Source: Xanthomonas cannabis pv. cannabis (lineage in GTDB: Bacteria; Pseudomonadota; Gammaproteobacteria; Xanthomonadales; Xanthomonadaceae). From it: DNA of 49,590 nt. Below the pieces are notes generated by a model. The model worked only from the letters and a program-made list of their open reading frames with translations, did no database searches and had not been told where the DNA came from. The position numbers and the translations under genes were made by a program. Numbering within the stretch: position 1 is the first letter of the stretch; the number at the start of each line of letters is the position of its first letter. The DNA lies in NCBI RefSeq assembly GCF_000802365.1, contig NZ_JSZE01000049.1, forward strand, positions 1 through 49,590. Reading direction: 5' to 3'. This document shows, piece after piece, positions 1 through 49,590 of this stretch.

Positions 1-321
1 CTCGATCGAGCGCCAGAAGTCCACCAGCGGTGCGGACTGGGCGATGTGTTCGGCCACGTCGTGCAGCAGCACGGCCAACCCGTCCGGGCGGTCGGCCAGG
101 TCGGCGGCCAGCCGCTCCAGGCCATCGAGCCCGCGCGCCATCAGCGCGGTCATCAGCGCCACGCGGTCCGGGAAATTTCGGTACAGGGTGGCGCGGCCAA
201 GGCCGGCACGCTCCACCACCAGCTCCAGCGGGGCATTGACGCCGTGTTCGCTGAACACTTCGTCGGCGGCATCGAGAATCTGCCGGCGGCGCAGCGCGGC
301 ATCAGGGCGGGAAGTCATCAT
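1..321 (-). CDS. TetR/AcrR family transcriptional regulator (partial)
   Basis: A DNA-binding repressor whose 3' end lies beyond the left edge; 107 codons are visible. I read the protein from the minus strand: it begins MMTSRPDAALRRRQILDAAD and continues into a typical TetR N-terminal helix-turn-helix, with the recognition segment VVERAGLGRATLYRNFPDR at about residues 36-54. The ligand-binding domain has only just begun at the edge, so the inducer and targets cannot be predicted. Two adjacent in-frame ATGs exist (321 and 318). A -10-like GATAAT at 328-333 lies only 7 nt upstream of the ATG and no Shine-Dalgarno sequence is seen, so a leaderless transcript is possible. An inverted repeat at 333-348 suggests autoregulation. 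The family call is firm; the target is unknown. Confidence 0.85.
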   Translation of the reverse strand, partial: MMTSRPDAALRRRQILDAADEVFSEHGVNAPLELVVERAGLGRATLYRNFPDRVALMTALMARGLDGLERLAADLADRPDGLAVLLHDVAEHIAQSAPLVDFWRSIE

Positions 322-332
322 GCCGGCATTAT

Positions 333-348
333 CGGACAGATTTGTCCG
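333..348. promoter_or_regulatory. Palindromic operator upstream of the TetR gene
   Basis: Inverted repeat CGGACA-GATT-TGTCCG, with perfect 6-bp arms and a 4-nt spacer. It ends 12 nt before the regulator's start codon and overlaps the candidate -10 (328-333). Size and position are typical of a TetR-family autoregulatory site; binding itself is inferred. Confidence 0.6.
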
Positions 349-466
349 GTAATGCCAGAGCCCGCTTGCTTGAGCGCCGCCCTCCCCGACCGACGGTCGC
401 AGTGGGCGGCCAGCTTGGGTCTTCGGAGTGGGCCATCGGAGCCGATGGTCCACTCGGCCAACCGGA

Positions 467-3181
467 TCAGCCGGTGTTCTGTACGCCTTGCGAGACGCCG
501 TTGACGCAGGCCACCAGCGCGCGCAGCAATGCGTCGTCTTCGCCATCGGTGGCCCGCCAGCGTTGCAGCAGGTCCACCTGCAGCACGCTGATCGGGTCGA
601 TGTAGGGGTTGCGCAGGCGGATCGACAGCGCCAGCCGGGGGTCGTGCTGCAACAGCGATTGCTGTTGCAGCAGCGCCTTGACCCAGCCCTTGGTCAGGGC
701 CAGCTCGTCGCGAATCTGCGGGAAAAAGCGCTCGTGCAGATCACCCGACAGCCGCGAGAACAACTCGGCGATATTCAGATCGCCCTTGGACAACACCATG
801 GCGATGTCGTCCAGGAAGGTGCGGAAGAACGGCCAGTCCTGCGCCATCTCGCGCAAGCTGTCTTCATGCCCCGCATCCACTGCCGCCTGCAGGCCGCTGC
901 CCACGCCGTACCACCCCGGGATCACCGCACGCGCCTGGCTCCAGGCAAACACCCATGGAATCGCGCGCAGGTTGGACAACGCCGCATCCTGGCCCAGCCG
1001 CCGCGACGGACGCGAGCCCAGCGTCATGCGCTCGATCACGTCGATCGGTGTGGCCAGGCGGAAGTACTGCATGAAGTCCGGCGCGCCGACGAAGGCGCGA
1101 TAGGCCACGGTGCTGCGTTCGGCCACCAGGTCCATCACCGGGCGCCAGCGCTCCTCGCGCGGCTCGGGCGCACGCGGGCGCAGGCTGGACAGCAACACCG
1201 CGCCGGTCATCTGTTCCAGCGAGCGCAGCGCCAATGCACGGATGCCGTACTTGCGGTGGATCACCTCGCCCTGCTCGGTGACGCGCAGGCGGCCATCCAC
1301 GCTGCCGCGCGGTGCGGCATCCAGCGCGCGGCTGGTCTTGCCGCCACCGCGGGCAATCGAACCGCCGCGGCCGTGGAAGAAGGTCAGCCGGACGCCCAGC
1401 TCGGTGGCCGCTTCCAGCAGCTCCACCTGCGCGCGCTGCAGACCCCAGCGCGAGGCGGCGATGCCACCATCCTTGCCGCTGTCCGAATAGCCCAGCATCA
1501 CCATCTGCGTATCGCCGCGCGCGGCCAGGTGCTGGCGATACACCGGGTCGGCCAGCAGGTCCTGCACGGTGCCGGTGCCGCCACGCAGATCGTCCACGGT
1601 TTCGAACAGCGGCACGATGTCCAGCGGCACCGCGCCCGCGTCGTCGACCAGGCCGCCGCGGCGCGCCAATGCGAGCACGGTGAGCACGTCGGCGCGGTTG
1701 TGCGCCATCGAAATGATGTAGCTGCCCAGCGCATCGGCGCCGTGGCGCGTGCGCGCATCGGCGAGCGCGGCAAACACTGCGTCCAGACGCGCATTGCCTT
1801 CGTCGGCCACGCGCGGCAATGCCTGTTCGCCGGACGCGTACGGGCCGAGCAAGCCAGCGCGCTGCCTGGCGTCCTGTTCGTCCCACTCTGCCTGGCCCAG
1901 GGCGTCGGCCACCGCGCGCGCATGCACGCTCGATTCCTGGCGCACATCCAGCCGCGCCAGATGAAACCCGAAACTGCGTACGCGCCACAACAGGCGCCGC
2001 ACGGCGAACCAACCGGCATGCAGGCCCTTGTTGGCCTGCAGGCTGTCCAGGATCAGTTGCAGGTCGTGTTCGAGTTCCGACGGCGCGGTGTAGGCGCCGG
2101 CGGCATCGTCCAGCGTTGCCTGCAGGCGCGCGCGCATCAGGTCGTTGAGCAGGCGGTACGGCATGTCGCCGTGGCGCGGGCGCGAACGTGCAGCGTCTTC
2201 GGGGAGCAGCGCGCGGTAGCGTTCCAGCTGCGCAGTGAGTTCCGGGCTGACCTGCACCAGCGTGGTCGACTGGCTGAGCAGGCTGGCCAGTTGCCAGAGT
2301 TCCTTCTGGTAGCGGTCCAGCACCGCGCGGCGCTGCGCATCCAGGGTGCCGGCAATGGTGGTGGCATCCACGTTCGGGTTGCCATCCATGTCGCCGCCCA
2401 CCCAGGTACCGAAGCGCAGCAGACGCGGCAGCGTTGGCACACTGCCGTAGGTTTCTTCGATGGCGTGTTCGAGCGTTTCGTACATCACCGGCACCACCCG
2501 GTAGAGCACCTGGGTGAGGTAAAAGCCCACGTGCTCGCGCTCGTCGTCCACGGTGGGGCGCACCGGCGAGGAATCGGCGGTCTGCCACGAGGCAGTCAAG
2601 GCCATGCGGAAGCGCGCGGCATCGCTGGCGCGTTCGTTGGGCGTGCGCATGCCGTCCAGGTTGTCGACCAGGCTGGCGACCATCAGCTGTTCTTTTTCCA
2701 GCAGCGCGCGCCGCACCGCCTCGGTGGGGTGCGCGGTAAACACCGGCTCCACATCGATGCGTGGCAACCACTGGCTCAGCTCTTCCAGGGTCACGCCCTG
2801 CGCCTTGAGCCGGCGCATGGCATCGTGCAGGCCATCGGGCTGCGGGGTGTCGGTGCCGCTACGCTGGTATTCGCGGCGGCGGCGGATGCGATGCACGCGC
2901 TCGGCGATGTTGACCACCTGGAAATAGGTGCTGAAGGCGCGCACCAGCGCTTCAGCTTCACGCGGTTCGCGGCCGGTGAGTTGTTCGCTCAAGGTGGATG
3001 GCGGAGCATCGCTTTCGCGGCGCGAGATCGCCGTGGTGCGCACGCGTTCGACTTCATCGAGGAATTCCGCAGACACCTGCTCGGCGAGCAGATCACCCAC
3101 CAGTGCGCCGAGCCGACGTACGTCGTCGCGCAAGGGAAGATCGGGGGTAGCGAACACAAGACTGCTGCGGTACTCGTTCAT
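467..3181 (-). CDS. ppc: Phosphoenolpyruvate carboxylase
   Basis: Cytosolic enzyme that carboxylates phosphoenolpyruvate with bicarbonate to oxaloacetate, refilling the TCA cycle. The 904-residue length is normal for the bacterial family. The catalytic His lies in the signature [11 protein letters not shown] (H151). A conserved SDSGKDGG motif is present, the mobile-loop/active-site motif HGRGGS lies at about residues 603-608, and the protein ends in the invariant C-terminal QNTG that reaches the active site. The ATG at 3181 is well placed and the protein is full length without interruption. It is convergent neither with nor operonic to its neighbours; its promoter must lie in the 355-nt gap up to the S9 peptidase gene, which also holds two palindromic repeats. 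Identification is essentially certain. Confidence 0.98.
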
Positions 3182-3307
3182 CGGAAACGCACACCCTCTT
3201 CAAGCGCAAAGTCGTCGAAGACTAACCCAAAAGGATTAGATGATCGCGACCGGCACGACGGTTTCAACACCAACCATCGTGTGCTGGCGCACGTGGCGAT
3301 GAATCTC

Positions 3308-3375
3308 GTAGGAGCGCGCTCGCGCGTGATGCGGCGTTCCCGGTAATGCCCCACCGCGGGCAGGCCCGCTCCTAC
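3308..3375 (+). repeat. GTAGGAGCG/CGCTCCTAC palindromic element, copy 1
   Basis: A 68-nt REP-like unit bounded by GTAGGAGCG (3308-3316) and its exact complement CGCTCCTAC (3367-3375). The interior GATGCGGCGTTCCCGGT recurs in reverse orientation in copy 2. Such interspersed intergenic palindromes are common in Xanthomonadaceae. Located downstream of the S9 gene and upstream of ppc. Confidence 0.8.
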
Positions 3376-3448
3376 AGGTGATTGCGGCACCCATCTATGC
3401 GGCTCGGCAGCCGTTGCCGGCAGCGCATCAGCCACATCCTCATCTGCT

Positions 3449-3516
3449 GTAGGAGCGCACCCGGGCGCGACGAAGCTTCATCGGGAACGCCGCATCGCGC
3501 GCGAGCGCGCTCCTAC
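3449..3516 (-). repeat. GTAGGAGCG/CGCTCCTAC palindromic element, copy 2
   Basis: A second 68-nt unit with the same bounding 9-mers, facing copy 1 head to head: its internal ATCGGGAACGCCGCATC is the reverse complement of the core of copy 1. Together they form a nested inverted pair about 210 nt long that could fold at the 3' end of the S9 peptidase transcript. Confidence 0.8.
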
Positions 3517-3536
3517 CGGTGCCAGCGCACCACCGA

Positions 3537-6071
3537 TCACCGCGTGCGCGTAGCGCCGGTCTCCTGCACCGGCTCGCCGACATTGGTCTTCAACCACTGC
3601 TCGCTCTCGGCCAGCATCTGCATGATCGATTGCCGTGCGCGGTAGGCGTGCGATTCGTTGGGCAGCAGCACCAGCCGCGCGTTGCCGCCCAGGCCCTTGA
3701 TCGCGGCGAACATGCGCTCGCTCTGGATCGGGAAGGTGCCGGTGTTGTTGTCGTCCTGGCCGTGGATCAGCAGCAGCGGGTCCTTGATCTTGTCGGCGTA
3801 GTTGAACGGCGACATCGCCTGGTACACCGGTTGCGCCTGCCAGTAGTTGCGCTCTTCGGCCTGGAACCCGAACGGGGTGAGCGTGCGGTTGTAGGCGCCG
3901 CTGCGCGCGATGCCGGCCTTGAACAGGCGCGTATGCGCGAGCAGGTTGGCGGTCATGAAGGCGCCATAGGAATGCCCGCCGATGGCGATGTGCTGCCGGT
4001 CGGTGACGCCACGTCGGACCACTTCGTCCACGGCCGCCTGCGCATCGGCGATGAGCTGCGGCACATAGGTGTCGTTGGGTTCGGCATCGCCTTCGCCCAC
4101 GATCGGCATGGTCGGGTTATTGAGCACCACATAGCCGATCGCCAGAAATGCCTGAGGCCCCCAGTAGCTGATGGCATTGAAGCGGTACGGCGAGTCGGTG
4201 ACCTGGCTGGCGGTGTCGGCGCTTTTGAATTCGCCCGGGTAGGCCCACATCAGCAGCGGCCGCGGGCCGTCGCGCTTGGGGTCATAGCCGGGCGGCAGCA
4301 ACAGCGTGGCGGTGAGGTCCACCCCATCGGCGCGCTTGTAGCGGATCTGCTCCTTCTGCACACCACGCAGCTGCGGCAGCGGGTGCGCGAAATGCGTCAA
4401 TGCACGCGGTGCGGCTGCGCCATCGCCAAGCGTCTGCACGACATAGTTGGCCGGCTCCTCCGGCGATTCTCGGCTGAGCAGCAATTGGGTGGCCTGTGCG
4501 TCCAGCAACGCCAATGGTGCGGAATAGGTCGGCGCCTGCGAATGGAACAGGCGCGTGGCCTGTTTGCTGCGCAGATCGAACCGGTCCACGAACGGACGGT
4601 CGCCTTCCGGCGAGGCGCCCTTGCCGAGCAGGAACAGGCTGTTGCCGTCTGCACTGGTCTGCAGCAAGGTGCGGCCCTTGCCATCGGGCGCTGTCGCCGG
4701 TGTGCCCGGGTCCTTGTAGCGGTCCTGCGAGGAGCGGTCCCACAGCAGGTCGGGCGCGCGTTGCGGTTGATCCGGTGCGATACGCCACTGCTTGGTGCGG
4801 CGGGTCTTCCACCAGCTCTCGCTCACGATCGCCAGATCGCCGCGGCCCCATTGAATGCCGTCAAAACGGCTCTCCAGCTGTGCCAGCGTCACCGGTGCAC
4901 GGTTGAACGGTGCGGCCTGCATCCGCACCGCATCGCGGATGGTGCTCTCGCGTGCCGGGTCGCCGCCGTCCTGCGCTTCGGCCCACACCAAGGTGGCCGG
5001 CGCATCGTGCCGCCAGGCGATGTCGCGCACGCCGGTGGGCACGGCGTCATTGCCGGTCGGCAGGCCTTCGACCAACGGCAGCTGCGCGATCTGGCGCACC
5101 AGCTTGCCCTGCAGGTCCAGCACCTCGATGCGGCGCGGGAAATTGTCGGCCGGCACCAGATACGAAAACGGCCGCTCAGCGCGTTCGCTCAGGATGTAAC
5201 GGCCATCCGGCGACACCGACAGGTTGAGATGGATGCCGGGCGCGGCGATCGGGCGGACCTGCCCGCTCAGCGTGACGATGATTGGCTGGCCAGTGGCGTA
5301 GTACTCGAACACGCGCGCATCGGCCTCGTTGCGCAACAGGTCCTGATAGGTGGGTAGCGAGCGCACCCCGGCAGCGGCGCTGGTTTGCTGGATCGCCGGG
5401 CCGGCCGGTGTCGCATCGCGGGTCGGCGGCGCGCCCTGCCCGGCCACCTGTTGTTGCAGCAGCAGCCCGCTGCCATCGGGCAGCCAGCGCAGTTCGTCAT
5501 CGACGGTGGTATTCAGGCCGGTGACCAGACGCCGCGCCTGCCCGGCGGCCACGTCCACCAGCCACAGTTCGTTGGCGCCACTGCTCGCGTCCTCGCGGCG
5601 GAACGCCAGATAGCGCTGATCCGGCGACCAGCTCAACGTGGCCAGCGACAGCGGCGACGGCAGTCCGGCGATCTGCCGCTCACCACCATCGGCCACCGAC
5701 AACAGCCACAACTTGCTGGCAAAGGAGAACCGGCTGGCGGCAAAGGTCTTCGGGTGGATGCGCAGGCCGGCCAGCTTCAACTCGGGCTGGGCCACCTCGG
5801 CGATGTCCGGCAGTGCCGGCAACTGCAGCATCGCGGCCAGGTCGCGTTTGGGCGAGAGCTGCAGCAACGGTGGGCGCGGTGCGTCCACCACCGCCTGCAG
5901 CGCCTTGGACGGCAGCTGGTACGCGCTGCCTGCTGCAGCGCCTGGTTGCGTCACTGTTGCGCCGGCCGCCAGGCCGGCCGCCATCGCCAACACCGGCGCG
6001 CTCAATGCCAGCGCCCCTGCCAGCGCCCATGTGTGCTGCCGCCAACCTTGCGCATGCGGTTTCTCCTGCAT
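3537..6071 (-). CDS. Secreted S9 family (prolyl oligopeptidase, S9D glutamyl-endopeptidase-like) serine peptidase
   Basis: An exported serine peptidase of 844 residues. An N-terminal hydrophobic stretch (about residues 15-32, ending PVLAMAAG) looks like a signal peptide, so a periplasmic site is likely. The middle (about 90-560) is the WD/propeller-like region, with repeated motifs such as LSWSPDQRYLAF. The C-terminal alpha/beta-hydrolase domain carries GHSYG with nucleophile S701, the Asp in GQDDNN (about D774), and the His in NESHAYRAR (H808). The surrounding block AFMTANLLAHT and GIARSGAYNRTLTPFGFQ matches the glutamyl endopeptidase (CGEP, S9D) branch better than classical prolyl oligopeptidase. 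Glu specificity is inferred from that resemblance. It is a stand-alone gene divergent from ahcY. Confidence 0.92.
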   Translation of the reverse strand: MQEKPHAQGWRQHTWALAGALALSAPVLAMAAGLAAGATVTQPGAAAGSAYQLPSKALQAVVDAPRPPLLQLSPKRDLAAMLQLPALPDIAEVAQPELKLAGLRIHPKTFAASRFSFASKLWLLSVADGGERQIAGLPSPLSLATLSWSPDQRYLAFRREDASSGANELWLVDVAAGQARRLVTGLNTTVDDELRWLPDGSGLLLQQQVAGQGAPPTRDATPAGPAIQQTSAAAGVRSLPTYQDLLRNEADARVFEYYATGQPIIVTLSGQVRPIAAPGIHLNLSVSPDGRYILSERAERPFSYLVPADNFPRRIEVLDLQGKLVRQIAQLPLVEGLPTGNDAVPTGVRDIAWRHDAPATLVWAEAQDGGDPARESTIRDAVRMQAAPFNRAPVTLAQLESRFDGIQWGRGDLAIVSESWWKTRRTKQWRIAPDQPQRAPDLLWDRSSQDRYKDPGTPATAPDGKGRTLLQTSADGNSLFLLGKGASPEGDRPFVDRFDLRSKQATRLFHSQAPTYSAPLALLDAQATQLLLSRESPEEPANYVVQTLGDGAAAPRALTHFAHPLPQLRGVQKEQIRYKRADGVDLTATLLLPPGYDPKRDGPRPLLMWAYPGEFKSADTASQVTDSPYRFNAISYWGPQAFLAIGYVVLNNPTMPIVGEGDAEPNDTYVPQLIADAQAAVDEVVRRGVTDRQHIAIGGHSYGAFMTANLLAHTRLFKAGIARSGAYNRTLTPFGFQAEERNYWQAQPVYQAMSPFNYADKIKDPLLLIHGQDDNNTGTFPIQSERMFAAIKGLGGNARLVLLPNESHAYRARQSIMQMLAESEQWLKTNVGEPVQETGATRTR

Positions 6072-6195
6072 TGCCCGTCCCCGGTGATGATCGACCTGCG
6101 ACCATAGCAGCCGCCTGTCGGCCGCTCCCCTGCCGTTGGTTGGGGGTCATGCCACTTCAAACCGGCCAATTCATGCCGGAGGGGGGTGCTGCCGA

Positions 6196-6201
6196 TATAA
6201 T
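6196..6201 (+). promoter_or_regulatory. Candidate -10 box of the ahcY promoter
   Basis: A perfect TATAAT at 6196-6201. Initiation about 7 nt downstream would place the 5' end of the transcript at about 6208, just before the SAH riboswitch begins at 6214. No convincing -35 hexamer is seen at the usual spacing. Confidence 0.55.
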
Positions 6202-6213
6202 CAGCGCTCTCGT

Positions 6214-6316
6214 CGAGGGGCGCTGCGACCGGTAGGGCGGACTGATCCGCTCACTGCACCACAAGGTGCAGGCAATACGGCCAGGCTCGACCAGCAGTTA
6301 CCGTTCAACGGCGCCC
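6214..6316 (+). promoter_or_regulatory. S-adenosylhomocysteine (SAH) riboswitch
   Basis: The leader of ahcY has the conserved blocks of the SAH riboswitch in order: CGAGGGGCGCTGCGACC (from 6214), a variable hairpin TGCACC-acaa-GGTGCA (about 6255-6270), CAGGCTCG (6282-6289) and AACGGCGCCC (6307-6316). CGAG (6214-6217) pairs with CTCG (6286-6289), and GGGCGC (6218-6223) pairs with GCGCCC (6311-6316), giving the family's pseudoknot. In known members SAH binding turns expression on, so accumulating SAH would induce SAH hydrolase. The downstream 38 nt carry the Shine-Dalgarno sequence. Confidence 0.92.
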
Positions 6317-6354
6317 GGAATTGCAGACATTCGTTTGCCTACCGGAGCCATTGC

Positions 6355-7797
<1,443 letters not shown>

Positions 7798-7825
7798 CCC
7801 ATCGGCAAACCATCGCCATGCGTAA

Positions 7826-7855
7826 ACGGGCGCCGCGAGGCGCCCGTTTTTTTTT
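7826..7855 (+). terminator. Rho-independent terminator of ahcY
   Basis: A perfect 9-bp stem ACGGGCGCC / GGCGCCCGT with a GCGA tetraloop, followed by an uninterrupted run of nine T. It starts 28 nt after the ahcY stop codon. Confidence 0.95.
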
Positions 7856-7886
7856 AAGTGCTCAGCGCGTAAGCGCGCCTCGAACG

Positions 7887-8190
7887 GTGCTACTGGCTAA
7901 TCATGCACCGAGGGAAGCCGCGCAACGCAGCGCCTGGCACGAGGTCGAGCATGCAGAAGAGAGAGCCGAGGAGATCGTCAGCGCGTTCGACATGCTGGCA
8001 GGTATTCCGTTGGTCGGCCGCCCAGTGCATGGAGACAAGCGCGAACCGGTGATGGGCTGCGGCTCGCACGGGTATGTTGCGTTATATCGCTACGTGGACG
8101 TGACCGACACGGTGTGTCGTGATCGCGAACTGCGCGCAACGCGAGGCGTGCTATGCACACGATGCTCGAAACGCCGCGGCGCGATCATGA
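7887..8190 (+). pseudogene. ParE/RelE-type toxin remnant, frameshifted
   Basis: A decayed gene in the ahcY-DUF3228 gap. One frame (codons at multiples of 3) reads AFDMLAGIPLVGRPVHGDKR and then HGYVALYRYVDVTDTV, the typical middle of ParE-like toxins (xxPLxGRPV...RELV...YVALYRY). After GTG at 8112-8114 one extra base (T8115) shifts the frame; the +1 frame then gives VVIANCAQREACYAHDARN to a stop at 8188-8190, matching the family's C-terminal V(L/I)A(I)RxQREAGY. The N-terminus has no clear start codon and appears eroded, and no antitoxin gene lies upstream: the terminator of ahcY is immediately adjacent. Family assignment is by motif resemblance only. Confidence 0.55.
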
Positions 8191-8196
8191 TCAGGC

Positions 8197-8754
8197 TCAC
8201 GGCCGCCAGTTCGCATTGGCTTCCCAGAACGCCACGCTGCGCCGGTAGGCCGCGCGATCCAGCGGCACGCCGGAGCCTCCTTCATCCACGCCCAATGCAT
8301 TACGCAACATGGTAATCGGCGCCATCGGGATGTCTGCGGGCTCGGCGGTGTACAGACAGCCGACCACACCCCAGTCCGCATCGATCGGCGCGCCTTCCTT
8401 GGCCAGCTGCTCGCGGCTGTACAGGATCGGCACCATGTACTGCGCAACCGGCGACTCGACGCCTTCGAACCAACGCACCAGCACGGGAAGTTCCTGCGTG
8501 TTGCGCGCTTCGTAGCCCGAGCGCAGCAGGTGCCGGTTGTCTGCGGTGATCGGCACTGTCAGGCAGCGCGTGCTGGTCCAGTTGCGGTGAATATGCAGCT
8601 GGCAGAACGGCGCGTAGCCTTCGATCACGCGCAACGGTGGGGCGTCATTGAGATGCTGGATGAACTGCTCGGGCGTGCAGTCCTGGATGGCATTGCGACG
8701 GCCATCGCGCGGAAATAGACGGGGACGGGCAAACGCGGTCAGAACGATGGACAT
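8197..8754 (-). CDS. DUF3228 family protein
   Basis: A 185-residue soluble protein without signal peptide or membrane segment. It resembles the conserved DUF3228 family over its whole length: NWTSTRCLTVPITADNRHLL at about 59-78, LVRWFEGVESPVAQYMVPIL at about 92-111, and the strongly conserved DADWGVVGCLYTAEP followed by IPMAPITMLRNALGVDEGGS at about 125-160. The function of the family is not known to me. It is monocistronic and convergent with the ParE remnant, whose end lies only 6 nt away. The ATG at 8754 is the only reasonable start. Confidence 0.85.
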   Translation of the reverse strand: MSIVLTAFARPRLFPRDGRRNAIQDCTPEQFIQHLNDAPPLRVIEGYAPFCQLHIHRNWTSTRCLTVPITADNRHLLRSGYEARNTQELPVLVRWFEGVESPVAQYMVPILYSREQLAKEGAPIDADWGVVGCLYTAEPADIPMAPITMLRNALGVDEGGSGVPLDRAAYRRSVAFWEANANWRP

Positions 8755-8923
8755 GGCAGTGCGGGCAGCGGGAAGGCCGTCAAGGGTAACCCCTGCATGC
8801 GGTTCTCACGCGCAGGCTGGCGCTGGCAAACGGGCCGCGATGCACGGCATGCGTCGCTGCCGTTGAAGCGGGCTCACGGTTGCGCGCGTCGAGCGACAGG
8901 CCGCGTCGACGCCCGCTGCGGCG

Positions 8924-9469
8924 TCACCAGATCAGATCGTCCGGCACCTTGAACTGGCTGTAATAGTCATCGTCGCTGTCCGGTGCCGGCGAGCTGCCAT
9001 TGCGGCCGTGATCCAGCACCACGGTTGCCGCATCGCGGCTGTAGACCTTCTCGGCGGCCGCACGCGGAATCAGCTCGAAGCCTTCGCCATGTCGCACGAT
9101 CACCAGGGCGCCACTGGCAAGCTGGGTGCGCAAGGCGGGATTGACCAGCACGCTGCGGATGACGCTGCCATCGTTGAAGCGATAGTCGATCTCGCCCTCG
9201 CGCTTGACCTTGCTGGTCTCCACGATCTGCCGCACCTGGGCCAGCACTTCCTGTTTGCGCAGCTGCGCATTGCGCTCTTCGGCCAGTGCGCGATCGCGCT
9301 CGGCACGCTCGGCCTGCAGCCGTGCTGCATCCACCTTGTCGGTCTGCGCCGGCACCACCGCGCCACCCTTGGCATGGCGCTGCTTGACCTGCTCGCGCGC
9401 GACCTTGTCCACCTGGGATTTTTTGACCAGCCCGGCCTTGAGCAGCTGTTCTTGCAGTGGATTGCGCAT
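8924..9469 (-). CDS. DUF2058 family protein (YaiL-like)
   Basis: A 181-residue basic cytosolic protein. It begins MRNPLQEQLLKAGLVKKSQV, the conserved opening of DUF2058/YaiL proteins, followed by a charged coiled-coil segment (about residues 40-90, rich in AERAERDRALAEERNAQLRK). A C-terminal domain with YRFNDGSVIRSVLVNPALR and LIPRAAAEKVYSRD follows, and the acidic tail ends DSDDDYYSQFKVPDDLIW. Members have been annotated as nucleoprotein or polynucleotide-associated, but the function is unproven. I chose the ATG at 9469 because the family starts here; the open frame runs upstream to 9676 without similarity. Confidence 0.85.
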   Translation of the reverse strand: MRNPLQEQLLKAGLVKKSQVDKVAREQVKQRHAKGGAVVPAQTDKVDAARLQAERAERDRALAEERNAQLRKQEVLAQVRQIVETSKVKREGEIDYRFNDGSVIRSVLVNPALRTQLASGALVIVRHGEGFELIPRAAAEKVYSRDAATVVLDHGRNGSSPAPDSDDDYYSQFKVPDDLIW

Positions 9470-10148
9470 GGGAGACGTCGGCAGTGAATTGGCCGCCAGT
9501 TTAGCGCGGCACGCGGAAGGCTCCCGTCGCAGCCCCTGCTGCCCCCTCCCGGCGAGCACGCCAGCCGGCCGCTGCGCCCGATGAAAGCATCGGCCGCACC
9601 ACGGCATTGCCGCTGCCGGCGACAAGCCGTGCCCCAACGTCATGCCGCATCGCCTGCTCACGGCACCACTCACCAATGCGCGGCCTTGGGCAACTGGTCA
9701 GCAACTGCGCAGAAAGGGTGGCTGACCGCACGTGCAGTCCTGCGGCAAGCATGCCCGCTCGTGACCCGCGTACGGCCTGCATCCCCGATGATGATGGCGC
9801 CGGGCCTGGCGACACCTGCGCTGGTCGAGCCGGTCACCCAGCCGGTGATCTGCCACAGCAGATGCATTCGTCGCTGAAGCAGGCGCCGCGCCACCGCGTA
9901 CCAGCGCGATCGCGGAGGGCTGGCAATTGTGCGACCCGGCACCCCGTTGCCGTCGAACCCTGCACGCAATTCGGCGGTTCACCGCATTGAATACGTATGC
10001 ACAACCCCAATGTTGCGGCGCGATGCCCGCTTAGCATCACCGCGCGCTGCACGCCGTGCGCGCGCTTTCCGGAACAGGGGCCGGAGGCTTGAATGTGGGC
10101 ATCGCCAGCTGCGCGGATGCTCGCTCCTACCGACTGGAGATCCACCCG
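9470..10148. other. 679-nt intergenic region, no supported gene
   Basis: Lies between the DUF2058 start and the amylase start. Open frames exist on both strands (for example 9670-9969 minus), but none has a Shine-Dalgarno sequence with a plausible start, recognisable motifs, or an obvious reason to be coding. Promoters for both divergent genes must lie here; I cannot assign them with confidence. Confidence 0.5.
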
Positions 10149-11576
10149 ATGCGCACCCTCATTGCTCCTGCTCCGCCTTCGCTCACGCAGCGATGCACCC
10201 GCCTGTTTCTGACGGCACTGGTTCTGCTGCTGACCAGTGCCAACGTGCAGGCCGATGTGATCCTGCACGCCTTCAACTGGCCATATGCCACCGTCGAAGC
10301 ACGCGCCAAGCAGATCGCCGATGCAGGCTATCGCAAGGTGCTGGTGGCCCCTGCCTACCGTTCGCAAGGCAGTGCCTGGTGGGCGCGCTACCAGCCGCAG
10401 GATCTGCGCGTGATCGACGGGCCGCTCGGCGACACCGCGGCGTTTTCGCGCATGGTGCAGGCATTGGCCAACAACGGTGTGCAAACCTATGCCGACGTGG
10501 TGCTCAACCACATGGCCAACGAAGCGGCCACGCGTCCGGATCTGAACTACCCCGGCAGCGCGGTGTTGTCGCAGTACGCCGCCAATCCCGGCCGCTACGA
10601 TTCGCTGCGCCTGTTCGGCACCTTGCAGTCCAATTTCCTGAGCGCCAGCGACTTCGGCCCGGCGCAATGCATCAGCAATTACAACGATGCCTACCAGGTG
10701 CGCAATTACCGCATCTGCGGCGGCGGCAGCGATCCGGGTCTGCCGGACCTGGTCGGCAATGATTGGGTGGTGCAGCAGCAGCGTGCCTATTTGCAGGCAC
10801 TCAAGGGCCTGGGGGTGAGCGGCTTCCGCGTGGATGCAGCCAAGCACATGACCTTCGATCATCTCAACCGCGTGTTCGATGCAGGCATTCGCTCGGGCGT
10901 GTACGTGTTTGGCGAGGTCATCACCGGCGGCGGCAGCGGCAACGGCGATTACGACCAGTTCCTGGCGCCGTATCTGCAATCCACACCGCATGCGGCCTAC
11001 GACTTCCCGTTGTTCAATGCGGTGCGCAATGCCTTCGCGGTCGGTGCGAGCATGCAGCAGCTGGTGGACCCCGCCACGTCGGGGCAGGCGTTGCCGGGCA
11101 ACCGTGCGGTCACCTTCGCCATCACCCACGATATCCCCAACAACGCCGGCTTCCGCTACGCCATTCTCGACCCGGTGGACGAAACCCTGGCCTATGCCTA
11201 TCTGATCGGACGCAATGGCGGCATGCCGATGGTGTACACCGACAACAACGAAAGTGGCGACAACCGCTGGGTCAACGCGTATCAGCGCGATGACCTGCGT
11301 CGCATGATCGGCTTTCACAACGGCGTACAGGGCACCGACATGCAGGTGCTGTCGTCCAGCGCCTGCCACATCCTGTTCCGCCGCGGCAGCCTCGGCATCG
11401 TGGGCATCAACAAGTGCGGCAACCCGGTCAACACCACGGTCGGCATGAACAACAGCGTGCTGTACTGGAATGCCGACTACGTGGATGCCCTGGGTTCGGG
11501 CAGCGTGGTGCGTATCTCCAGCGGCTCCTACACGTTCACGCTGCCGGCGCGGGGCGCGCGGATGTGGCGCCGCTGA
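10149..11576 (+). CDS. amyA: Secreted alpha-amylase, glycoside hydrolase family 13
   Basis: Endo-acting hydrolase of alpha-1,4-glucans, probably degrading starch outside the cell. The 475-residue precursor has a signal peptide (hydrophobic LFLTALVLLLTSANVQA, likely cleavage after A35). The four GH13 regions are visible: DVVLNH at 116-121, GFRVDAAKH with nucleophile D229, FGEV with acid/base E256, and ITHD with H327/D328. The C-terminal part (from about 390) forms the beta-sandwich domain C, ending in SYTFTLPARGARMWRR. The ATG at 10149 was chosen because it directly precedes the signal peptide; upstream in-frame sequence has no such character. Secretion, probably via the type II system as for other Xanthomonas amylases, is inferred. 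Confidence 0.95.
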   Translation: MRTLIAPAPPSLTQRCTRLFLTALVLLLTSANVQADVILHAFNWPYATVEARAKQIADAGYRKVLVAPAYRSQGSAWWARYQPQDLRVIDGPLGDTAAFSRMVQALANNGVQTYADVVLNHMANEAATRPDLNYPGSAVLSQYAANPGRYDSLRLFGTLQSNFLSASDFGPAQCISNYNDAYQVRNYRICGGGSDPGLPDLVGNDWVVQQQRAYLQALKGLGVSGFRVDAAKHMTFDHLNRVFDAGIRSGVYVFGEVITGGGSGNGDYDQFLAPYLQSTPHAAYDFPLFNAVRNAFAVGASMQQLVDPATSGQALPGNRAVTFAITHDIPNNAGFRYAILDPVDETLAYAYLIGRNGGMPMVYTDNNESGDNRWVNAYQRDDLRRMIGFHNGVQGTDMQVLSSSACHILFRRGSLGIVGINKCGNPVNTTVGMNNSVLYWNADYVDALGSGSVVRISSGSYTFTLPARGARMWRR

Positions 11577-11996
11577 GCCAAGCCGCAGACCGCGCACAGC
11601 GCCCGCTCCCACAACGCGCCCAGGTTATGTAAAGCAGACCTGGAAATCGTTGCGTGCATCAGGCCGTTGCAAGCAAACACCGCCTCCGCCGCCTTGCGCG
11701 CGCGGAGGCGTTTTGCATTCTGCAGCCTACGCTTGCTCCGCTCGGTCATGCGATGAGCGGTCTGGTCAGACATGCGCCAGGTCACGATCGCTACGAACTT
11801 CGCTGCAACATGAATTGATCGAAAAGACCAGGTCTTCGGACGCAACAAAACCCGCTGCCGGGTGGACCTACCTCGCAGCCCGATGCATGCCGATTCATCT
11901 GCCCACCCGGCGTGCAGACGGCCGACCGCGACGCGAGCGCGCCACCGTGGCAACGCACGCGATCTCGCACCCGAGGAGCAGAACCGGAGCAAGCCG
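11577..11996. other. 420-nt intergenic region with amylase terminator
   Basis: Apart from the terminator at 11681-11714 I see no gene. The promoter of the following histidine phosphatase gene should lie in the last 250 nt. Confidence 0.5.
11681..11714 (+). terminator. Probable rho-independent terminator of the amylase gene
   Basis: A perfect 9-bp stem CGCCTCCGC / GCGGAGGCG with a 12-nt loop, followed by TTTTGC, about 105 nt after the stop codon. The T-run is short. Confidence 0.7.
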
Positions 11997-13655
11997 ATGC
12001 CTTTGTACTTCGTGCGTCACGGCGAGTCGCTCGCCAACGAACAGAACTATTTTGCCGGCGCGCAGAACTCGCCATTGACCCCGCTGGGGCGTCGCCAGGC
12101 GCGGCAGGCGGCCGAGGAGGTCAGGCGCCGTGGACTGCAGTTCGACCAGGTCCACGTCTCGACGCTGGAGCGCGCGCAGGCGACCGCGGCGATCATTCTC
12201 GACGGTGTGCCCGGGACGCCGCGGGTCATCTCCAGCGCGGCATTGGTGGAACGCGATTTCGGCATCTTCGCCGGCAAGAACAAGACCCTGATCAAGAAGT
12301 CGATCGGCCACCGGCTCTACGACGCCTGCTTCCATGACGCCCAAGGCGCGCCACCCGACGGCGAGCACTGGATGGACATGTACGCGCGTTGCAAGCAGTA
12401 CTACGACACCGTGCTGGCGCCGCTGGACCGCCAGGGCAAGCAGGTGCTGGTGGTGGCGCACAAATACATCGTCGAGGTGTTCGCCCTGATCGCCTCCGGC
12501 CTACCGCCTGCCGACTACATCGACTTCCGGCTTCCCAACTCGCGGCCGCTGTCGTGGGACGAACTCAAACACATGACCGCGCGCAGCTCCTCGCGCTTGA
12601 ACTACCTGGGCGAGCAAACCGAAATCCATTTACTGCAGTGGATGCTGATTGCCGCAGTGGCCGGCTTTGCGCTGTCGTGCCTGGGCGTGTCACTCCCGCA
12701 TGGCATCAGCTCCGCCGCCATTGTGGCGCTGCTGGCCGCCAATGCGTTTTTTCTGTCGGTGCGTATCGAACCTGACGCGATGCGACTGACCCGCGGCCCG
12801 GAGAACGTCGCGCTCAGCGTCATCAGTGTGGGGCGCGCACTGATTGCGATGGTGCTGCTTACCCAGTTCGACAACGCGTGGATGCACGTCCTGGGCTTGT
12901 TGCTGATCGTGCCACCGGCACTTTCGGTGCCGACCTTTTCGCTGGCGCGCGGCGGCGACTATTTCTTTGCCGCGCGCTATACCCTGGTGCTGTCGATGCT
13001 GTTGCCGGTGGTGCTGTTGCTGCTGTTCCTGGATCACCGCGAGGTCCTGGGCAATGCGCATGCACTGGCGCGGTATTTCGTGGTGCTGCTACTTGCGCTG
13101 GCCTTGCCCTGCCTGCTGGCACAGGGCTGGCGGCGTGCGCGTCCGATCGCTGCGGGCAAGCTGGCAACCAACTGGGGCTGGGTCGGCTCACTGACGATGG
13201 TGCCGATGGCCTTGCTGGTCGCGCTACGCGCCGGTGGCCCCGCGTTGGCGGATGCATTGGAGCATGGCGGCTGGCGGTCCTGGGGCGCACTGCTGTTGCC
13301 GTTTGCGCTGCTGCTGACATGCCGGCTGGGCAGCGCGGCGTCCCTGTACCTGCATCAGCGCGTCACCGGCAAGCGCATCGGCGCGGCGATCCGCTCCGAT
13401 ATCCATCTGCTGCAGACATCGCCCAACATCTTTCTGTGGCTAAGCCTATTGCTGCCAGGCACCTTCGCGCATGCGCCCACGCTGGTGGCCGGCACGCTGC
13501 TGAGCTTCTTCGCCTTTGCGCTCCTGGATGAAACCTGGGTCGTGCGGCGCTTCCGTGCACAGATCAAGCCGGCGTTGCAGCAGCACCCTGCGCGCGCCAC
13601 GACGGCGGCTTCGCTGCCCGGCACGCCAGGCGACGTCGCACTGGACGGCCGATGA
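11997..13655 (+). CDS. Histidine phosphatase (phosphoglycerate mutase-like) domain fused to multi-pass membrane domain
   Basis: A 552-residue two-part protein. Residues 1 to about 200 are a histidine phosphatase domain: FVRHGES with phospho-acceptor H8, the arginine segment VSTLERAQATA at about 54-64, the acid-donor segment VERDFGIFAG at about 84-93, and the second catalytic His in VVAHK (H155). From about residue 212 to 525 the chain is strongly hydrophobic, with roughly ten predicted transmembrane segments (for example LIAAVAGFALSCLGVSL, LLPVVLLLLFLD, YFVVLLLALALPCLL). The phosphatase domain has no signal peptide, so it probably faces the cytosol. The substrate is unknown. The membrane half weakly recalls a transporter or exporter but I cannot place it. 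The ATG at 11997 directly precedes the phosphatase motif and has GGAG upstream. Confidence 0.85.
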   Translation: MPLYFVRHGESLANEQNYFAGAQNSPLTPLGRRQARQAAEEVRRRGLQFDQVHVSTLERAQATAAIILDGVPGTPRVISSAALVERDFGIFAGKNKTLIKKSIGHRLYDACFHDAQGAPPDGEHWMDMYARCKQYYDTVLAPLDRQGKQVLVVAHKYIVEVFALIASGLPPADYIDFRLPNSRPLSWDELKHMTARSSSRLNYLGEQTEIHLLQWMLIAAVAGFALSCLGVSLPHGISSAAIVALLAANAFFLSVRIEPDAMRLTRGPENVALSVISVGRALIAMVLLTQFDNAWMHVLGLLLIVPPALSVPTFSLARGGDYFFAARYTLVLSMLLPVVLLLLFLDHREVLGNAHALARYFVVLLLALALPCLLAQGWRRARPIAAGKLATNWGWVGSLTMVPMALLVALRAGGPALADALEHGGWRSWGALLLPFALLLTCRLGSAASLYLHQRVTGKRIGAAIRSDIHLLQTSPNIFLWLSLLLPGTFAHAPTLVAGTLLSFFAFALLDETWVVRRFRAQIKPALQQHPARATTAASLPGTPGDVALDGR

Positions 13656-13766
13656 CACGGCCCGCCTCAGGCGCGGCGATCACTGCGCCCGGGGCGGTCA
13701 TCACGATGAGCGCCATGTTCAATGAAGACAGCCATCGGCATCGTTGCGGATCGCTGCGGCCTGAAG

Positions 13767-14702
13767 TTACCAGGCGAACGGCGCGGTGACCTTGCGTGCA
13801 CCGAGCAGGAACGCGTCGGCCACATGCACGAACGGTGCGACATCCACGTCCGAGTCGCCCGCGCGCACCAGCTGCACAAAACGCCGGTACAGCCCATCGT
13901 ATTCACTGGATGCCGGCACTGCCTGCGGCTGCCCGTCGATGCTCAGCTTGGCGCCGCCTTCGCTGAGCATGAGCAGCCCCTGCGTGGTTTCCACCTCGAT
14001 GTCCCAGCGCTGATGACCGGTCTGCAGGAAATCGAATTCCGCCGTCACCGGCACGCCGGAGGTATCGACGAAGGCGAGCCGGGCAGACAGCGGTGCCTGG
14101 CGGTTTTCCGGCGTCTGCAGTTCGGCCTCGCGCAGGGCGAAGGGGCGCGGCAGCAGATGCGTGACGATGGACAAGGCGTTGATGCCGGGATCGAACACGC
14201 CCATGCCGCCGGGTTCAAGAATCCAGTCCTGCCCAGGGTGCCAGTGGCGGATGTCTTCCTTCCAGGTGATGTGCGTCCGCACGATCTGCTTGTCGGCCAG
14301 CCACGCACGCGCAGGCTCCACGCCGGCCGCGTAGCGCGAATGCCAGCTGGTGAACAGGCTGCGCTGCGCATGCTGCGCCACAGTGCGCAGATCGTTGATC
14401 TCGGCGAGCGTGGCCGCCGGCGGCTTTTCCAGGAAGACATGCCGGCCAGCCGCCAACGCCGCTTGCGCCAACGCATGTCGCCCGACCGGCGGCGTGCACA
14501 ACGCGACCGCTTCCAGCTCCGGATGCGCGGCAAACGCCTCATCCAGGGTTTGATACGCCGGTACGCCGTCGACCGTGCCATGCCGGCTTACCGTGGCCAC
14601 CAACTGCACATCGGGGCGCGCGGCAATGGTCGGCACGTGTTGATCACGGGCGATCTTGCCGATCCCCACCAGGGCAATGCGCAATGCGTCTGGATGCTTC
14701 AT
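13767..14702 (-). CDS. Gfo/Idh/MocA family oxidoreductase, D-galactose 1-dehydrogenase-like
   Basis: NAD(P)-dependent sugar dehydrogenase of 311 residues. It begins with a Rossmann fold (RIALVGIGKIARDQHVP, about 8-24) and has the family's catalytic-lysine motif EKPP (92-95, K93). A segment around KEDIRHWHPGQDWI and EPGGMGVFDPGINALSI follows, which resembles bacterial D-galactose 1-dehydrogenases that oxidise galactose to galactonolactone. I favour that activity, but related aldose oxidoreductases share these motifs. The ATG at 14702 starts the Rossmann fold and has GAAGG upstream; a further in-frame ATG at 14822 would add 40 residues without similarity. It stands alone, convergent with the histidine phosphatase fusion gene. 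Confidence 0.85.
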   Translation of the reverse strand: MKHPDALRIALVGIGKIARDQHVPTIAARPDVQLVATVSRHGTVDGVPAYQTLDEAFAAHPELEAVALCTPPVGRHALAQAALAAGRHVFLEKPPAATLAEINDLRTVAQHAQRSLFTSWHSRYAAGVEPARAWLADKQIVRTHITWKEDIRHWHPGQDWILEPGGMGVFDPGINALSIVTHLLPRPFALREAELQTPENRQAPLSARLAFVDTSGVPVTAEFDFLQTGHQRWDIEVETTQGLLMLSEGGAKLSIDGQPQAVPASSEYDGLYRRFVQLVRAGDSDVDVAPFVHVADAFLLGARKVTAPFAW

Positions 14703-15030
14703 CGAAACCTTCGTGCTGATAAGGAGAGCGGCGACACGATCGACTGATCGCGCACCATGGGCAGCGCAGCGGTAGGCCGCGTCCGCCAGCGCGATGCAGT
14801 GTACGGTCAGCGCGCAGCCCACCGCGAGACATCGCTCCTGCTTGTTTTGCTATACCTGCCCACGTCCGGCGATGGCGGCGTGCTTGCCATCCGGCGATGG
14901 CGACCTGCAAGCGCCGGCATTCCCGCGCCAGCCAGCGCCAGGGCTCGGTCCCGCGATTGACCTCACCGTCGAAGCAGCCCAGCATCGCCGCCGGCACGCC
15001 GATGTGCCGTCGTCACGGAAGGCCGCTTCG
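14703..15030. other. 328-nt divergent intergenic region
   Basis: Separates the divergent oxidoreductase and VOC genes and should hold both promoters. I see no clear hexamer pair, palindrome or gene. Confidence 0.45.
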
Positions 15031-15429
15031 ATGTTGCATCATGTTTCGCTGGGCGTTCGCGCAATCGAGGCATCTGTCGTGTTTTACGACGCCGTTCTGG
15101 GGGCGCTGGGCCACGTGCGGGTGTGGTCCGATCTGGAGCCGGGCACGCTCGACCAGGCCGTGGGCTACGGCAGACCCGGTGGCGAAGACAGCCTGGCATT
15201 GAAACAACGCCCGGCCACGCACTGCGCGCCGGGGGACGGCTTCCACCTGGCCTTTGCCGCGATCGATGCAGCAGCGGTGGATGCCTTTCACCGGGCAGCG
15301 CTGCAACACGGCGGCCGTTGCAACGGTGCACCCGGTCTGCGGCCGGATTACGGCAGCAGCTACTACGCCGCCTTTGTCATCGACCCCGACGGCCACCATC
15401 TGGAAGCGGTGCGAGCAGGCACGCGATAA
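15031..15429 (+). CDS. VOC (glyoxalase/bleomycin resistance/dioxygenase) family protein
   Basis: A 132-residue single-domain metalloenzyme candidate. The two beta-alpha-beta-beta-beta modules are evident: LHHVSLGVRAIEASVVFYDA at the start, HLAFAAIDAAAVDAFHRAAL in the middle, and YYAAFVIDPDGHHLEAVRAG near the end. Potential metal ligands are H3/H4, the His of HLAF (about 72) and the Glu of HHLEAV (about 127). Members include glutathione-dependent lyases and dioxygenases, so the substrate cannot be assigned. GGAAGG at 15017-15022 lies 8 nt before the ATG at 15031 and fixes this start over an upstream in-frame ATG. Confidence 0.88.
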   Translation: MLHHVSLGVRAIEASVVFYDAVLGALGHVRVWSDLEPGTLDQAVGYGRPGGEDSLALKQRPATHCAPGDGFHLAFAAIDAAAVDAFHRAALQHGGRCNGAPGLRPDYGSSYYAAFVIDPDGHHLEAVRAGTR

Positions 15430-15513
15430 ACCGCCCGGCGCTGCGTCGTTGCATGAGCACCAGCACAGCAGCCTGGCCTACCGTCGCATCGCCAGGCTGC
15501 TGATCGCGTGCGC

Positions 15514-16491
15514 TCACATTTCCAGCACCACCTTGCCCAGGTGGCTGCCCTGCTCCAGATAGCGGTGCGCGGCGGCCGCCTCGCTGAGCGGGAACCGCTT
15601 GTCGATCAGCACGCGGATCTTGCCCTGTTCGATCCAGGGCCACACCACGCGTTCGACCTCTGCTGCGAGCCGCGCCTTTTCATCGGCATTGCGCGGGCGC
15701 AGGGTCGAGCCGGTCAGGATGGCCTGCTTGCGCATCAGCTGCGGGATCGGCACCTCGATGGTGGACCCGGCCTGCGAGGCGATATAGACGATGCGTCCGC
15801 GCGGGTTGAGCGCGTCGAGCGTCTGCGCAAAGACGGCCGCACCCACCATGTCGAGCGCCACATCCACCCCGGCGTGCGCCTTGGCCACGTCGACGAACGA
15901 CTCACGGGTGGAGTCGATGGCGATATCGGCGCCCAGCTCGCGCGCCTGCGCCGCCTTGGCTGCCGAGCGTGCGGTGGCCAGCACGTGCGCACCGGCAGCC
16001 TTGGCCATCTGGATGGCGGTGACGCCGATTCCGGACGTCGCCCCATGCAGCAGCAGCCATTGGCCGGCTGCCAGCTGACCATGTTCGAATAGGTTGGTGT
16101 AGGCGGTGAAGATGGTCTCCGGCAGCGCGGCCGCCTGCACCAGATCCATGCCTGAAGGAATCGGCAGCACATGGCGCGCATCGACCGCGGCGTATTGCGC
16201 GTACCCGCCGCCGCCCAGCAAGGCGCAGACACGGTCGCCGACCTTCCAGCGACCGGCGGGCTCCACGATCTCGCCGGCAACTTCCAGGCCCAGCGTTTCC
16301 GGCGCGCCCGGCGGCGGCGGATAGTGGCCGGCGCGTTGCAGCAGGTCGGGCCGGTTGATGCCGGCGGCATGCACGCGGATCAGCACTTGCCCCGGTGCCG
16401 CACGCGGGCGCGGTTGCTCGGTGGCGTACAGCGCATCGGCGTCGCCCTTGCCATCGCGGATGGCGATGGCGGTCATCGTGGTGTCGCTCAT
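15514..16491 (-). CDS. Zinc-independent NAD(P)H quinone oxidoreductase (MDR superfamily, PIG3-like)
   Basis: A 325-residue medium-chain reductase. It has the quinone-oxidoreductase opening MTAIAIRDGK, the conserved AGINRPDLLQRAGHYPPPPG at about 44-63, GLEVAGEIVE, the cofactor-binding HGATSGIGVTAIQMAKAAG at about 149-167, and the C-terminal GKVVLEM. Zinc-ligand cysteines of alcohol dehydrogenases are absent, as expected for this branch, which reduces quinones with NADPH. The ATG at 16491 (MSDTTMTAI) was chosen over one at 16566 because the family starts here; an ATG at 16476 is also possible. No operon partner overlaps it. Confidence 0.92.
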   Translation of the reverse strand: MSDTTMTAIAIRDGKGDADALYATEQPRPRAAPGQVLIRVHAAGINRPDLLQRAGHYPPPPGAPETLGLEVAGEIVEPAGRWKVGDRVCALLGGGGYAQYAAVDARHVLPIPSGMDLVQAAALPETIFTAYTNLFEHGQLAAGQWLLLHGATSGIGVTAIQMAKAAGAHVLATARSAAKAAQARELGADIAIDSTRESFVDVAKAHAGVDVALDMVGAAVFAQTLDALNPRGRIVYIASQAGSTIEVPIPQLMRKQAILTGSTLRPRNADEKARLAAEVERVVWPWIEQGKIRVLIDKRFPLSEAAAAHRYLEQGSHLGKVVLEM

Positions 16492-16602
16492 GCGGGCGCT
16501 CCGTTGAGGGGCGCCCAGTGTAGGCAGGCAGACGTCAACGTGCGGCGCAGATGCCGCATGTTGCATCGCGCGCCTGCCAGCAGCAGACGCGCGTGGCAGC
16601 GT

Positions 16603-16836
16603 TCATTCCTCGCCGGGGACCACGTCCTGATTGATGTACTGGCGGATCGCCTCGAACACCTTGGAAGTACCGTCGTCCTGGCCCGACGGCAGACGCGCGG
16701 CAAAGTCGCTCAGCAACTTGTTGCCATCCACGCCGGGCTGCTCGGCCAGCGCCAGCGCCAGATCGCCGACGCTACGCGCCAGTGCAACCCAGATGCGGCC
16801 CAACGATTCGGCGATTACGTCCATTTCTTCTTGCAT
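16603..16836 (-). CDS. Small conserved hypothetical protein
   Basis: A 77-residue acidic soluble protein, MQEEMDVIAESLGRIWVALA onward, predicted largely helical (SVGDLALALAEQ, KVFEAIRQYINQDV). I do not recognise the family. Coding is supported by a Shine-Dalgarno GGAG 7 nt before the ATG, codon usage like that of its neighbours, and absence of competing frames. It lies between the quinone oxidoreductase gene (same strand, 111 nt away) and divergent metF. No membrane segment or signal peptide is seen. Confidence 0.65.
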   Translation of the reverse strand: MQEEMDVIAESLGRIWVALARSVGDLALALAEQPGVDGNKLLSDFAARLPSGQDDGTSKVFEAIRQYINQDVVPGEE

Positions 16837-17000
16837 GTTGCGCTCCGGTCAAGTGGCGTGGGGTGCCTGAGCTTACCGCGTGCAACGTAGATCGAGACAA
16901 GCGCGCAGAAGCAGGCTCGGCCCTTCCAGCCGCTGCACCTTTTGGCTGCCTGCACGGCGCGCAGATGCGGTGCCCAGCATCATGCGCCACCAGATATGCA

Positions 17001-17014
17001 TTCATCGCGATGAA
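17001..17014. promoter_or_regulatory. 14-bp perfect palindrome upstream of metF
   Basis: TTCATCGCGATGAA is fully self-complementary and ends 39 nt before the metF start, in the divergent region facing the small hypothetical gene. It is a plausible operator for a methionine-pathway regulator (for example MetR or an ArsR-type SAH sensor), but no regulator gene adjoins it. Confidence 0.45.
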
Positions 17015-17052
17015 GCGATAGTATGCCGGCACGATCCGCAGAAGCCGCCGCG

Positions 17053-17880
17053 ATGACGCATCTCAGTTTCGAGTTCTATCCGCCCAAGACCGACGACCAG
17101 CGCGCGCAGCTGGACCGCACCGCGACCAGGTTGAAAGGCTACGCGCCGGAATATGTCTCGTGCACCTTCGGTGCCGGCGGCTCCACGCTCAGCTACACCT
17201 CCGAGACGGTGCGCCATCTCAAGCAGAAGCACGGATTCGAAGCGGCGCCGCACCTGTCCTGCGTCGGCGGCAGCCGCCAGGAGATCCGCGAACTGCTCAA
17301 GTTGTATCGCGCCATCGGCTGCACCCGCATCGTGGCGCTGCGCGGCGACCTGCCCTCGGGCATGGGCCATCCCGGCGACCTGCGCTACGCCTCGGACCTG
17401 ATCGCCTTCATCCGCGCCGAGCACGGCGATGCCTTCCGGATCGAAGTGGGCGCCTATCCGGAAACCCATCCGCAGGCGGCCGATGCGCTGAGCGATCTGC
17501 GCTATTTCAAGGCCAAGGTGGATGCCGGCGCGGATGCGGCCATCACCCAGTATTTCTACAACGCCGATGCCTACTTCCATTTCCGCGATGCGGTACAGCG
17601 CATGGGCGTGGCGATCCCGATCATTCCCGGCATCATGCCGATCTCCAATTTTTCGCAATTGCGGCGCTTTTCCGAGCAGTGCGGCGCGGAGATTCCGCGC
17701 TGGATCGGCAAGAAGATGCAGTCCTATGGCGACGATGCCGACGCGGTGCGTGCCTTCGGTGCGGAAGTGGTGGCCACGTTGTGCCAGCGCCTGATCGCCG
17801 GCGGCGCGCCGGCGCTGCACTTCTACACGCTCAACCTGGCCAAGCCGACCACCCAGGTGCTGCAGCTGCTCGGTCGCTGA
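17053..17880 (+). CDS. metF: 5,10-methylenetetrahydrofolate reductase
   Basis: FAD enzyme reducing methylene-THF to 5-methyl-THF, the methyl donor for methionine synthase. The 275-residue TIM barrel begins MTHLSFEFYPPKTDDQRAQL, with the conserved catalytic Glu in FEFYPPK. It contains CTFGAGGST (about 37-45), VALRGDLP (about 95-102), AITQYFYNAD (about 163-172) and HFYTLN near the C-terminus, all family signatures. I chose the ATG at 17053 because the barrel's first strand follows directly; an in-frame ATG at 17023 would add 10 residues. It acts with ahcY in the methyl cycle, although here it has its own upstream region. Confidence 0.97.
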   Translation: MTHLSFEFYPPKTDDQRAQLDRTATRLKGYAPEYVSCTFGAGGSTLSYTSETVRHLKQKHGFEAAPHLSCVGGSRQEIRELLKLYRAIGCTRIVALRGDLPSGMGHPGDLRYASDLIAFIRAEHGDAFRIEVGAYPETHPQAADALSDLRYFKAKVDAGADAAITQYFYNADAYFHFRDAVQRMGVAIPIIPGIMPISNFSQLRRFSEQCGAEIPRWIGKKMQSYGDDADAVRAFGAEVVATLCQRLIAGGAPALHFYTLNLAKPTTQVLQLLGR

Positions 17881-18101
17881 TCGCAGCAGCGCACCTGGCC
17901 ACGGGCAACGCGCCGCACGTGCGCTACCTCACCGCCGGCTCGCACTTGCTGCGCACGGCGCAAGTCGGCAACCCGCATACCTGCCACATCGGGGACTGTC
18001 AGCAAGTCCACCACGCAGGCGTGGCCGGCGGCACCAGACCTGGAGGGCCATGAATCCTGGTGTTTGTCGCCAGCTCACACGTGGCCGGCTACGCTGCGTG
18101 G

Positions 18102-18695
18102 ATGCCTCGCATCCCGCCCATGCTGTTGCTGCTGCTTGGCCTGTCTGCCGCTACCGGCGTGCAGGCACAGGAGATCCGTCGCTGCGTCACGCCGGACGGG
18201 CAGACCATGTTCACCGACCGCCGCTGCGAAGATGTCGGCGCTGCGGAGCGCGCGCCGCCGCCCACGCGCACACAGGGCAACACCGGCCTGTATCGCTACG
18301 GCTGCCCGCGCCGGCTGAGCGAGCTGGTGTCATTGCTGCAACTGGCGGTGGACAGCCGCGACGTCAATCGGCTCTCCAGCCTCTACCTGTGGAGCGGCCA
18401 GTCCGACGCCGCTGCCAACCAAGTGCTGAGCCGGCTGGAAGCGATCGTGCAACGCCCATTGCTGGACATCGTGCCGATGTACCCGCAACGCGATCCGCCG
18501 ACCTGGGAAGCCGATGCCGGCACGGCAGCGGCGCCATCCCTGGACGGCAGCGCCATCGACGCCCCACTCCCGGCACCGCCAAGCCGCCCGCGGCCCTGGG
18601 GCCTGCGCCTGGAACAGAACCTCGCCAGCGGCGCGCCGGCAAGCAGCGTGTTGCGGCTGCGCCGGCAGTACAACTGCTTCTGGGTGACGTTTTAG
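18102..18695 (+). CDS. Secreted DUF4124-domain protein
   Basis: A 197-residue exported protein. The signal peptide (MPRIPPMLLLLLGLSAATGV, cleavage probably after VQAQ) is followed by EIRRCVTPDGQTMFTDRRC (about 26-44), the short cysteine-containing beta hairpin of DUF4124. The remainder is helical and proline-rich (PLPAPPSRPRPWGL) with Cys near the end (YNCFW), so disulfides are likely in the periplasm. Function is unknown. The ATG at 18102 was preferred to 18060 because the signal peptide starts there. Confidence 0.75.
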   Translation: MPRIPPMLLLLLGLSAATGVQAQEIRRCVTPDGQTMFTDRRCEDVGAAERAPPPTRTQGNTGLYRYGCPRRLSELVSLLQLAVDSRDVNRLSSLYLWSGQSDAAANQVLSRLEAIVQRPLLDIVPMYPQRDPPTWEADAGTAAAPSLDGSAIDAPLPAPPSRPRPWGLRLEQNLASGAPASSVLRLRRQYNCFWVTF

Positions 18696-18853
18696 CGCAG
18701 CGCCCGGCGTGAGCGGATTGCAGCGGCCAAGTACATGCGACGGCGCATTGCCCGGCAATCGGTGATGGTGACGATGGTGGTGTGGGCTGCGAGGCAGTGA
18801 GCGTATCGGCTCAGAGACCCCGAGCCTCATGCCTCATAGGTGACGCCTGCAGG

Positions 18854-19372
18854 CTATGCGACAAGCCGGCCCATGATCTGCGTGACCGCCTGCTGCGGGC
18901 TCAGCACGGCGCTGTCGATCACCCAGTGCGGCTCGGTCCAGGCCACGTAATCATGCGCGAGCACGGAGGCCCACCCCGGCACGCGCAATCCGACCACGTC
19001 GCTCTGCCGCGATTCCACGCGCTGCCGATGCACGTTGCGATCGCTGCACACTACCTCGATCTCCAGCAAGCGGCTCCGTGTGCGACGCGCTACATCGCGC
19101 CACGCTTCACGGGTGACCGGCAATGGGTTCACACAATCGGCGACCACCACGTGACCCAGTTGCAGATTGGCCTCGGCAAGTGCGTAGGCGGTCATGTAGC
19201 CGGCTGCTCCGACGTCGTTGGCGAGCGCACCACTTTCGCGTAGTGACTGCTCGATCGTATCGATACGCAAATAAAACGCAGTGCATTGCGTGAGCAGCGC
19301 CTGGGCAATGGAACTCTTGCCGACGCCCGGCAATCCGCCGAATACCACCAAGATCGCTGACTGCAGGGTCAC
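18854..19372 (-). CDS. P-loop kinase-like ATP-binding protein
   Basis: A 172-residue cytosolic nucleotide-binding protein. It starts near MTLQSAILVVFGGLPGVGKSS, where GLPGVGKSS (about 12-20) is a Walker A motif. Later FYLRIDTIEQSL and VVVADCVNPLPVTREAW resemble the lid and acceptor regions of small-molecule kinases of the zeta-toxin/chloramphenicol-phosphotransferase group. The substrate is unknown. The GTG start at 19372 overlaps the TGA of mutT (sequence GTGA, 19372-19369), strong evidence for this start and for translational coupling. A longer frame reaching 19618 is rejected because it would run inside mutT. Confidence 0.82.
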   Translation of the reverse strand: MTLQSAILVVFGGLPGVGKSSIAQALLTQCTAFYLRIDTIEQSLRESGALANDVGAAGYMTAYALAEANLQLGHVVVADCVNPLPVTREAWRDVARRTRSRLLEIEVVCSDRNVHRQRVESRQSDVVGLRVPGWASVLAHDYVAWTEPHWVIDSAVLSPQQAVTQIMGRLVA

Positions 19373-20316
19373 TGCGGCCACAGCGCGCGAATCGCCGCGA
19401 TGCCTTGCGCGCCATGCGAACGGGCTTCGCGCAGGTCGTCGACCTGCATGCCACCGAGTGCGTAGATCGGCAAGGAGACCTGCTCGCGCAGGCGTTCGAA
19501 CCCATCCCATCCCAAGGGTGTCGCACCCGGATGCGACGCGGTTGCCTGCACCGGGCCCAGCACCGCAAAATCGCAGCCAAGACGCTGGGCGTGGCGCAGG
19601 TCTTCCAGCCCGTGACACGAGGCGGCGACCGGCTGCTCGGCCGGCAACGGGCGCTGCTGCAGGCTGGCCAGTTGCTCCGAGCCCAGATGCACGCCGATGC
19701 CGAGTTCGCCGGCCAGTGCGATGTCACGGTTGAGCAGCAGTTGCGCGCGCGTACGGCCGCGCAGGCGCATCACCTGCTGCAGCAAGGCCTGCCAGCGCGC
19801 CGGTTCGGCCTGCCGCGCACGCAACTGGATGCGCGTGATGCCGTCCTGCAGCGCACGCTCCAGGCCTTCCAGCCACAGCGCGTCATCGTCCGGCTCGGGC
19901 GTGATCAGATAGCGGTCGGGCTGGCGCAGCACACCGACCACCGGCACATCGGCCGGCGGCATCGAATAACGAGTCAGCTTGTCGGCGGCCACCCAGGTCA
20001 TCGCCTGGCCTTCGCGGCCGCGCGGGCTGCCTTTCCATGCGGTGATGTGGCGCACTTCCAGGCGCAGCCGCTTGTCCGGGTACAACTGCGGCACGTCCAT
20101 CAGCCACTCGCCGACCTGCGCCTCGATACCGAGCTCTTCGTTGAGTTCGCGCACCAGCGCCTGTTCGGAGGTTTCGCCAGGTTCGCGCTTGCCACCCGGA
20201 AACTCCCACAGGCCGGGCATGTCGCGGGTTTCGGTACGGCGGGTCAGCAGGATGCGGCCGCGGGCGTCGGTGATCACGCCGGCAACGACGTGGATGGATC
20301 TTAGAGAATCAGGCAT
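19369..20316 (-). CDS. mutT: Nudix hydrolase fused to thiamine-phosphate-synthase-like domain (MutT-ThiE)
   Basis: A 315-residue fusion. Residues 1 to about 130 are a MutT-type Nudix domain that hydrolyses 8-oxo-dGTP; the box GX5EX7REUXEEXGU is perfect at 42-64 (GKREPGE...RELNEELGI). Residues from about 145 to 315 resemble ThiE: LLLNRDIALAGELGIGVHLG, then CDFAVLGPVQATASHPG and PIYALGGM. Such fusions are known in gamma-proteobacteria near secA. Whether the ThiE half is catalytic is uncertain. The downstream P-loop gene overlaps by 4 nt. A heptanucleotide inverted repeat lies just upstream, between this gene and the VOC gene on the same strand. Confidence 0.93.
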   Translation of the reverse strand: MPDSLRSIHVVAGVITDARGRILLTRRTETRDMPGLWEFPGGKREPGETSEQALVRELNEELGIEAQVGEWLMDVPQLYPDKRLRLEVRHITAWKGSPRGREGQAMTWVAADKLTRYSMPPADVPVVGVLRQPDRYLITPEPDDDALWLEGLERALQDGITRIQLRARQAEPARWQALLQQVMRLRGRTRAQLLLNRDIALAGELGIGVHLGSEQLASLQQRPLPAEQPVAASCHGLEDLRHAQRLGCDFAVLGPVQATASHPGATPLGWDGFERLREQVSLPIYALGGMQVDDLREARSHGAQGIAAIRALWPQ

Positions 20317-20365
20317 GGCACAAGAGTGCCGCGAGTGAGCCGTTCAGTGCAATCGCTTGGCGGCG

Positions 20366-20465
20366 GGGATTGGAGATTCGGGAATCGGGAATCGGGAATC
20401 GGGAATCGGTTGAAGCACGCACCATGCCCGCCCTTGCAATTCCCCATTCCCGATTCCCGATTCAC
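20366..20465. repeat. Heptanucleotide inverted-repeat element E1 (GGGATTN/GGGAATC type), VOC-mutT gap
   Basis: The left arm 20366-20407 is six 7-nt units, the last four being exact GGGAATC (20380-20407). The right arm 20438-20465 is four units of the complement (NATTCCC). The 30-nt core is unrelated to the arms. It lies entirely between the VOC stop (20468) and the mutT start (20316). Confidence 0.85.
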
Positions 20466-20467
20466 GC

Positions 20468-20836
20468 CTACAGTGGATGCCCGATGCGCCAGAGCACACC
20501 GCTGGGATCGTGCAAGGTGAAATCGCGTGCGCCCCACGGCCGATCTTCCGGCGCGCTGCAGGTCACTCCAAACTGCGCATCCAGTTCGGTGTCGTGCACG
20601 TGCTGCCACCACCCGTCGGCATCGTCCACCCACAGGTGCAACATCAGGTTTTCGGCCAGTTCGCGCACATAGAAATCCTGCAGCAGGAACGCACAGTGCG
20701 CACCGTGCCGAAAGCAGGTCACATTGCCGACCTCGTCTTCCTGCACGAATCCCAGCGCACGATAGAACCGCTGCGACACCGCATAATCGCGCGCAGGCAC
20801 GAACACTTTCAGTTGCTGGCTCGACAGTTGCGACAT
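20468..20836 (-). CDS. VOC family protein
   Basis: A 122-residue glyoxalase-fold protein beginning MSQLSSQQLKVFVPARDYAV. It has the usual FYRALGF, a central LMLHLWVDDADGWWQHV and the terminal ARDFTLHDPSGVLWRIGHPL. The Glu expected as the last metal ligand (LxE) is replaced here by the sequence LWRI, so it may be non-catalytic or bind a ligand without metal. Upstream in-frame ATG at 20869 would add 11 residues; I prefer 20836, where the fold begins. Function is unknown. It lies 151 nt upstream of mutT on the same strand. Confidence 0.85.
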   Translation of the reverse strand: MSQLSSQQLKVFVPARDYAVSQRFYRALGFVQEDEVGNVTCFRHGAHCAFLLQDFYVRELAENLMLHLWVDDADGWWQHVHDTELDAQFGVTCSAPEDRPWGARDFTLHDPSGVLWRIGHPL

Positions 20837-21178
20837 GACGCACTCCACGCCGGACGTAGCGGCGAGCATACGCCTTGCCTGGGCAGGCGAGACCAGAACC
20901 CAAGAAGAGGCGACTGACGACGCGAGAGCAACATGGCTGGCAGCCTATGCCAGGAGGCATCGTCACGTACCGGTCGGGGTGCTTGAGGGCCGTCCGTGCG
21001 CGAGGCTTTGGCGTCGCCCAGAATCGGAACATCAATGGTCGGCAGCGTCTGTGTGGTTGGAAGCGCCGATGGAGATCCAGACTAGCGACCGCTGGCTGAA
21101 AACCCGCGCGAAGTCCTGAAATGACGAATGGCTCCTCACGGAGCCATTCGATGTAGGTTAAAAGCAGACCGATGCCGC
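20837..21178. other. 342-nt intergenic region
   Basis: Contains the stem-loop at 21125-21150 just past the autotransporter stop. Otherwise no gene or motif that I can support. Confidence 0.5.
21125..21150 (-). terminator. Stem-loop downstream of the autotransporter gene
   Basis: A perfect 11-bp stem CGAATGGCTCC / GGAGCCATTCG with a 4-nt loop, about 29 nt past the stop codon. On the minus strand it is followed by TCATTT, a weak T-tract, so termination is probable rather than certain. Confidence 0.6.
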
Positions 21179-24100
21179 TTAGAACGCCACCTTCCAGTTC
21201 AACTGCGCGCCCACCTCACGCTGACCATCGCCGGCACGTCCCTGTCCGACTAGCGACAGGCGACTGTTGGCGGAGGTGTTGAGGGAGACGCCGAGCTCGG
21301 CGATGCCGACATTGCGTGCCAGCGGTACACCGCCAACAGTAAATGTGCTGCTGCCGGCAACGAAGCGTTGCCTGGAATCGGCGCGTAGTTCACCGGCGGC
21401 ATTCTGCCAGGCCAAGCCAGCTTCCAGGCGTGCACCATCTTGCAGACCGCCACTGATATCCCAAGAAGCTCGCACGCCAGCGGTGGACGTCCACACTTCA
21501 TCCTTGCTGGCATCAATCGCCAGCGCCGCACTGCCGCCAGCTTCCACTCCCGCGTCAGTGGACAACCGCGTGTAAGCCGCGGCGACGTATGGGGTCAACG
21601 TGAGCGTCCCCAGCTCGAAGTCCCAGCCGCCCTCAACAAAAGCCGACACTGCGTCGGCGTCGTAACGACCGTCCAAGCGCTGGGCAATACCGGTTCCCAC
21701 GCCGACAGTGCGTTCGGTGTCTATCTGGTAGTCCGCATAGCTGGCACCGCCGTCGATCCATACAGCCTCGCCACGATAGCCAGCGTATAGCCCGGCATGC
21801 ACCGCATCGACGTCGGAGGACGCGTTACGCGCCTGGAGCTGCTGACGTAGCGACTCGGCACCGGCGGCAAGCCCGACCGTCCAACGCTCGCCAAACGACC
21901 AGTCCACACCGGCCATCAGGCCGTCGCGATTCTGGCGAGCACGGGCAGCGGAGCCATCACCATCCTGCCGATTGGAAGCGCCGCTGCCGGCGACCCAACC
22001 CGATGCACCGCCGTCTTCGGCGATGCTTGAGGTCTGACGCAGGTGCTGGCTGATCCCTTCGCGCAGGAAGCGATCCTCCAATAGCAGTGCCCGATTGCTG
22101 GCGTGGACTTCACCCGAGAGGTCATCGAATGCCGCACGGGCAGTATCGGCATCCATGATCAGCAGGCCGTTATAGAGCGCCAGTGCATCACCGGATTGCC
22201 GCAGCGTATCCAATGCCGCGGCGGTAGCACGCTGGTTGCCGCTGATTGCGACCGTACCGAACACCAAAGGCGGGGCAATGGGAGCAACCGGGGTGACAGG
22301 AGCGATCGGCGGCGCAGGTGTCACCGGCGTAACCGGATCGACCGGGGTGACCGGAGTACCCGGATCGACAGGTGGGGCCGGAGTGACAGGCGGAGTGGTG
22401 TCCTTCACCGCGAGGGTCAACTGCACCTGGTTGGCGGTATAGACAACGCTCGGGTCGATAAAGGCAGAGCGCGAGGTCACTTGGTCGAAGCGGCCCTGCA
22501 CCCCGCCAGCTGCCTCCAGAATCGTATATGTCTGGCCGTTCTGATAACTGACAGACGGGTCCAGCGCAGTCACGCGCAACGCGGCGTCGGCGGTGTTGGT
22601 CAAGCCGGAGGTACGGCCCAGATAGGCCGTGCCGCTCACGGCGAGCTGATCGCTCTGGCCGTTGCCGAGCACATCGACGTCATAGAACGAGGTGCCGCTA
22701 ATCGTGGCGCCCAACCCATTATTTGCAGCAAGGTATAGGTCTCCATCGAAGGTCATCTTGCCGATGCCGTTCTGGCCCGGCGACAAAGTGCCACCGTCGC
22801 CAAGAAAGGTGTCCCCGAGCCTGGCGTTACCGGCCAGGATGCCTTCGCCAGCTACCACAGCAATCGAGCTGCGTACAGTCTCGACCGTGCTACCCAGATT
22901 GATCTGTTGTTGAAAACCTGACGTACCGTTAAGCACAAGAGTGCCGCCGGACACAAGGATCTCCTGGACAAATGCTCGGCTAGGATCTGTGTAACCCTGA
23001 CCGGTATAAAGATCCGAGTTAATAATTAGCGTGCCGCCGGTGACATTGATCTCACCGCCGAACGCGGTCAGATTGCCATCCAGACGAGTGTTGCCAGAGA
23101 GTTGTAGCAGTTGCCCGCTAACCCACGAATTGCCGCTAGGCACGCTGCTGATGGCGTTCGGCAAGGTGGCATCGCCAGTGTGATTGAACACCAAACCACC
23201 GGAGTTCGCCTGCATCAAGATTGGCGATGCAGATAATTGCCCAGGCGCTTCGGCAGCGCGCCAGGCCGGCGCAGTGTTGGCGATCGACCACTGGTCCATG
23301 CCCCCACCTAAAGCCAGATAACCTGCGCTGCCCAGCGTAATCCCGCTGCCTCCATCGATGCGGCCGCCGCTGCTCGCGCTGAGCACGCCATACGGTTCAA
23401 ACACCGTGCCTCCAACGGTAAGGCCGTTGGCTGCTGCGATCGCTGATCCAACACCACTGACACGAACCTGATCGTGCTCAAGCCGGGGCGCAAACGTCGA
23501 GGAGTTAAGTCCGCCGGAAATCGATAAGGTATCCGTATTGATGACTGCGCCATCGAGTACCTCAACGTTGGTGAAGGTCCGCATCGCACCACTATTGGTC
23601 CAGCTGGAACCAGCACCGGTAAGTGTCGCGTTGGTCCGCGTATTGGCGTAGGAATCCTTGATGGTGGCAGTGGTCGAACGGATCGCCGCACCGCTTTCAA
23701 CCAGCAGCTCATTGCTGACATCCACGCGAGGGGCTTCGATCGCCGAACCGGCACCGCTGACCACGATACGGCCGGTCTGGCCAAAGTCGTCACTGATGCC
23801 GTTCGGGCGCTCAGCGCGCACGTCGGTGGTTGCGCGGAGCACAGCGCCGCCGGACAGGGTCAGACTTCCATCTCCGTTGGAGCCGACCGAGACCGTGTCT
23901 GCGTTGATCCTGCCCGTGCCGGTCACGGTCACCACGCCGCTGGAATCGCTCTGTACACCGAGCATCAGCTCTGCGGTATTGAGCTCACCGCCATCGGCCA
24001 CGTTCACGGTGCCATTGCTGGTGCCGTTGTTGGTAAGGTTGATGAGGGTGCCGCCCAGATGCACACCGCGGTCTGCGTTGACCGTGCCGCCGTTGCCGAC

Positions 24101-24865
24101 GTTGAGAGTGCCGTCGCGGACCATGCCGACCAACAAGAAATTGTCGGTGATGGCCAGAGTACCGCCGTTGCTGACATTGACCGTACCGGCGCCATTGGTG
24201 CTGTGACCAAGGCTCATGCCGTAGTCATTGACCACTGAGTAGGGCCGTGTTGTCGTGACGGTGCCGCCGTTGGTGATCTCCATGATGCCGGTGCCGCCGC
24301 GGCCGACGATGATATTGCGGGCGGTAAGTGCCGAGCCAGCACCAGTGACCAGCACATTGCCGGTACTGCCCTGCTGGTTGCCCAAGGTCATCAAGCCCGC
24401 CGTGGTGGCCTGACTGCCGTCCTGCAGGGTCATGTTGCCGATGCCGGCATCGCCCACGAGCAGGTCCCAGAATCCGCTATTGATGGCAAGGCGTGCCCCC
24501 GGGCCGGTGAGGCGCAGGGTGCCATTGCCGGCTGCGGTGCTGCCGAGAGAGATATCCTCCTCGGAAGTAACTACAGCGGTGCCGCTGACATCGACGACAA
24601 CGGTGCCGTTTGGGCCAACGCGAAAGCCCTCGGCATATACACGCGAGCTGGTGATGGTGTCATCGCTGTTGAAATCGAATACGGCGGCAAACCCGGAAGG
24701 CGCTGCAACCAGGCCGAGCGCAGCCAGCATCGCCGCAGTCAGCGGCGAACGATGGCTGACGCTGCCGGTGGCGCGGGCAGAGGAACCGTGAGACGTGGCC
24801 AATTCAGATGCAACCTGCATCGAGCCGGTGGCGCGGTTACGCACCAGGCGATAGATCCTGTTCAT
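21179..24865 (-). CDS. Type Va autotransporter (autotransporter beta-barrel protein)
   Basis: A self-exporting outer-membrane protein of 1,228 residues. It opens with an extended signal peptide region ([20 protein letters not shown]) followed by the hydrophobic signal [20 protein letters not shown]. The passenger (about 65-910) is beta-helical, built of irregular repeats such as [26 protein letters not shown] and [14 protein letters not shown] linker rich in PVTPV/PAPP (about 885-935) leads to the autotransporter barrel (about 960-1228), which ends in WKVAF with the terminal Phe needed for barrel assembly. The start at 24865 is fixed by the ESPR and by GGAG 5 nt upstream. No protease or lipase motif is visible in the passenger, so adhesion is a reasonable guess only. 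Confidence 0.93.
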
Positions 24866-25059
24866 GAAGCTCCATTTTGTAGATTGATCAAGGACACGAT
24901 GACGCCGCATTGCACGGATTTTCGTCGTGAGCTGAGACCCGGCGTCGTGCAGGCAACGCGGCTCACAAAGGTAAATGGTCATCGCGCCACGACCTAGGCC
25001 GACTGACCCGGTGCAGCGTGGGGATGCGCCTGACGGCAGTGTGGGGTTTTTCCTAGCAA

Positions 25060-25076
25060 TGCATATCTGATATGCA
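25060..25076. promoter_or_regulatory. 17-bp palindrome upstream of the autotransporter
   Basis: TGCATATC-T-GATATGCA, with perfect 8-bp arms around one central base, 195 nt upstream of the autotransporter ATG and beyond the secA terminator. A candidate operator; no regulator is assigned. Confidence 0.5.
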
Positions 25077-25148
25077 GGCCATCTGCAGGGCCGCGTGGCG
25101 TTCGATGAGGCGTTCGTTAAGACCGTGCGCGCCCCAGGAGTGACAGCG

Positions 25149-25178
25149 AAAAAAAGCCCCGCACTAGGCGGGGCTTTT
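25149..25178 (-). terminator. Rho-independent terminator of secA
   Basis: Stem AAAAGCCCCGC / GCGGGGCTTTT with a 5-nt loop, followed on the minus strand by a run of seven T, 18 nt beyond the secA stop. The symmetric A/T flanks could also let it work for plus-strand transcripts. Confidence 0.93.
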
Positions 25179-25196
25179 CAATCAATGCAGCTCAGC

Positions 25197-27935
<2,739 letters not shown>

Positions 27936-28004
27936 TGAAGAAACCGGTTGAAAAGGAACGGTTTGACCGACGCCGGTCCCCAAGACCCGACCGCCGTAAA
28001 CGAA

Positions 28005-28025
28005 ACAGGGCGCACTGCGCCCTGT
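28005..28025 (-). terminator. Terminator between the M23 peptidase gene and secA
   Basis: A perfect 9-bp stem ACAGGGCGC / GCGCCCTGT with a 3-nt loop. On the minus strand it is followed by TTTCGTTT. It separates transcription of the M23 gene from secA. Confidence 0.75.
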
Positions 28026-28101
28026 CATGGCAACACCCTATTGTAGCTTGGGGCGAGCCTTCACGAATCAAGCAGCTCCGCGGGAGCCTGCCATGCCTTC
28101 G

Positions 28102-29046
28102 TCAACCGCGCCCTCGGCGCCCCACCGGCGTGTTGGTGTCGCCCAGGAACTTGCGCGGATTGACCACGCGCCCGTCCGCCCAGACCTCGAAATGCACGTG
28201 TGCGCCGGTGGACCGGCCGCTGGAACCGGCCCTGGCCACCTGCTGGCCGGCACGGACCAGGTCGCCCACCTTCACCACCAGCCGCGAGTTGTGGGCATAG
28301 CGGGTCACGTAGCCGTTGCCGTGGTCCACCTCGACCACATTGCCGTAACCGCCGCGCACGCCGGCATAGCTGACCACGCCGTCGGCGACCGACATCACCG
28401 GGTCGCCCACGTTGGCATGGAAATCCACACCCTTGTGGAAGGCCGAGCCGCCATCGAACGGGTCGGCGCGGCCGCCAAAACCGGAGGTGATGTAGGTGTT
28501 GCGGATCGGCATCCGCGACGGCACCGCGTTCTGCTCGAGCTGATGATCGAACATCAGCGAGGCCAGCACGTTCAGTTGCTGCCCGGAGGCGGAAAACTGC
28601 TGTTCGACCTGGCCCAACGTCTCGGTGAGCTCCTTCACCGGCATGTCGCTGACCGGCTCGTCGCCGCCACCGACGCCGACCGGCTCGTCGAAGTCGAACT
28701 CGCCGTCCTTCAGCTTGCCCATTTCGGTCAACCGCTCACCCAGTGCATTGAGGCGGGTAGCCTGCGCCTGCAGCTCGCCCATGCGGGCCGCCAGCGCGTT
28801 GACCTGCGCCTGCGAGGCGCGCTGCGCCTGGGCCAGCTCGACCTGCTGCTGCGCGACCTTGGCCTGCAGCGCGGAATTGGTCACCATGCCGGTCGCGGTA
28901 CTCGCGCCGACGCCCATCAGCATGCCCAGGCCCAGTACCGCGCCCAGGACGAGCATCGGCCGATCTGCGGCAAAGCCCTGGATCTGCCGGGTCAATCGTT
29001 CTGCCCGTGTCTGACGGGATTTGATTACAACTTTTTTCAACGCCAT
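28102..29046 (-). CDS. M23 family metallopeptidase (LytM-type peptidoglycan hydrolase)
   Basis: A 314-residue envelope protein. A short basic cytosolic N-terminus is followed by one membrane anchor (PMLVLGAVLGLGMLMGVGAS, about 31-50) and a periplasmic coiled coil (about 60-115, QQQVELAQAQRASQAQVNAL). The C-terminal LytM domain starts near residue 180, with zinc-ligand motifs HKGVDFH (about 225) and HVHFE (about 290), so it should be an active endopeptidase cutting peptide cross-links. Its ATG (29046-29044) abuts the ATG of dciA (29047-29049) without a single spacer base. Confidence 0.92.
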   Translation of the reverse strand: MALKKVVIKSRQTRAERLTRQIQGFAADRPMLVLGAVLGLGMLMGVGASTATGMVTNSALQAKVAQQQVELAQAQRASQAQVNALAARMGELQAQATRLNALGERLTEMGKLKDGEFDFDEPVGVGGGDEPVSDMPVKELTETLGQVEQQFSASGQQLNVLASLMFDHQLEQNAVPSRMPIRNTYITSGFGGRADPFDGGSAFHKGVDFHANVGDPVMSVADGVVSYAGVRGGYGNVVEVDHGNGYVTRYAHNSRLVVKVGDLVRAGQQVARAGSSGRSTGAHVHFEVWADGRVVNPRKFLGDTNTPVGRRGRG

Positions 29047-29493
29047 ATGAGTGTCATGTCCAAGCCCAAGTCCAACGCACGCAACCCCTCCACACCACAA
29101 CCGGCCATCGAGGCCGCGCTGGGGGAAAAGGCTGGCGACCCGTTGCGCCGGGCCTTGTGGCTCGATGCGCTGGACCGGCAGTTGCGTCCCCTGTTACCGC
29201 CCCATCTGGCCAGCCGTTGCCGGTTGGCCAATGTCCGAGGCGAACAGCTCGTTTTTCTGGTTGATTCACCGATCTGGCATGCCAAGGTGCGGCTTGCCGA
29301 GACCCAACTCCTTGATGCCGCCCGATCCCTCGGATTGAAGGCCACCGCAGTGACCGTCAAGACAGCAAGCACTCCGCTGCATTCCCCAATACAGCAGAAC
29401 CGCAACCGTCCACGGCCGGTATCCGAAGCCACGCACAAAGGTCTGCGCGAAGCGCTGGCGTCCTTGCAGGACGTCTTACCGACCAAGCGGTGA
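29047..29493 (+). CDS. dciA: DciA-type helicase loader (DUF721)
   Basis: A 148-residue DUF721 protein. DciA proteins load the replicative helicase DnaB in bacteria lacking DnaC/DnaI. The KH-like fold segment is visible at about 30-105: LRRALWLDALDRQLRPLLPP, RCRLANVRGEQLVFLVDSPI and WHAKVRLAETQLLDAARSLG. A disordered C-terminal tail follows (about 106-148). Synteny with lpxC, an M23 gene and secA matches other gamma-proteobacteria. Either ATG 29047 or ATG 29056 could start it; neither has a convincing Shine-Dalgarno sequence. If 29047 is used, the divergent M23 start is back to back with it. Confidence 0.87.
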   Translation: MSVMSKPKSNARNPSTPQPAIEAALGEKAGDPLRRALWLDALDRQLRPLLPPHLASRCRLANVRGEQLVFLVDSPIWHAKVRLAETQLLDAARSLGLKATAVTVKTASTPLHSPIQQNRNRPRPVSEATHKGLREALASLQDVLPTKR

Positions 29494-29808
29494 CGTCCTG
29501 GCCGCCTTCTCGAAGCGACCACCCGTGCGTGAAAAGACTGCGAAGACCACGCACGACTCGACGCATCCTAGCGGGCGTGGAGGCCGCAGGAGTTAGAGAA
29601 GTCTTAAATAAAGGTTAAGAGCCGGCCTGAAATCCGACAGAGTTCACACTTTGAATGCCGATTGCGGCATTCCCTGACACAAACGCTGCCGAATACTCGG
29701 GTGCGTCAGGGTAGATGGCACGCGTGACACGACCAGCGGATGCCGGGCGCTGCAACGCTGGGCCTTGGCCGCGCCCGTCGCCCGCTGCGCGGGGTTCGAT
29801 CAGCGCCT
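29494..29808. other. 315-nt convergent intergenic region (dciA/lpxC)
   Basis: Contains a perfect 8-bp stem-loop GAATGCCG-attg-CGGCATTC (29653-29672) without a T-tract on either strand. It also has an AT-rich stretch CTTAAATAAAGGTTAAG (29601-29617) that is itself a weak palindrome. No gene seen. Confidence 0.5.
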
Positions 29809-30720
29809 TCAGGCGTAGACAGGGCTGGCGTAGGTGACCGGCGGCTGCTGGGACCCTTGCGGGTAACTCACCCATTCCCAGGCAGCCTGATCCGCCAGCA
29901 GGGCGCGCACCAGCTTGTTGTTGAGCGCGTGGCCGGACTTGAAGCCCTCATAGGCGCCCAGGATGGCGCCGCCAGCCAGATACAGGTCGCCAATGGCGTC
30001 CAGGATCTTGTGGCGGACGAATTCGTTGGTGTAGCGCAGGCCATCCTCGTTGAGCACGCGGAACTCGTCCAGCACGATGGCGTTGTCCATCGAGCCGCCC
30101 AGGCCCAGGTTGCGCTCGCGCATGTACTCCAGGTCGCGCATGAAGCCGAAGGTACGGGCGCGCGAGATTTCCTTGACGTAGGCCGAGGTGGAGAACTCGA
30201 TTTCCTGGCGTGACTGCTTGGCCGGGATCATCGGGTGGTTGAATTCGATGGTGAAGCCCAGCTTGTAGCCGTCATACGGCTCGAAGCGCGCGACCTTGTC
30301 GCCCTCGCGCACTTCCACCGGCTGTTTGATGCGGATGAAACGCTTGGGCTTGTCCTGCTCGACGATGCCTGCCGACTGCAGCAGGAACACGAACGGGCCG
30401 GACGAGCCATCCATGATCGGCAACTCGGCCGACGACAGTTCGACGATGACATTGTCCACGCCCAGCCCGGCCAGCGCCGACATCAGGTGCTCGACGGTCT
30501 GGATCTTGGCGCCGTTGCAGGTCAGACCGGTACACAGCGTGGTCTCGGTGACCAGCTCCGCATCGGCCGGCACTTCGACCACCGGTTCCAGGTCCACACG
30601 TCGGAACACCACGCCATGGTCGACCGGGGCCGGTCGCAGCGTCATATAGACCTTGTCGCCGCTGTGGAGGCCGACGCCGGTGGCGCGAATGGTGTTCTTG
30701 AGGGTGCGTTGCTGGGTCAT
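29809..30720 (-). CDS. lpxC: UDP-3-O-acyl-N-acetylglucosamine deacetylase
   Basis: Zinc deacetylase that catalyses the committed step of lipid A synthesis. The 303-residue protein begins [20 protein letters not shown]. The zinc ligands are H78 (TVEHLMSAL), H237 ([11 protein letters not shown]) and D241; the catalytic base-region H264 lies in KSGHALNN and T190 in RARTFGFM. The ATG at 30720 aligns with the family start, while 30741 would add 7 residues. It is the last gene of the dcw cluster, separated from ftsZ by a terminator-like hairpin, so it probably has its own promoter in the 231-nt gap. The C-terminus [20 protein letters not shown] is longer and less conserved, as in close relatives. 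Confidence 0.98.
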
Positions 30721-30814
30721 ATGCGAAGTCTGGGGGAACAATGCAGACAGACGCTGAACCGGCTGTCTAATCCGGTGAGGTTATCCGAATTTTAACAAGT
30801 TGCGCGTGACGGGC

Positions 30815-30892
30815 GCTGTAATCCTGCGGTCACGCCAGTGCAAAAGCTGCCGGACCGTCACCGATCCGGCAGAAAGGACATGGCATTACAGC
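30815..30892 (-). terminator. Nested inverted repeats between ftsZ and lpxC (terminator of ftsZ)
   Basis: The inner perfect stem is CTGCCGGA (30847-30854) / TCCGGCAG (30865-30872) with a 10-nt loop; on the minus strand CTTTTGC follows it. An outer perfect 8-bp repeat GCTGTAAT (30815-30822) / ATTACAGC (30885-30892) brackets it. The inner hairpin is a probable ftsZ terminator. The outer pair is unexplained. Confidence 0.65.
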
Positions 30893-30951
30893 CCCGAGGC
30901 AACCCCCGGGTGGGACGGGCGACGCCGCCGTGGCGGCGCCGCCGGCGCCCC

Positions 30952-32187
30952 TCAGTCGGCCTGGCGGCGCAGGAACGCCGGAATGTCCAGGTAATCGTTG
31001 GGCAGGTCTGCGGCCGGCGGTGCGGAATTGCCGGTGCTGTGGCTGCTGCCGACCGAATCGCTGCTCGGACGACGCAGGCCCAGACCCATGCTGCCGCCGA
31101 CGGCCTTGGACACCGCATCGCCGCTGGAGGCGTCGAAGTCGCCGAACTCCGGCTGGCCGGTGGTGGCGTTGCGCACCAGCTTGATCGGGGCGCGCTGGTC
31201 CGGACGCTGGGTCTGACGGGCAACCGCACGGTTCAGGCCGGTGGCGACCACGGTCACGCGCACTTCGTCCTGCATGTCCGGGTCGAGCACGGTGCCCACG
31301 ACCACGGTCGCATCTTCGGAAGCGAACGCTTCGATGGTGCGGCCGATCTCGTCGAACTCGGACATGGTGAAATCCGGGCCGGCGGTGATGTTCACCAGGA
31401 TGCCGTTGGCACCGGCCAGGTTCACATCGTCCAGCAGCGGGTTCTGGATGGCGGCTTCGGCGGCGGCCTGCGCGCGGTCATCGCCACGTGCCGAGCCGGT
31501 GCCCATCATGGCCAGACCCATTTCCGACATCACGGTGCGCACGTCGGCGAAGTCGACGTTGATCAGGCCCGGACGCACGATCAGGTCGGCGATGCCCTGC
31601 ACGGCACCCTGCAGCACGTCGTTGGCGGCACGGAACGCCTGGATCATGGTGGCGTTGCGGCCCAGCACGGTGATCAGCTTTTCATTGGGGATGGTGATCA
31701 GCGAATCGCAATGCTGGCTCAACTCTTCGATGCCCTTCAGCGCAACCTGCATGCGGCGACGGCCTTCGAACGGGAACGGCTTGGTGACCACGGCCACGGT
31801 CAGGATGCCCATTTCCTTGGCCAGCTGTGCGACGACCGGTGCCGCACCGGTGCCGGTACCGCCGCCCATGCCGGCGGTGATGAAGACCATGTCCGCACCC
31901 TGCAGCGCGTCCATGATGCGCTCGCGGTCTTCCAGCGCGGCCTGACGGCCGACCTCCGGATTGGCGCCCGCACCCAGGCCCTTGGTGACGTTGGTGCCGA
32001 GCTGCAGCTGCAACTTGGCCCCGCAGTTCTTGATCGCCTGCGAGTCGGTGTTGGCGGTGATGAATTCCACGCCATCGACATTGGTGTTGACCATGTGCGC
32101 GACGGCATTGCCGCCACCGCCGCCGACGCCAACGACCTTGATGACCGCGTTGGGAGCCATTTTTTCAATCAGTTCGAAATGTGCCAT
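30952..32187 (-). CDS. ftsZ: Cell division protein FtsZ
   Basis: Tubulin-like GTPase that polymerises into the Z ring at midcell. The 411-residue protein begins [20 protein letters not shown], with the glycine-rich loop [11 protein letters not shown] at about 19-29. The tubulin signature GGGTGTG is at 108-114 and the T7-loop sequence [11 protein letters not shown] at about 206-216. A variable linker follows from about 320. The conserved C-terminal peptide [14 protein letters not shown] binds FtsA and ZipA. The ATG at 32187 has AGAGGA 8 nt upstream, and the ORF extension to 32313 is rejected. Heptad-repeat arms lie in its leader and next to the ftsA stop. Confidence 0.99.
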
Positions 32188-32206
32188 GTCAGTGTCCTCT
32201 TGAGCC

Positions 32207-32471
32207 GGAATTGGGGGGTGGGGATCGGGGATTCGCAACAGCGTTGGTCCCTGCCCACTCCGCATCACGGCGAGTGTTGTTGTTTGAAAGTCGGGCCTCG
32301 GTTGCGCGGTCATCGATGCGCTATGCGCTCAACGACTCACCACACCTGCTCCTCGACGCAATGCCTGCAAAAAAGTTTACCGCCTACCTGCTCGCCGCTC
32401 TCTACTTATCTTCGCCGCCGCCCTGCTTTTCTTTCGCTCTTTCCAATCCCGAATCTCAAATCCCGAATCCC
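32207..32471. repeat. Heptanucleotide inverted-repeat element E2, ftsA-ftsZ gap
   Basis: Left arm 32207-32234 is four degenerate units (GGAATTG, GGGGGTG, GGGATCG, GGGATTC). Right arm 32444-32471 is CAATCCC, GAATCTC, AAATCCC, GAATCCC. The 209-nt core is by far the longest of the set and probably carries the ftsZ promoter. The right arm ends 5 nt from the ftsA stop. Confidence 0.75.
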
Positions 32472-32476
32472 GGCCC

Positions 32477-33712
32477 TCAAAATTCGCCGCGATACCAGTT
32501 CTTCAATTTCTTGAACAAGCTGCCCGCGCGCCCGGTCGGGATCGACGGACGGCGCGGATGTTCGATCTGGCTGCCCATCAGCAGCAGGCCCACGCCGGAA
32601 GCGTGCACCGGGTTGCCGACGACTTCGCCCAGGCCGGTGACGTGCTGCGGAATGCCCACACGCACCGGCATCTGCAGCATTTCTTCGGCCAGCTCGACCA
32701 CGCCTTCCATCTTCGAGGCGCCGCCGGTGAGCACCATGCCGGCGCGCACCATTTCTTCAAAACCCGAACGGCGCAGTTCGGCCTGCACCATCTCGAAGAT
32801 TTCTTCGTACCGGCCTTGCACCGCCTGCGCCAGCGCATGCCGTGGCATGCGGCGCGGCGGGCGGTCGCCCACCGACGGCACCTGGATGCTTTCTTCGGCG
32901 GTGGCCAGCTGCGCCAGAGCGCAGGCATAGCGCACCTTGATCTGTTCGGCTTCCGGTGTGGGCGTGCGCAGCATGTGCGCGATGTCGTTGGTGACGTGGT
33001 CGCCGGCGATCGGCAGCGAGGCGGTGTGGCAGATCGCGCCTTGCACGTACACCGCCAGATCGGTGGTGCCGGCGCCGATGTCCACCAGCACCACGCCCAG
33101 CTCGCGCTCGTCGGCGGTCAGCACGGCCACCGAGGAGGCCAACGACGACAGCACCAGATCGTCCACCTGCAGGCCGCACTTCTGCACGCACTTGGTGATG
33201 TTGGCCGCGGCCGACTGCGCGCACACCACCAGGTGCGCGTGCACCTCCAGGCGCACGCCGGTCATGCCGACCGGGTTGCGGATGCCTTCCTGCGAATCGT
33301 CCAGCACGTACTCGCGTGGAATCGCATGCAGGATGCGCTGATCGGCCGGAATGGCCACGGCCTTGGCCGCATCGAGCACGCGTTCCAGATCGCTCCAGGT
33401 CACTTCGCCATCGCGGATCGGCACGATGCCGGGCGAGTTCTTGCACTGCACGTGGTTGCCGGAGATCGAGGCATACACCGAGCGGATTTCACAGCCGGCC
33501 ATCAGCTCGGCTTCTTCCACCGCACGCTGGATCGACTGCACGGTGGATTCGATATCCACCACCACGCCGCGCTTGAGACCGCGCGATTCATGCGAACCGA
33601 TGCCGATCACTTCGATCGGATTGCCGGGCGAATACTCGCCGACCAGCGCAACGACCTTGGAGGTGCCGATGTCCAGTCCAACGATGAGGGATTTGTCGCC
33701 TTTGCGGTTCAT
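32477..33712 (-). CDS. ftsA: Cell division protein FtsA
   Basis: Actin-family ATP-binding protein that tethers FtsZ filaments to the inner membrane and recruits later divisome proteins. The 411-residue sequence has phosphate-1 loop VGLDIGTSKVVALVGE (about 11-26), the 1c subdomain, phosphate-2 loop VLVDIGAGTTDLAVY (about 207-221), adenosine motif VLTGGASKMEGV (about 333-344) and a C-terminal amphipathic membrane-targeting helix (SLFKKLKNWYRGEF). Its ATG overlaps the ftsQ TGA (ATGA, 33712-33709), so it is translationally coupled even though the 3' end of ftsQ consists of a repeat element. Confidence 0.98.
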   Translation of the reverse strand: MNRKGDKSLIVGLDIGTSKVVALVGEYSPGNPIEVIGIGSHESRGLKRGVVVDIESTVQSIQRAVEEAELMAGCEIRSVYASISGNHVQCKNSPGIVPIRDGEVTWSDLERVLDAAKAVAIPADQRILHAIPREYVLDDSQEGIRNPVGMTGVRLEVHAHLVVCAQSAAANITKCVQKCGLQVDDLVLSSLASSVAVLTADERELGVVLVDIGAGTTDLAVYVQGAICHTASLPIAGDHVTNDIAHMLRTPTPEAEQIKVRYACALAQLATAEESIQVPSVGDRPPRRMPRHALAQAVQGRYEEIFEMVQAELRRSGFEEMVRAGMVLTGGASKMEGVVELAEEMLQMPVRVGIPQHVTGLGEVVGNPVHASGVGLLLMGSQIEHPRRPSIPTGRAGSLFKKLKNWYRGEF

Positions 33713-34536
33713 GTCTTAAAGCCGGGATTCGGGATTCGGGATACGGGATTGGGGAAACGCGGAAATGCCAGGGCGACGGGAGGTACGGAAGGTGTTGCGC
33801 GATGCCGGGGCTGCGCTTTTTCCAATCCCGAATCCCCACTCTCTAATCCCTGCCTTTCGACCGTGAAGCCATTGGTGTAGCGCAGGTCGGCGCGAGCGAT
33901 CGGGCGCTGCGGGTCGGCCAGCTGCGGCAGCACGCGCGCGAAGCGTTGCAGGCGGGCACGGGCATCGTCGCGGCCGATCACGATCTGCACGCCGTTGCTC
34001 AAGCCCAGCGACCAGCTGCCGCGCGCATCCATTTCAAGACGCTCCACATCCAGCCCGGTCGGTGCGAACAACGCGCGCGACTCGTTGTAGAGCGCCACCA
34101 CGTCCTGGGTCTTGCTGTCCGGGCCACCGAGTTGCGGCAACTTGAAATCCTTCAACAGCGGCGGGGTGCGGAACAAGCGGCCCTGCTCGGACAACATGCG
34201 GTCGGTGCCCCAGCGCGCGAACGGCTTGTGCTCGGTCACATGCACTTCCAGCACGTCCGGCCAACGCTTGCGCACCTGCGCACTTTCCACCCACGGCAAG
34301 CGCGCGATGGCGTCTTGCGCACTCTGCAACTTCACCGCGAAAAAGCCCGCGCGCGCATATGGCAGGACCACCGCACGCAACTGCTCGGCCGGCACCCGCT
34401 TGAAATCGCCCGACACCCGCAATCGCGCCAGCGGCCAGCGCTCGGCGCCGACCCAGCCATTGAGCACGGCCACCACCGGCAAGGCGACCAGCGCCACTGC
34501 GAGCAACCACGCCAGGATGCGCAGGGTGGCGTTCAT
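33709..34536 (-). CDS. ftsQ: Cell division protein FtsQ with repeat-encoded C-terminal tail
   Basis: Bitopic divisome protein linking early and late components with FtsB/FtsL. The 275-residue protein has a short cytosolic N-terminus, one membrane segment (LRILAWLLAVALVALPVVAVL, about 4-24), and a POTRA domain starting near RLRVSGDFKRVP. The beta domain ends at about TNGFTVERQG (230). The last 45 residues (231-275) are encoded by heptad-repeat element E3: ESGDSGLE comes from one arm and NPVSRIPNPG from the other. This tail is not part of the normal family. The ATG at 34536 (MNATLRIL) is preferred; one at 34551 adds five residues. The stop overlaps the ftsA start. Confidence 0.96.
   Translation of the reverse strand: MNATLRILAWLLAVALVALPVVAVLNGWVGAERWPLARLRVSGDFKRVPAEQLRAVVLPYARAGFFAVKLQSAQDAIARLPWVESAQVRKRWPDVLEVHVTEHKPFARWGTDRMLSEQGRLFRTPPLLKDFKLPQLGGPDSKTQDVVALYNESRALFAPTGLDVERLEMDARGSWSLGLSNGVQIVIGRDDARARLQRFARVLPQLADPQRPIARADLRYTNGFTVERQGLESGDSGLEKAQPRHRATPSVPPVALAFPRFPNPVSRIPNPGFKT
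33724..33850. repeat. Heptanucleotide inverted-repeat element E3, inside the ftsQ 3' end
   Basis: Left arm 33724-33751: GGGATTC, GGGATTC, GGGATAC, GGGATTG. Right arm 33823-33850: CAATCCC, GAATCCC, CACTCTC, TAATCCC. The core is 71 nt. The whole element is translated as the FtsQ tail and ends 12 nt before the coupled ftsA start. Confidence 0.85.
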
Positions 34537-34553
34537 GGGTGTGCTCCGCACAC

Positions 34554-34656
34554 GGGATTCGGCATTGGGGATTGGGGATTCGTCATGGCAACGGCGACAG
34601 CAACAACGCGCATGGCGCCGCCGTTCACCAATCCCGAATGCCGAATCCCCAATCCC
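34554..34656. repeat. Heptanucleotide inverted-repeat element E4, ddl-ftsQ gap
   Basis: Left arm 34554-34581: GGGATTC, GGCATTG, GGGATTG, GGGATTC. Right arm 34629-34656: CAATCCC, GAATGCC, GAATCCC, CAATCCC. Even the variant unit (GGCATTG/GAATGCC) is matched in the complementary position, so the arms pair through it. The core is 47 nt. It fills the ddl-ftsQ gap. Confidence 0.88.
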
Positions 34657-34660
34657 TGCG

Positions 34661-35719
34661 TCATAGCGTCTGCTCCAGCACGCGCCAGACCAGTTCTTCG
34701 AAGTCGATGCCGAGCTGGTGGGCGGCCTTGGGCACCAGCGAGTGGCTGGTCATGCCCGGGGCGGTGTTGACCTCAAGCAGATAGAGCTGGCCGCTGCTGC
34801 CATCGCGCATCACGTCCACGCGGCCCCAGCCGCGGCAGCCGGCAGCGCGGAAGGCGTCCAGGGCGAGCTGGCGGATCTGCACTTCGGCTTCGCCCTCCAG
34901 ACCCGGGCACAGGTATTGCGTATCGTCGGCCAGGTATTTGGCGTTGTAGTCGTACCACTGGCCCTTGGGCACGATGCGGATCGACGGCAACGCGGTATCG
35001 CCGAGCACGGCAACGGTCAGTTCATCGCCTTCGATCAATTGCTCCATCAACAGCGCACCGTCGTAGCGGGCAGCCAGGGTCACCGCCTCTTCGAGTTGCG
35101 CCTGGTCGAACACGCGGCTGACGCCGACGCTGGAGCCTTCGTTGGCCGGCTTGACGATGACCGGCAAGCCGATCTGCCGGGCCGCGGCATGGATGTCGTC
35201 GGCGCTGGCGCCGGCGGCCAGACGCGCGTAGCGCGGCGTGCTCAGGCCCAGCGACAGCCACACCTGCTTGGTGCGGATCTTGTCCATGCTCAGCGCCGAG
35301 CCGAGCACATCCGAGCCGGTGTACGGCACGCCGAACGCTTCCATCAGGCCCTGCACGATGCCGTCTTCGCCACCGCCGTTATGGCCGTGCAGCACGTTGA
35401 AGACGCGATCGAACTGCTGTGCGACCAATGCCTTGGCCAACGCCGGAATGCCATCGACCGGCTGTGCATCCACACCGCGTGCGCGCAGCGCTTCCAGCAC
35501 ATTGCTGCCGGAGTTCAACGAGACTTCACGCTCGGACGAGGTGCCGCCGAGCAGCACCGCAACGCGGCCGAATGCGGCCGGGTCGCTGGAGCGTTTGTGA
35601 AGGCCGGGACCCGGGACCCGGGACTCGGGACCCGTTACAGCGGCATGCATGCGCTGATTGCCCTGCTGTTCCCCGGTCCCGGGTCCCGGGTCCCGGGTCC
35701 CGATAGAAGACATGCTCAC
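34661..35719 (-). CDS. ddl: D-alanine-D-alanine ligase with repeat-encoded N-terminal extension
   Basis: ATP-grasp enzyme making D-Ala-D-Ala for the peptidoglycan stem peptide. The family fold starts at [20 protein letters not shown] (about 50-69) and continues with [20 protein letters not shown] (about 107-126), [15 protein letters not shown], the Mg-binding [18 protein letters not shown] and a C-terminal Leu-rich end. Residues 7-41 (GTRDPGPGT ... ESRVPGPG) are encoded by GGGACCC-type element E5. The GTG start at 35719 overlaps the murC TGA (GTGA) and has GGGGGTG upstream, so the extension is probably translated. A later ATG at 35650 would still include one repeat arm. Confidence 0.95.
35606..35701. 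repeat. Heptanucleotide inverted-repeat element E5 (GGGACCC type), inside the ddl 5' end
   Basis: Left arm 35606-35633: GGGACCC three times and GGGACTC once. Right arm 35674-35701: CGGTCCC then GGGTCCC three times. The core is 40 nt. It is translated as part of Ddl. Confidence 0.9.
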
Positions 35720-37149
35720 GCCGCACCCCCGACAAACCCGTTGTTGATGATGTGCTGGGCCACATAGCCGATATCGCCGGCACCCATCATCAACAGCAGG
35801 TCGCCGTCCTGCAGCACGTCGGGCAACACTTCGGCCAGGCCGGAAATCTGGCCCACGACCACCGGCTCGCTGCGGCCGCGCGCACGGATGGCGCGTGCCA
35901 GTGCACGCGAATCGGCGCCGGGGATCGGCGCTTCGCCGGCCGGGTAGACCTCGCTCAACACCAGTGCATCGACCGTGCTGAGCACTGCGGCGAAGGCGTC
36001 GAACTGGTCACGGGTGCGGCTGTAGCGGTGCGGCTGGAAGGCCACGACCAGACGCTTGTCCGGCCAGCCGCCACGCGCTGCCGCAAACACCGCTTCCAGT
36101 TCGCGCGGGTGATGGCCGTAATCGTCGACCACGCGCACACGTGCGCCGGTGCTGGTGGTGACTTCGCCCAGATCGTTGAAACGACGGCCGATGCCGGCGA
36201 AGTTTTCCAGCGCGCGCGCAATGGTCTGCGGCTCCACGCCCAGCTGCCAACCGATTGCGGCGGCGGCCAGGGCGTTGAGCACGTTGTGACGGCCCGGCAG
36301 CGCCAGGGTGACCGGCGTGGTGGTGCCTTCGGGCAGACGCAGCGTAAAGCGCATGCGCGGGCCGTCCTGCACCACGTCCTCGGCGCGCACATCGGCGCTT
36401 TCGCTCATGCCGTAGCTCATCACGTGGCGCGGCGTCTTGCCGGCCAGTGCAGCCACTTCCGGGTCGTCGATGCACAACAGCGCCAGGCCATAGAACGGCA
36501 GGCGCTGCAGGAATTCGGCGAATGCGGCCTGCACGCGGGCGAAGTCGTTGCCGTAGTTTTCCAGGTGATCCGAATCGATGTTGGTGATCACCGCCATCAA
36601 CGGATTCAGGCGCAGGAAGCTGCCATCGCTCTCGTCGGCTTCGGCCACCAGCCACTGGCCGCCACCGAGCTTTGCGTTGGCTCCGGCGGCCAGCAGCTGC
36701 CCGCCGATGACGAAGGTCGGGTCCAGGCCACCTTCGCTCAGCACGGCTGCCGCCAGGCTGGTGGTGGTGGTCTTGCCATGCGTGCCGGCCACGGCGATAC
36801 CGCGGCGGAAGCGCATCAGCTCGGCCAGCATCGCTGCGCGCGGCATGATCGGAATGCGCTGGCTGCGCGCTTCCATCAGCTCGGGGTTGTCTTCGCGGAT
36901 GGCGCTGGACACCACCACGCAATCGGTGCCGAGCACGTTGGCGGCGGAGTGGCCGCGCATCACGCGCGCACCCAGCTTGGCCAGCCGCCGCGTCGCCGCG
37001 TTATCGGAGTTATCCGAACCGGAGACTTCGTAACCCAGCGTCAGCATGACCTCGGCAATACCGCTCATGCCGGTGCCGCCGATGCCGACGAAATGCACGC
37101 GCGGAAATGCGCGCACCAGGTCGCCACTGTCCTGCAGACGGCGGATCAC
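35716..37149 (-). CDS. murC: UDP-N-acetylmuramate-L-alanine ligase
   Basis: Cytosolic ATP-dependent ligase adding the first residue of the peptidoglycan stem peptide. The 477-residue protein has the N-terminal substrate domain ([20 protein letters not shown], about 19-38), the P-loop [13 protein letters not shown] (about 114-126), the central-domain [10 protein letters not shown] and a C-terminal domain with [13 protein letters not shown]. The GTG start (37149-37147) overlaps the murG TGA (GTGA). A strong Shine-Dalgarno GGAGGTG lies 6 nt upstream but is in the 3' arm of a perfect 9-bp hairpin, so initiation should depend on ribosomes arriving from murG. Confidence 0.98.
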
Positions 37150-38408
37150 AGGGCACCTCCTGCGGAGGTGCCGGGATTGGGGATTGGGGATTCGGGATTG
37201 GTGGCGATCAACTGCGCGGAGCGGTCGCCATTAACGGATTTCTGCATGCTGTCCTGCTTGTGCTGTTGCTCTTTACGAATCCCCAATCCCGAATCCCCAC
37301 TCCCGGCCTCCTGGAGAATGATGTCGGCGATCCGCTCGGCGGCGTCCGGCTTGGCCAGGGTGCGGGCGGCTTGCGCCATCGACAGGCGACGGGCCGGGTC
37401 GTTGAGCAAGGTCTGCAGGAGCTGTTGCAGACGCACCGCGAGGCTGTCGTCCTGCTTGAGCAGCACGGCGGCATCGGCGCTGACCAGGTATTCGGCATTG
37501 CGGGTTTGATGGTCGTCCACCGCTGCGGCGAATGGCACCAGCACGCTGCCGATGCCGGCGGCGCACAGTTCGGCCAACGTGGATGCACCGGCACGGCACA
37601 CGACCAGATCGGCCCAGGCATAAGCAGCCGCCATGTCGGCGATGAAGGGTTCGACACTGGCGTTGACCCCTGCCTGTGCGTACGACGCTTCGGCTTCGGC
37701 GCGCAGCTTTTCGCCGCACTGATGGCGCACCTCGACATCCGGGTGACCGAGTGTAGCCAGCGCGGCCGGTACGGCCTGATTCAATGCCCGTGCGCCCTGG
37801 CTGCCGCCAAGCACCAGCAGGCGCACCGGGCCATCGCGACCCACCAGACGTGCAGCCGGCGCAGGCAGTGCGGCAATGTCGGCACGCACCGGGTTGCCGA
37901 CCGCTTCCTCGCCGGCGAAGCTGCCCGGGAAACCGGTCAGCACGCGGCGCGCAAAACGCGACAGCACCTTGTTGGTCATGCCGGGCGCGCGGTTCTGTTC
38001 GTGCACCAGCAGCGGCGTGCCGAGCAGGCGCGCGGCCAGGCCGCCCGGGCCGGCCGCAAAGCCGCCAAAGCTGATCACCGCACGCGGCTGGCGCTTGCGC
38101 AGCACGAAGCCGGCGGCGCGCACCGCGCGCATCACCCGCACCGGTGCACCCAGCAACTTCACCACGCCCTTGCCACGCAGGCCGCTGATGGCCAGGGTGT
38201 CGATCTGGATGTCGTGCTGCGGCACCAGACGGGTTTCCATTGCGCCATCGGCGCCCAGCCAGGTCACCCGCACGCCGCGCGCGCGCAATACCTTGGCCAC
38301 GGCCAACCCCGGGAAGATATGCCCGCCGGTGCCGCCAGCCAGAATCATCACAGGCCGAGCTCCGGCAGACGCTGCGGATGCTTGCGAGGCAGTCGCATCA
38401 ACACTCAT
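37146..38408 (-). CDS. murG: UDP-GlcNAc:lipid I GlcNAc transferase MurG, repeat-extended
   Basis: Peripheral inner-membrane GT-B glycosyltransferase that converts lipid I to lipid II. The 420-residue protein has the N-terminal glycine loop [17 protein letters not shown] at about 22-38, [20 protein letters not shown] (about 110-129), [18 protein letters not shown] (about 195-212) and the UDP-GlcNAc site [13 protein letters not shown] (about 268-280). The normal protein ends near residue 367 ([10 protein letters not shown]). The last 53 residues are encoded by element E6 ([15 protein letters not shown], then [10 protein letters not shown]). The ATG overlaps the ftsW stop (ATGA, 38408-38405). 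Confidence 0.97.
37152..37172 (-). promoter_or_regulatory. Hairpin sequestering the murC Shine-Dalgarno
   Basis: In the mRNA GGCACCTCC-GCA-GGAGGTGCC forms a perfect 9-bp stem with a 3-nt loop. Its 3' arm is the murC Shine-Dalgarno (GGAGGTG), 2 nt plus the coupled GTG behind it. The hairpin lies in murG coding sequence, so translation of murG would melt it. Confidence 0.8.
37173..37304. repeat. Heptanucleotide inverted-repeat element E6, inside the murG 3' end
   Basis: Left arm 37173-37200: GGGATTG, GGGATTG, GGGATTC, GGGATTG. Right arm 37277-37304: GAATCCC, CAATCCC, GAATCCC, CACTCCC. The core is 76 nt. It directly abuts the murC Shine-Dalgarno hairpin (37152-37172). Confidence 0.9.
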
Positions 38409-39769
38409 GCGATCCTCCCGAACGTCGGTTCCACACGCGGCTGCATACGGCTGGTGCCGCGCAAGATCGCCGATGCCGGTGCCACCGAGGCGGCAGCGAC
38501 CGGTGCGGCGGCCGCAGCGGTCTCGCGCTGCGGCTTGCGCGCTGGCGAATACGTCGGCGCCGCCGCGTCGGCGATAGGTTCGGCCGGCTCGGCAGCCGCA
38601 GTGCCCGCACCCTGCGGCGACAACTTGCTGCGCAGGCGCTCGGCGCGATCCATTTCATAGGACACGCGCAGCAACAGGCCCATCGCCACGCAGGTCATCA
38701 GCACCGACGAACCGCCGGAGGAAATCAGCGGCAGGGTCAGGCCCTTGGTCGGCAGGATGCCCAGGTTGACGCCCACCGACACAAAACTCTGCAGGCTGAT
38801 CCACAGGCCGATGCCGAACGCGATATAGCCGGAGAAGTGGCGCTTCATTTCCACGCAGCGCATGCCCAGCCAGAACGCGCGGCCGACCAGCAGCGCGTAC
38901 AGCGCAATGACACCGCAGACGCCGACGAAACCCAGCTCTTCGGCGATCACCGAGAAGATGAAGTCGGTATGCGCCTCGGGCAGATAGTTGAGCTTCTGCA
39001 CCGAGGCGCCCAGGCCCGCGCCGGTCCACTGGCCACGGCCGACTGCCATCAAGGCGTTGGACAGCTGATAGCCGGAGCCAAGCTGGTCGGCCCACGGGTC
39101 CAGGAACGAGGTGATGCGACGCAGGCGGTACGGCTCCAGGATCGCGATGAAGGCGAACACCGGCAGGCCGAACACGATCGGCATCGACATGCGCGGCAGG
39201 TTCACCCCGCCCAGCACCAGCATGCCGGCGGTGATCGCCAGCAGCAGCGTGGACGAGCCGAAGTCCGGCTGCATCAGCAGCAGGCCAACCAGCGCGATGG
39301 CCACGCCCAGCGGCTTGAGCATGGCCGGCCAGGTGGCGTTGACTTCATCGCGGAAGCGCACCAGGTAGCTGGACAGCCACACGATGTAGAGCACCTTGAC
39401 CGCCTCGACGGTCTGGAACTTGGACACGCCCAGGTTGATCCAGCGCTTGGCGCCGTTGACGCTGCTGCCCAACCCCGGTACGAACACCACCATCAGCAGG
39501 CCGAAGCAGGCCAGCAGCAACACCTGGTTGTATTGCTCGATGGTCTTGAGCTCGGTGCGCATCGCCCAGAACGCCAGCCCGATGCCGATGCCCAGGAACA
39601 GCAGGTGACGGGTCAGGTAATAGAACGGGTTATCCGACAACTCGATCGAGCTGGAGGCCACCATCACCACGCCCAGCGAGGCGAGCGTGGCGGCCGCGCC
39701 GAGCAACCACGGGTCGTAACGACCGCCGATGGCGTCCAGTCGCGTGGCCTGGCGGGACATGTCGTTCAT
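38405..39769 (-). CDS. ftsW: Peptidoglycan glycosyltransferase FtsW
   Basis: SEDS-family membrane polymerase working with FtsI at the septum. The 454-residue protein has about ten transmembrane segments. It carries the family motifs [20 protein letters not shown] (about 109-128), [20 protein letters not shown], the long periplasmic loop with [20 protein letters not shown] and the signature [19 protein letters not shown] cytosolic Ala/Pro-rich tail (about 380-454) is longer than in E. coli. The ATG at 39769 shares its A with the mraY stop (TGATG). An ATG nine nt downstream is an alternative. Confidence 0.97.
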
Positions 39770-40854
39770 CAGCGCACCTTCAACGTGGCAAGGCCGATCA
39801 GCACCAGCACCACCGAAATGATCCAGAAGCGCACGATCACCCGCGGCTCCGGCCAACCCTTGAGTTCGAAGTGGTGATGGATCGGCGCCATGCGGAACAC
39901 GCGCTTGCCGGTCAGCTTGAAGCTGGCCACCTGGATCATCACCGACAGGGTTTCGATCACGAACACGCCGCCCATGATCACCAGCACCATTTCCTGGCGC
40001 ACGATCACCGCGATGGTGCCGAGCACCGCGCCCAGCGACAGCGCGCCGATATCACCCATGAACACCATGGCCGGATAGGTGTTGAACCACAGAAAGCCCA
40101 GCCCTGCCCCGGCGATCGCCGAGCAGATGATGATCAGCTCGCCGGCACCGGGAATCAGGGGGATCTTCAGGTATTCGGCAAACACCACGTTGCCCGAGGC
40201 ATAGGCGAACACGCCCAGCGCGCAGGCCACCAGCACGGTCGGCATGATCGCCAGGCCGTCCAGGCCGTCGGTGAGGTTCACCGCGTTGGAGAAGCCCACG
40301 ATCCAGAAATAGGCGATCACCACGAAGCTCACGCCGGCCAGCGGCAACGCAATCGACTTGAACATCGGAATGTAGAAGGTGATCGCCGCCGGCACGTCGG
40401 CGGTGTAGTACAGGAACAGGCCGGCCGCCAGGCCGAAGATCGACTGCAGCAGGTATTTCCAGCGCGATTTCAGACCATTGGGGTCGCGGCGGACGATCTT
40501 GATCCAGTCGTCGTACCAGCCGATCGCGCCGAAGCAGATCATCACCGCCAGCACCAGCCACACATAACGGTTGCGCAGGTCGCCCCACAGCAGCACCGAC
40601 AAGGTGACGGTGAGCAGGATCAGCGAGCCGCCCATGGTCGGCGTGCCGGCCTTGGAGAAATGCGTCTGCGGGCCGTCCTGGCGGATCGGCTGGCCACCCT
40701 TGAACTGGGCCAGCTTGCGGATCACCGCAGGGCCCATCCACAACGACAGGAACAGCGCGGTCAGCGCAGCCAGGATGCCGCGGAAGGTCAGATAGTTGAA
40801 CAGCCCGAACAGGCTCTCCAGTTGCTGCAGCCAGCGCGCCAACTCAAGCAGCAT
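39769..40854 (-). CDS. mraY: Phospho-MurNAc-pentapeptide transferase
   Basis: Integral membrane enzyme that makes lipid I from UDP-MurNAc-pentapeptide and undecaprenyl phosphate. The 361-residue protein has about ten membrane segments and the conserved catalytic motifs GGSLILL and GYDDWIK-like [17 protein letters not shown] (about 111-127), [15 protein letters not shown] (about 191-205) and [15 protein letters not shown] (about 323-337). The ATG at 40854 matches the family start and has GGAGG 9 nt upstream; an ATG at 40863 directly touches that Shine-Dalgarno and is rejected. It overlaps the end of murF by 11 nt. Confidence 0.98.
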
Positions 40855-42406
40855 GGGAGGCATCCTCCGCCGGTGCGAGCAACGCGGTGACGATGCGGTC
40901 CATGGCGCTGCCGCGCGACCCCTTTACCAGCAGCGTGATGGCGCGGGGACCCGGGACCCGGGACCCGGGACCCGTAGAAGCGGGCGCGGGCTGCGACTGT
41001 TGTTGTTCTATCAAAGCGTGTTCCTGCGCATTTTCTGATGCGTCGTGCTGTTGCTGTTGCTGTTGCTGTTCCTGGGTCCCCGGTCCCGGGTCCCCGGTCC
41101 CGGCTTCGGCAAGATCCGCCCGCAACGCCTCGATCAGTTCCGCATGCGTGGCAAACACCCGGCCACCTTCACCGAACGCCTGCGCGGCGGCTGCACTGAG
41201 TTCGCCCAATGCATACAGACGCTGCAACTTGGCCGCGCGTGCGCGCCGGCCGGCAGCGGCATGCAGCGCGGCGCCTTCCGGGCCGAGTTCGCGCATGTCG
41301 CCCAGCACCAGCCAGCCATCGCCCGGCGCGGCAGCCAGTGCATCGATGGCCGCGTCCAGCGAGCCGGGGTTGGCGTTGTAACTGTCGTCGATCAACAACG
41401 CGCCGCCGGGCAGCCGATGCGTGATCTGCCGGCCGGCCACCGGGCGCGCCTGCGCCAGGCCGGCGGCAATGACCGGCAACGCGATGCCGGCGCCGAGCGC
41501 CAGGCCGGTCGCCGCCAGGGCGTTGAGTACGTTGTGGCGACCGGGCAGCGGCAGCGCAATCTGCGCCTCGCCCTGCGGCGTCACCAGCGTGAAGTGTGCA
41601 CCGTCGGCCTGCAGCCGCAGCTGGCGTGCACTGATGTCGGCGCTGGCCTGCAGGCCATAGCGCAACACGCGACGGCCCTGCAGCGGCTGCGCCAGCAGTT
41701 GCTGCTCGAACCAGGCGCCGAAGGCGTCGTCGGCGTTGATGACCGCCACGCCATCGGCCGGCAGCGCGGCGTAGATGGCGCCCTTGGTCTGCGCCACGCC
41801 GAGCAGGCTGCCCAGGCGCTCCAGATGCGCTGGCGCGATATTGTTGACCAGGGCGACCTGCGGCCGCGCGATGTCGGTGAGATAGGCGATATCGCCCGGC
41901 TTGCCGGCACCCATTTCGTAGATCGCCACGTCGGCATCGTCCGGCGCGGCGATCACCGCCAGCGGCAGGCCGATTTCGTTGTTGCGGTTGCCCGGCGTGG
42001 CATAGACGGTGGTGCCGTCCACGCGCCCGGCTTCGGTCAGGATCGACAGCAGCAAGGCCTTGACGCTGGTCTTGCCGTTGGAACCGGTCAGCGCGACCAC
42101 GCGGGTGGCGCGGTCGCGCTGCATCCCGGCGGCGATCCGCGCCAACGCCAGCTCGGCATTTTCCACCACCACCTGCGGCACGCGCAGCGCCGGCAACAGG
42201 CGCTCCACCAGCAACCCGCTGGCGCCGTGCGCCACTGCCTCTGCGGCAAAGTCGTGCCCATCGAAACGCTCGCCACGCAGCGCCACGTACAGGCTGCCGT
42301 TGGACAGCGTGCGCGTGTCGTTGCTCACCGCATCGATCATGGCGTCGTCGCCCTGCAGCTCGCCGCCCGCCCAGTGCGCAATCAACGACAACGGGGTGAG
42401 CTTCAT
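40844..42406 (-). CDS. murF: UDP-MurNAc-tripeptide-D-Ala-D-Ala ligase MurF with an internal repeat-encoded insertion
   Basis: Cytosolic ligase adding D-Ala-D-Ala to UDP-MurNAc-tripeptide. The 520-residue protein exceeds the usual roughly 450. The P-loop [16 protein letters not shown] is at about 104-119, followed by [14 protein letters not shown] (137-150), [21 protein letters not shown] and [10 protein letters not shown] (340-349). Between the helix ending ALRADLAE and the strand [11 protein letters not shown], in the C-terminal domain, lie about 54 extra residues (435-488): GTGDPGPGT, a glutamine-rich stretch, then [10 protein letters not shown]. These come from element E7. Conserved sequence resumes in frame after it, so this is an insertion, not a tail. 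The ATG overlaps the murE stop (ATGA). Confidence 0.96.
40856..40868 (-). promoter_or_regulatory. Small hairpin containing the mraY Shine-Dalgarno
   Basis: In the mRNA GGAGG-ATG-CCTCC can fold with the Shine-Dalgarno as 5' arm, just before the mraY ATG at 40854. It lies inside the murF coding sequence. The stem is only 5 bp, so the effect is uncertain. Confidence 0.45.
40946..41101. repeat. Heptanucleotide inverted-repeat element E7 (GGGACCC type), inside murF
   Basis: Left arm 40946-40973: GGGACCC four times exactly. Right arm 41074-41101: GGGTCCC and CGGTCCC alternating, two each. The 100-nt core is CAG/CAA-rich in the coding sense. Read in frame within the murF C-terminal domain. Confidence 0.92.
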
Positions 42407-43890
42407 GCGCGCACTCCCAGCGTGGTGCGCGGCAGCAAGGCCTGCGCGGCCACGGCGGCATCGTCGAACGCATGCCGCACGCCAGAGACTTCCTGGTAAG
42501 GCTCGTGGCCCTTGCCGGCGATCAAGACGATGTCGGCGGCGCTGGCCATGCCGATGGCCTGATGGATCGCGGCGGCGCGATCGCGCTGCACGATGACCGC
42601 GTCCGGGTGCGCAAAGCCGCGCAGGATGTCGGCCACGATCGCATCGCCGTCTTCGCCGCGCGGGTTGTCGTCGGTGACGATCGCCACATCGGCATTGAGC
42701 TCGGCAATCGCCGCCATCTGCGGGCGCTTGCCGGTGTCGCGTTCGCCACCGCAACCAAGGACGCAGATCAACCGGTCCTGCGCATGCGAACGCAGGCTGG
42801 CCAAGGCCTGTTCCAGCGCATCGGGGGTGTGCGCGTAATCCACCACCACCAGCGGCGCGCCGTGGGCGCCGCCGAGCCGGTTCATGCGGCCGTGGATCGG
42901 CTGCAGCTGCCCAAGCACATCGGCGATCCGCGCTGGCGCATGGTCCAGCGCAGACAACGCGCCAGCCACTGCCAGCAGGTTGTCCACATTGAAGCGCCCC
43001 AGCAACGGTGAGCGCACCGCATGCGCCCCACCGGCGATGTGCAGCGCGAAATTGATGCCGGTGTGGTCCAGCTGCAGATCGCTGGCGCTTACGCCGGCAT
43101 CGGCCTGCCCGCGTGAACTCACACCGATCGCGCGCAGCGCAGGATCGAGCGAGGCAAACAGCGTGCGGCCGAAGCCATCGTCCAGATTCACCACCGCCGC
43201 CTTCAGCCCGGCACGGGTGAACAGCCTGGCCTTGGCGGCGCCGTACTGCGCCATGTCGCCGTGGTAATCGAGATGGTCGCGGGTGAGATTGGTGAACACC
43301 GCCACGTCGAAATGCACCGCATCCACGCGGCCCTGGTCGAGCGCGTGCGAGCTGACTTCCATGGCCACCGCCTGCGCACCCTCATCGCGCAGCTGCGCCA
43401 GCAGCGCATGCGTGGACAGCACCAGCGGCGTGGTGAAGCCGGTGGGCACGGCAGCGCCGTACAGGCCGACGCCCAGCGTACCGAGCGTGCCTGTGGGTGT
43501 GCCGAGCAGGGTCAGCGCCTGCGCCAGCAGCTGCACGGTGGAGGTCTTGCCGTTGGTGCCGGTGACGCCGAGCATGCGCAGCGCGCGCGACGGATGGCCA
43601 TGGAACTGGTCGGCCATGCGGCCCAGCCGCGCGCGCAGGCCCGGCACGGCGATCGCATCGGCCGGCGCCGGCAGATCGGCCGGTGCGGGCGGCTCGAACA
43701 ACACCGCCACCGCGCCATTGGCACGCGCCTGTTCGACAAAGCCCAACCCGTGTGCGCCGAAACCGGCGATGGCCACGAAGGCATCGCCCGGACGGACCGC
43801 GCGGCTGTCCATCACCAGGCCCGACACCTGCACGTCGTGCGCCAGCGTCAGGTCCGGCAACAGCTGCGACAGCGGCAGCGAGCGGCTCAC
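42403..43890 (-). CDS. murE: UDP-MurNAc-dipeptide-meso-diaminopimelate ligase
   Basis: Adds the third stem-peptide residue. The 495-residue protein has the P-loop [15 protein letters not shown] (about 108-122), the conserved [13 protein letters not shown] (about 176-188), [12 protein letters not shown] (about 199-210), [16 protein letters not shown] and the DNPR motif (TDDNPRGED, about 409-417), which selects meso-diaminopimelate over lysine. A lysine-based peptidoglycan is therefore unlikely. The GTG start (43890) overlaps the ftsI TGA (GTGA). Confidence 0.98.
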
Positions 43891-45758
43891 TGGCGGCTCT
43901 CCTGCAGCGGCGCGGGTTGCGCGGATGCAGGCGCTGCCGGCGGCGGCGCGACGGCGGTCGGAATACCGGCCGAGACTTCATCCACCGGATCAGGCACCAG
44001 CGCCGGATCCAGATCGACCGGCTGCGGTTTGACGATCGGCTGGCCGGTCTTGCCGGCGGCCTGCGCGGCCAGCCACGACTGGATATCGTCCGGCGGCACG
44101 TCCATCAGGCGCAGCGCACCTTCCATCACGCGATGGAAGACCGGCGCGGAGACCAGGCCGCCGTAATACACCTTGCCCTGCGGATCGTTGATCACGATCA
44201 CCGTGGCAAAGCGCGGGCGCGTGGCCGGCACCAGGCCGGCAAACAGCGCGTTGTAATGCCCGCGTTCGTAGCCGTTGGCGCCGTTCTTGCGTGCCGTACC
44301 GGTCTTGCCGGCCACGTGGTAGCCCAGGATCGCCGCGCCCTTGGCGCCGCCCTGGGTGACCACGGTTTCCATCATGTCGATGACCTGGCGCGCTACTTCC
44401 GGCGTCACCACCTGGCGGGTTTCGTTGTGCTGGCCGCGCACGAAGGTCGGCGGTGTCAGCTTGCCGCCGTTGCCCAGCGTGGCGTAGGCCTGCGCGATCT
44501 GCAGCGGCGTCACCGACAGGCCGTAGCCGTACGACATCGTGGTCTTGGACGGGCCGCTCCAGCGTGCCGGCTGCAGCACCACACCGGACGATTCGCCGGG
44601 GAACCCGCTGTGCGGTGCGCTGCCATACCCGAAGTTGCGGATCGACTGGTAGAAGGTCTGGTCCGGCACCTTGGCGGCAATCTTGGCCGCACCGATGTTG
44701 GAGCTGCGGGTGATCACGCCGGTGACGTTGAGCACGCCGTTGTTGCGCGGCACATCGCGGATGGTGAAGCGCCCCACCGACATGAAGCCGGGGTTGGTGT
44801 CGATGACGGTGTCCTTGGTCACCACGCCGGCGGTCAGTGCGGTGGCCACGGTCAGCGGCTTCATCGTCGAGCCCGGCTCCACCAGGTCGGTGACGGCGCG
44901 ATTGCGCCGCGCCGACGGGTTGATCCCGGTCACCGAATTGGGGTTGTAGGTCGGCAGGTTGACCATGGCCAGCACTTCGCCGGTGGCCACGTCCATCACC
45001 ACCATCGACCCGCCGGCCGCATTGTTTTCGACCAGCGCGTTGCGCAGTTCCTTGTAGGCCAGGAACTGGATGCGCCGGTCGATGCTCAGGGTCAGGTCCT
45101 TGCCCGGCTGCGCCGGACGCACCAGATCCACGCTCTCCACGATGGCGCCGCGCGCATCGCGCACCACCTTCTTGGAGCCGGGCTTGCCGCGCAACCATTC
45201 GTCGAACGCCAGCTCCAGTCCTTCCTGGCCGCGGTCGTCGATGTTGGTGAAGCCCAGCACGTGGGCCATCGCTTCGCCTTGCGGATAGAAGCGACGGAAC
45301 TCGCGCTGCGAAAACACGCCCGGGATCTTCAGATCGACGATCGCATGCGCCTTGTCCGGATTGATCCGGCGCTGCAGGTACATGAACTCCTTGCCGGCCT
45401 TCTGGGCCAGCTTGGCGTTCAGCTCATCGAGCGGTTGGCCCAGTGCCTTGGCCAGCTCGGGAATGCGGTCCGGGTTGCGCAGCAGTTCCTGCGGATTGAC
45501 CCAGATCGATTCCACCGGCGTGGACACCGCCAGCGGCTCGCCGTTGCGGTCGGTGATCATGCCGCGCGAAGTGGCGATGGGCAGCTCGCGCAGGTAACGC
45601 GCTTCGCCCTGGCGCTGATAGAAATCGCGGTTGACCAGCTGCACATAGGCTGCCCGGCCGATCAGGGTGACCGAGCACAGCCCCAGCGCCACGCCCACCA
45701 AGGTGAGGCGGCCGCGCAGGTTGAAATTGCTGCGGGGGCGGTTGCGACCGGCCTTCAC
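43887..45758 (-). CDS. ftsI: Septal peptidoglycan transpeptidase FtsI (PBP3)
   Basis: Class B penicillin-binding protein that cross-links septal peptidoglycan. The 623-residue protein has a cytosolic N-terminus, one membrane anchor ([21 protein letters not shown], about 18-38), the pedestal domain, and a transpeptidase domain with STMK (nucleophile S297, K300), SSN (352-354) and KTG (485-487). A proline/alanine-rich tail from about 575 is extra relative to E. coli. It starts at GTG 45758, supported by GGGGAGG with 6-nt spacing. It lies 55 nt downstream of ftsL and overlaps murE by 4 nt. Confidence 0.98.
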
Positions 45759-45813
45759 CGCGCACCTCCCCGCAGGCAGCTCGGCCGTGCAAAACGGCTG
45801 TCGCGCGAATTCG

Positions 45814-46077
45814 TCATGGGCGCACCACCACGATGTCGTTGGTCTCCGGGAACTTCATCCCGATGCGCGCACGCGCGACCTGATCGACACGATTGCTTTC
45901 CGCCCAGGTGGCCTGCTCCAGCTGCAGCCGGCCGAATTCGATGTTCAATTCATCGCGCGTGTGTTCGAGCTTGGACAACTGCACGAACAGCTTGCGATGC
46001 ATGTGGCGCATGTACACCACCCCGATCGCCGAGGCGATGCTGCAGGCCAGCAGCACGATGAGCAGCAAGCGGCTCAT
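45814..46077 (-). CDS. ftsL: Cell division protein FtsL
   Basis: A short bitopic divisome protein that, with FtsB and FtsQ, activates FtsWI. The 87-residue protein has one transmembrane helix ([20 protein letters not shown], about 4-23) followed by a periplasmic coiled coil ([20 protein letters not shown]), then [19 protein letters not shown]. The ATG (46077) overlaps the rsmH stop (ATGA). Its Shine-Dalgarno AAGGAG lies in the loop and 3' arm of a perfect 8-bp hairpin, so translation is probably coupled to rsmH. Confidence 0.96.
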
Positions 46078-47117
46078 GCGGCGTCTCCTTGAGACGCCGG
46101 GATTGGGGATTGGGGATTGGGGATTCGCGCAGAGCGCTCCTCCAATCCCGAATCACGACTCCCGACTCCCAGCTTCTCGGCTACCCGCAACACCGCGCTG
46201 CGCGCGCGCGGGTTGATGCTCAGTTCGGCATCGTCGGCCTTGATCGCGCCGCTGACCAGTTGCAGCGTCGGTACGAAGGGTTGCGCTTCGGGCAGGCGGC
46301 GATTGCTTGGTGGGGCCTTGGCGTAGCGGGCCATGAACTGCTTGACGATGCGGTCTTCCAGCGAATGGAAGCTGATCACCGCCAGCCGGCCGCCCGGCTT
46401 GAGCGCGCCCAGCGCAGCGTCCAGGCCGGCTTCCAGGTCGGCCAGCTCACGATTGATGTGGATGCGGATCGCCTGGAAGCTGCGTGTGGCCGGGTGGGTC
46501 TTGCTGTCGCCGCGCGGCATCACCGAGGCGATCAGGTCGGCCAGCTGCGCGGTACGCAGTAGCGGCTGTTCGGCACGACGCGCGACGATAGCGCGCGCAA
46601 TGCGGCGGCTCTGGCGTTCTTCGCCATAGGTCCACAGCACGTCGGCGATCTCGCGGTCGCTGGCGTGGGCCAGCCACTCGGCTGCGCTCTGGCCGCTGTC
46701 CGGGTCCATGCGCATATCCAGCGGGCCGTCCTTGCCGAAACTGAAACCGCGCCCGGCCACGTCCAGCTGCGGCGAGGACACGCCCAGGTCCAGCAGGATG
46801 CCGTCGACGGTCGCTGCGGCAACCACCTGGCCGAGGCCGGCAAAGCTGCCGCGATGGATGGACACGCGCGCATCGCCACCGAACGCCTGTTCGGCCACTG
46901 CGATCGCTTCAGGGTCCTTGTCCATCACCAGCAGTCGACCTCCCGGGCCAAGGTGTTCCAGCACGCCGCGTGCGTGTCCGCCACGCCCGAACGTGCCATC
47001 GAGATAGGTTCCGCCTTCGGTCACCTGCAGGCCATCCAGAACCTGCGTGTACAGCACCGGCACATGGGCCGCCGGCGGCTGCGACACCGGGTGACCGGGC
47101 TGCGCTTCACCGCGCAT
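46074..47117 (-). CDS. rsmH: 16S rRNA (cytosine-1402-N4)-methyltransferase, repeat-extended
   Basis: SAM-dependent methyltransferase acting on C1402 of 16S rRNA. Motifs are [13 protein letters not shown] at the start, the SAM site [16 protein letters not shown] (about 38-53), [15 protein letters not shown] (about 105-119), [20 protein letters not shown] (about 241-260) and [15 protein letters not shown] near the normal end. The last 31 residues ([20 protein letters not shown] onward) come from element E8. I chose the ATG at 47117, which has GGGG 7 nt upstream. A GTG at 47135 that overlaps the mraZ stop (GTGA) is a real alternative and would add six residues. Confidence 0.95.
46080..46098 (-). 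promoter_or_regulatory. Hairpin sequestering the ftsL Shine-Dalgarno
   Basis: In the mRNA GGCGTCTC-AAG-GAGACGCC is a perfect 8-bp stem with a 3-nt loop. The Shine-Dalgarno AAGGAG spans the loop and 3' arm, 7 nt before the ftsL ATG. It lies in rsmH coding sequence and directly abuts element E8. Confidence 0.75.
46099..46170. repeat. Heptanucleotide inverted-repeat element E8, inside the rsmH 3' end
   Basis: Left arm 46099-46126: GGGATTG three times and GGGATTC. Right arm 46143-46170: CAATCCC, GAATCAC, GACTCCC, GACTCCC. The core is only 16 nt, the shortest of the set. Translated as the RsmH tail. Confidence 0.88.
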
Positions 47118-47131
47118 CCGGGCACCCCGGC

Positions 47132-47578
47132 TCACAACCTGAGATCGAGCAATTCATCGCCCAGATCCCCGTCAGACAATGTCTGCTGGATCAGTGCGCG
47201 ATGTGCCTGCTCGCTCCAGAGTTCGAACTTGTCGCCCATGCCCAACAGCACGGCCTTTTTTTCGATGCCGACCGCGTTGCGGTGGCTGGCCGGGATGCTC
47301 AGACGTCCATTGGCGTCCAACTCCAGCACGGCCGAGGAACCCACCAGTTTCTGCTGCAGCGTGCGGACCACGCGCTGGGTGTTGGGCTTGGACATCACAT
47401 CGTCGCGCACCCGCTCCCACTCCTTCTCCGCGTACAGCCACAGGCAACCGGCTTCGAACGGGTTGTAGGTGAGTACCAGGCGGTTGCCGCTCACGCGCGC
47501 GACCAAGTCGCGATATGCGGTTGGCACCGCCATGCGTCCCTTGTCGTCCACCGTGATGGCAGTCTCGCCCTGAAACAC
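47132..47578 (-). CDS. mraZ: Transcriptional regulator MraZ
   Basis: First gene of the dcw cluster. MraZ is a DNA-binding ring of two AbrB-like domains that represses its own operon. The 148-residue protein begins [20 protein letters not shown]; the paired DxxGR motifs are visible as DDKGRMAVP and DANGRLSIP (about 12-20 and 91-99). The GTG at 47578 was chosen: GAGGT lies 8 nt upstream, and the upstream TTG at 47587 would lie inside that Shine-Dalgarno. Five boxes in its leader are plausible MraZ sites. Confidence 0.95.
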
Positions 47579-47614
47579 CGAATGCAACCTCGAATACCCG
47601 CTGGGGGATCATTG

Positions 47615-47659
47615 AACCACGAAAAACCACAAAACACCTGGTTTTCCCTCCGATGCCCA
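47615..47659 (-). promoter_or_regulatory. MraZ-type operator: five 10-bp-phased boxes
   Basis: On the minus strand the pentamers TGGGC, AGGGA, AGGTG, TGGTT and TGGTT occur at exactly 10-bp steps (47659-47655, 47649-47645, 47639-47635, 47629-47625, 47619-47615). Known MraZ sites are TGGGN direct repeats with 5-nt spacers. The first is a perfect match and the others are progressively degenerate. The first box overlaps the -10. Confidence 0.65.
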
Positions 47660-47686
47660 CCTTAGCAGCGCGTCAAAGGTTGTCAA
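47659..47686 (-). promoter_or_regulatory. Promoter of the mraZ/dcw operon
   Basis: On the minus strand TTGACA (complement of 47681-47686) is a perfect -35. After 16 bp follows TAAGGT (complement of 47659-47664) as -10. The start would lie about 75 nt upstream of the mraZ GTG, with the 10-bp-phased boxes immediately downstream. Confidence 0.7.
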
Positions 47687-47756
47687 CAGTTTTCCGGGTC
47701 ACAAATCGCCAGTCGCATCAATGAGTTGCAGCACTCTTTAGAGACTTGTTCAAAGC

Positions 47757-47765
47757 TTATCCACA
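47757..47765 (+). promoter_or_regulatory. DnaA box upstream of mraZ
   Basis: TTATCCACA is a perfect match to the DnaA box consensus TTATNCACA. It lies about 70 bp upstream of the mraZ -35, in the region between mraZ and the divergent NRDE gene. A single box only. Confidence 0.5.
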
Positions 47766-47901
47766 AGTTGCTGTTTCGTCTCAGATTTTGAGATTGAACA
47801 AAAATTCAGGGGCGTGAAGGGCATGTAAACCCGACCCTCGTCTCACTTCACATCGCGCCAGCTGCATATCTCGACTGCGCAAACAGAGAACAATTGGCGC
47901 C

Positions 47902-48668
47902 ATGTGCCTGGTCGCTCTCGCCTGGAAAATCCACCCGCGCTGGCGCCTGCTGCTGGCCGGCAACCGCGACGAATTCCATGAGCGTCCCACTGCGGCCCTG
48001 GCGCGCTGGGCCGCACCGGCCGACGGCGTGCTGGCCGGTCGCGATCTGCGCTCGGGCGGCAGCTGGGTCGGGCTGGGCAGCGACGGCCGTGTCGCGGTGG
48101 TGACCAATGTGCGCGACCCGCTGGCCAGCAGTTCGGGACGCTCGCGCGGACATCTGATTGCCGACTACCTGGGCGGTACCCTGGATGCCCGCGCCTACGC
48201 GGGCGACCTGGCCGCCGCGGCGCACGAGTTCCCACCGTTCAACCTGCTGCTGTGCGATGCCGAGCACTGCGAGCACCTCAGCAACCATCCGCCGCTGGCG
48301 CGCCACCTGGCACCCGGTATCCACGGCATGTCCAACGGGCCGCTGGACGCGCACTGGCCCAAGACCAACGCCCTGACCGATGCCTTGCGCGCTTGGTGCG
48401 ACGACGCCAGCGGCGATCTGCAGCCGCTGTGGACGGCCCTGGGCAACCCGGACACTGCGCCCGACCGCGCCCTTCCCCACACCGGCGTGGACCTGGCCAC
48501 CGAGGCCTGCTCTCGGCGGCCTTTATCAGTGGCGTCGCCTACGGCACCCGCGCCAGCACGATCGTTGCCGTGGACCACCAAGGCCGCGGCCTCATCCACG
48601 AACGCCGCTTCGGCCCGAACGGCATCTTCCAAGGCGAAACACGGCTGGACATCTCTGGCACGCATTGA
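47902..48668 (+). pseudogene. NRDE-family (TANGO2-like, DUF833) protein, frameshifted
   Basis: A family of unknown biochemical function with a conserved N-terminal NRDE. The gene starts MCLVALAWKIHPRWRLLLAG followed by NRDEFHERPT (21-30), and is normal to TGVDLATE (codon 48502-48504). There one base is missing: the expected next codon would be CGC but only GC (48505-48506) is present. The remaining family sequence continues in another frame as LLSAAFISGVAYGTRASTIV to HERRFGPNGIFQGETRLDIS and a stop at 48666-48668. In the original frame the ribosome would instead read an unrelated Ala/Ser-rich tail to 48690. A true mutation or a sequencing error are both possible. Confidence 0.85.
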
Positions 48669-48679
48669 CAAGCCGGAAT

Positions 48680-48700
48680 CATGCGCATAGCGTGCGCATG
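48680..48700. promoter_or_regulatory. Operator of ccdAB
   Basis: Inverted repeat CATGCGCA-TAGCG-TGCGCATG, perfect 8-bp arms with a 5-nt spacer, 17 nt upstream of the ccdA ATG. CcdA-type antitoxins repress their own operon, so this is the obvious site. Confidence 0.7.
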
Positions 48701-48717
48701 ACCGCAGGAGGCCCGTC

Positions 48718-48969
48718 ATGAGCCGTTATTACGATAGCTCCGCACCAAAAAAGCCCCTCAACCTGACCATCAATGCCGACCTGGCCGCCCAGGCCCGCGC
48801 CATGACCGGCAACCTGTCGGCAAAGGTGGAGGAACTGCTGGCCGAGTACGTGACGAAGGAGCGCGACAGCCACAGCGCCCGGGCAATGGCGTTGCAACGC
48901 GCCGCAAGCGAATGGAAGGCCTTCACCGACGCGCACGGCGCCTTCGCCGACGAGTTCTCCACCCTGTGA
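48718..48969 (+). CDS. ccdA: CcdA-family antitoxin
   Basis: An 83-residue antitoxin. The N-terminal ribbon-helix-helix segment (KPLNLTINADLAAQARAMTG, about 12-31) should bind the palindrome upstream. The C-terminal part (about 45-83, ERDSHSARAMALQRAASEWK to FADEFSTL) matches the CcdB-wrapping tail of CcdA proteins. AGGAGG precedes the ATG. Its TGA overlaps the GTG start of ccdB (GTGA, 48966-48969). Confidence 0.9.
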   Translation: MSRYYDSSAPKKPLNLTINADLAAQARAMTGNLSAKVEELLAEYVTKERDSHSARAMALQRAASEWKAFTDAHGAFADEFSTL

Positions 48970-49283
48970 CCGACCAGTTCGATGTGTACGCCAACGTCGG
49001 ACGCAACAAGAACATTCCTTATGTTGTGGTCGTCCAATCGAAAATCTTCGACGCCTCCCCCCGCCGCGTCGTCGTCCCGTTGGTCATCGCCTCCACGCAC
49101 TCCCCGACCCCCTCCCGCTTCACCCCCGAATTCGTCGTCGCCGGCCACCGCGTCGTGCTGCAACCACTGGAAATGACCTCGGTACCGCTCTCGGTACTCA
49201 CCCACCTGGCGGGCTCGTTGAGGGACGAAGGGCAACGCATCGTCGACGCCCTGGACGAGCTGTTCACCCGCTCGTTCGGTTAG
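48966..49283 (+). CDS. ccdB: CcdB-family toxin
   Basis: A 105-residue toxin expected to poison DNA gyrase. It starts MTDQFDVYANVGRNKNIPYV and carries VVQSKIFDASPRRVVVPLV (about 22-40) and VLQPLEMTSVPLSVLTHLAG (about 66-85), both typical of CcdB. It ends LDELFTRSFG; F-plasmid CcdB ends in a gyrase-contacting W-G-I, so the terminal residues differ and toxicity is not assured. The GTG start overlaps the ccdA stop by 4 nt. The gene appears intact. Confidence 0.88.
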   Translation: MTDQFDVYANVGRNKNIPYVVVVQSKIFDASPRRVVVPLVIASTHSPTPSRFTPEFVVAGHRVVLQPLEMTSVPLSVLTHLAGSLRDEGQRIVDALDELFTRSFG

Positions 49284-49590
49284 GTAGCACGCTGGCAACT
49301 GCAGCGTGAGCGAGACGCTCATGACGCAGATCACGGCAGGTTGCGCACGCTGAAGCATCGGCTGATCCAGCATCCCAGCGCGTGACGCCCGATTTTTTTG
49401 ACGCTAGGACGCCAGAGCGAAAAGCTCGCCCCCATCCGCCCTTCGGGCACCTTCCCCCGCAAGCGGTGGAAGGGAGCCGAGCACCTACCGCTGCAAGCGG
49501 TAGAAGGGAGTTGATCACTTAGTGCGCAGCGCCCCAGCCAACCACCTATCTGCAAGCCCCCTTGAGTCAAGGGGGCGCGGCGACAGCCGC
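49284..49590. other. Non-coding right end with tandem and palindromic repeats
   Basis: No gene is supported. It holds a 34-bp tandem duplication (49448-49515) and a 21-bp palindrome at 49556-49576 (GCCCCCTTGA-G-TCAAGGGGGC). The region looks like interspersed Xanthomonas intergenic repeat sequence. Confidence 0.55.
49448..49515. repeat. 34-bp imperfect tandem repeat, two copies
   Basis: Copies at 49448-49481 and 49482-49515, each starting CACCT and containing GCAAGCGGT and GAAGGGAG. Each copy also contains an internal inverted repeat (ACCGCTGCAAGCGGT in copy 2). Confidence 0.7.

What the first reader, a model, noticed from the sequence alone, without database searches (positions are those of the whole stretch)
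32207..46170. A family of inverted heptanucleotide-repeat elements concentrated in the dcw cluster
Eight elements (E1 20366-20465 outside; E2-E8 in the cluster) share one design: two arms of four 7-nt units (28 nt; six units in one E1 arm), inverted, flanking an unrelated core of 16-209 nt. Units are GGGATTN, GGGAATC or GGGACCC. Variable N is nearly always C or G, which avoids TAG/TAA in either reading sense. Three units make 21 nt, so any arm reads as a heptapeptide period (G-D-S-G-L-G-I, N-P-(E/Q)-[18 protein letters not shown]). The arm size is constant while unit sequence differs between sites, implying maintenance of pairing rather than simple slippage. I know of no name for this family.
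Basis: partly seen in the sequence, partly recalled or inferred. Interest (0 to 1): 0.88.

Follow-up and report, generated by a model that had tools for sequence, protein, structure and literature searches.

The report
Xanthomonas heptad-repeat palindromes with genome dialects
A described family of paired, mirror-image seven-base repeats in Xanthomonas turns out, in this cell-division gene cluster, to lie mostly inside reading frames, and genomes tend to use one repeat 'dialect' at the sites compared, which can differ between sister species.

Summary
All eight elements are real and far above chance (198 overlapping genome hits, reversed control 0). The genus is Xanthomonas. The family is known: Rehm et al. 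2015 (PMC4692102) described (GGGANTN)n heptamers, four-unit preference, quadruplex formation and 70-75 convergent pairs per genome.

Not seen in the parts I read: (1) recurrent arm ends, outer GCC and inner GYAANRGC. (2) At six of seven dcw junctions, length is constant mod 3 in 34-35 Xanthomonas genomes, but not at ftsA-ftsZ; elements lie in ORFs (C-terminal RsmH, MurG, FtsQ; N-terminal Ddl; internal MurF; a small ORF overlapping ddl and ftsQ). (3) Both arms share a unit type (AAT, ATT, ACC). (4) Type tends to be a genome-wide 'dialect', agreeing between dcw and two distant loci. (5) In five close pairs, picked because they differ, whole cassettes differ at 5-7 of 7 loci while flanks are about 94-99% identical.

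N positions do not pair; stop avoidance explains missing A, not missing T. No function is shown. Most likely: stem-forming cassettes replaced between species as units and, in this operon, kept translatable for translational coupling. What holds a dialect is unknown; one minor-pilin locus is not significantly associated (p=0.14).

The parts
20366..20465 (.). E1, AAT-type element upstream of a Nudix/ThiE-like gene
32207..32472 (.). E2, ATT-type element between ftsA and ftsZ; junction not kept in frame across species
33715..33840 (.). E3, ATT-type element encoding the FtsQ C-terminus, before the ATGA overlap with ftsA
34550..34660 (.). E4, ATT-type element between ddl and ftsQ
34533..34664 (-). 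43-codon ORF filling E4; start ATG overlaps the ddl stop (ATGA), stop TGA overlaps the ftsQ ATG; same layout in 34 of 35 Xanthomonas genomes (start ATG or GTG)
   Evidence: coordinates worked out
35600..35705 (.). E5, ACC-type element in the N-terminal part of the Ddl ORF; absent (80-nt junction) in 25 of 35 genomes
37165..37310 (.). E6, ATT-type element encoding the MurG C-terminus, before the GTGA overlap with murC
37152..37172 (-). Hairpin holding the Shine-Dalgarno of murC, directly after the E6 arm
40940..41105 (.). E7, ACC-type element inside the murF coding region, before [17 protein letters not shown]
46092..46172 (.). E8, ATT-type element encoding the RsmH C-terminus, before the ATGA overlap with ftsL
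46080..46098 (-). Hairpin holding the Shine-Dalgarno of ftsL, directly after the E8 arm; stem changed on both sides in some species
34539..34553 (-). Hairpin holding the Shine-Dalgarno of ftsQ, directly after the E4 arm

Best explanation
These are paired members of the Xanthomonas heptamer-repeat family: convergent arms, each tending to outer GCC + about four heptamers + inner GYAANRGC, around a locus-specific core, so that either strand can fold into one long stem. The loci compared have two or three cassette alleles shared across species (AAT, ATT, ACC arms, mostly with their own core). Cassettes differ between close species as whole units (shown as pattern; the exchange itself is inferred, most likely short-tract homologous recombination), and a genome tends to carry one type throughout (shown at 7 loci and in genome-wide counts). 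In the dcw operon, except at ftsA-ftsZ, they are kept in translatable form: ribosomes would read through them to the ATGA/GTGA overlap and open the hairpin over the next Shine-Dalgarno, so translational coupling is kept (frames, overlaps and predicted hairpins shown; translation and coupling in the cell inferred). What holds a genome to one dialect is unknown; some trans-acting recognition is my guess.
For: Pair layout 33:0 and 155:0 convergent; RNA fold of E1 and E3-E8 more stable than 100 shuffles each (z -2.5 to -9.3). Frame: junction length constant mod 3 in 34/34 (J8), 35/35 (J7, J6, J5, J3) and 34/35 (J4) genomes, with 5-14 distinct lengths each, while J2 is spread 13/12/10. J4 ORF overlaps both neighbours in 34 of 35, and in Pseudoxanthomonas L045, L046 and Luteimonas L055 too. 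Shine-Dalgarno in a predicted local hairpin in 34 of 34 (J8), 34 of 35 (J6) and 30 of 35 (J4) genomes by a lenient rule. Type shared by both arms. Dialect: cross-junction agreement 237 of 280 vs 141.6 shuffled; distant loci K1 105 of 133 vs 67.9 and K2 119 of 139 vs 71.7; genome-wide ATT share follows it (Spearman 0.76, 33 genomes). Close pairs with opposite type and similar flanks.
Against: E2 folds no better than its shuffles (z 0.0) and is not in frame. N positions are not paired. Detectable arms are missing at J5 and J7 in 25 and 24 of 35 genomes, so arms are dispensable there, and the constant frame at J5 and J7 includes these armless genomes; a constant frame inside murF is expected anyway. 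Footprints of exchange in flanks are weak: 4.8% within 50 nt, 3.9% beyond 150 nt, which leaves the route open; J3 of G007 does have imported flanks. No expression, proteome or mutant data. Shuffle tests ignore relatedness of genomes; the five pairs were chosen because they differ; six of 23 fully typed genomes are mixed.
Confidence: 0.6

Rival explanations
1. Exchange or uptake signal with dialects, like the DNA uptake sequences of Neisseriaceae: a receptor reads the arm type, so imported DNA is centred on elements and replaces them by same-dialect alleles.
For: Dialect coherence and nearly element-sharp allele swaps; Neisseriaceae DUS dialects exist (PMC3630211, passages); Xanthomonas campestris FimT binds DNA (PMC8897410, passages). 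In three of five close pairs a FimT/GspH minor-pilin pair is swapped together with the dialect.
Against: Over 34 genomes (G024, all ACC, left out) the haplotype of that locus is not significantly associated with dialect (12/2 vs 12/8, p=0.14; one search gave p=0.25 with G024 wrongly counted as AAT); a third FimT-like hit scores the same in G006 and G007; Xylella FimT3 bound DNA without sequence preference (PMC9956873, passages); copy number is hundreds; no uptake data.
Confidence: 0.2
2. Frozen lineage markers: palindromic heterology blocks homologous recombination, so elements keep an old genome lineage while the genes around them are homogenised by gene flow.
For: Type is unlinked to flanks (flank divergence alike for same- and different-type pairs) yet coherent within genomes.
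Against: It would need almost complete overwriting of genomes in several close pairs (1-6% apart at K1 and K2); J3 of G007 was imported with its flanks; 6 of 23 genomes are mixed.
Confidence: 0.15
3. Plain simple-sequence repeats made by slippage, kept near four units by quadruplex selection.
For: Four-unit mode, quadruplex formation in vitro and slippage discussed in PMC4692102 (read), unpaired arrays up to 13 units.
Against: Recurrent inner motif, convergent-only pairing, arm-type matching and genome dialect do not follow from slippage.
Confidence: 0.1
4. A MITE- or REP-like element still moved by a transposase (Y1/RAYT or other).
For: Terminal-inverted-repeat layout, patchy presence in the family, in-frame insertions.
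Against: The own genome has no PF01797 match though it has 225 pattern hits; cores are locus-specific and recur at the same locus across the genus; I saw no clear target-site duplication at J5 (by eye). Other transposases were not searched.
Confidence: 0.1

Closest known systems
Xanthomonas/Nostoc quadruplex-forming heptamer repeats (Rehm et al. 2015, PMC4692102)
   Same: Same unit (GGGANTN)n, same genus, four-unit preference, convergent inverted pairs, conserved gene context.
   Different: In the parts read I saw no GGGACC type, arm-type matching, recurrent arm ends, in-frame use in named essential genes or genome dialects; supplements were not read.
Rickettsia palindromic elements (recalled; search listing only)
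   Same: Palindromic elements that lie in frame inside protein genes.
   Different: Here the core differs from locus to locus; only the arms are a family.
DNA uptake sequence dialects of Neisseriaceae (PMC3630211, abstract and passages)
   Same: Repeats whose variant form is typical of a genome and differs between relatives.
   Different: Longer composite cassettes, far fewer copies, dialect differs between sister species, no shown uptake role.
REP/BIME elements with RAYT (recalled)
   Same: Dispersed palindromes near gene ends.
   Different: Own genome lacks a Y1 transposase match.

Membership tests
Rehm heptamer repeats | Tandem (GGGANTN)n of at least two units | tested here: met
   the ACC elements E5 and E7 fall outside the published formula
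Rehm heptamer repeats | Preference for four units | tested here: met
   49 of 95 arms
Rehm heptamer repeats | Convergent inverted pairs | tested here: met
   33:0 and 155:0
Rehm heptamer repeats | Mostly intergenic | tested here: not met
   in this cluster 6 of 7 junctions lie in open frames; published as a bias (89-93%), not a requirement; not tested genome-wide
Rehm heptamer repeats | G-quadruplex formation | not testable with these tools
   four G-tracts present in most E-arms; CD is in the paper only
Neisseriaceae-type DNA uptake sequence | Genome-wide dialect | tested here: met
   with mixed genomes
Neisseriaceae-type DNA uptake sequence | Cognate minor-pilin receptor follows dialect | tested here: not met
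   Fisher p=0.14 over 34 genomes for one locus; other pilins not tested
Neisseriaceae-type DNA uptake sequence | Raises DNA uptake | not testable with these tools
   needs experiment
REP/RAYT | Y1 (RAYT) transposase in the genome | tested here: not met
   0 matches in G000
Rickettsia palindromic element | One consensus along the whole element (recalled) | tested here: inconclusive
   core ends share about 8 nt; of 107 core pairs from different junctions 10 reached p<=0.005; own-genome cores were not aligned all against all

The most novel reading that the evidence does not exclude
Probability: 0.2. Interest if true: 0.9.

Novelty: new variant of a known kind. Interest (0 to 1): 0.66.

Why it matters
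A repeat family filed as intergenic quadruplex repeats without known function lies, in an essential operon, inside reading frames, and its variant form tends to be a property of the whole genome that differs between sister species. That makes two open questions testable: what these repeats do, and what can make unlinked loci change together in bacteria.

Tried and rejected
Anti-pairing at N: E4 and E8 looked like systematic mismatch, but over 92 unit pairs the match rate is 38-43% against 44% expected; dropped. In-place arm conversion with a kept core: most different-type cores at one junction are not clearly alike (AAT vs ATT median z 1.0 at J8, J6 and J3, 3.7 at J4, 16.8 at J2, where a conserved stretch before ftsZ is included; AAT vs ACC 3.3 at J6), so some cores may share an origin; cassette replacement fits better. 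RAYT mobility: none in the own genome. Minor-pilin receptor: striking in three close pairs but not significant over all. The first K1/K2 flank comparison was wrong because loci were not oriented; repeated. Automatic ORF choice for the pilins failed in part (G006A and G017A in a wrong frame, G008B another ORF); the family assignments used are those. One search put G024 (no AAT or ATT locus) under AAT; redone without it. Papers: searches found nothing; in the listings I noticed no second description of the pairs, but besides PMC4692102 I opened only passages of PMC6344855, PMC9956873, PMC8897410 and PMC3630211.

Full report
What is there. The window is from a Xanthomonas genome: MurC is 97-98% identical to that of six Xanthomonas records, L031-L036. 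The eight elements are at the stated places. Genome-wide, three GGGAWTS units occur 198 times as overlapping hits against 0 for the reversed pattern, three GGGACCS units 19 times against 0. In 43 fetched own-genome regions (all places listed; one search lists about 100 of its 198) plus the window I found 33 convergent neighbour pairs, none divergent, 9 in the same direction.

Known or not. Rehm et al. 2015 (PMC4692102; I read abstract, introduction, methods, results on the xanthomonad and Nostoc repeats, intergenic positions and homology, part of the section on oligonucleotides, passages on transcripts, and the discussion) describe 186 and 183 such repeats in two Xanthomonas genomes, the preference for four units, quadruplex formation, 70 and 75 convergent pairs, and 83% conservation of context. 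The family is therefore known. In those parts I saw no GGGACC type, recurrent arm ends, arm-type matching, genome dialects or in-frame use in named essential genes; the supplements were not read.

Anatomy. Reading inward, an arm tends to GCC, then about four heptamers, then GYAANRGC (17 of 64 inner 8-mers exact, 35 of 64 within one mismatch, background at most 0.09% and 1.9%). The motif was drawn from these 64; in arms not used for it the figures are 7 and 10 of 29 (own unpaired arms), 9 and 11 of 42 (K1/K2, other Xanthomonas) and 0 and 7 of 14 (other genera, where GGAAAAGC recurs). The outer GCC is a weak consensus (0.59, 0.52, 0.67 per base). Unit type agrees between the arms in 31 of 33 pairs (shuffled mean 17.5; without ACC pairs 26 of 28, p=0.001); the N base does not. 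RNA folding beats shuffles for seven of eight elements, not for E2.

Translated elements. I compared the seven dcw junctions in 35 Xanthomonas genomes. Junction length mod 3 is constant at J8 (rsmH-ftsL, 34 of 34; G016 not covered), J7 (inside murF, 35 of 35), J6 (murG-murC, 35), J5 (murC-ddl, 35), J3 (ftsQ-ftsA, 35) and J4 (ddl-ftsQ, 34 of 35; G028 differs), with 5 to 14 distinct lengths each, while J2 (ftsA-ftsZ) is spread 13/12/10. J5 and J7 include 25 and 24 genomes without detectable arms. At J8 the upstream frame stays open through the element in all 34, and at J6 and J3 it runs to the same last codons in all 35. At J4 an ORF of 31-62 codons starts in ATGA or GTGA over the ddl stop and ends in a TGA over the ftsQ start in 34 of 35 genomes; two Pseudoxanthomonas and one Luteimonas with a long J4 show the same, whereas 15 of 19 measured relatives have only 26-59 nt there; L037 has 136 nt and no detectable arms. 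At J8, J6 and J4 a small hairpin holds the Shine-Dalgarno right after the 3' arm, with stems changed on both sides in some species; by a lenient minimum-energy rule it is present in 34 of 34, 34 of 35 and 30 of 35. This is the layout of translational coupling; that it works so is inference.

Dialects. Of 244 junction-genome cases, 162 had two detectable arms and a core of at least 15 nt; in 146 both arms share a type. Counting empty sites and ACC as states, type needs at least 12-16 changes on the dcw tree at J8, J6, J4, J3 and J2 (the tree may itself be affected by recombination). Flank divergence is about the same for same-type and different-type pairs, so type is not linked to its neighbours, but it agrees across the five junctions of a genome (237 of 280, shuffled mean 141.6, maximum 174; AAT/ATT only, ACC and empty sites left out; 17 of 23 fully typed genomes are of one type, 6 mixed). 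Two further loci, K1 and K2, about 69 kb apart and some 700 kb from dcw in G007, agree with dcw (105 of 133, shuffled 67.9; 119 of 139, shuffled 71.7; 29 and 30 of 35 genomes typed). Genome-wide ATT share follows the local type (Spearman 0.76 over 33 genomes). G024 is almost wholly ACC (45 of 47 three-unit hits).

Close pairs. I chose five that differ; other close groups, such as G018/G019, do not. Types differ at 7 of 7 loci in G005/G015, 6 of 7 in G008/G027 and G010/G017, 5 of 7 in G006/G007 and G020/G021. By flank distance at K1 and K2, G005/G015, G006/G007 and G010/G017 are each other's nearest, while G008/G027 and G020/G021 belong to one close group each (flank divergence 1-6%). Over 21 discordant dcw pair-loci, divergence is 4.8% within 50 nt, 4.0% at 50-150 and 3.9% beyond (misaligned far flanks left out), against about 6.7% to possible donors: replacement is close to element-sharp. 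J3 of G007 is an exception, with 100 nt on each side identical to G004 and G023, which points to homologous recombination there.

Mechanism. Shown: cassette alleles, arm matching, dialect tendency, frame. Inferred: whole-cassette exchange between species, coupling role. Unknown: what keeps a genome in one dialect. The uptake-signal idea fits the pattern, but the one receptor locus tested does not significantly follow dialect, and the Xylella receptor bound DNA without preference (PMC9956873). The shuffles used do not model relatedness, so their p values are guides only.

Noticed in passing
G000-G034 minor-pilin locus (e.g. L340-L344): Two FimT/GspH minor pilins come in two very different haplotypes (A1/B1 in 25, A2/B2 in 10 of 35 genomes) that differ even between G006 and G007, whose dcw genes are about 99% identical.
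   Followed up: partly
L137, L138, L139, L140, L144: Unpaired arrays of 9-13 heptamers, some changing unit along the array, for example GGGATTC then GGGAATG.
   Followed up: no
window 41046-41074: Hexamer TGCTGT run in the E7 core that gives a polyglutamine stretch inside the MurF ORF.
   Followed up: no
G239 C1: 17 scored Y1 transposase matches, those listed nearly all with an in-frame TAG, in a genome with 339 heptamer pattern hits.
   Followed up: no
G087, G211, G196: Other unit variants in the family: GGGAACG and GGGACTC arrays.
   Followed up: no
window 21179-24982 minus: Large autotransporter-like ORF with T5SS/PEP-CTERM-associated repeats.
   Followed up: no
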